Below are positions 1-36,441 of a DNA stretch of 36,441 nucleotides, piece after piece. The number at the start of each line of letters is the position of its first letter. Positions within the stretch are counted from its first letter, which is position 1. This stretch comes from an uncultured Actinomycetes bacterium (GTDB lineage Bacteria > Actinomycetota > Actinomycetes > Nanopelagicales > Nanopelagicaceae): positions 1-36,441 of the forward strand of contig CALEGP010000019.1 of the NCBI GenBank assembly GCA_937876245.1, given 5' to 3'. Position numbers and translations under genes: made by a program. The notes under the pieces were generated by a model. The model saw only the letters and a list, made by a program, of their open reading frames with translations, made no database searches and was not told where the DNA came from.

Positions 1-65
1 GTAACAACTTGTACAAACATTTTTAGGCAAACTAAGCGCAGATTGACTCTGCGCAAAGTAAAAAT
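1..65. repeat. Partial copy of the rnpB-downstream module, running off the left edge
   Basis: The first 16 bases, GTAACAACTTGTACAA, recur exactly at 9284-9299 and in diverged form around 1110-1131. In both other places they lie just left of a hairpin and the 3' end of a full rnpB gene. Here the same order is kept (16-mer, hairpin at 36-54, rnpB 3'-end repeat at 65-93), but no rnpB body follows. This is therefore the right end of a third copy of the module, and the rest lies outside the window. Confidence 0.7.
36..54 (-). terminator. Hairpin equivalent to the rnpB terminators
   Basis: A perfect 7-bp stem, GCGCAGA/TCTGCGC, with a 5-nt loop. It sits where the two full rnpB genes have their 11-bp terminator-like hairpins. 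No gene seems to end here, so it is probably a relic carried with the module. Confidence 0.45.
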
Positions 66-93
66 AAAGAAGAGTCGCCCTATAAGCCGGAGA
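65..93 (-). repeat. rnpB 3'-end direct repeat, copy A (att-like)
   Basis: A 29-bp match to 997-1025, with core AAGAGTCGCCCTATAAGCCG identical to the 3' end of both rnpB genes (the last strand of helix P1 and the conserved CCGGCTTAT segment). The sequence right of it is not rnpB, so only the 3' end is present. Its position, orientation and length fit the attachment-site duplication left by an integrase acting at the 3' end of an RNA gene. That role is inference. Confidence 0.75.
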
Positions 94-181
94 CGGCATT
101 GTTATGCGTGAGGTCACGCTCAAAAAAAGTAATTGCTCGCAGATTCCCCATAGAAACAACTAAGAAACCAGAGGAAACTAC

Positions 182-934
182 CTAACCAACTAAACTTCGA
201 GTTACTACGCCTTTCTTTATTGAAACAGTTATGCGATCCAAACGATAATCTCTAGTTAAAGCAAACATCTGATTATCCTCTTGACCAATTCGATACTGCC
301 AACCTAATTTTTCAGCACAAGATGCAGCAGCCTCTTTTTTCATACCAACTAGCCCTTCGGCATATGCTGGCAGAATCTTTACCTCATCTATTGGTGCCAC
401 CCATGCTGGACAGGTAGCAGGTGATAAAACCTCACCATAAGTCTCTAGAGTGCCAACTACAACTTGGATTGCCGCCTTTACCTTTGATTGCAAAGTAAAT
501 TTGTATATTCCATCAAGAGCTGTTTGATCATATCTTGCTAAATACAGGAAATTCGTGTCGAGAAATGGATAATAGAATTTAGTACGTTCAGTAAATTTGA
601 TTACCATTTTTTTCCCAGCCGGATCGGTGATTGTGGCAACCGGTAATTTGTTTTTAGCTAATTTATTCTCTGGTGCTTTATCAATAATTAGGTACTCAAA
701 ATATAATGTCTCACCTGCTTGTAATGCTGCCCGAAATCCTTGAGTTTGATTTGGCTTTGTGAAATTTGCTCTTATTACAAAAGAGACTTTGCCATCAACA
801 ATGATTGGTCCCTTTTTAGCACTTGAGTTAGCTGCGGTGAGGTTAATTGGCTGATGGGCGTAAGCAGGGGTCAAGTTTGAAATTGTAAACATCATGGCCA
901 GGAATAGGCCAGCCGTGTTTCTACCCGATTGCAT
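182..934 (-). CDS. Secreted protein with a C-terminal I78/potato-inhibitor-like domain
   Basis: A 250-residue protein. Residues 1-26 form a signal peptide: a short basic start, a hydrophobic stretch and a cleavage-like AYAHQ. The middle, about 30-185, is not recognised. The last ~60 residues (LVGMKKEAA... LGWQYRIG... LTRDYRLDRITVSI... GVVTRSLVG) follow the pattern of the I78 peptidase inhibitor family: an amphipathic helix, then a strand carrying DYRxDRI, then VxxGVVT. Cysteines in this half (ATCPAW and ASCAEK) could form a disulfide. It is the only gene between two near-identical rnpB 3'-end repeats, so it behaves as a one-gene cassette. Inhibition of a protease is a family-based guess; the N-terminal domain may set another role. 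Upstream, TTTACT lies 6 nt before the ATG, a weak candidate -10 for a leaderless start. Confidence 0.7.
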   Translation of the reverse strand: MQSGRNTAGLFLAMMFTISNLTPAYAHQPINLTAANSSAKKGPIIVDGKVSFVIRANFTKPNQTQGFRAALQAGETLYFEYLIIDKAPENKLAKNKLPVATITDPAGKKMVIKFTERTKFYYPFLDTNFLYLARYDQTALDGIYKFTLQSKVKAAIQVVVGTLETYGEVLSPATCPAWVAPIDEVKILPAYAEGLVGMKKEAAASCAEKLGWQYRIGQEDNQMFALTRDYRLDRITVSIKKGVVTRSLVG

Positions 935-996
935 TTAAGAAGTAAACCACATAAAGCTTAAAAGTAGGCCATATTGAAATCGCTAGACTTTAAGTT

Positions 997-1025
997 AAAG
1001 AAGAGTCGCCCTATAAGCCGGAGAG
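997..1025 (-). repeat. rnpB 3'-end direct repeat, copy B (att-like)
   Basis: Identical over 29 bp to copy A, in the same orientation, and lying about 60 bp upstream of the secreted-protein gene. A and B carry TAAAGAAG at the outer edge, while the two full rnpB genes have TGAAAGAAG. The truncated copies therefore form their own subgroup. Confidence 0.75.
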
Positions 1026-1176
1026 GATCTACGTAGGAATTTCTACCCGACTTTCATGCCCGATTGCCCGATTTTCCTGCCCGTAAATTTAGGAAAACTT
1101 GCGATAGGTAATGTCACAAATTGTTTCAAATAAATCAGGAAGGTGAGCGGAGATTTTGCCTCCGCCCACCTAATTG
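1026..1176. other. Short non-coding module between repeat B and rnpB1
   Basis: About 150 bp without a credible gene. It holds TACCCGA/TGCCCGA repeats starting at 1045, 1058 and 1066, an inverted repeat TTTTCCT/AGGAAAA at 1073-1097, a diverged copy of the 9278-9299 sequence near 1101-1128, and the hairpin at 1142-1170. The order of parts matches 9165-9348. The 11-mer TTTCTACCCGA at 1041-1051 also occurs inside the start of the secreted-protein gene at 918-928. It may be a decayed end of an integrative element with recombinase arm sites (inference). Confidence 0.5.
1142..1170 (-). terminator. Hairpin downstream of rnpB1
   Basis: An 11-bp stem (GGTGAGCGGAG/CTCCGCCCACC, one G-U pair when read on the minus strand) with a 7-nt loop, starting 8 nt past the rnpB1 3' end. 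No long U-run follows. The stem differs from that of rnpB2 by a paired G-C to C-G change, so the pairing is conserved. Confidence 0.6.
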
Positions 1177-1177
1177 A

Positions 1178-1530
1178 AAGAAGAGTCGCCCTATAAGCCG
1201 GATCCTGTCGTTCTTGCGAACGGATCACCATCCATCTAGATCTGTAATTACTTACAGATTCAAGCGACCTACCCGATAGCTTGAGCGCGAGCAACGCACT
1301 ATCTTCTTGGTCTTGCTTCAGGTGGGGTTTACATAGCTACGTATATTGCTACACGTACTGGTGGTCTCTTACACCGCCGTTTCACCCTTACCAATATTTC
1401 TATTGGCGGTTTGCTTTCTGTTGCACTTATCCCGTGGATTGCTCCAGGTGGGCGTTACCCACCACCTTGCTCTGTGAAGTCCGGACTTTCCTCGGTGTCT
1501 TGCGACAACGCGGTGATCCGGGCGACTCAG
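1178..1530 (-). ncRNA. rnpB: RNase P RNA, copy 1
   Basis: This is the catalytic RNA of RNase P, which matures tRNA 5' ends. Read on the minus strand it has the type-A landmarks in order: P1 5' strand GAGTCGCCC, GAGGAAAGTCCGGAC (P4/CR-I), GCAACAGAAAGCAAACCGCC, GGTAAGGGTGAAACGGCGG, GTAAACCCCACC, AGATGGATGG, ACAGGATCCGGCTTAT (CR-V) and P1 3' strand GGGCGACTC. Length is about 350 nt, normal for the family. It differs from the copy at 9350-9709 at many stem positions, several as paired changes. Its P1 is shorter because the AAGAA present before P1 in copy 2 is missing here. Boundaries are set by P1 and are good to a few bases. An annotation assuming a single rnpB would miss one of the two. Confidence 0.93.
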
Positions 1531-1536
1531 TAGGAA

Positions 1537-1542
1537 ATTGTA
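1537..1542 (-). promoter_or_regulatory. Probable -10 box for rnpB1
   Basis: TACAAT on the minus strand, 6-8 nt before the first base of the P1 helix, matches TANNNT at the usual distance. No convincing -35 is seen 17 nt further up. It lies in the 38-bp gap after the polyol dehydrogenase gene. Confidence 0.5.
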
Positions 1543-1568
1543 CGGGGTATTTAAGCGCACTTAAATCG

Positions 1569-2573
1569 CTATTTTTGAGGGTGAATCACTACTTTCATCG
1601 CGTCTGGATAAGAAGTGGCTTTTAGTCCCTCTTCAACTTCATCCAATCCAAAATGATGAGTAACAATTGCATCGAGATTCACTTTGCCTGAAGCCAAAAA
1701 ATCAATTCCGGTAGGCCAGGTATTTGTATATCGAAACACTCCGGTAACAATGATTTCGTTGTTTTGAATGTGAGAAATCGGCAGAAGCATCTCATCGCTT
1801 CCCAGGCCAACAAGCAGTACGCGGCCAGCAGGACCTGTTGCCAAAATGCCTGCATGCACGGCGGAGGGGACGCCACAAGCATCAACAAAGACATCAAACT
1901 TTTCTTGGCCTATTGAATTGGTCAATGTGTTTATCGTGCGGGTAGCTCCATACTTTCTTACAAAATCTAAACGCTTGTCTTGAACGTCAGTGACAACTAC
2001 CTCAGTTGCACCGAATGCTCGGGCAACCTGCGCCATGATGACTCCGATTGGTCCAGCACCAGCTATCAACACAGTCGTACCGGATTCAATCTGAGCCTTT
2101 TGTGCAGCCCAAATACAAACTGACATAGGCTCGATGAGCGCTGCAGCATCAAATGAAATATTTGCAGGCAAGTCATAAGCAAAATGTGATTGAATCTTTA
2201 CAAATTCACAGAAAGCTCCATCAATTGGTGGGGTTGCATAGAATTCAATTTCAGGACAAAGGTTGTAACGGCCAGCTTTGCACTGCTTGCACGCTTTGCA
2301 AGCTCGCTGGGGTTCAACTGCAACACGTGAACCAATACGTTCCATGGAGACTCCAGAACCCACTGCCGTAATGACACCTGAGAGTTCGTGGCCCAGAATG
2401 ATGGGTTTTTCGACAACATATGGCCCAATAGCTCCGTGCTTGTAATAGTGAACATCGCTTCCACAAATACCAACAGATTCGACCTGCACGAGAACTTGAT
2501 CAGAATCCAAATCTGGAAGAGCAATTTCTTCTGTGTAGATACGATTTGATTTATTTAGAAAGGCGGCTTTCAA
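1569..2573 (-). CDS. Zinc-dependent polyol (sorbitol/xylitol-type) dehydrogenase, MDR family
   Basis: A 334-residue, cytoplasmic medium-chain dehydrogenase/reductase. The catalytic zinc site is shown by GICGSDVHYYKHG and GHELSG. The structural zinc site is complete, with four Cys in CKACKQCKAGRYNLCPE. The Rossmann motif AGAGPIG is followed by VVVTDV, whose Asp favours NAD over NADP. The sequence is closest to sorbitol, xylitol and related polyol dehydrogenases, which oxidise a polyol to a ketose; the exact substrate cannot be read off. It is the last gene of the polyol operon. Its TTG start overlaps the stop of the upstream mannitol-dehydrogenase-family gene as TTGA, which indicates translational coupling. 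Confidence 0.85.
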   Translation of the reverse strand: MKAAFLNKSNRIYTEEIALPDLDSDQVLVQVESVGICGSDVHYYKHGAIGPYVVEKPIILGHELSGVITAVGSGVSMERIGSRVAVEPQRACKACKQCKAGRYNLCPEIEFYATPPIDGAFCEFVKIQSHFAYDLPANISFDAAALIEPMSVCIWAAQKAQIESGTTVLIAGAGPIGVIMAQVARAFGATEVVVTDVQDKRLDFVRKYGATRTINTLTNSIGQEKFDVFVDACGVPSAVHAGILATGPAGRVLLVGLGSDEMLLPISHIQNNEIIVTGVFRYTNTWPTGIDFLASGKVNLDAIVTHHFGLDEVEEGLKATSYPDAMKVVIHPQK

Positions 2574-4042
2574 TTAAGAATCGCCTCCAGAGTCTTTTGA
2601 GCACCCACGCTATGAAGTAAGTTAAGAGTTACCAGATAGGGCTCTGTAAAGCGAGGATTTTGCGCCAAATCTCCAAAAAGTTTGGAGTTTTGAATAAAAG
2701 CTTTGGAATTTTGTCGTTGAGTCTTTGCGATGGCAATCAACTCATCCTTGAGGGGATCTACAACGTGGATTGGATTTCCTTGCTCATCTGTGGCCTCATC
2801 ATAGCGAGCCCAACTGGCAACTATGGCTGCGCTCAAGGTGACTTGACCATCTGCATTGAGTTGTTGGTGCACAACCGGGAGCAACCATTTGGGAATTCGG
2901 TCAGATGATTCTGCGGCTAAGCGAGCTACTGTGTCTAGAACCTGTGAATTTGAGAATCTCTCTATCAGCTGATCCTTATATTCATCTAAATCAACTCCTG
3001 GCACAGGAAGTAGGGTTGGCGTTGCTTCTTCATCCATATACCGACGCAGTAACTTCACGATTAAGGGATCTTTCATAACCTCGTGCACATATGTGTAACC
3101 GCTAAGTCTTCCAAAGTAACATAAACCTTGGTGGCTGGCATTGAGCAAGCGCAGCTTCATCAATTCGTAAGGCATCACATCTTCGACCATCTGTACATTT
3201 GCCTTTTCAAATGGCGGACGGCCTAATGGGAAATGATCCTCAATTACCCACTGAAAAAAAGGTTCGCACGGAACTGGCCATATATCTTCAACCCCAAGTT
3301 TTTTAGTGGCTAGCTCGATATCGGCTGGTGCCGTGACAGGAGTAATTCGATCCACCATAGAATTCGGAAACACCACATTTCCAGAAATCCAAGTTGCAAG
3401 TTCTGGGCTCTTCAGCTTAGTAAATTCAACAATCATCTTCTTTGCAACATCGCCATTACCTTGAATGTTGTCACAAGATTGCACTGTAAATGGTGCTATT
3501 CCTAGATCACGACGACGCTTTAAGCCTTCAACAATAAAACCAAAAGCAGATTTGGGTAGTGTGGCCCCAGCTAAATCTTCTTTTACACCTGGAGTAGTTG
3601 GATCAAAATCTCCAGTTACACGATCAAAACTATAACCACCCTCGGTAATAGTAAGAGACACTATTCGAATTGCTGGATCAATTAACTTTTGTAGTACCAA
3701 TTGTGGGTTTTCGGGTGCAAACAAATAATCAATGATGCTACCGATAACTTGAAAGTTAAGTTTGCCATCGGGATGCTTGGTAATGAGTGTGTACAGACAG
3801 TCTTGTCGCTTAAGGGCTTCAGACATGCGCTTATCGGACTCAAGTAGCCCCACGCCCACGATGCCCCAATCTTGTGCCAGTCCCTGCGACAGCAATGAGT
3901 CGATAGTGAGCGCTTGATGAGAGCGATGGAAGGCCCCGACTCCAAAATGCAGAATTCCCGGAGTCACGGCTTTGCGATCATAAGTTGGGACAAGCACATC
4001 TTTAGGTAGTGCTGAAAGAACCTGGTTTGAGAGTCGAGTCAT
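2570..4042 (-). CDS. Long-chain mannitol dehydrogenase family protein (mannitol/arabinitol 2-dehydrogenase or fructuronate reductase)
   Basis: About 490 residues from the ATG (MTRLSNQV) three bases after the upstream permease stop; an in-frame extension to 4099 would run back into that gene. The N-terminal nucleotide-binding part begins ILHFGVGAFHRSHQA, as in MtlK/UxuB/UxaB relatives. SCDNIQGNG and the catalytic pattern KLRLLNASHQG (Lys-x4-Asn-x2-His) are intact. These enzymes act without zinc as monomers, interconverting polyols and 2-ketoses (mannitol/fructose, arabinitol/xylulose) or hexuronates. Pairing with a polyol transporter and a sorbitol-type dehydrogenase favours a polyol substrate over a hexuronate, by inference. 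No sugar kinase is present in the cluster, so the ketose must be phosphorylated by a kinase encoded elsewhere. Confidence 0.85.
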   Translation of the reverse strand: MTRLSNQVLSALPKDVLVPTYDRKAVTPGILHFGVGAFHRSHQALTIDSLLSQGLAQDWGIVGVGLLESDKRMSEALKRQDCLYTLITKHPDGKLNFQVIGSIIDYLFAPENPQLVLQKLIDPAIRIVSLTITEGGYSFDRVTGDFDPTTPGVKEDLAGATLPKSAFGFIVEGLKRRRDLGIAPFTVQSCDNIQGNGDVAKKMIVEFTKLKSPELATWISGNVVFPNSMVDRITPVTAPADIELATKKLGVEDIWPVPCEPFFQWVIEDHFPLGRPPFEKANVQMVEDVMPYELMKLRLLNASHQGLCYFGRLSGYTYVHEVMKDPLIVKLLRRYMDEEATPTLLPVPGVDLDEYKDQLIERFSNSQVLDTVARLAAESSDRIPKWLLPVVHQQLNADGQVTLSAAIVASWARYDEATDEQGNPIHVVDPLKDELIAIAKTQRQNSKAFIQNSKLFGDLAQNPRFTEPYLVTLNLLHSVGAQKTLEAILN

Positions 4043-4044
4043 AT

Positions 4045-4857
4045 TTATTTCACAGCTCCCATTGCTAGGCCACGGACTAATTGTTTCTGAGCAAACCATC
4101 CTGCAAGAATTACAGGAAGAGCTGCTACTGTCGAAGCCGCTGACAGTACTGCAAGAAATTGCCCGCGCCCATCAACGAAACTCGCCAAAAATGGTGGAGT
4201 AGTTTTAGCGTTTGCACTTGTTAACAGAACAGAAAAGAAGTATTCATTCCACGAGAAAATAAAGCATATAAGTGCAACTGCAGCGATTCCTGGAAGCACA
4301 ATGGGTAAAACTACGCTCCACAATTCAGTCTCAAAATTTGCTCCATCAATTCTTGAAGCTTCAATTACTTCGTGAGGAACCTCACTTAAAAATGATCGCA
4401 TCATCCAGATTGCAATAGGCAAATTCATTGCAGCATAGACAAGAGAAAGTGCAAAAATATTATCTAGGACGCGCAAATTTTTAAAGATGATGAAGAGCGG
4501 GAGAATTGAAGCTGCGGCTGGCATAAAACGGGTGGAGATAAAGAAGAAGAGAGCATCCTGAACCTTGACGATAGGACGCACGCTGAGCGCGTAGGCGGCA
4601 GGAATGGCCAGCAACAAAACCAACGCAGTAGAAATGACGCTTGCCATCAAGGAGTTGGTGAGATAATCCACCATTCCTCTATCTGCTAAGCGAGAGAATC
4701 CCTCAAGTGTTGGCGTAAAAATAAATTTTGGCGTCAGGCTGGCAGCATCATTTTCCGTCTTGAAGGAATTTATAAACATCCAGGCAACAGGAAAGAAGTA
4801 AGTGACAGCGATTATCCAAGTTGCACCCGTAATTAGGGTGGCCTTAGTTGATTTCAT
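4045..4857 (-). CDS. CUT1-type sugar/polyol ABC transporter permease (UgpE/MalG-like)
   Basis: A 270-residue inner-membrane protein with about six transmembrane helices. The cytoplasmic EAA loop that contacts the ATPase is clear: EASRIDGANFETELWSVVLP. It ends in the short basic tail typical of MalG-like permeases. It pairs with the permease at 4854-5765, and its start overlaps that gene's stop as ATGA. No ATP-binding subunit is encoded nearby. CUT1 systems often share one MsmK/UgpC-type ATPase among several transporters, which is the likely arrangement here. Confidence 0.88.
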   Translation of the reverse strand: MKSTKATLITGATWIIAVTYFFPVAWMFINSFKTENDAASLTPKFIFTPTLEGFSRLADRGMVDYLTNSLMASVISTALVLLLAIPAAYALSVRPIVKVQDALFFFISTRFMPAAASILPLFIIFKNLRVLDNIFALSLVYAAMNLPIAIWMMRSFLSEVPHEVIEASRIDGANFETELWSVVLPIVLPGIAAVALICFIFSWNEYFFSVLLTSANAKTTPPFLASFVDGRGQFLAVLSAASTVAALPVILAGWFAQKQLVRGLAMGAVK

Positions 4858-5765
4858 TTGCTAACTCCTGAGATAAAGACCTTGAAGAGACTTCGAAGTG
4901 AAATCGTGGCCACGATTATTGTCAGAATTACTGTGACTACTCCATAGGCCGCAGCCTGCCCAACATTCATGCCCACAAAGGCGCGTTCATAGAGCAGGTA
5001 GGCCAGCGTCTTAGTTCCACCGGTTCCCTTGGTCATGATGGCTATAGGATCAAATGCCTGCAGCAACATTATCGTGCCGAGCAGAATCGCGATTTCAATG
5101 TACTGGCGCAGATGTGGCAACGTGATGAAAGCAAAGGTGCGCAAGACACCAGCGCGATCTACGGATGCTGCCTCCAAAACTTCTCGACTCTGAGACTGCA
5201 GTCCTGATAGCAGAATAAGCATCATAAACGGTGCATATTGCCAAGTAAGGAGAATAATTACTGAGATATATGGATACTGAGTACTCCAACCAATTGCTGA
5301 GAAACCAAGCTTTTGAACGACAAAATTGATGATACCAATATTGGTATCAAACATCGAAAATTTCCAAATGAGCGCAGACGCTGCTGGCATAATCAAAAAT
5401 GGAGTAATAATAAGCGTTCGAGCAATGCTTTGGCCACGAAACTTTCGATCAAGTAATACTGCAAAGAAAAGTCCTACCAGCAACGAGCAAACTACAGAGA
5501 ATGCCGTTAAGCCAACGGTGGCAATAATTGCAGGCAGTAAGTCACCAGTTTTGAAGACATAAATATAGTTATCAATTCCTGCAAAAGCCTTTTCTTGCGG
5601 CTTAAGTAAGTTCCACTCCCTGAGGGAGAAATAGATTGTGACCAAAAATGGGACCTGTGTGAGCGCAATACTGAAAATGAGAGCTGGCGCAATCAGTTTG
5701 CGCGGAAGGAATTTCTCCTTAGTCGCACTTTTCGCTTGCTGCTCAATTTTTGTGCCCGAGGCCAT
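4854..5765 (-). CDS. CUT1-type sugar/polyol ABC transporter permease (UgpA/MalF-like)
   Basis: A 303-residue membrane protein. A basic cytoplasmic N-terminus of about 25 residues precedes the first hydrophobic helix, and about six helices follow. The coupling loop reads EAASVDRAGVLRTFAFITLP, a typical EAA motif with Arg where Gly is usual. It forms the channel with the UgpE-like partner downstream. It is separated from the binding-protein gene by a strong hairpin at 5809-5849, so it is probably made in lower amounts than the binding protein. Confidence 0.88.
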   Translation of the reverse strand: MASGTKIEQQAKSATKEKFLPRKLIAPALIFSIALTQVPFLVTIYFSLREWNLLKPQEKAFAGIDNYIYVFKTGDLLPAIIATVGLTAFSVVCSLLVGLFFAVLLDRKFRGQSIARTLIITPFLIMPAASALIWKFSMFDTNIGIINFVVQKLGFSAIGWSTQYPYISVIILLTWQYAPFMMLILLSGLQSQSREVLEAASVDRAGVLRTFAFITLPHLRQYIEIAILLGTIMLLQAFDPIAIMTKGTGGTKTLAYLLYERAFVGMNVGQAAAYGVVTVILTIIVATISLRSLFKVFISGVSK

Positions 5766-5808
5766 GAATTCTCAATCCTTTTTACTAATTCTATAAGGTT
5801 TCAAGAAA

Positions 5809-5849
5809 AGATGCCGTGCAAGGAAAATCGTAAACCTTGCACAGCATCT
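5809..5849 (-). terminator. Strong hairpin after the polyol-binding-protein gene
   Basis: Two 15-nt arms (AGATGCCGTGCAAGG and CCTTGCACAGCATCT) with one mismatch and an 11-nt loop. On the transcribed minus strand it is followed by TTTTCTT. It lies between the binding protein and the permeases, where CUT1 operons often have a leaky terminator or RNA-stabilising stem that keeps binding-protein mRNA in excess. Confidence 0.75.
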
Positions 5850-5877
5850 CTCTTACTTGAGTTGATGCATTACTGAA

Positions 5878-7197
5878 TTACTTCTGAGCATCTCCTGCAG
5901 CTTGTGCAATTACTTGACCCTTGTCGAGCGCTTCCTTAACGGTTATGCGTCCGGCAATGGCATCAGCAACAAGCTGTGCAACCTGATTTCCAACATCCTG
6001 GAATTCAGGGATCGCTACATACTGGATACCAACCCATGGTTGTGGGTTAACACCAGGTTGCTTTGGATTCACTGCGCTCATAACTTCCAATGTGATTGGA
6101 GCATATGCGGCAGCTGCTTCCTTGTACTCAGGAATTGAGTAAGTTGAAGTACGAGCTCCTGGTGGAACTAGTGACCAGCCAAGCTTGGTTCCCACGAGGT
6201 TGTGGTATTCCTTGCTTGTTGCCCACTTGATGAACTTCACTGCAGCTTCCTTATTCTGAGTGTTTGCAGGAACTGCAAGGTTCCATGACCAGAGCCATCC
6301 TGCTTCCTTTGTCTTTGCGACTGGAGCATGTGCGTAGCCCATCTTGCCCTTTACAGGTGAATCATCTGCTTCAAGCATTGATGCGGCGACAGATGCGTCG
6401 TACCACATTGCAACTTTGCCCGTTTTGAGGGCTGTTAGGCACTCATTGAAGCTGTATGAAACTGGGTCTTTCTGTCCTGCTGATGCAAGAAGATCCTTGT
6501 AGAAAGTAACTGCCTGAACGAATTCAGGTGCGTTTACCTTTGCATCCCAGTTCATGTCATACCAAGTTCCACCAAATGTCTGAACGACAGTTGTCAGTGG
6601 AGCGAAGAGATCTCCCCAACCTGGCTTACCGCGAAGGCAGATACCTGCGGTATTTGCACTGTTTACCTTCTTCGCTGCAGCGGCAACTTCATTCCATGTT
6701 GGATTGTTAGAAAGCTTTACACCCTTAGCATCAAGGATTTCCTTGTTGTACATAAGAATTGAAGACTCTCCATAGAATGGAACTGCGTACTGCATTCCAT
6801 CTACTGAAAGAGCATCCTTTACTGGAGGCAAAATATCGCCAACATCATAAGCGTCGTCAGCAAGATCTGAGGTGAGATCTGTTAGCCAACCATTAGCTCC
6901 CCACTGTGGGACTTCGTATGCACCGATTGTGACGATGTCATACTGTCCAGCTTTGTTAGCAACATCTGAAGTAACAGCAGAACGTAGGTCGCCTTCTTCC
7001 ATTACCTGGAAGTTGACTTTAATACCTGGGTTATCTGCTTCGAACTCGCTCTTGAGCGACTCCATGTCCTTCATCTGGCCGTTGTTCACTGTGGCAAGTG
7101 TGAGAGTGACATCTCCGCCTGACTGTTGCTGAACAACTACAACGCCGGCAATAGCGACTACTACGATCGCAATCAGCGCCTTTACTTTGTTATTCAT
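5878..7197 (-). CDS. Sugar/polyol ABC transporter substrate-binding protein
   Basis: A 439-residue family 1 (MalE/UgpB-like) extracytoplasmic binding protein. The ATG at 7197 is chosen over the longer frame because AGGAG lies 5 nt before it. Residues 1-25 are a basic-then-hydrophobic export segment (MNNKVKALIAIVVVAIAG) followed by VVVVQQQSGGDVTLT. There is no lipobox cysteine, so it is not an obvious lipoprotein; it may be secreted or held by an uncleaved N-terminal helix. LRGKPGWGD and PAWMYDASVAA-like segments are typical of mannitol/sorbitol or other sugar binders, but the ligand cannot be named. It is the first gene of the polyol operon, facing the AraC regulator. Confidence 0.87.
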   Translation of the reverse strand: MNNKVKALIAIVVVAIAGVVVVQQQSGGDVTLTLATVNNGQMKDMESLKSEFEADNPGIKVNFQVMEEGDLRSAVTSDVANKAGQYDIVTIGAYEVPQWGANGWLTDLTSDLADDAYDVGDILPPVKDALSVDGMQYAVPFYGESSILMYNKEILDAKGVKLSNNPTWNEVAAAAKKVNSANTAGICLRGKPGWGDLFAPLTTVVQTFGGTWYDMNWDAKVNAPEFVQAVTFYKDLLASAGQKDPVSYSFNECLTALKTGKVAMWYDASVAASMLEADDSPVKGKMGYAHAPVAKTKEAGWLWSWNLAVPANTQNKEAAVKFIKWATSKEYHNLVGTKLGWSLVPPGARTSTYSIPEYKEAAAAYAPITLEVMSAVNPKQPGVNPQPWVGIQYVAIPEFQDVGNQVAQLVADAIAGRITVKEALDKGQVIAQAAGDAQK

Positions 7198-7281
7198 GTA
7201 ATCTCCTATAGGTAGGTGAACGGCTTGCTTCAAAGGCTTACTGCGAGGGAGACCTTTGAGTTGTGCCGAATCTTGGCAGAG

Positions 7282-7337
7282 ATTATTGAGTTTCTCGCGA
7301 AAATAGGTACTTTTTTATTTCGAACAATGGTACTTTT
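7282..7337. promoter_or_regulatory. Polyol operon control region: paired 17-bp direct repeats and a -10 box
   Basis: CGAAAATAGGTACTTTT at 7298-7314 and CGAACAATGGTACTTTT at 7321-7337 match at 14 of 17 positions and start exactly 23 bp apart, about two helical turns. That is the usual layout of AraC-family half-sites. AATAAT on the minus strand (7282-7287) is a fair -10 for the polyol operon. With a 17-bp spacer its -35 would lie inside the nearer repeat, as at activator-dependent promoters. An inverted repeat CAAAGG/CCTTTG also lies at 7231-7258. The sites are seen in the sequence; the binding is inference. Confidence 0.6.
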
Positions 7338-7396
7338 CTGCAGGGTTCCTTGTGTGAACTAGGTCTCAAAATGTTATCGATATTTAGGAGGTGGAT

Positions 7397-8452
7397 ATGC
7401 CTAAGCGTAGTTCCAGCCTCGAACGTGCTCGTTCTCAAGAGGTAACACTTGAAATCTTGCCAGTAAATGCTTTTCAATCATTTAGATGTTTCATGCACGA
7501 CTATCCAGCTCCTGGCGCCCGTTATTGCGTACACATCGAATACGAAATTCACTTGATTCGGAAAGGCTCAGGACACTACAAAATTGGAGACAAGATTGGA
7601 AAGTTTAAGGCGGGCCAAGTTTCGATCGTAGGTTCACGAGTTCCTCACGACTGGGTGAGCGATCTACGTAAAAATCAAATTATTCGTGATCGAGATGTGG
7701 TTATTCAGTTCTCGCGTGAGTGGCTTGAAAAGGTACGTAAGACAATTCCTGAAATCACCGATTTTGAACAACTTTTAGATCAGGCACAGAGAGCAATCAT
7801 CTTTCATGATAAAAGTTCTGCTGCTGCCGGTAAAATTCTGGAAACAATTACTCGCTATTCGGGTATTGAGCAGGTAATGAAACTTATGGAAGTACTGCTA
7901 ATCATGAGCCGCGCCCCGGAAAGTGAACGTGAGTACATTCTTGAAGATCCTTACCAAAACGACAGTGGACCTATGGCACGTCTTGCAGCCGAAAAAGGTG
8001 TTGCATACATATTCAATAACATTGATAAAAAGATTCGATTACAAGATGCTGCCAAAATTTCTTTTATGTCGGATTCACAATTTTCAAGAGTGTTTAAAGA
8101 GGCATCTGGTCTTACTTTTAGCGAAATGATTAGAAAACTACGGATTGAGCATGGCTGCAAACTACTTGGCTCGACCGATCTCTTAATTGCAGCCATCTCA
8201 AAAGATTGTGGATTTTCCAATCTTTCAAACTTTAATCGCCAATTCCTTCGCGAAATGGGCATCACGCCACGAGCTTTTAGAGCGTTAAATCCGAAACTAC
8301 GCGTGGGACTGCTCGAACGAGTATTTGGCCATAAAAATCAACTACTTCAGCAAGCAAAAATCAATGTATATATGGATAAGAACAGCACACAGGTCTCTGA
8401 GTTTATGACCAGGATTCCCTCAAAAAATCGTTTGCGAGAGGGAGAGAATTAG
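7397..8452 (+). CDS. AraC-family transcriptional regulator of the polyol operon
   Basis: About 351 residues. The start is the ATG at 7397, preceded by a strong AGGAGG 5 nt upstream. The N-terminal half contains a cupin-like ligand-binding domain (HIEYEIHLIRKGSGHYKIGD... AGQVSIVGSRVPHDW, about residues 45-90). The C-terminal ~100 residues hold the two helix-turn-helix units of AraC proteins (LQDAAKISFMSDSQFSRVFKEA and AAISKDCGFSNLSNFNRQF), ending GITPRAFR. About 50 extra residues follow. It is divergent from the transporter operon across a 200-bp control region with paired direct repeats, so it very likely activates that operon when a sugar alcohol is bound. The ligand is unknown. Confidence 0.88.
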   Translation: MPKRSSSLERARSQEVTLEILPVNAFQSFRCFMHDYPAPGARYCVHIEYEIHLIRKGSGHYKIGDKIGKFKAGQVSIVGSRVPHDWVSDLRKNQIIRDRDVVIQFSREWLEKVRKTIPEITDFEQLLDQAQRAIIFHDKSSAAAGKILETITRYSGIEQVMKLMEVLLIMSRAPESEREYILEDPYQNDSGPMARLAAEKGVAYIFNNIDKKIRLQDAAKISFMSDSQFSRVFKEASGLTFSEMIRKLRIEHGCKLLGSTDLLIAAISKDCGFSNLSNFNRQFLREMGITPRAFRALNPKLRVGLLERVFGHKNQLLQQAKINVYMDKNSTQVSEFMTRIPSKNRLREGEN

Positions 8453-8745
8453 CGCAAATGCCCTCGCTCATTAAATGAGCGAAGTGCGCGCAAGCCATCG
8501 GATGGCCAGATTGAAATAGATGAAATTGAGCATGGTGTGGCATCCATATGGAAGACCGCATTCGCTGGAGCTCCGACGGCTAGCTTTGCAGCAGTCTTAA
8601 TGACTCCATTATGGGTAACAACAATAACTTTCTTTCCAGGATATTCAGCGACTAACTTCTCTAAAGCTTCTTCAATACGTATGGATGTTTCGTCATAAGA
8701 CTCTCCGCCACCTGGTGCATAGGCAGTTGAGTTAAGCCAAGCCAA
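8449..8745 (-). pseudogene. C-terminal fragment of a histidine phosphatase (RNase H/phosphatase-like)
   Basis: About 98 residues that align end to end with the last part of the intact fusion gene at 21025-22104: GGESYDET, KVIVVTHNGVIK with the second catalytic His, VFHMDATPCSISSI, and DGLRALRSFNERGHLR. The two are clearly diverged (roughly half the residues identical by eye), so this is not a recent duplication. The RHG phosphatase motif and all of RNase H are missing. Homology stops at about 8740, where the sequence passes into an EamA gene (next entry). Its stop overlaps the convergent AraC gene by 4 nt. It is probably a decaying scar of recombination. Confidence 0.75.
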
Positions 8746-9128
8746 TTTACCTTCGAATACTTCTCGTTGAGAACGATTACAGCCAAGATCACAGCAAGTG
8801 GCATGCTGAGTTTATCTATCGGAGCGATTTTAGAAATGCTTCCAATTTGAATTGCTTTGAAATAGAAGAGCCATGAGACGGCGCCTGCAATCCCTGAGGC
8901 ACCTATCCAAAATAGAGGCCATCCTCTGACATGTAAGACTTTTGTGCTCAATCCAGAGATAACAAGAACTCCAACTAGAAATCCAGTCATGACAAGACTT
9001 CTAATCGTTGTCGCTACTGTGGAATCAATTCCGCTATTTCCGCTCAACCCAACTTTTCCGAAAATCGCCACAAGAGAAGCGGCTACCGCAGAGATCAATG
9101 CGTATATCAACCAACGGTAATCTGTCAT
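8661..9128 (-). pseudogene. 3'-truncated EamA-family small membrane transporter
   Basis: The first ~127 residues (MTDYRWLIYALISAVAASLVAIFGKVGLSG... YFKAIQIGSISKIAPIDKLS... VLNEKYSKVNWLG) are a single-EamA-domain transporter with four predicted helices. The final helix expected after NWLG is absent. Instead the frame runs into the phosphatase fragment and gives a meaningless tail, so homology ends near 8741. TATACT lies exactly 6 nt before the ATG, giving a good leaderless promoter that abuts the rnpB 3'-end repeat D. Ligand unknown. It may still be expressed but is likely inactive. Confidence 0.7.
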
Positions 9129-9138
9129 TTACTGAGTA

Positions 9139-9164
9139 TAAAGAAGAGTCGCCCTATAAGCCGA
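9139..9164 (-). repeat. rnpB 3'-end direct repeat, copy D (att-like)
   Basis: A further copy of the last ~25 nt of rnpB in the same orientation, identical to A and B up to CCG and then diverging. It carries the TAAAGAAG edge shared by A and B. It lies about 185 bp left of rnpB2, as B lies about 150 bp left of rnpB1. Confidence 0.75.
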
Positions 9165-9348
9165 AGAAGTTGATCTCTTCAGATCGAAATTACTAAGTTG
9201 TTTGCAGCTGAAACTTGCCCATAAAACTGCCCATATTTGCCCATCGATTCCCCATAAAAACATTCAAATCTGCGACAGGTTATGTAACAACTTGTACAAC
9301 CAAAATGCAGAAAGGTGAGCGCAGTTTTAACCTGCGCCCACCTAATTG
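9165..9348. other. Short non-coding module between repeat D and rnpB2, with phased TGCCCAT repeats
   Basis: No credible gene. TGCCCAT occurs at 9216, 9228 and 9238, with a CCCCAT variant at 9250; steps of 12, 10 and about 11 bp put all on one face of the helix. Next comes CTGCGACAGGTTATGTAACA with the palindromic TTGTACAA (9292-9299), then the hairpin. GATTCCCCATAAAAACA (9246-9262) recurs with one mismatch at 142-158, just right of repeat A. Module order matches 1026-1176. Tyrosine-recombinase arm sites are the best guess (inference). Confidence 0.55.
9314..9342 (-). terminator. Hairpin downstream of rnpB2
   Basis: An 11-bp stem (GGTGAGCGCAG/CTGCGCCCACC, one G-U pair on the minus strand) and a 7-nt loop, directly after the rnpB2 3' end. 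It has the same position as the rnpB1 hairpin, with a compensating base-pair difference. Confidence 0.6.
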
Positions 9349-9349
9349 A

Positions 9350-9709
9350 AAGAAGAGTCGCCCTATAAGCCGGATCCTGTGTTTCTTGCGAAACGATCAC
9401 CATCCATCTAGATCTGCCATTGCTAACAGATTCAAGCAACCTACCTGATGACTAGAGCGAGCAGCTCTCAAGCGCCATCTTTTTGGTCTTGCTCCAAGTG
9501 GGGTTTACCTAGCCAATTACATCACTGCAATTGCTGGTGGTCTCTTACACCACCGTTTCATCCTTACCGTTATTGCTAACGGCGGTTTATTTTCTGTGGC
9601 ACTTATCCCGCGGATTGCTCCGGGTGGCTGTTAGCCACCACTTTGCTCTTCGGAGTCCGGACTTTCCTCGGTGTATTTCTACAACGCGGTGATCCGGGCG
9701 ACTCTTCTT
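9350..9709 (-). ncRNA. rnpB: RNase P RNA, copy 2
   Basis: A second complete type-A RNase P RNA. On the minus strand it has GAGGAAAGTCCGGAC, GGTGGCTAACAGCCACC, GCCACAGAAAATAAACCGCC, GTGTAAGAGACCACCAGC, GTAAACCCCACT, AGATGGATGG, ACAGGATCCGGCTTAT and the closing GGGCGACTC. Helix P1 can extend to 14 bp because AAGAAGAGTCGCCC starts the RNA and GGGCGACTCTTCTT ends it. Many differences from copy 1 keep helices paired: GGTGGGCGTTACCCACC there becomes GGTGGCTGTTAGCCACC here in plus-strand reading. Both copies therefore look functional. Its 5' flank also overlaps the spurious upstream extension of the hutG frame. Confidence 0.93.
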
Positions 9710-9715
9710 GCGACT

Positions 9716-9721
9716 AGCCTA
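9716..9721 (-). promoter_or_regulatory. Probable -10 box for rnpB2
   Basis: TAGGCT on the minus strand, exactly 6 nt before the first base of the extended P1 helix (9709). The -35 region is weak. This promoter shares a 41-bp gap with the divergent hutG start. Confidence 0.5.
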
Positions 9722-9736
9722 TCGAATTAACACCGT

Positions 9737-9742
9737 TACCAT
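9737..9742 (+). promoter_or_regulatory. Possible -10 box for leaderless hutG
   Basis: TACCAT ends 7 nt before the GTG at 9750, and no Shine-Dalgarno sequence is present. This resembles the other apparently leaderless starts in the window, but no -35 was found. Confidence 0.35.
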
Positions 9743-9749
9743 ATGTAAT

Positions 9750-10661
9750 GTGAATGAAGCTAAATTTCCTACTGACCCGAACTGGCCTCGGGCCAACTCG
9801 CTATTTGCCGGGGAGCGTTCCTCTTCTGACTCCGTTGCTGATTTTGCCCTGATCGGAATCCCTGCCCATGAAACTTCTCTTTCGGCGACTAATGCACATT
9901 TAACTCCAACTGCCATCCGAGAAGCGTTAGCCAGATATTCAACCTTCACAATTTCTGGCAATATTGATCTTCGGAATTTGTCATGCGCAGATTTAGGCGA
10001 CGTTCCGTCACCTGATGGGGCTGGAGGTGAAGTTAAAGTTGCTGCCGCGCTTTCTGGGTTGCTAGGGAAACATAAAATGATTGTTGCCCTCGGTGGTGAC
10101 AATTCAATCACCTATTCGGTAGCGGCTGGCCTCTGGCCGGACTTATCAAAAATTGGATTGATAACTTTTGATGCCCACCATGATTTACGAGATGGTAATT
10201 CAAATGGTTCTCCGGTCTGGCGACTGATTCAGGCAGGACTACCAGGTACAAATATTGTGCAGATTGGAATTGCTGACTTTGCAAATAGCGCAGAATATTC
10301 CAAACGGGCAGTCGAATCTGGAATCACCGTTATCTCAAGAGAAGAGATGCGCGATAATTCGATTGTCAATATTGTGAAGCGCGCTTTAGAAATTGCTGGA
10401 GCAAATGGCCGAGAGATTTATGTTGACTTGGATGTCGATGTTTGCGATCGCTCCGTCGCACCCGCTTGTCCTGCTTCACTGCCCGGGGGAATTTCTGCCG
10501 ATGAAATTCGGCAAGCCACGCGCCTTGTTGCTAGTGACAAGAGAGTTCGGGCAATCGATATAACAGAAATCGATTCGAGCATGGACACTCCCGACCAAAG
10601 GACTATCCGTTTGGCGGCGCTTCTAGTCTTAGAAGCTGCGGCCGGACTATCTTCTCGTTAA
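9750..10661 (+). CDS. hutG: Formiminoglutamase (arginase/agmatinase family), histidine degradation
   Basis: About 303 residues from the GTG at 9750; the longer frame from 9708 would run into rnpB2. This is an arginase-superfamily hydrolase of the binuclear manganese type. It probably hydrolyses N-formimino-glutamate to glutamate and formamide as the last step of the Hut pathway. Visible metal motifs are FDAHHD (about residue 140) and VDLDVDVCD (about 225). The first motif reads GGDNS instead of GGDHS, so one usual His ligand is Asn (see findings). The genomic link to hutU, hutI and hutH supports this function over arginase or agmatinase. The gene is convergent with hutH, and their stops overlap by 4 nt. 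Confidence 0.82.
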   Translation: MNEAKFPTDPNWPRANSLFAGERSSSDSVADFALIGIPAHETSLSATNAHLTPTAIREALARYSTFTISGNIDLRNLSCADLGDVPSPDGAGGEVKVAAALSGLLGKHKMIVALGGDNSITYSVAAGLWPDLSKIGLITFDAHHDLRDGNSNGSPVWRLIQAGLPGTNIVQIGIADFANSAEYSKRAVESGITVISREEMRDNSIVNIVKRALEIAGANGREIYVDLDVDVCDRSVAPACPASLPGGISADEIRQATRLVASDKRVRAIDITEIDSSMDTPDQRTIRLAALLVLEAAAGLSSR

Positions 10662-12184
10662 ATTAAATCAGGCAATAATTCTCGGGCAGCTTTTGAAATC
10701 TCACCGCTAGCCACTAATACAAAAGCTGCTTCCAGTTCTGGGGATAAGAATCTATCCGGCCCAATTCCCGCAACTTTGGTACGAAGTTTCTTTATTACAT
10801 TACCTGTCGCAGGTGATGGCTCTAATCCCACGCGCATTTCAATTGCCCGTGCTGAGGTGACAAGTTCGATGGCTAATATCCTTGCTAAGTTTTCGACAAC
10901 TTTGCGAAGTTTTCGTGCCGCTGCCCAACCCATAGAAACGTGATCTTCTTGCATCCCTGAGCTCGGGATTGAATCGATACTCGCAGGTGTCGAAAGTCTT
11001 TTATTTTCACTAACCAATCCTGCTTGCGTGTATTGGGCAATCATTAAGCCTGAATCAACTCCAGGATCATGTGCCAAGAATGGGGCCAATCCTGCTGATC
11101 TATTTTGATCAAGAGCGCGATCAGTACGTCGTTCCGCAATAGAACCAAGATCAGTCGCAGCTATCGCCAAGAAATCTAAGACATAGCCCACTGGCGCGCC
11201 ATGAAAGTTTCCATTTGATTGAACTCGCCCATCGGGCAATACGACGGGATTATCTATTGCGCTTGCTAATTCACGTGAGGCAATAGTTGATGCGTAATCA
11301 ATTGTGTCGCGTACTGCTCCTGCAACCTGTGGCGCGCACCGAAGTGAATATGCATCTTGAACTCTCGAATCATTTTCTCGATGTGATGCGACCAAACCAG
11401 AATTCTTTAGAAGTGAGAATATATTTGATGCACTTACGGCCTGACCAATTTGAGGTCGCAGTGGTGCATGAAGTTCCGGAGCGAATACTTGGTCAGTTCC
11501 AAGCAGTCCCTCGATACTCATTGCCGCCGTAATGTCGGCTACGGTTGCCAGTTGATATAAATCTGAACATGCCATGATCAACATGCCAAGCATTCCTTCG
11601 GTGCCGTTAATTAAGGCAAGACCTTCTTTTGCTTCAAGCTCAATAGGTTTTAGGCCAGCACTCGTTAGGGCTTGCATCGCCGACATCTCAACTCCCTGAG
11701 CATCATGAACCATTCCTTCGCCCATAATTGCTAAGGCGCAATGTGAAAGTGGAGCAAGATCACCGCTGCATCCCAATGAACCAAACTCTGGAACAATTGG
11801 CGTGATTCCAGAATTTAAATAGTCCGCATATTGCTGGGCTAGTTGTACTCGAACGCCAGTACGACCCGTAGCCATCGTCTTAAGTCTCAAAAACATCAAG
11901 GCACGAACAACTTCTCGTTCGACTGCCGGGCCGATTCCTGCGGCATGCGACCTAATTAAAGACTTCTGCAACTGGGAACGATCTTTCACATCGATGTGAC
12001 GATTAGCAAGAGCCCCAAAACCGGTAGAAACACCATAAACGGGAGTATTGCCAGCGGCATAGCCATCAATAAATTCTCGCGAAGTATTTATGGCAGCGAT
12101 AGATTCGCTGGAGAGCTCAACTTTTGCGCCAAATCTTGCAACATCTATAACATCTTCAAAACTCACTCCCGAAGTCGAGAGCAT
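10658..12184 (-). CDS. hutH: Histidine ammonia-lyase
   Basis: 508 residues from the ATG at 12184, chosen because AGGA lies 5 nt before it; an upstream in-frame ATG at 12211 would overlap hutI by 20 nt. It deaminates L-histidine to urocanate and ammonia in the cytoplasm. The family motif is GSLGCSGDLAPLSH (about 135-148); the middle triad makes the MIO cofactor and reads Cys-Ser-Gly instead of the common Ala-Ser-Gly. From memory the PAL/histidase signature allows Cys here, so activity is expected. The catalytic Tyr loop NTPVYGVSTGFG is intact. The C-terminal half also matches the family (DNPVV, QDHVSMG-type EDHVSMGWAA). It is the last gene of the transporter-hutU-hutI-hutH run. Confidence 0.95.
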   Translation of the reverse strand: MLSTSGVSFEDVIDVARFGAKVELSSESIAAINTSREFIDGYAAGNTPVYGVSTGFGALANRHIDVKDRSQLQKSLIRSHAAGIGPAVEREVVRALMFLRLKTMATGRTGVRVQLAQQYADYLNSGITPIVPEFGSLGCSGDLAPLSHCALAIMGEGMVHDAQGVEMSAMQALTSAGLKPIELEAKEGLALINGTEGMLGMLIMACSDLYQLATVADITAAMSIEGLLGTDQVFAPELHAPLRPQIGQAVSASNIFSLLKNSGLVASHRENDSRVQDAYSLRCAPQVAGAVRDTIDYASTIASRELASAIDNPVVLPDGRVQSNGNFHGAPVGYVLDFLAIAATDLGSIAERRTDRALDQNRSAGLAPFLAHDPGVDSGLMIAQYTQAGLVSENKRLSTPASIDSIPSSGMQEDHVSMGWAAARKLRKVVENLARILAIELVTSARAIEMRVGLEPSPATGNVIKKLRTKVAGIGPDRFLSPELEAAFVLVASGEISKAARELLPDLI

Positions 12185-12191
12185 GACAGTC

Positions 12192-13367
12192 CTATTTAAT
12201 TTTGAGGCCATCTCGCCACACCTGTTCTACTAAATTAACTCCCGGGCGATATGCCAAGTGAATATACGAATCTGCGCTGAGAATGGAGAAGTCGGCACGA
12301 GCTCCTTCTCCTAAGTGACCCACGTCATCACGAAGCAGAGCTTTTGCGCCACCCATCGTTGCCGACCAGAGAGCTTGTTCTGGCGAGAAGTGCATTTCCC
12401 GTACCGCAATCGCAATCACGAAGGGCATGTTAGTTGTGTATGAACTTCCTGGGTTGCAATCTGAAGCCAGAGCAACCTTGATGCTGGCTTCAAGCAAAGG
12501 ACGAACATCTGGATACTTTGAAAGAGTTGAAAATTCAGCTCCGGGTAAAAGTGTTGCCACCGTACTGGAAGTTGAGAGCGCTTCAATATCTTTTTCACTT
12601 ACATGAGAGACATGATCCACTGAAGCCACGCCGAGCTCGACACCCAGGCGCACACCCTGTCCCTCCTGTATTTGATTTGCATGTAGGCGAGGCAGTAAAC
12701 CTCGCGCCATTCCTGCTTTTAAAATTGTGCGAGCATCTTCTGCAGAAAATGCGCCTTTGTCACAAAAAACATCAATCCATTTAGAGAATGGAAGGGCGGC
12801 TTCAAGCATCGGGCCGCAAACTAAATCCACATAATCTTTAGGGTTCTTTTTATATTCAACAGGAACAACGTGAGCACCGAGAAAAGTAGTCTCCTCCGTA
12901 AAGCCACGAGCAATCTCAAGTGATCTGCGCTCATCTTCGACAGTTAACCCATATCCGGACTTACATTCAATCGTGGTCGTACCACTGGCATGAGCTTCGA
13001 CAAATAAGGATTTTGCATTAGAGCGTAACGCTTCATCACTGGCCGCTCGCGTTTTTTCAACCGTAAGAGCTATGCCTCCTGATGTGTAGCTCTCGCCCAG
13101 CATTCGTGCGCGAAATTCTTTGCTGCGATCCCCCGCAAAAATCATATGAGTATGGCTATCGACGAAACCAGGAATTATCGTTTTACCCTGAGCATCAATC
13201 TTCTTCTTGATGTGGTGGATTGGCGCCTGGTCATCTGGTCCAGCCCAGGCAATAACTCCATCTTCAATTAGAAAAGATGCCCTCTCGATAAGGCCTAATT
13301 TCGTGCCATCATGCTCTGGATCATTGGTGACAAGTTGCCCAATATTGTGGACCAGTGTGCTTGTCAT
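12192..13367 (-). CDS. hutI: Imidazolonepropionase
   Basis: 391 residues, amidohydrolase superfamily. It opens the imidazolone ring of 4-imidazolone-5-propionate to give N-formimino-glutamate. The metal-binding HxH lies in [18 protein letters not shown] (about residue 70). Downstream ligands are in [27 protein letters not shown] and SDCNPGS. Length is normal for the family (about 400). Its ATG overlaps the hutU stop as ATGA, and hutH follows 7 nt after its stop. All three steps to formiminoglutamate are therefore translated from one message. Confidence 0.95.
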
Positions 13368-15034
13368 TCAATATCCAACATTGGAACATGAACATGGCGC
13401 TCTTTTGCAGTTTCGATTGCGTGGTCATATCCGGCATCCGCATGACGAATGACTCCCATCCCCGGATCATTGCTAAGCACTCGAGCAAGTTTCTGAGCAG
13501 CTAGTTTTGTGCCATCTGCGACTGAAACCTGACCAGCGTGCATTGAACGTCCCATCCCGACTCCACCGCCATGATGCAGAGAGACCCATGATGCTCCTGA
13601 TGAAATATTTACCATGGCATTCAAAAGTGGCCAATCTGCAATTGCATCAGACCCATCTAACATTGATTCAGTTTCTCGATATGGTGACGCAACCGAGCCA
13701 CAATCTAGGTGGTCTCGGCCAATAACAATTGGCGCCGACACTTCGCCCTTTGCGACTAGGTCATTAAATGCCAGCCCAGCTCTGTCACGTTCGCCGTATC
13801 CGAGCCAACAGATTCGCGCTGGTAATCCTTGAAAGGCCACTTTCTCCTGCGCCATTGTTATCCAACGATGCAAGCCTTCATTTTCTGGAAAGAGATCTAG
13901 AACGGCTTTATCGGTGCGATAAATATCTTTTGGATCACCAGAAAGTGCAACCCATCTAAAAGGTCCCTTTCCTTCGCAGAAAAGTGGGCGGATGTAGGCA
14001 GGGACAAAGCCTGGGAATGCAAATGCTCGGCTGTATCCACCTTGGCGAGCTTCGTCGCGAATTGAATTTCCGTAGTCAAATACTTCTGCCCCTTTGTCTA
14101 GGAAACCAACCATAGCTTCAACGTGCTTGGCCATCGATTCTTTTGCGCGCTTTGTGAAATCTTCTGGCTTGTCCTTCGCCAGTTGTTCAGCTTCATGTAC
14201 ATCAACCCCAATTGGAATATAGGAGAATGGATCATGAGCAGATGTTTGATCAGTAACAATATCAATCGGAACGTCCATCGAAAGCAGTAGGGGAAATAAT
14301 TCTGCAGCATTTCCTTCAAGACCTACCGAGAGCGGACGACGATCGCTCTTTGCTTTCAATACTCGAGCAATTGCATCATCTAGGTTATCTGCTATCTCGT
14401 CCAAGTATCTAGTTTCGATTCGCTTCTCCAGTCGCGTCTTATCAACGTCGATAATTAAACAGACACCACCATTCATGGTTATTGCCAGAGGCTGGGCACC
14501 GCCCATTCCGCCGCAACCACCCGTCAGAGTTAGAGTTCCCTGAAGTGTGCCATTAAATCTTTTTGCAGCTACGGCAGCAAATGTTTCATATGTTCCTTGC
14601 AAAATTCCCTGCGTACCAATATAAATCCAAGATCCTGCCGTCATCTGGCCATACATTGTCAGTCCAAGATGCTCGAGGCGGCGAAATTCTGGCCAGTTAG
14701 CCCAATCTCCGACAAGATTTGAGTTTGCGATCAATACTCGGGGCGCCCATTCATGTGTTTGAAATACGCCAACGGGCTTGCCGGACTGCACCAAAAGAGT
14801 CTCGTCATCATTCAAGTTTGTAAGACTTTTAACGATGGCATCAAATGACGGCCAGTTACGCGCTGCCTTTCCAGTTCCGCCATAGACAACAAGTTTTTCC
14901 GGATGTTCAGCAACGGCTGGATCCAAGTTGTTGTGAAGCATGCGGATTGCGGCCTCTTGACCCCAGCCTTTAGCCGTTAAGTTTGAGCCAGTTGCTGCTC
15001 GTAGAACTCGGGACGAATAATTTGGATCGCTCAT
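13364..15034 (-). CDS. hutU: Urocanate hydratase (urocanase)
   Basis: 556 residues from the ATG at 15034 (MSDPNYSS), the usual family length. An in-frame ATG at 15073, 3 nt after the upstream ATPase stop, would add 13 residues and cannot be excluded. It converts urocanate to imidazolonepropionate with tightly bound NAD. Highly conserved blocks are present: [66 protein letters not shown] (NAD site), [21 protein letters not shown] with the active-site Cys region, and [16 protein letters not shown]. The match to actinobacterial urocanases is nearly continuous. It lies in the same run as the peptide-type transporter. Confidence 0.96.
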
Positions 15035-15076
15035 TTGGTGAGAATATCGTGCCTTCAAGGCGATTGAAAGCATGGT

Positions 15077-16051
15077 CTATTCGGGAAAATGGCAAGCAAC
15101 TTGCGAAGAACCTACTTGTAGAAGCTCGGGTTGTGTAGCAAAACAGACCTCTTTAGCCTTCCAACAACGAGTATTGAAAACACATCCCGCAGGAGGATCT
15201 GCCGGATTCGGCAAATCACCAGATAAGACTATTTGTTCGCGTTTCTCTTCTAAAAGTGGATCTGGAAGAGGAACTGCAGATAGCAGCGCTTTGGTATATG
15301 GGTGATGCGGTGAATTGTAGATGCTATCTACATCAGCCAACTCCATGATTTTCCCAAGATACATCACGGCAACTCGATCAGAAATATGTTGTACAACTGA
15401 TAAATCATGTGCGATAAACAAATATGAAAGTCCAAAGTCATCACGCAAATCTGCAAGCAAATTAATTACCTGAGCCTGAATTGAAACATCGAGAGCAGAT
15501 ACTGCTTCATCGCAGACAATGAACTTAGGCTTTAGCGCCAGAGCCCGAGCAATTCCGATGCGCTGGCGCTGACCACCAGAAAATTCGTGTGGGTAGCGAT
15601 TGTAATGTTCTGGATTAAGTCCAACCCGCTCCATTAGCTCTTGAACAGCTTTCTTTACACCACCTTCTGGGACAATTTTTTGAATCTCATAAGATGCTGC
15701 GATAATCGAACCAACTGTGTGGCGCGGATTTAGCGACGAATAGGGATCTTGAAAAATCATTTGCATCTTGGTGCGAAGAGCTTTCATCTGGCTATTGGAG
15801 TAGTTGGAAATATCCTCTCCCTCGAAAATAATCGATCCAGATGTTGGCTCATATAATTTCAAAATCGTTCTTCCAACTGTTGATTTACCACAGCCAGATT
15901 CACCTACAAGTCCAAGGGTCTCTCCTGGGCGAATTGAAAATGAGATGCCATTAACGGCTTTATTGTCACCTTTGACTCGAGAAAAAATCCCCTGCGAGGC
16001 AAGTGGGAAGAATTTGGCGAGATCTCGCACTTCCATTATCGGCACGCTCAT
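15077..16051 (-). CDS. Peptide-type ABC transporter ATP-binding protein (DppF/OppF-like)
   Basis: 324 residues. Walker [10 protein letters not shown], signature [15 protein letters not shown], Walker [13 protein letters not shown] and the H-loop [11 protein letters not shown] are all intact. The C-terminal oligopeptide-ABC extension ([21 protein letters not shown]... CFATQPEL) contains the conserved cysteines of this subfamily. It forms the ATPase dimer with the DppD-like protein, whose stop it overlaps by 4 nt. Four bases separate its end from the hutU frame, which ties this transporter to histidine use. Confidence 0.92.
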
Positions 16052-17040
16052 GCGCCCTCACCTGCGAAACATCTCACTAAATGTTCGTCGGCCCGAAGTC
16101 TAAGTTCTGGCATTTGTGATTCACATTTTCCTGATTCAACTTCAGTCTTACGATTGCAACGCGGATTAAATGAACATCCAGAGGGCAAAGAGATTAGCGA
16201 AGGTGGCTGGCCTGGAATCGCGCTGAGTCGCCCAATTTTTGTCCGATCCATTCGTGGCACAGAGGCAAGAAGTCCCTGCGTGTATGGCATGAGTGGATTG
16301 GCGTAAAGATCCCTAACTTTTGCACTTTCAACAATTCGCCCCGCATACATAACATTCACCCTATTAGCAGTACCAGCGACCACTCCCATGTCATGCGTTA
16401 TGAGAATCATCGCCATTTTCAGCTCTTTTTGCAGGTCTCGAAGCAGCTTCATAATTTGGGCCTGCACCGTTACATCCAGCGCAGTCGTTGGTTCATCCGC
16501 AATCAGGAGTGATGGGTTATTGACTAGCGCCATCGCAATCATGACCCGTTGGCGCATTCCGCCCGAGAATTGATGAGGGAATGCAGCCATTCGACTTTCG
16601 GCACCTTGAATTCCGACCATCTCTAGTAGCTCAATAGTGCGGGCACGGCTGACTTTTATATCAACCTCATTATGAATCTGATGGGCTTCAATTATCTGAT
16701 CACCTATGGTGTAAAAAGGATGAAGCGATGACATCGGATCTTGAAAAATCATCGCAATTTCTCTGCCGCGCAATTTCCGTAATTCCTTCTGATTGCTATT
16801 AATTAAATTAACAACCCCATCAGTGGATTCGAACTTTGCCGAACCCAAAATATTTGCCGTTCGCTTTGGGATCAATCCCATCAGCGCCAAATTCGTGACC
16901 GTCTTGCCCGATCCCGATTCTCCAACAATCGCCAGAGTTTCACCAGCGTTAACTTCAAAAGAAACTTGGTCCACAGCTTTAACCAAACCATCCGGAGTGG
17001 GGAACTCAACGCTTAAACTTTCAATTTTTAAGAGCGTCAT
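16048..17040 (-). CDS. Peptide-type ABC transporter ATP-binding protein (DppD/OppD-like)
   Basis: 330 residues with Walker [10 protein letters not shown], signature [15 protein letters not shown], Walker [13 protein letters not shown] and H-loop [10 protein letters not shown]. The C-terminal domain carries [21 protein letters not shown], typical of peptide/nickel importers. It is the partner of the DppF-like ATPase. Starts and stops overlap by 4 nt on both sides, so permease and ATPases are probably made in fixed ratio. Confidence 0.92.
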
Positions 17041-18035
17041 ACGACTCGAACTCTTGGGTCTATGAAGGCATAGAGAATATCCACGAGCAAATTCATAATC
17101 ACGACGAATAGCGCAGCCAGAAGTGTTGTTGCCACGATGATTGGTAAATCGATATTCACCACAGAATTTATAGCAAGTCGCCCTATTCCAGGTAAATTAA
17201 ATACTGATTCCGTAAGAATTGCGCCTCCGAGCAAACCGGCGAAATCTAACCCCGCCATAGTCGCAATAGGTGCAAGTGCAGCACGAAGTGTGTGCTTACC
17301 CAAGATCACACCTTCCGATAAACCCTTTGCTCTTGCGGTGCGGATGTAATCTTCATTTGAAGTATCAATTACTGCGCTTCTCACAAATCTTGTATATAAA
17401 GCGGCATAGGCGAAAGCCAAAGTAATCCACGGCAATAACAATATTTGTGCCCATTCAAATGGGTTCTCTAAAAATGGCGTGTAGTTGCCTGCCGGGAAAG
17501 GCATTATGTGCCATTTGATAACAACAAATACTAAAAGCATCAAACCTGTTAAAAATGTAGGAAGTGAAGTTCCAATTAAAACAAAAATTGTACTCAGTTG
17601 ATCCACGATTCGACCACGAAATCTGGCCGCTAAAATTCCCAGACCAACGCCAAGGGCTAGCCACATAACTAGGGCTCCAAGAGCCAGAGAAACAGTTACT
17701 GGAAGCGCCTCGCTAATTACGTTTGTGACACATGCATGTTCCTGAAATGAATAACCAAGTGAGGGTGCCGGGCAAGTAATCATTGCAGCGCCTTCACCAA
17801 ATGAGCGGCCAAATAATAGGCCTTTTAAAAAGAGAAAATACTGCGTAAAGAAAGGCAAGTCATAGCCGAGGCGATGACGATTAGCCTCAATTATTCCGGG
17901 GTCGTTACAGGTCTTACCGCATGTCAAAGCTGCCGGATCGTAGGGAAGAAATGCGAAAATTACATACACAGCGAAACTCACTGTTAGAAGAATGATGAAG
18001 GAAACCGCGAGGCGTCTTGAAATATAGGACAACAC
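17037..18035 (-). CDS. Peptide-type ABC transporter permease (DppB-like)
   Basis: A 332-residue inner-membrane permease starting MLSYISRRLAVSFIILLTVSFAVYV, the classic DppB first helix. A large extracytoplasmic loop after it contains four Cys (CGKTCND and CPAPSLG...HAC), likely disulfides. The cytoplasmic loop DYIRTARAKGLSEGVILGKH contains the EAA-like ATPase contact. It is paired with the DppC-like permease, which lies on the far side of the binding-protein gene; a binding protein between two permeases is a less common order. Confidence 0.9.
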   Translation of the reverse strand: MLSYISRRLAVSFIILLTVSFAVYVIFAFLPYDPAALTCGKTCNDPGIIEANRHRLGYDLPFFTQYFLFLKGLLFGRSFGEGAAMITCPAPSLGYSFQEHACVTNVISEALPVTVSLALGALVMWLALGVGLGILAARFRGRIVDQLSTIFVLIGTSLPTFLTGLMLLVFVVIKWHIMPFPAGNYTPFLENPFEWAQILLLPWITLAFAYAALYTRFVRSAVIDTSNEDYIRTARAKGLSEGVILGKHTLRAALAPIATMAGLDFAGLLGGAILTESVFNLPGIGRLAINSVVNIDLPIIVATTLLAALFVVIMNLLVDILYAFIDPRVRVV

Positions 18036-18122
18036 GGTTGTTACACTCCTCTACGGTTCTATTACATTCACGATGTATATCAAAATTAATTTATAGCGTT
18101 AAATCAAATTACATAAAAGAGC

Positions 18123-18150
18123 AGATGCGAGTGATTTCTCTCCCGCACCT
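18123..18150 (-). terminator. Imperfect hairpin after the peptide-binding-protein gene
   Basis: AGATGCGAG can pair with CTCCCGCACCT, with one bulge and a G-U pair; on the minus strand it is followed by GCTCTTTTATG. It lies in the 132-bp AT-rich gap between binding protein and permease. Like the polyol hairpin, it may leave most transcripts ending after the binding protein. It is weaker than the polyol one. Confidence 0.4.
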
Positions 18151-18167
18151 ACCCTTCTATTTATAAC

Positions 18168-19922
18168 TTACTTAATGAAGATGTCACCAAATGATGGCGC
18201 ACCCTGTGGCTCCCAGAAGAAAACACCGCCGAGGCCAGAGCCCCAGATTTCCTGTGTCTTTGAGAATACGCGAGGAATGATCCACATCTGATCCATCGCA
18301 TATTGATTTAGCTCGGCCCACATCTTGCCTTGCTTCACTCGATCTGGCTCTGAAAGGGCGGCATCAGATTTCTCTTTGAATGCCTGGTATGCAGGATCTG
18401 CACCATTTTGAGATAAGTCGAATCCACCGGTCTCTGTGAAGAGTTCAGGGATAACAGTAGAAGCATTTGCCCAGTCTGGCGCCCAGCCCGCACGAGAGAA
18501 ATCTCCCTGCTTGGTTGGATCCATAACAACTGAGTAGTAAGAGCCAGCTTCAATGTAGTTGAACTTCATTGTTATGTTGGCATTCTTCTTCATCGAGTCG
18601 ATCCAGATTGCTGCAGCCTTCTTGTTGGTATCAGTGTCAGCCGTGTCGAAGGTAAGACCACGTTTTGGATCTGTTGCTCGAGCATAGACATCTGGACATG
18701 AACTCTTTGCAGCAGTCATGTATTTCTGAGCAGCATCAGCATTTCCGGCGGCGATGAATTCATCTAGACCGGTTACCTTTGCATAATCAAGACCCATTAA
18801 TGGCTTAATTGCACCATCTGCAGGGTCGCCACCAAAGGCTGCGCCACCAGAAAGTTGAATAAGTCCAGCGTAATCACGCGCATAATAAACAGCCTTGCGA
18901 ACATCTAGGCAAGGTAGTGATTTAACGTTTACAGCCTCATAAGTAACGTAAGGATCATAAACATTTAGCGCACGATCGGCGAATTCTGCTCTTGGGTTTC
19001 CTGCATCATCAAAGACTGTAGGTAAATTCGTTGGCAGAACAGAATCGAGTGACATTGAGTTCTTATCAGAATCATTAAGGATTAATTGATCGCGAACTTC
19101 TTCGGCCAATCCAAATCGAACAACTATGCGGTCTGGAAAAGCACTGCGCACAGAATCTGATTTTGGATCCCAATTGTCGTTGCGAACAAGAACCATTTCA
19201 TCTTTAGACTTGTACTTCTCGATCTTATATGGACCGCTTGATACTGGGTGCATGTCATATGCATCGCCATCATCTTTTGCTTTCGGTACCGGACTGAATG
19301 CAAGGTAAGTAACCGTGTAGTTAAAGTCACCTACTGAACGACTCAAGTTGAAAGTAATTGTCTTGTTATCCGCTGAGCAGGAAACAGCTTTATCGTAAGC
19401 CGCTGTGTCATTGTCTGCTGCTGCATAAGGTCCTTTGTAAACAGATGAACCATCGTCAGCTGATGGAATATCCAACATAGAAATTGCATATGTAGGACCG
19501 TCAGTAATTACATCTGTAGCAAATGTACGAGAAACGCCATATTTGACATCTTCGCAAGTAATGGCAGAACCATCTTCATACTTAACGCCATCACGCAGGG
19601 TGAATTCCCATGTTTTGTTCTCATTTGAAGCGCGTCCAGTGTCGGTCGCAAGGTCTGCTACAACGGCAGATCCATCGGAACCTGGTGCGTGTGCATAAGA
19701 AGTAAGTGTGCGTTGCAAATATGAACTAAACCATGCGAGATGCTGACCGGTGTAGTTACGGTTTGGATCTGCGTGTGTCCAGGCTTCGGAGTGAGTCAAA
19801 TAAGTGATCGTGCCACCCTTTGATGAACCACCGCTGCTCATCTTCACTAGTCCGCCAGCAATTACTGCCAGTGCTAGAACCGCAACAATTGCGATGCTAG
19901 TTGATTTTTTTACTCTAGCCAT
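18168..19922 (-). CDS. Peptide-type ABC transporter substrate-binding protein (family 5)
   Basis: 584 residues. The ATG at 19922 follows AGGAG with 6 nt spacing. N-terminus MARVKKSTSIAIVAVLALAVIAGGLVKMSSGG is an export segment without a lipobox Cys, as in the polyol-binding protein. The body has DppA/OppA-family features: GGTITYLTHSEAWTHADPNRN, WEFTLRDGVKYEDGSAITCEDVKYG, MHPVSSGPYKIEKY and NVKSLPCLDVRKAVYYARD. Several CxC-range cysteines may form disulfides. The family binds peptides, but also other small molecules; linkage to hut genes suggests histidine-rich peptides or a histidine derivative (inference). Confidence 0.9.
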   Translation of the reverse strand: MARVKKSTSIAIVAVLALAVIAGGLVKMSSGGSSKGGTITYLTHSEAWTHADPNRNYTGQHLAWFSSYLQRTLTSYAHAPGSDGSAVVADLATDTGRASNENKTWEFTLRDGVKYEDGSAITCEDVKYGVSRTFATDVITDGPTYAISMLDIPSADDGSSVYKGPYAAADNDTAAYDKAVSCSADNKTITFNLSRSVGDFNYTVTYLAFSPVPKAKDDGDAYDMHPVSSGPYKIEKYKSKDEMVLVRNDNWDPKSDSVRSAFPDRIVVRFGLAEEVRDQLILNDSDKNSMSLDSVLPTNLPTVFDDAGNPRAEFADRALNVYDPYVTYEAVNVKSLPCLDVRKAVYYARDYAGLIQLSGGAAFGGDPADGAIKPLMGLDYAKVTGLDEFIAAGNADAAQKYMTAAKSSCPDVYARATDPKRGLTFDTADTDTNKKAAAIWIDSMKKNANITMKFNYIEAGSYYSVVMDPTKQGDFSRAGWAPDWANASTVIPELFTETGGFDLSQNGADPAYQAFKEKSDAALSEPDRVKQGKMWAELNQYAMDQMWIIPRVFSKTQEIWGSGLGGVFFWEPQGAPSFGDIFIK

Positions 19923-19976
19923 TCTTTCTCCTTTTATTCTCTAGTTTTAAAACTCATTTAACGCTGATTGCACTCT

Positions 19977-20936
19977 TTAGCTCTGCTCAGATTTTGGATC
20001 AAGAGCATCTCTAATTGCATCTCCCAATAAATTGAAAGAAAGTACCACTAAGATTAGTGAAATAGCAGGAATAAAGAAATAGGTCGGCTCGCTCAAAATG
20101 TACTTTGTTGAGTCTGCAATTATCAATCCCCATGAGGCAGAGGGCGGTTGTATACCTATACCCAGGTATGAGAAAACGGCCTCTGCAGCTAAATATCCCG
20201 GCAAGGCTAGGGACACATAGACGATCACTGGGGTCCAAAGGTTTGGCAGTAACTCCTTGAAAATAATCCTGCGATTTGAGGCGCCCAAAGCCCGGGCTGC
20301 AACCACATAATCTCGTTCGCGAAGTGACAAAACTTGAGATCGAATAATTCGTGAAAAATATGGCCAACCGAAGAAAGATAAAATAACGATTAGATAAAGT
20401 ATCCGTGCGCTGTTGTCACGTGCAATACCCGAGCGCTCGATTCTTTGAATCGTTGGCCCGCTGAGAGCAATAATCATAAAGAAGGAAGGAAAGGCAAGCA
20501 GGAAATCGGTAAAACGACCAAAAACCGAATCGACGCGTCCGCGGTAATAGCCAGACACGATTCCAATTATTAACCCTAGCGCAACTGTCGCAAATGTTGA
20601 GATGACTGCAACCATAAATGAGATACGAGCGCCATACATTAAACGGGCAAGTAAGTCATAGGCGATTCCTGGTTCTACACCTAGCGGGTGATTCCAACTC
20701 ATTCCACCGAATCGACCAATGGTCTGACCGCGTTCAGTTATCGCAGTTCCATCCCGATCATTTGGATTGACATTTATTGCCCAAGCAATCAGGGGCGCAA
20801 AAATTGCAAAAAAAGCAATTCCTACTGAAGCAACTGCAGCCGGAATTCCAATTCGATTAGCGCGAAAACGACGCCAAGCCAATTCCCTAGGGCTTCGGCT
20901 GACCAGCCCAGCTCCGACTAATCCGATGCTCGCCAT
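19977..20936 (-). CDS. Peptide-type ABC transporter permease (DppC-like)
   Basis: About 319 residues from the ATG at 20936 (MASIGLVGAG), where the family's N-terminal pattern SPRELAWRRFRANRIGIPAA follows at once. A longer TTG frame to 21011 is possible but runs through promoter-like sequence. Helices match DppC, and the loop DYVVAARALGASNRRIIFKELLPN is the ATPase contact. It is the first gene of the transporter-hut run. It lies only 89 bp after the RNase H/phosphatase gene, but with its own promoter candidate and a hairpin between. Confidence 0.87.
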   Translation of the reverse strand: MASIGLVGAGLVSRSPRELAWRRFRANRIGIPAAVASVGIAFFAIFAPLIAWAINVNPNDRDGTAITERGQTIGRFGGMSWNHPLGVEPGIAYDLLARLMYGARISFMVAVISTFATVALGLIIGIVSGYYRGRVDSVFGRFTDFLLAFPSFFMIIALSGPTIQRIERSGIARDNSARILYLIVILSFFGWPYFSRIIRSQVLSLRERDYVVAARALGASNRRIIFKELLPNLWTPVIVYVSLALPGYLAAEAVFSYLGIGIQPPSASWGLIIADSTKYILSEPTYFFIPAISLILVVLSFNLLGDAIRDALDPKSEQS

Positions 20937-20942
20937 TTGCGC

Positions 20943-20971
20943 ACGGTAGTGAGTCTTTAGAATCTTTGCAA
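20943..20971 (-). promoter_or_regulatory. Promoter of the transporter-hut operon, leaderless type
   Basis: On the minus strand TTGCAA (20966-20971), a 17-nt spacer, TACCGT (20943-20948), then 6 nt to the ATG of the DppC-like gene. The spacing is ideal and there is no ribosome-binding site, so the mRNA probably starts at or next to the ATG. No operator for a hut regulator was recognised. Confidence 0.55.
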
Positions 20972-21009
20972 GGTCACTGCCAGCGGTCGGAGTGTCGACC
21001 CCTGGCCCC

Positions 21010-21026
21010 AAAAAGGGCGCCTTTTT
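21010..21026 (-). terminator. Hairpin at the end of the RNase H/phosphatase gene
   Basis: AAAAAGGGCGCCTTTTT forms a perfect 7-bp stem with a 3-nt loop, overlapping the stop codon of the upstream gene. On the minus strand it ends in TTTTT, so it is a short intrinsic terminator separating core genes from the hut cluster. Confidence 0.6.
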
Positions 21027-22104
21027 ACTTCAGATGGCTGCGTTCACTCAAGCTACGAAGTGCTTGTAGCCCATCTTTTGCCCAAGAATTTATCGTCGTG
21101 ATACTGCAAGGCAAAACATCAAGGTGAAATACACTCTCAAGTGGAGCGCTAATAACTCGCGTTACGAGTGACCTAATAATGTAGTTATGCGTTACAACGA
21201 TGATCGTTTTACCTGAATGTTCTAGGACCAAATTCGAAAGCGCTAATTCAGACCTTGCCGCAATGTCTTCATAGGATTCACCGGTTTTCCCAGCAGGCGC
21301 AGAAATATTTGAGACCCAGGATTGCCATTCATTCGGATATCGCTCTTTAATCTCAGGGAGATTAAGGCCATCCCACTCGCCAAATGCCGCCTCCCGCCAT
21401 ACTTCATCAAAAACTATTTCTAGCCCAGTTGCCTTTGCAATAAATTCTGCGGTCTGAGTTGTGCGCACCATCGGCGAAACAATAAGTAAATCTGCGTTAC
21501 GAGCGACTAGCTCCGTAGCGACTGCTGCTGCTTGAGCGCATCCTTCTTCACTAAGCGCAGGATCCGAACCATCACCACCTGAGAACCGACGCTCTGGCGT
21601 CAAGATAGTTTCGCCATGTCTTACGAAGTAGATAACAGTTGGCTTCTCCCCCGAAACAAGTCGTTCTAGCAGAAAATTCTTCTGAAGTGGGGGGCTAGTG
21701 CTTACTTCACCATCTAGGGCTTTATTTGCTAACCGGTCAGCATGTGAGTTCTGATCTCTTGGAATCCATTTATATGAAACCAATTCTTGAGGATGAGAAT
21801 CCCGCACCAATTTCGCAAGGCTGCGCATATCGGGGTGCTTTATTTGCCATCGCCCCGTCATTTGCTCAACTACTAATTTAGAATCCATCAGAGCCTCAAC
21901 GGTTGCCGTTGGATCTATTTCATTTACTTTGCGAAGCGCAGCGAGCAGGCCGTTATATTCCGCGACATTATTAGTTGCAATTCCAATGGTTTCATAAATT
22001 TCATGCAAAATTTTCCCATTCTCCGTGACAACAGCGCCATATGCGGCAGGTCCCGGATTCCCGCGAGAGCCACCATCTGCTGAAATCACAAATGCGCGGG
22101 CCAT
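21025..22104 (-). CDS. Bifunctional RNase HI / histidine phosphatase
   Basis: A 359-residue fusion typical of actinobacteria. Residues 1-130 are RNase HI: SADGGSRGNPGPAAYGAV (Asp), NNVAEYNGLLAAL (Glu), ALMDSKLVVEQM (Asp) and NSHADRLANKAL (Asp) give the four catalytic acids that cut RNA in RNA-DNA hybrids. After a linker, residues ~150-359 are a phosphoglycerate-mutase-like phosphatase: FVRHGETIL, RTTQTAEFI and VVTHNYIIR. Its mycobacterial relative (Rv2228c) is known to act as RNase H and acid phosphatase. The ATG directly follows the stop of the zinc-ribbon gene. In related genomes this pair is, as far as I recall, often close to rnpB, which bears on the rearrangements seen to the left. Confidence 0.93.
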   Translation of the reverse strand: MARAFVISADGGSRGNPGPAAYGAVVTENGKILHEIYETIGIATNNVAEYNGLLAALRKVNEIDPTATVEALMDSKLVVEQMTGRWQIKHPDMRSLAKLVRDSHPQELVSYKWIPRDQNSHADRLANKALDGEVSTSPPLQKNFLLERLVSGEKPTVIYFVRHGETILTPERRFSGGDGSDPALSEEGCAQAAAVATELVARNADLLIVSPMVRTTQTAEFIAKATGLEIVFDEVWREAAFGEWDGLNLPEIKERYPNEWQSWVSNISAPAGKTGESYEDIAARSELALSNLVLEHSGKTIIVVTHNYIIRSLVTRVISAPLESVFHLDVLPCSITTINSWAKDGLQALRSLSERSHLK

Positions 22105-22830
22105 CTAAATCCTCACCAAAATACGTCGACATTCTTCGCAGCGCAATACTTCGTCAGCTTCTAAAGATTTTATCCGCTCCATTTCAACCGCGTTTATCAC
22201 CAATCGACATCCATCGCATGTGCTGCCAATTAAGAGTGCAGCTCCAATTCCGCCGCCATTACTCTTTATTTTTTCATACAAATCTATTAAGCCAATCTCT
22301 ATCTTTGGCGTCAAAAGTGTGCGCTCAGATTTCTTCAACTGAATTTCACGTTCTAATTCAGCCACGCCATTTTCTAGTCGGACATTTATCTCGAGCTCTA
22401 ATTGCTTTAAGCCCTCTTCATCTCTTTTAATTATTTCAACTTTTTCTTTCGCGCCATCAGCGCTCATCATAATTTCCAGTTCGCTATCTTCTAACTCTGC
22501 TTTGCGCTTAGCCAGGGTAGCAATTTCATGTTGCAATTGCTCAAGTTCTTTTGGCGAAGTACTTCCGTTCGACATTCTTGCCTCGTCCTTAGCCATACGA
22601 TCGGCCACCGATTCGACATCCACTTCGCTTCGTCGAAGATCAATTGTTACATCAGTTAATTGCACTTCTGCTGTGGCTAGTAGTTCAGCACTTCCAGCCA
22701 GGCGCGTCTGAATTGCGGTTAATTGTTCATGTTCGGGCAATGTCTTCAATTTATGTGTCGCCTGCATAATTGCCGTATCAATTCGTTGCAGTTCAATTAA
22801 GTTATTTTGGTCTGACACAGAGGCTTTCAT
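22105..22830 (-). CDS. C4-type zinc-ribbon coiled-coil protein (Rv2229c-like)
   Basis: 241 residues from the ATG at 22830, which has GAGAGGT 5 nt upstream; an ATG at 22848 is also in frame. Residues ~10-170 form a long charged coiled coil (DIDLQRI-type heptads, KELEQLQHEIATLAKRKAELED). The C-terminus has two CxxC pairs (CDGCRL... VLRCEECRRILV) forming a zinc ribbon. The family is conserved in actinobacteria and lies directly upstream of RNase H/phosphatase; a nucleic-acid or assembly role is suspected, but the function is not established. Confidence 0.88.
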   Translation of the reverse strand: MKASVSDQNNLIELQRIDTAIMQATHKLKTLPEHEQLTAIQTRLAGSAELLATAEVQLTDVTIDLRRSEVDVESVADRMAKDEARMSNGSTSPKELEQLQHEIATLAKRKAELEDSELEIMMSADGAKEKVEIIKRDEEGLKQLELEINVRLENGVAELEREIQLKKSERTLLTPKIEIGLIDLYEKIKSNGGGIGAALLIGSTCDGCRLVINAVEMERIKSLEADEVLRCEECRRILVRI

Positions 22831-22844
22831 TGAGACCTCTCTTT

Positions 22845-23048
22845 TCATCGATTTATTCGCGAAATTCTCTTTTGAGCTTTATGTAATTGTTCGATAATGG
22901 TACGTGTTGAGAATTTTATCATTAACTCGTAGACGACCTTCTTGTTCACTACATGTGCAGCCAGAAAGTCTAATTTTTGCCAATTTATGTCTGTGATTTT
23001 AAGCCAACCGTGAGTGAAAGATTGATTGCGGTAATAGAGTATTTCCAT
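22845..23048 (-). CDS. Doubtful 67-residue small ORF upstream of the zinc-ribbon gene
   Basis: Starts MEILYYRNQSFTHGWLKITD and ends KAQKRISRINR, basic and without recognisable motifs. It fills the otherwise empty ~215-bp gap between the zinc-ribbon gene and the divergent DinB-like gene, and its stop overlaps the alternative zinc-ribbon ATG. Its ATG overlaps that of the DinB-like gene on the other strand, and no ribosome-binding site is seen. It may be just intergenic sequence. Confidence 0.22.
   Translation of the reverse strand: MEILYYRNQSFTHGWLKITDINWQKLDFLAAHVVNKKVVYELMIKFSTRTIIEQLHKAQKRISRINR
23035..23040 (+). promoter_or_regulatory. -10 box of the leaderless DinB-like gene
   Basis: TAGAGT followed by exactly 6 nt and the ATG at 23047, with no Shine-Dalgarno sequence. 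No clear -35. Confidence 0.45.
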
Positions 23049-23562
23049 GAGTAATCCAATAATTGAACGTTCTTTTAGGCACATGGGGTGGGCAAACTCC
23101 CAAATGCTCAGGATCGTTAGTGGATTGCCCGATGAAGCAATAAATTTTTCGGCGTGGAACCCAGATTGGACCGTTGGAAAAATTGCTCACCATATTGTCC
23201 TCTCAGAAGGACGCCTTATTTCCCGAATTAATGAACAACCTGTTGGCCAAGAGCCCCAATCACCAACAACAGCGCAGGATATTAGAGAATTAATCTCTAT
23301 CTGCAAGCAGCGCGACGACCAACTTCTCTTACTCACCAACACACCAGATGAAATAAGAACTTTTAATCGAAATGGAAATGAAGCTTCATTCTTAACCTCA
23401 ACCATTTTGGCACAGGCAATTAATCACGCAACAGAGCATCGAGCACAAATTTCAGACATTCTGGCAGCAAACAAGATGGATGTCCTGAATCTAGATGAGA
23501 TTGATTTGTGGTCATTTGAAAACTGGGAAAAATCGCAATTAGCTAATCCTGGTGGGCGGTGA
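23047..23562 (+). CDS. DinB-like putative metal-dependent protein
   Basis: 171 residues with the four-helix DinB/YfiT pattern: SFRHMGWANSQMLRIVSGLPDEAINF, a first His pair in VGKIAHHIVLSEGRLI, and the C-terminal HATEHRAQISDIL that supplies the other metal ligands. Such proteins bind a divalent metal and in some lineages are thiol-dependent S-transferases or hydrolases; the substrate here is unknown. Start at 23047 is supported by a -10 box 6 nt upstream. Its last 13 bases overlap the 3' end of the convergent tRNA-Val, so the final residues (PGGR) are encoded by tRNA sequence. Confidence 0.75.
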   Translation: MSNPIIERSFRHMGWANSQMLRIVSGLPDEAINFSAWNPDWTVGKIAHHIVLSEGRLISRINEQPVGQEPQSPTTAQDIRELISICKQRDDQLLLLTNTPDEIRTFNRNGNEASFLTSTILAQAINHATEHRAQISDILAANKMDVLNLDEIDLWSFENWEKSQLANPGGR

Positions 23563-23624
23563 GGGTTTCGAACCCCCGACATCCTCGGTGTAAACGAGGC
23601 GCTCTACCACTGAGCTAACCACCC
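23550..23624 (-). tRNA. tRNA-Val(UAC)
   Basis: On the minus strand: acceptor GGGTGGT pairing with ACCGCCC (one U-G), D-arm TAGCTCAGTGGTAGAGC, anticodon stem-loop CCTCGTTTACACCGAGG with anticodon TAC, T-arm GGGGGTTCGAACCCCTC and an encoded CCA. It lies alone between the peroxiredoxin and DinB-like genes. Confidence 0.97.
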
Positions 23625-23682
23625 AAACGTACTGCCGCACTCTACCTGCAGATTGGCAGTATTAGAAATTCACACCACCTAA

Positions 23683-24141
23683 TTACAAGCTGGCGAGCGC
23701 AGCCTTGTAATCTACTAAATTACGGGCGTCTCCCAGGCCATTTAAAACCTGCCAGCGAAGAATTCCTTGCTTATCAATAATGAAGGTGCCTCGGATGGCA
23801 CAGCCTTTATCTTCGTTGAAGACGCCGTACGCCTTTGCTGTTGCCCCGTGTGGCCAAAAATCTGTCAGTACTGGGAATTTGAAACCCTCTTTTTCGGCAA
23901 ATGCTTTTTGGCTGTGCATTGGGTCGCAAGAGATTGCAATCAATTGCACGCCTTCATTTTGGAAAGCTGACAGATCATCTCGCAATCCGCAAAGTTCACC
24001 GGTACAAATTCCAGAAAATGCGAATGGATAAAAGAGAACTACTACATTCTTAGCGCCCTTGAAAGATGAGAGTGAGATCGTCGCGCCATGCTGGTCAACG
24101 AGTGCGAATTCTGGTGCTGGTGATCCAATTTCTAGTGTCAT
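23683..24141 (-). CDS. AhpE/Bcp-type peroxiredoxin
   Basis: 152 residues from the ATG at 24141, with GGAG 6 nt upstream. It reduces hydrogen and organic peroxides in the cytoplasm through an active-site Cys. The motif PFAFSGICTGELCGLRDD contains the peroxidatic Cys plus a second Cys four residues later, FEYP-like VVVLFYPFAF before it, and the conserved Arg in IRGTFIIDKQGILRW. The context resembles AhpE, a 1-Cys enzyme of actinobacteria; whether the extra Cys resolves is unclear. It follows the DUF3052 gene by 20 nt in the same direction, and this pair beside aceE is a familiar actinobacterial arrangement. Confidence 0.88.
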   Translation of the reverse strand: MTLEIGSPAPEFALVDQHGATISLSSFKGAKNVVVLFYPFAFSGICTGELCGLRDDLSAFQNEGVQLIAISCDPMHSQKAFAEKEGFKFPVLTDFWPHGATAKAYGVFNEDKGCAIRGTFIIDKQGILRWQVLNGLGDARNLVDYKAALASL

Positions 24142-24161
24142 GGGATTCTCCAATATGGTCT

Positions 24162-24569
24162 CTACTTGCGACTTGATTTCCTAGCTACAAGTTTGGTCGC
24201 TACCCAATCTACACCGATTGCAAAAGATACGGTCTGTGAAAGTCCCGCTATCGGAGCCGCATCCTGAATATCACTTGGCTCAACATAACCTTCTCTATTT
24301 ACTTTCGGTGTTAATAACCAGATTGGTCCGGACTCGGATAGGAAACTAGCGACATCCATCAACTCATCAATGAGATCGCCATCACTCTCTCGCCACCAAA
24401 TGAGAACGCAATCCACAACTTCGGTGGCATTATCCATAACAAATCTTGTGCCTACCTGCTTCTCGACTGCATTTCGAAATTCAGCATCGCAGTCAGTGGC
24501 AAAACCGACTTCCAAAATAAGGTCGCCTGGTCTTAAACCAAAGCGTTCAATCATTAGTCCGACCCCCAT
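24162..24569 (-). CDS. DUF3052 family protein
   Basis: 135 residues from the ATG at 24569, preceded by a strong AGGAGGAG; a longer frame to 24638 has no such site. Motifs of the family are present: ERFGLRPGDLILEVGF, an acidic DCDAEFRNAVEK, VVDCVLIWWRESDGDLIDELMD, GPIWLLTPK and the C-terminal VATKLVARK. The fold resembles SAM-dependent methyltransferases in shape but without an obvious catalytic site. Function is unknown. It is divergent from aceE and next to a peroxiredoxin, as in many actinobacteria. Confidence 0.8.
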   Translation of the reverse strand: MGVGLMIERFGLRPGDLILEVGFATDCDAEFRNAVEKQVGTRFVMDNATEVVDCVLIWWRESDGDLIDELMDVASFLSESGPIWLLTPKVNREGYVEPSDIQDAAPIAGLSQTVSFAIGVDWVATKLVARKSSRK

Positions 24570-24751
24570 GGGGGTTTCTCCTCCTTCTCTCACATGCTTA
24601 AACCTCGCGAGGACTGCGCTTCCAGGAGAGAAGTTCATCTAACCTTGAGAGATTTGGCAAGGGTTCTGGGCAATCTCCTCAATAAATGGCTACCTGATAA
24701 TTAGGGAATTTGGAGGGGAAGTTAGCCCCGAATTCATGGAAAGATAGGCCC

Positions 24752-27469
24752 ATGAGCACAAGTGACCAGGCACCAGACCATTTAATTGATCAACTAGTTG
24801 ATACTGATCCGCAGGAAACAGCAGAGTGGACCCAATCCCTGGATGCCGTTCTAAAGAATGCCGGACCAGTTCGAGCACGTTTTTTAATGCTTGCAATGCT
24901 GGGTCGTGCTGGTGAAAATAATCTCGGCGTTCCAGCACTTCGCGCAACAGATTACATAAATTCGATTCCACCAAGTCAAGAGCCAGATTTTCCTGGTGAT
25001 GAAGGAATCGAACGGCGAATTCGTGCCTTCATGCGTTGGAATGCGGCGGTGATGGTTCACCGTGCACAACGCCCTGGGATTGGAGTTGGAGGACATATTT
25101 CAACCTATGCATCTTCGGCCTCACTTTATGAAGTCGGCTTTAATCATTTCTTCCGTGGAAGAAATCACGCAGGTGGTGGAGATCAGATTTTTTATCAAGG
25201 TCACGCAAGTCCTGGAATGTATGCACGAGCATTTCTAGAAGGTCGCTTAACCGAACATCAGATGGATGGTTTCCGTCAAGAGCTTTCACATGAAGGCGGT
25301 GGACTCTCGTCATATCCACATCCACGTCTGATGCCAGAATTTTGGGAATTCCCAACAGTTTCAATGGGACTTGGCCCGATCAACGCAATTTATCAAGCGC
25401 GCTTTAATCGCTACCTAAGTGGCCGTGAAATTAAGGATACAAGTGATCAAAATGTTTGGGCATTTCTTGGAGATGGGGAATGTGACGAACCTGAAACTCT
25501 TGGTGCAATTAGTCTTGCCGCTCGTGAAGGTCTCGATAATTTAACTTTTGTAATTAACTGCAACTTACAGCGCCTGGACGGACCAGTTCGCGGCAATGGC
25601 AAAATAATTCAGGAACTTGAATCAATTTTCCGCGGTGCCGGATGGAATGTAATAAAAGTTATTTGGGGTCGCGAATGGGACGAGCTTTTGGCTATGGATC
25701 GCGAAGGTGCGCTTGTAGAATTAATGAGCAAGACTACTGACGGCGATTACCAGAGTTTGAAGGCCGAATCTGGCGCGTATGTACGCGAGCATTTCTTTGG
25801 TCGCGATCCACGAACTGCGGCCATGGTTGCTGATTGGTCTGATGAGAAAATTTGGGCGCTGAAGCGCGGTGGCCATGATTACCGGAAATTATTTGCGGCC
25901 TATAAGCAAGCTGCAGAACATAATGGTCGACCTACTGTAATTCTCGCTAAGACGATTAAGGGATGGACTCTTGGGTCGCACTTTGAAGCACGTAATTCAA
26001 CGCACCAGATGAAAAAGATGACCCACGAAGATCTGCTTAAATTCCGAGACACTCTGCAAATTCCCTTAGCGGATGAGCAAATTGATGCGAAGGCTCCACC
26101 GTATTATCACCCAGGTGTTGACTCCCCTGAATATAAATACCTAATGGATCGTCGTGCTGAACTTGGCGGATCGATGCCATCTCGTAATAACAAATCTACG
26201 CCGCTGATTCAGCCACCAATCGAAACATATGACGCGGTCGCTCGCGGCTCGGGCCAGCAAGAAATAGCCACAACAATGGCTTTTGTTCGACTGCTAAAAG
26301 ATTTATTGAAGGACCCAAATATTGGCAAACGTTTTGTCCCAATTATTCCTGATGAGGCACGAACCTTTGGGATGGATTCTCTTTTTCCATCGCTGAAAAT
26401 TTACTCACCTCACGGACAGAATTACACTTCTGTCGATCGTGACCTCATGCTCTCCTACAAAGAATCCACCTCGGGTGTGATTCTCCACGAAGGTATTAAC
26501 GAGGCAGGTTCTACTGCTTCATTTACTGCGGTAGGAACTTCTTATTCCACTCATGATGTTCCAATGATTCCGATTTATATCTTTTATTCAATGTTTGGTT
26601 TCCAGAGAACTGGCGATGCCTTCTGGGCTGCGGCCGACCAGATGACGCGGGGCTTTGTGCTGGGCGCAACTGCTGGACGGACAACTTTAAATGGCGAAGG
26701 CCTTCAACATGAAGACGGGCATTCGCATTTGCTGGCATCGACCAACCCGGCCGTCGTTTGCTATGACCCGGCCTTTGGATATGAAATCGGCCATATTATT
26801 CGTGATGGTTTGAAGCGAATGTATGGCGAAAATAGCGAAAATATTTATTACTACCTAACGGTCTATAACGAGCCATATATGCAGCCTGCACAACCTGAAG
26901 GTTTGGACATTGACGGCTTGCTAAAAGGTATCTACCTTTATGCGCCGGCGGTCAAAGGCAAAAAGAAAGTTCAGCTTCTAGCATCTGGCGTTGCTTTGAA
27001 TTGGGCTATTAAGGCCCAGCAATTGCTTGCAGATGATTGGGGTATTGCTGCCAGTGTTTGGTCAGTAACTTCCTGGAACGAGCTTCGACGTGATGGTCTT
27101 GAAGTTGATCGCCATAACTTGCTCAATCCAAAGGATCGTAAGTCCGCTTACATTACCAATAAACTTCTAGGCCAAGAGGGTCCAGTCATCGCAGTAAGTG
27201 ATTTCATGAGGGCAGTTCAAGATCAAATAGCTCCTTGGGTAACACAAGATTTTTACTCACTTGGAACTGATGGTTTCGGATTATCTGACACCAGAGGCGC
27301 CCTTCGCCGTCACTTCAAAGTTGATGCTGAATCAATAACTGTTGCTGCGCTAGCTCAGCTTGCTCAGGCCGGTGAAATTAAAGCCAAGGTTGTCCAGGAG
27401 GCTCTTGATAAGTATCGCTTGAATGACATCAGCGCAGCTGATCCTGGCAATACCGAAGGCTCTGGCTGA
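24752..27469 (+). CDS. aceE: Pyruvate dehydrogenase E1 component, homodimeric type
   Basis: 905 residues from the ATG at 24752 (MSTSDQAPD). It decarboxylates pyruvate with thiamine diphosphate and passes the acetyl group to the E2 lipoyl domain, feeding acetyl-CoA to the TCA cycle. Conserved blocks include [38 protein letters not shown], the ThDP motif [33 protein letters not shown] (starting about residue 240), KTIKGWTLG and, in the C-terminal half, [12 protein letters not shown] and [37 protein letters not shown]2 and E3 are not in the window. AAAGAT lies 6 nt before the ATG, a -10-like element with its first T changed. Its stop abuts that of the convergent MFS gene with no gap. Confidence 0.96.
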
Positions 27470-28669
27470 TTATTTAACTTTGCTCTCTTGACCAAGGTTG
27501 GCAAATTTTGCAGTTGCCACCAGCATCAAGCCTGGAATCATAAGTCCCACCGTAACTGAAGATATTTCTACGACCCAGGAAATGCCTATCTTTGTGAAGA
27601 AGGCGATAATTGAAGTGACAAAGCCCAGTTGAGCAACAACAACACTACTTGGCAATGAAGATCGCCTAAAGGCAATGCCATAAAGTGTTGGCACGATAAT
27701 CGATGAGCCAAATCCGGCAAATGCAAAACCCACTAAAGCAAGTGTGAAGCCAAGCTTCTGATTGGTTTCTGAGAAATAAGTAGCTCCGGAGATACAAATT
27801 ATAAAGCCAGCTCCACCAATTTTAGGTAAATAATTAAGTAGCTGATGCTCGCTAAATATTCGAAGCGCTCTGTTCATGTTCAAGCGCAAGATAATCATTG
27901 CTGCAATAAAAAATGTGTAACCATAAATGCTCGTCGCCGCACTCATTCCAATTGAGTCCTTCACGTAAATTGCTGACCAATCCTGAGTAGAAAATTCGAT
28001 CTGCATGGCAAGAATCATGGCAGTGGCCACAAGAGGTTGTGATTTGAATGCAACTACCAGCCCTGACAGGGTGATATTCGGCACCGCATCATCTTCATCT
28101 GATTTATCAATAAAATAAGGTGTTGATTTTTGAATCCCATACATAGTTAACAACCACATTGCGAGCATCAATATTCCAATGTGCCAAGCAAGAGTCACAA
28201 ATGGAGTAATAATAATTGCAAAAATTGAAGTAATAAGTGCGCCAAGACTCCAAAGTCCATGAAGTTTAGGAAGAATCAATTCTCCCACTTCTTGCTGTCG
28301 GTGAATCGCCTGGCCGTTGTTTGCAATAAGAAATGAAGCCCAGAAAAAACCAATAAGAATATTTAAAATTAGCCAATAAAATGAGCTTCTGAAGTGTGGA
28401 ACTACGGCCATAGAAAGAAATAATCCACTTGATGCCAGTGAAATAATCGGCTTAATGCCAAATTTATGAACCAAGTTTCCAACGAAAATGAAGGCCAAAA
28501 GTGCGCCAATTCCACCGAGAGTCAGGTATGTTCCAAAGAGTCCATTGCTTATGCCCAAATTGTCGCGAATTTCAGGAAATCGCGTGGCTGTCGCCATTGC
28601 CCCAATGCCAAAGGGTAGGAAAAGTAAGTTGAGCGCGCGTTTTTCAGTTTTTGAGAAATTAGATTTCAA
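27470..28669 (-). CDS. MFS transporter
   Basis: 399 residues with about twelve hydrophobic helices and a central charged loop (STPYFIDKSDEDDAVP). N-terminal LLFLPFGIGAMATATRFPEIRDNLG and GxLVHKFGIKPII resemble YbjJ/FucP-like major facilitator proteins. Substrate is not evident; both sugar uptake and efflux are possible. Its TTG start overlaps the stop of the YbbN-like gene as TTGA, so the two are probably cotranscribed. Confidence 0.8.
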   Translation of the reverse strand: MKSNFSKTEKRALNLLFLPFGIGAMATATRFPEIRDNLGISNGLFGTYLTLGGIGALLAFIFVGNLVHKFGIKPIISLASSGLFLSMAVVPHFRSSFYWLILNILIGFFWASFLIANNGQAIHRQQEVGELILPKLHGLWSLGALITSIFAIIITPFVTLAWHIGILMLAMWLLTMYGIQKSTPYFIDKSDEDDAVPNITLSGLVVAFKSQPLVATAMILAMQIEFSTQDWSAIYVKDSIGMSAATSIYGYTFFIAAMIILRLNMNRALRIFSEHQLLNYLPKIGGAGFIICISGATYFSETNQKLGFTLALVGFAFAGFGSSIIVPTLYGIAFRRSSLPSSVVVAQLGFVTSIIAFFTKIGISWVVEISSVTVGLMIPGLMLVATAKFANLGQESKVK

Positions 28670-29565
28670 TAGAGAGCACTCGCCAACTCTTTTCTGGCAA
28701 GTAGCAAATCTGCATCTTCTGGGTCAACCAAAGAGAATAGTTCCAATAAATGCTCACGCACCTGCTTCTTCTCATCTCCATCGCTCTTTCTTATCAAATT
28801 GATCAATCGGGAAAAAGCATCCCTATTTAAGCCACTAGCAATCTCGACATCTGAAGCGCTTATTTGTGCGGAAATATTATCTGGGTTTGCAAGAGCAAGA
28901 GCTAGGGCATCCTTTGGATTCAGATCCTTAACGCGAATTATCAACTCTGTTTGAGCCAAACCTATTTTTGCCAAATTATCTCCGGGTTTGCGTGCCAGCC
29001 ATTTTTCATAAGCTGCTTTAGCAGTGAGCAGATCTCCCTTTTCCAGAGCTTCCATAGCCAGAATCTCTTCTGGTTCCAATGGGGTTTCGATAGGAGCGCT
29101 CTCTTTGAGTGCACTGCCCACGCCACGCTCGGCGGCAAGTCCAACAACTTTATCTATGACCAATCTGATTTGCTCGGGAGTTGGGACCGATTCAAATAGC
29201 GGAACCATCTGTTCTTGAATTATCGCTATGGCAATTGGTACCGATTGAACTTGAAGAGCGCTAGCCACCTCAGTTTCGGTATCGACATTTACTGTGCCAA
29301 GAATCCAAGCTGGTTCGCCATTTTCTAAAAGATCTGCATCCTGATATTTGCCCATAATTTCCAACAATGAAATAGCTTGTGTACTTCGAGGCGACCAACA
29401 GATAAGGATTACAACTTTTTGGTTAGAAGATGGCAATACTTCATTTACCAAATTAGCTTGCGTCACGGCAATTCCTGGAGTTGCCACCTCTGGCGCCGCA
29501 GGCTTGCCAAGAGTGCTCAAGTCGACCGCGCTAGCGAAATTTTTGGGGAGCGGGGGCAAACTCAT
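28666..29565 (-). CDS. YbbN/CnoX-like thioredoxin-TPR protein lacking the redox motif
   Basis: 299 residues. The N-terminal ~150 form a thioredoxin fold (VVILICWSPRSTQAISLLEIMG, WILGTVNVDTETEVASALQVQSVPIAIAI with the cis-Pro loop). The CxxC is reduced to CWSPRS, so disulfide exchange is not expected. Residues ~165-299 have tetratricopeptide-like helices (EALEKGDLLTAKAAYEKWLARKPGD, KKQVREHLLELFSLVDPEDADLLLARKELASALY) typical of YbbN co-chaperones that hand substrates to chaperonins. TAAGAT lies 6 nt before the ATG, a good leaderless promoter. Confidence 0.82.
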   Translation of the reverse strand: MSLPPLPKNFASAVDLSTLGKPAAPEVATPGIAVTQANLVNEVLPSSNQKVVILICWSPRSTQAISLLEIMGKYQDADLLENGEPAWILGTVNVDTETEVASALQVQSVPIAIAIIQEQMVPLFESVPTPEQIRLVIDKVVGLAAERGVGSALKESAPIETPLEPEEILAMEALEKGDLLTAKAAYEKWLARKPGDNLAKIGLAQTELIIRVKDLNPKDALALALANPDNISAQISASDVEIASGLNRDAFSRLINLIRKSDGDEKKQVREHLLELFSLVDPEDADLLLARKELASALY

Positions 29566-29571
29566 GTAGGT

Positions 29572-29577
29572 ATCTTA
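29572..29577 (-). promoter_or_regulatory. -10 box of the leaderless YbbN-like gene
   Basis: TAAGAT on the minus strand followed by exactly 6 nt (ACCTAC) and the ATG at 29565. No -35 of note. Confidence 0.45.
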
Positions 29578-29584
29578 CAGATAA

Positions 29585-30859
29585 TTATTTTGCTGATGGT
29601 TCGTGGATCCCCGGCATCGTTACCCCAACATAGGTTCTAAATGGCAGAATATTGTCGATGTAATCTTTTGTTGCAAAATCGAGTCCTAAGTCACGACCGG
29701 CCTGCTCTCCTAGGTACCAACGATGTTCCAGAATTTCGTGGAACATTTGGGTCTGCTCGACGCGATTCTGTAACGCATCGGGAACTTGGTTCATAACATG
29801 GTGATAGGTATCGCGAAGCCATCTGCGAGCGCTGTCATGCAATGGTGGCTTTGGAGCAGGTTCGCGGCCACGAAACCTCTCGAAAGATGCGAGCAGGCGC
29901 TTGGCTTGAAGCTCCTCAGCATGGATGCCGAGCAAATCCAGCAATCGATTTTGGTGATAGCCAGCCGCAACTAGCTTCGGCTGAAAATTCAATTCACCCT
30001 TATCACCATTTATCGAAACTTCGACTTCTTCAACAGCAAAACCTAAATCTTGAAGTGCTCGCATCGCACCCTCAACCGCATGGCGATCGTCTGGATCCAA
30101 GACTTGGGGCTCGCGAAGTGCTTTCCATAACCTTCGGTAGCGCTTGATAACACCTTCACTAGCCCGAACCGGATCCATATCTGCTTGGAGGACGCCAGCA
30201 ATTTTCAAATCCTCTAATTCGGCGGCAACGTTAAAAAGGGAAATCTCTAAATCATGCTCACGTTGTCCATCGGTAAGCCGGCTTTGAAATTCGCCAGTTT
30301 CTGCATCTACCAGATAGGCAGCAAATTGATCGGCATCTCGCCGGAATAAAGTATTTGATAGCGAACAGTCACCCCACCAAAACCCAAGTAGGTGAAGTCG
30401 TACCAGCAATAAGGCTAGGGCGTTGGCCATATTCGTAACTTCATGTGGCGTTATTTCTGCGCTCAGAATAACTCGATATGGAAGTGAGAAAGGAAGATAA
30501 TGGGTAACAAGAGCGGCCGGCAGCTCTTCACCTTGGCCATCTTTTCGATTTTCAATTACAGCAACAGGTTCGACGCATGGAGCTTCTCGGTTGATTAATT
30601 CACGGAGTAAGGCATATTCCCGATTTGCAAACTCAGGCACAGTTTCTTTTATTGCATATATAGGAGCATTGTAATTTTGAGTAGCTTTAACTAATCGAAC
30701 AATATGCCTCGAGATTCCTCGCATATCGGCAAGTGAGGCATCTTCTTCCCAAGTTTCAAGCGGCTTAGACCATGGCATTCGGGCAAGTGTTGACATTTCC
30801 TCAGCAAGCCCAGTTATTCGAAGGTTAGCCACGGGGCCATTCTCTCCTATTTTCTCCAA
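29585..30859 (-). CDS. DUF4032 protein with a kinase-like fold
   Basis: Up to 424 residues. The N-terminal ~250 resemble lipopolysaccharide-kinase-like proteins: IYAIKETVPEFANREYALLREL (possible nucleotide-binding Lys and Glu), LLVRLHLLGFWWGDCSLSNTLFRRD (the HxDxxxxN-type catalytic loop in the form GDCSLSNTL) and YLVDAETGEF (DxE in place of DFG). The C-terminal ~170 are the DUF4032 domain (GYHQNRLLDLLGIHAEELQAKRLL, RRWLRDTYHHVM, EILEHRWYLGEQAGRDLGL). Biochemical role unknown. The start is uncertain: the TTG at 30859, a GTG at 30832 and an ATG at 30796 are all in frame. Confidence 0.78.
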   Translation of the reverse strand: MEKIGENGPVANLRITGLAEEMSTLARMPWSKPLETWEEDASLADMRGISRHIVRLVKATQNYNAPIYAIKETVPEFANREYALLRELINREAPCVEPVAVIENRKDGQGEELPAALVTHYLPFSLPYRVILSAEITPHEVTNMANALALLLVRLHLLGFWWGDCSLSNTLFRRDADQFAAYLVDAETGEFQSRLTDGQREHDLEISLFNVAAELEDLKIAGVLQADMDPVRASEGVIKRYRRLWKALREPQVLDPDDRHAVEGAMRALQDLGFAVEEVEVSINGDKGELNFQPKLVAAGYHQNRLLDLLGIHAEELQAKRLLASFERFRGREPAPKPPLHDSARRWLRDTYHHVMNQVPDALQNRVEQTQMFHEILEHRWYLGEQAGRDLGLDFATKDYIDNILPFRTYVGVTMPGIHEPSAK

Positions 30860-30868
30860 CTACGCGTT

Positions 30869-30874
30869 TAAAAT
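30869..30874 (+). promoter_or_regulatory. -10 box of the leaderless AI-2E-family gene
   Basis: TAAAAT followed by exactly 6 nt (AGCGCC) and the ATG at 30881. It sits in a 21-bp gap shared with the divergent DUF4032 gene. Confidence 0.5.
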
Positions 30875-30880
30875 AGCGCC

Positions 30881-32014
30881 ATGGCTAAGTTGAAACCTGT
30901 AATGAAGCGAACTCCACTTTTGTCGAAAAATAAGGCAAGTTTGGCTCCCGAAGATTTCGGTTCAATGGGAGAGCCGCTAAATCAATCACATCCCTTCTAT
31001 TTTGGGTTTCTGGCTGCATCTGGCGCAATTATTGCGCTTACACTTCTTAGAGCACTGGCATCGGCCAGCCAAGTTATGGTTTTAATCATAATTTCTCTAT
31101 TTTTTGCAATGGGATTAAATCCGGCAGTTCTATTTCTAGAACGTCGGGGATTGAATCGATCACAAGCTGTAGCATCGACGGTTACTTGTGTCGTTGGCTT
31201 TGTTGGACTCTTCATTTGGGTGGCTGCTCCACTGATTATTGACCAAGTTAATGCGCTGATAAACAATGCACCACAGATGATTTCTGATTTAAAGAGCAAT
31301 AAGACTATTAATGAACTAAACACCAATTATGGAATCATTGACACAATCCAAAATAGAGTGGAATCCTCAATTAAAGATGGCAAATTTGTAATTGGTGCAT
31401 TTGGTGGCGTAATAGGTGTTGGCAAGGCAGTTGTTTCTGGGGCGCTTGCTACTTTGACAATCCTTGTCCTAACTCTTTATTTCTTAGTAGCCCTTCCGAC
31501 GGTTACCAAAGATGCCTATCGTTTAGTGCCAGCAAGTCGTCGTGATCGCGTAGCAAAAATCAGCGATGCGATAATATTTCGAGTTGGGGCTTTTGTTGGC
31601 GGCCAAATTACTATTTCCTTTTTTGCCAGTATTTTTATCTTCCTTCTAGGATTAACTCTGGACTTGCCGTATAAATCTGCACTGGCTCTTGTAGTATTTG
31701 TCTGCGGCTTGATTCCACTCATTGGTCATTTCATCGGCATGACAATAGTGACTCTTGTTGCACTTACCGACTCGCCCTTAACGGCGCTTATTGCCCTTGC
31801 CGCATATATCCTTTATGTTCAATTTGAAAATTATGTTTTGACCCCAAGAGTTATGAAACGCTCGTTGTCGATCCCCGGTCTTGTAACCATAATCGCAGCA
31901 TTGATTGGAACTTCTTTGCTAGGCCTAGTAGGCGGAATTCTTGCCGTGCCACTTGCCGCAGCCATTCTTCTTATTTTGGATGAGGTTGTTTATCCTGGGG
32001 CCGAAAAAAGTTAA
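30881..32014 (+). CDS. AI-2E family (PerM/TqsA-like) membrane transporter
   Basis: 377 residues with about eight helices. Family features: SLFFAMGLNPAVLFLERRGLNRSQAVASTV near the N-terminus, a soluble stretch about 125-180 (NAPQMISDLKSNKTINELNTNYG), VPASRRDRVAKISDAIIFRVGAFVGGQI, FIGMTIVTLVALTDSPLTALIALAAYILYVQFENYVLTPRVM and GILAVPLAAAILLILDEV. Members export autoinducer-2 or act in ion exchange; substrate cannot be assigned. Its stop overlaps that of the convergent hydrolase by 4 nt. Confidence 0.87.
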   Translation: MAKLKPVMKRTPLLSKNKASLAPEDFGSMGEPLNQSHPFYFGFLAASGAIIALTLLRALASASQVMVLIIISLFFAMGLNPAVLFLERRGLNRSQAVASTVTCVVGFVGLFIWVAAPLIIDQVNALINNAPQMISDLKSNKTINELNTNYGIIDTIQNRVESSIKDGKFVIGAFGGVIGVGKAVVSGALATLTILVLTLYFLVALPTVTKDAYRLVPASRRDRVAKISDAIIFRVGAFVGGQITISFFASIFIFLLGLTLDLPYKSALALVVFVCGLIPLIGHFIGMTIVTLVALTDSPLTALIALAAYILYVQFENYVLTPRVMKRSLSIPGLVTIIAALIGTSLLGLVGGILAVPLAAAILLILDEVVYPGAEKS

Positions 32015-32730
32015 AACTCAATCGGCAATGGCAATCTTTCGGGTGCAACAATCTTTGTAATTTCACTTAGAACTCGATGGACAGATGGCTCGCCTACCCA
32101 TAAGTGTTTAGCCTTATCAACATTTATCAAGTTGATTTGTGGGATAACACCAAATACCACGGCTGCTTCTTTAGGTTTCAAATAATCATCGAATTCCGGA
32201 ATTAGAGCCGTTATTGGGCGTCCATCCTCTGCCCAGAATTCCAAATCCTCTCGGGTACTTCTTTGGAGTGGTGGGCTAAGTAAAATAAGTCCGAGGATTC
32301 TTGGATCACGGGCATACTGAATTGCTAAGTCTGTCCCAAATGACCATCCCATTACCCATAATTTTTCAGCTCGAACTTCGTTGCTCTCATTAAAGACAAA
32401 ATCGATTGCTGCCTCGACATCCAACCTTTCGGGGCCGCCATTGCCAAACTCGCCATCGCTAGTTCCGGCATCCGAGGTGGTTCCCCGCGTGTTGAACCGG
32501 ATTATTTCAATTCCAGCCAGGTCCGGCAAACGATTGGCGGCTTTCTTGTAGATATGGCTATCCATCATGCCTCCCCCTGCTGGGTTTGGATGCAGGCAGA
32601 GAATTGAAGCCTTCCGCACTGTCTTAGGTGTCGCAACTTCGCCAACAAGATTTAGGCCATCTTCGGTATGAATTGTGATCGGCCGGCGAATTGCTGGCAA
32701 AACTGTGCTCGGGCGTATTAACTCTTTCAC
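32011..32730 (-). CDS. Alpha/beta hydrolase
   Basis: 239 residues from a GTG. The nucleophile elbow is VMGWSFGTDLAI (Gly-x-Ser-x-Gly). Before it come CLHPNPAGGGMMDSHIYKKAANRL, with HPNP as oxyanion region, and FNTRGTTSDAGTSDGEFGNG. Possible acid and His come from EFDDYLKP and KAKHLWVGEP. The pattern is that of small cytosolic YheT/DUF-type serine hydrolases (CocE-like fold), substrate unknown. TAAACT lies 6 nt before the GTG, so it appears leaderless. Confidence 0.8.
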   Translation of the reverse strand: MKELIRPSTVLPAIRRPITIHTEDGLNLVGEVATPKTVRKASILCLHPNPAGGGMMDSHIYKKAANRLPDLAGIEIIRFNTRGTTSDAGTSDGEFGNGGPERLDVEAAIDFVFNESNEVRAEKLWVMGWSFGTDLAIQYARDPRILGLILLSPPLQRSTREDLEFWAEDGRPITALIPEFDDYLKPKEAAVVFGVIPQINLINVDKAKHLWVGEPSVHRVLSEITKIVAPERLPLPIEF

Positions 32731-32746
32731 GAAATAAGTTTAGTCT
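32718..32746 (+). promoter_or_regulatory. Promoter of the aldehyde dehydrogenase gene, leaderless type
   Basis: TTAACT (32718-32723), a 17-bp spacer, TAGTCT (32741-32746), then 6 nt (TATCGA) to the ATG at 32753. The -35 lies inside the coding start of the divergent hydrolase. Confidence 0.6.
32737..32742 (-). promoter_or_regulatory. -10 box of the leaderless hydrolase gene
   Basis: TAAACT on the minus strand, then 6 nt (TATTTC) to the GTG at 32730. It overlaps the -10 box of the divergent aldehyde dehydrogenase gene by two bases, so the two promoters must compete. Confidence 0.5.
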
Positions 32747-32752
32747 TATCGA

Positions 32753-34222
32753 ATGGAAACGACGACTTTTGATAGCCATAACCCGATCGATGGCAGCGTT
32801 CTTGCCAGTTATCCAAATACATCCGAGGAGCAAGTATCTGCTGCCGTCGAACGTGCCAGAGCAGCAACAACTCCTTGGCAAGTACTTGGTTTTCGAGGTC
32901 GACGAAAAGTTCTGCTCAAATGGGCTGCAGAGATATCAAAGAACGTTGATGAGATTGCCCAATTAGTGAGAGCCGAAACTGGAAAACCAATTAGCGATGC
33001 GACCCTGGAAGCAACCCTTGCTCTCGGCCATCTTGCTTGGGCTGCAAAACATGCAGAGGTAACATTGCGAGCACAGCGCAGGCCCTCCGGGTTGCTTATG
33101 TTTAATATGAAAACAATTGTGGAGCGAGTTCCCTTGGGGGTTGTTGGTGTTATTGGTCCGTGGAATTATCCGATATTTACCCCCATGGGCTCAATTGCTT
33201 ATGCCTTGGCGGCTGGCAATACCGTGGTATTTAAACCAAGTGAATTTACTCCCGGCGTTGGCCACTGGTTGGCTCAAAAATTCGACAACATCGCACCCTT
33301 TGCCGATATTTTTACTACTGTTACAGGTTTACCGGAGACTGGAAAATCACTATCCCAATCTTCTGTAGATAAAATTGCTTTTACTGGTTCTACAAGAACT
33401 GCAAAGAAAGTTGCGGCATCATGTGCCGAGCGAATGGTTCCTGTCGTACTCGAATGCGGGGGCAAAGATCCAGTAATCATCGCCGCCGATGCCGATATTA
33501 ATCGAGCTGCTGAGTATTCACTTTGGTCAGCAATGTCTAACGCTGGACAAACCTGTATTGGAGCCGAGCGAGTCTATGTTGTAAACGAAGTGGCAGATCA
33601 ATTTATCGCAAAAATTTCCGAATTAGCCAAGCAAGTTCATCCCGGTAAAGATGCGAATTATGGTCCATCAACAATGCCAACCCAATTAAAAGTTATTCAG
33701 AGCCATCTAAATAATGCGCAGGAGAAGGGCGGGACTTTTCTAATCGGTAGCGTTGATTCGGTCAAAGCCCCATTTGTTGAACCGGTAATTATGATTGATG
33801 TTCCGGAAGATTCGACAGCTGTCACAGAAGAAACCTTCGGTCCAACTTTGGTTATTAATCGTACGGTTGATACCGCCGAGGCAATTCGCTTGGCAAATGC
33901 CACTAGGTACGGCTTGGCCGCTTCGGTCTGGTCAAAGAGGAATGGTGAGAAAATCGCTAGCCAACTGCAATGCGGAATGGTTTCCATCAATTCTGTAATC
34001 GCTTTTGCAGCTATTGCCTCTGCACCTTTTGGCGGCGTTAAAGATAGCGGATATGGCCGAATTCATGGTCCCGAAGGTTTATTGGAATTTAGCTATCCAA
34101 GGACTGTTGTAAAAACCATCTTCAATATTCCAATCGTATTTACTACATTTGCTAGAAGTAAATTTGCCGATAAATTTGTGAAGTTTGCAATTAGAACTCT
34201 GCACTCAAAGGGCGTCGGTTAA
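32753..34222 (+). CDS. NAD(P)-dependent aldehyde dehydrogenase
   Basis: 489 residues. It oxidises an aldehyde to a carboxylic acid. Catalytic residues are all present: Asn138 in GVIGPWNYP, Lys161 in VVFKPSE, Glu234 in VLECGGKDP and Cys268 in NAGQTCIGAERV. FGGVKDSGYGRIHG is the usual C-terminal block. After ~455 there is an unusual tail (TIFNIPIVFTTFARSKFADKFVKFAI) that is partly hydrophobic and could touch the membrane. That kind of tail, and FSYPRTVV, recall long-chain or aromatic aldehyde dehydrogenases, but the substrate is open. Confidence 0.9.
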   Translation: METTTFDSHNPIDGSVLASYPNTSEEQVSAAVERARAATTPWQVLGFRGRRKVLLKWAAEISKNVDEIAQLVRAETGKPISDATLEATLALGHLAWAAKHAEVTLRAQRRPSGLLMFNMKTIVERVPLGVVGVIGPWNYPIFTPMGSIAYALAAGNTVVFKPSEFTPGVGHWLAQKFDNIAPFADIFTTVTGLPETGKSLSQSSVDKIAFTGSTRTAKKVAASCAERMVPVVLECGGKDPVIIAADADINRAAEYSLWSAMSNAGQTCIGAERVYVVNEVADQFIAKISELAKQVHPGKDANYGPSTMPTQLKVIQSHLNNAQEKGGTFLIGSVDSVKAPFVEPVIMIDVPEDSTAVTEETFGPTLVINRTVDTAEAIRLANATRYGLAASVWSKRNGEKIASQLQCGMVSINSVIAFAAIASAPFGGVKDSGYGRIHGPEGLLEFSYPRTVVKTIFNIPIVFTTFARSKFADKFVKFAIRTLHSKGVG

Positions 34223-34251
34223 AATTTCTAGACTAATCAATTCAATTGCCG

Positions 34252-34575
34252 CTAATATCTAGGTGCACCTTTAGACCTTAGCGTTCTTGGCTTGCGATCA
34301 CTTCTCTTGTTCCAACAAATGGTATGCCAATGCCTGCGCGATTCCACATCCTCTTCAAGCCAAGCAACTGTGTGAGGCGTTGCCGTTGGAATTAGTTGAT
34401 CGCAGCCCGGGCAACGATAAGGTTTTGTCGAAGTAGAGCCAGTAATCCTTCGAACTCGATATATACCTTCAGAATGCTCTTCGATCATCTCGCCAGATAG
34501 CGAAATATCGCGCTCCTCGTCATCCTTTGGGCGAGCCCGTTTGGCTCCTTTTGGATGATTTCTACGCGGACTCAC
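34252..34575 (-). CDS. Small actinobacterial zinc-binding protein with CPGCDQ and HWHxxCW motifs
   Basis: 107 residues from a GTG, highly basic at both ends. The core KPYRCPGCDQLIPTATPHTVAW followed by RRHWHTICW offers two Cys, three His and a third Cys for one zinc ion. The ends MSPRRNHPKG and RSKGAPRY are also conserved in homologues I recall from Streptomyces, sometimes labelled ATP/GTP-binding without evidence. An HNH-like or zinc-ribbon nucleic-acid role is plausible. It is divergent from the ABC exporter. Confidence 0.75.
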   Translation of the reverse strand: MSPRRNHPKGAKRARPKDDEERDISLSGEMIEEHSEGIYRVRRITGSTSTKPYRCPGCDQLIPTATPHTVAWLEEDVESRRHWHTICWNKRSDRKPRTLRSKGAPRY

Positions 34576-34632
34576 AGCGCTATTCTCCCCTCTGCTTTCG
34601 GTTTATCCCAACTTTTAGGGCAAGATATTGTC

Positions 34633-35502
34633 GTGGCAAATGAGTTAGCAATATTAGTGCAGGGACTGAGAAAGACATATTCAAGCAAAGCGAGCGGGAA
34701 AAAAGCAGCAGTAGCTGGAATTGACCTTGAAGTCGCTAGAGGCGAAATCTTTGCCCTCCTTGGACCAAATGGCGCCGGGAAGACCACGACCGTGGAAATT
34801 CTGGAGGGGTACAGATCTCGCGATGAAGGTACTGTAAAAGTCCTGGGTCAAGATCCGGCCAAACTTGGAAAAAATAGTTGGGCCTGGAGAAATCGGATCG
34901 GCTTTGTACTCCAGTCGACAAATGACTCGCAAGATTTATCCGTGCATGAAACCGTCCACCATTTTGCCAATTATTATTCAAATCCGAGAGATCCTGACTC
35001 AGTAATTGAGGAAGTTGGACTCAGTGAAAAAAGCAATTCCAGAATTCAAACTCTCTCTGGGGGTCAACGTCGCAGACTTGATGTTGCTCTGGGCATAATT
35101 GGGAATCCCGAGATTTTGTTTCTAGATGAACCAACGACAGGTTTTGATCCAGAAGCTCGCCGAGCATTTTGGGATCTTATTCGCAAGCTTCGCGATGAAG
35201 GAACCACAATATTACTTACCACCCACTATTTAGACGAGGCCGAAGCTTTAGCCGATCGAGTCGCGGTAATTGTCGAAGGTAAAATAGTTGAAGTGGCTAC
35301 CCCTATTAGTCTGGGTGGTCGTAACACTGCAAAGGCGCGAATTACCTGGCTAGAAAATGGGATACGCCAAGAGATTGCAAGTGATTCTCCTACCGCTGAA
35401 GTTGAGAAACTTTCCGCGAGGTTTGGCGGTGAGGTCCCAGAGTTAAGCGTTGTCAGACCATCCCTCGAAGACATTTACCTAAAGATGATCGGCAAATCAT
35501 GA
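34633..35502 (+). CDS. ABC-2 type exporter ATP-binding protein
   Basis: About 289 residues from the GTG at 34633; the longer frame from 34555 overlaps the divergent gene. Walker [14 protein letters not shown]-loop FVLQSTND, signature [15 protein letters not shown], Walker [17 protein letters not shown] and H-loop [11 protein letters not shown] are all intact. The C-terminal ~75 residues ([15 protein letters not shown]) are typical of drug-type or DrrA-like exporters. It energises the permease that starts in the ATGA overlap. CAAGAT lies 6 nt before the GTG, a weak -10. Export substrate unknown. Confidence 0.88.
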
Positions 35503-36287
35503 GACCAAGCATCATCAAAATTGGCTTCCTGCGAGGTGGTCTGGAAATCAAAGCATTTATGCGCCAACGCGAATCCGTAGTGTTCACTCTCTTCTTCCCC
35601 GTGATGCTGCTATTCATTTTCGGATCAGTTTTTAAGGGAAATGTTTCACCTGGTGTTACCTTCAGCCAATATTTTGTCGCCGGGATGGTTGCATCAGGAC
35701 TTGTAAATACCGGATTCCAGCAGCTTGCCATAATGATTCCAATAGAACGTGATTTTGGAACTCTCAAAAGACTTCGCGGTACTCCGATCTCTCCAATTTC
35801 ATATTTCATCGGTAAGGCCATAGTGGTTTTCGCTGCAATGGTTACTCAAGTTGGAATGTTAATTGGCTTTGGCGCTGCTTTATTTGGGTTAAATCTTCCG
35901 ACCACAGCAGACAAATGGTTCAGATTTCTTTGGCTAGTTCTTCTTGGAAGTGTCTGTTCAACTATTCTTGGCATTGCATTTTCAGCAATTCCAAAGAATG
36001 GCCGCGGTGCTTCAGCCGTGGTTTCACCGATAGTTATAATTCTTCAATTCTTCAGCGGCGTCTTCTTCGTATTCTCTACACTGCCAGTCTGGATGCAGCA
36101 GTTTGCCGCCCTTTTCCCTCTGAAATGGCTTACCCAAGGGATGCGATCAGTATTTTTGCCAGATAGTTTTGCGACGCGGGAAGTTGGTGGCAGTTGGGAG
36201 ATTGCTCAGATTGCCATCGTATTAATTATTTGGACAATCGCAGGAACCTACTTAGCGCTTCGTACATTCAAGTGGTCAGATAAGTGA
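35499..36287 (+). CDS. ABC-2 type exporter permease
   Basis: 262 residues, about six helices. Starts GGLEIKAFMRQRESVVFTLFFPVMLLFIFGSVF, the standard ABC-2 N-terminus. ERDFGTLKRLRGTPISPISYFIGK is the conserved cytoplasmic segment and FFSGVFFVFSTLPVWMQQFAALFPLKWLTQGMR the family signature near the end. With the upstream ATPase it forms a DrrAB-like exporter. The ATG overlaps the ATPase stop (ATGA), and its own stop overlaps the next GTG. Confidence 0.88.
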   Translation: MRPSIIKIGFLRGGLEIKAFMRQRESVVFTLFFPVMLLFIFGSVFKGNVSPGVTFSQYFVAGMVASGLVNTGFQQLAIMIPIERDFGTLKRLRGTPISPISYFIGKAIVVFAAMVTQVGMLIGFGAALFGLNLPTTADKWFRFLWLVLLGSVCSTILGIAFSAIPKNGRGASAVVSPIVIILQFFSGVFFVFSTLPVWMQQFAALFPLKWLTQGMRSVFLPDSFATREVGGSWEIAQIAIVLIIWTIAGTYLALRTFKWSDK

Positions 36288-36441
36288 AAAAGTTCGTTGC
36301 CTTAGTAATTGCGGCCACTCTACTTATTCCATCTACCTCACTAGCAGCGACAAAAAAAGCAACCCCAAAGCCCATCGCCAGCGAATCTAAGAAGGTAGTT
36401 AAGAAGAAGCCCGCCGTTACTAAACCTAAGAAGGTAGTTAA
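36284..36441 (+). CDS. Secreted Lys/Pro-rich protein, N-terminal part only
   Basis: It runs off the right edge after about 52 codons. The GTG overlaps the upstream stop (GTGA). Residues 1-21, VKKFVALVIAATLLIPSTSL, form a clear signal peptide ending near LAA. The mature part begins TKKATPKPIASESKKVVKKK, a low-complexity basic linker with a repeated KKVVK. The rest, and thus the function, is outside the window; translational coupling links it to the exporter. Confidence 0.6.
   Translation, partial: MKKFVALVIAATLLIPSTSLAATKKATPKPIASESKKVVKKKPAVTKPKKVV

Follow-up and report, generated by a model that had tools for sequence, protein, structure and literature searches.

Genomic islands of the Islander class use the 3′ ends of tRNA and tmRNA genes as targets and encode a tyrosine integrase (PMC4383910), and in the fGI-2 island of Methylopumilus, at tRNA-Lys, repeated 3′ ends of the RNA gene stand before variable blocks (PMC10872708). 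The locus described here shares with the tRNA and tmRNA islands a target at the 3′ end of a gene, restoration of that gene, a displaced fragment on the distal side and a tyrosine integrase (PMC4383910), and differs from them in that the target is rnpB and carries long arrays of non-autonomous cassettes. As in fGI-2, variable cargo in a streamlined freshwater host stands behind repeats of the final ~20 nt of a structural RNA gene (PMC10872708), whereas here the gene is rnpB, the host family is actinobacterial, and the findings extend to an integrase, to arm repeats and to the exchange of cassettes between genera. Prochlorococcus tycheposons, as described in PMC10872708, likewise bring cargo to a structural RNA gene by means of a tyrosine recombinase, again in aquatic bacteria with streamlined genomes; they occupy one of seven tRNA genes rather than rnpB, and the present units differ in being mostly small (median 0.77 kb) and without a recombinase. 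The tycheposon hallmark of tRNA-gene insertion with a tyrosine recombinase inside is absent here. The closest kin of the locus are tRNA-anchored additive islands and tycheposons.

Integrons provide a further likeness, with short, mostly single-gene, mostly co-oriented cassettes placed between recombination sites and anchored at one end, and an exchangeable, mostly co-oriented cassette array of this kind is present at rnpB. In contrast to integrons, an essential RNA gene serves as the anchor, a duplex core of 25 bp accompanied by phage-type arms forms the site, and there is no IntI (58 bits against a cut-off of 265 for the IntI-family profile TIGR02249) and no folded attC; in place of inverted R and L boxes, the common part is a non-palindromic core of ~25 bp. 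An integron-like cassette system with rnpB as attB and phage-type integrases is very probably the best overall explanation of the locus. No earlier account in which rnpB serves as an attachment site was found in the literature searched, which excludes most subscription journals, so an earlier description may exist; the leads PMC2516327, PMC8776855, PMC2386152, PMC2705793, PMC4256840 and PMC3541175 were judged irrelevant.

The window analyzed is a stretch of 36,441 nt that makes up the entire contig C19 of the Nanopelagicaceae genome G000. Inspection of the window reveals five exact copies of the 24-bp rnpB 3′ end, all on one strand, where AAAGAAGAGTCGCCCTATAAGCCG matches the plus strand at 66–89, 997–1020, 1177–1200, 9140–9163 and 9349–9372; the five repeats in one orientation described in the original prediction are therefore exact over 24 bp. 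As minus-strand features they comprise core site 1 (66–91), a copy of the rnpB 3′ end without the gene that adjoins the left contig end, core site 2 (997–1022), core site 3 (1177–1202) at the 3′ end of a first gene, rnpB1, core site 4 (9140–9163), and core site 5 (9349–9374) at the 3′ end of a second, rnpB2. No 24-mer of the window was found again on the opposite strand, the reversed control pattern has 0 matches in the assembly, and a search of the whole 1.52-Mb assembly that allowed as many as 3 mismatches returned no site outside the five. Core sites 1 and 2 (copies A and B) were predicted to be identical over 29 bp and to enclose a single gene. Both points hold, with one ORF at 182–934 between them, while copy B lies at 996–1024, off by one from the predicted position (copy A, 65–93). 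A separate meaning for this 29-bp identity was considered and dropped, as both copies are cores that chance to precede GAGA.

The core itself spans ~25 bp (TCCGGCTTATAGGGCGACTCTTCTT), corresponds to the P1 3′ strand and 3′ end of rnpB, and is followed by a weak T-run. Alignment of 123 non-redundant cassette junctions indicates that they have nothing else in common, the edges being sharp and the information ~0 on either side; sites were chosen by ≤4 mismatches to 23 bases, so that part of the information comes from selection, with the flanking TC and T of the core outside the selection criterion. Within the genus of the window genome the core occurs in 14 of 27 genomes, several with 3–5 copies. 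Across the Nanopelagicaceae (freshwater acI actinobacteria), 179 of 296 genomes carry up to 8 copies, mostly in one orientation per contig, a distribution wider than originally described, and the reversed control pattern has 0 matches in the same 296 genomes. The sample includes many fragmented MAGs that break at rnpB; in the complete one-contig genomes (G035, G065, G067, G123, G134, G135, G237 and G255–G257) the cores follow rnpB in the same orientation. No match to the core was found in viral contigs by exact search, or to window positions 1–9760 in phages by megablast.

Core-to-core cassettes (n = 148) have a median length of 765 bp and contain 197 co-oriented and 71 oppositely oriented ORFs. 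Most lack a recombinase, and their cargo includes DUF305, alpha/beta hydrolase, metallo-beta-lactamase fold, MFS, MMPL and TipAS-domain proteins. Comparison of all 148 reveals 36 pairs that match between genomes over their full length, exactly core-to-core. One cassette of 4127 bp is 99.95% identical between G067 (genus g8) and G123 (g11), and another of 515 bp is 99.8% identical between G013 (g1) and G205 (g11). The predicted repeated accretion of cargo is supported by such sharing across genera and by core-bounded gain and loss, with a precise indel that leaves X-Y-Z in G205 and X-Z in G013, cassette Y being the first after rnpB in G107. Empty sites, which the original prediction had proposed as a check, exist as well: the first 110 bp from the far core of an integrase-bearing element in G115 share 100% identity with the rnpB core and the sequence immediately after it in G018, and the cassette behind an integrase in G177 comes immediately after rnpB in G257, G123 and G067.

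Homologous recombination of the ordinary kind, through rnpB and through neighboring cassettes that genomes have in common, would also spread cassettes, the cores then being fossils of old insertions. Some common blocks do cover two cassettes and extend into rnpB (G067/G123), and the donor segment considered below (1178–8743) has one illegitimate end, comparable to homology-facilitated illegitimate recombination. However, many exchanged cassettes have the 25-bp cores as their exact limits and lie among unrelated neighbors (G070/G069, G205/G013/G107), and integrases and phased arm repeats are linked to the same core, so that we regard homologous recombination as a distinctly unlikely source of the exchange.

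Evidence for site-specific integration comes from G023, a member of the window's genus, where a 6.75-kb element lies between rnpB and a core and encodes a DUF4379 zinc protein, an HTH_17 protein, a weak G2P replication initiator-like protein (E 0.0013) and a tyrosine integrase; the integrase gene stops directly before the far core. Integrase homologues with 44–90% identity occur in G184, G056, G115, G195 and G177 (twice), and the catalytic R, H-x-x-R, H and Y are conserved; the G115 element is 11 kb long and carries a type III restriction-modification pair. A core lies 0–310 bp from the integrase gene end in G023, G184, G115, G195 and both G177 copies; the core near the G056 integrase is degenerate (7 mismatches), and three homologues at 26–28% identity have no core nearby. 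A close integrase is present in just 6 of the 296 family genomes, a scarcity that weighs against the integrase explanation. The nearest solved structures by sequence, 3nkh and Int 6emy/6en0, are relatives over the SAM-like and catalytic domains, although the similarity is remote and the present integrases are tied to a fixed rnpB site. A search of viral contigs found no relative of the integrase, and matches in phages and plasmids all fall below 60% identity, at about 25–29% among the best matches listed. Together with the empty sites, these elements between rnpB and a second core argue for the predicted integration by a tyrosine recombinase at rnpB.

The window genome encodes just two PF00589 proteins, which are, judged by their neighbors, XerC (beside rpsB/tsf) and XerD (beside scpA/parA), and no dedicated integrase was found in it, a further point against that explanation. 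Of the features that mark RNA-gene islands, an intact 3′ end on one side with a displaced copy on the far side, putative arm-type sites flanking the core, and empty sites in relatives are all found, while the integrase adjoining the attachment site, which the original prediction had proposed to seek left of the window, is present in relatives (G023, G184, G115, G195 and G177) and not in G000. Because G000 has XerC and XerD only, the window's cassettes look non-autonomous; integrases probably act on them in trans. Mobilization by host XerC/XerD as a dif-like system would draw on the two Xer-like recombinases of the genomes searched, many array genomes having no other. Against this, the core on inspection lacks a dif-like inverted-repeat layout, the modules are marked by arm sites, which Xer enzymes are not known to use, and dedicated integrases adjoin the core, and we consider such mobilization highly improbable.

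The sequence next to the core carries two further signals. Hairpins are overrepresented in the 60 nt that follow the core (mean z −0.96 versus −0.10 at random positions), and a hairpin with a T-rich tail follows 19% of rnpB-proximal sites versus 1.2% of random positions. Over the first 250 bp of cassettes, the motif TGGGCA reaches 6.7 times its density in the remainder, which is not so for its reverse complement, and matches to the motif cluster at +80 to +140 from the core with a spacing of about 8–13 bp, commonly in the patterns 105/115/127 or 92/104/112/124. Two or more such arms are found at 24 of 67 rnpB-proximal sites, compared with 13 of 152 internal ones and 11 of 3000 positions drawn at random. 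Most internal cores are without arms, which also counts against the integrase explanation; the difference between proximal and internal sites (Fisher p 2.5e-6) serves as a guide only, because related sequences are not independent. The integrase elements contain GTGGGCA four times in G115, ATGGGCA three times in G195 and GGGGCA variants in G023, G184 and G056, and in G115 and both G177 copies further arms occupy the stretch from the integrase gene to the far core. A core flanked by arms on either side is the attP layout of bivalent tyrosine integrases, and the phased repeats appear to be arm-type integrase sites in an attP-like arrangement about the core.

Read leftward from rnpB2, the window contains module A, core site 4, a truncated EamA transporter gene and a donor segment that extends to rnpB1, followed by module C, core site 2, cassette D and core site 1; the modules, cores, cassette D and the EamA gene lie on the minus strand. 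Module A (9164–9348) is a gene-less, attP-like unit with a terminator-like hairpin (9313–9343) and minus-strand TGGGCA arm repeats (9216–9243); it matches G016 core-to-core at 85.7%, and copies with 89–94% identity stand behind non-rnpB cores in G067, G123 and G177. Module C (1023–1176), equally gene-less and attP-like, has a terminator-like hairpin (1141–1171) and minus-strand CGGGCA arm-type repeats in fixed phase at about 1057–1083, and matches G069 (g8) core-to-core at 97.5%. Cassette D (92–996) holds one gene (182–934, 250 aa) with no Pfam or NCBIfam match, and has a core-to-core counterpart in G233 (g11), 93.5% identical across 953 bp. Modules A and C are best read as two att modules of putative core-hairpin-arm structure, and cassette D as an exchanged cassette. 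The truncated EamA gene (8736–9139, identified by its EamA match) is the first gene after core site 4 and is 87–91% identical to genes in G023 and G237 that also start at a core.

Both rnpB1 (1178–1529, 302.8 bits) and rnpB2 (9350–9705, 314.4 bits) are full-length class A RNase P RNA genes on the minus strand, identical at 299 of 353 aligned bases. In the tree, rnpB2 groups with the genus mates G016 and G010 and is, on that placement, the resident RNase P RNA gene and the anchor of the array. The other gene, rnpB1, is 96.1% identical to that of G234 (g11) and nests within g11, which identifies it as a xenolog of that genus that would have arrived with a donor chromosome segment; a recent tandem duplication was considered and dropped in view of the 84.7% identity of the two genes and of the tree. 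Contrary to the original prediction, rnpB1 is not a gene restored on integration.

The donor segment carries a sugar or polyol catabolic operon on the minus strand (1569–7233), with Pfam assignments to a zinc dehydrogenase (1569–2573), a mannitol dehydrogenase (2570–4099), ABC permeases (4045–4857 and 4854–5765) and a solute-binding protein (5878–7233). An AraC-family regulator follows on the plus strand (7391–8452; Pfam HTH_18, AraC_binding), and then a C-terminal fragment of a donor RNase H/histidine phosphatase on the minus strand (8449–8743; His_Phos_1), 93% identical to G234 up to about 8742, the intact resident gene being located at 21025–22104. Since relatives have the RNase H/histidine phosphatase gene upstream of rnpB, and since fragment and rnpB1 both show g11 affinity, 1178–8743 is best read as a second, apparently foreign phosphatase-to-rnpB locus with a different cargo operon. 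The EamA and phosphatase fragments meet at an illegitimate junction with ~7 bp of common sequence (8736–8743, unstranded): in other genomes EamA matches begin at 8736 and phosphatase matches stop at 8742–8743. The donor segment requires at least one illegitimate event, so an integrase alone does not explain it.

Positions 1223–8649 are 99.8% identical to contig C81 of G001, another species of the window's genus, which suggests recent transfer or bin contamination. An assembly chimera or contaminated bin, in which the rnpB1 segment of another species was misjoined, would also fit a junction found in no genome but G000 and an rnpB1 that belongs to another genus. It would concern the second rnpB alone, since the array itself is present in complete one-contig genomes, and it appears unlikely: the contamination estimate is 0.78%, and the ~7-bp overlap at the joint is too short for assemblers, which rely on far longer overlaps.

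Comparison of the genomes shows site-specific, core-bounded gain, loss and exchange of cassettes, linkage of the core to a tyrosine integrase, and arms of a putative attP-like kind. In the model that we propose, the rnpB 3′ end (P1 3′ strand, TCCGGCTTATAGGGCGACTCTTCTT) would be the chromosomal attachment site of a bivalent tyrosine integrase family, and the element attP would consist of the core followed, along the direction of rnpB, by a terminator-like hairpin and by 3–4 arm-type repeats between +92 and +127. An element inserting at the core would regenerate the rnpB 3′ end and leave a second core at the far end, such that repeated insertions build a one-orientation array of core-flanked cassettes that may be gained, lost and exchanged as integron cassettes are. 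Cassettes without an integrase would be mobilized in trans by an element integrase, new units would enter beside rnpB, which is where the arms and some of the cassettes with the highest similarity lie, and the hairpin would terminate rnpB transcription. The donor locus copy at 1178–8743, with its phosphatase fragment, sugar operon and rnpB1, would have been joined at one end by illegitimate recombination.

A further reading is tentative, and we hold it with less than even confidence. The unit behind rnpB, with its core, terminator-like hairpin and phased arms, may act as a platform dedicated to insertion and equivalent to attI, at which arm-less cassettes enter, moved in trans by the integrases of passing elements; capture would then be integron-like in a system unrelated to integrons.

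Bacteria of the acI lineage are among the most abundant in freshwater and have streamlined genomes. The array represents a concrete port of entry for genes across the family: its site is defined, its cassettes can be traced and candidate integrases are at hand. RNase P RNA joins the list of RNA genes that serve as docking sites. It also appears that rnpB can cross genera and double, which matters for its use as a marker and helps to explain why assemblies break at this gene. If the attI-like platform is real, an essential ribozyme gene would guard a gene pool common to the freshwater acI genera.

The interval upstream of rnpB, as far as the RNase H/histidine phosphatase gene, also carries variable cargo (window 9708-21024; extracted loci L326 and L155), and no cores, the ~25-bp copies of the rnpB 3' end, separate the genes in these three intervals. 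In the window this interval includes hut-type genes and a peptide transporter; the corresponding interval holds sugar genes in genome G234 and an amino-acid transporter in genome G098.

Many family assemblies break inside rnpB (loci L065, L066, L067, L069, L076 and L081), which suggests additional rnpB copies or repeats. The lack of rnpB from a MAG in the family set is not evidence of gene loss. Several public MAG records containing the core are probably mislabelled: they are titled, for example, Bifidobacterium breve, Streptomycetaceae or Phycisphaerae.

Ahead of the core, the cassette end ...CACGCATAACAATGTCGTCTC recurs across otherwise differing cassettes, with examples at window 65-125 and in L120, L137 and L152, among others. 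Core-like sites also lie outside the main rnpB array, one in G134 (L141:7006, equivalent to G134:C1:347004) and two on contig G271:C2 (L148:3198 and L148:14581), where L148:14581 possesses a hairpin and four CGGGCA arms. These off-array sites perhaps represent ectopic insertions or relocated arrays.
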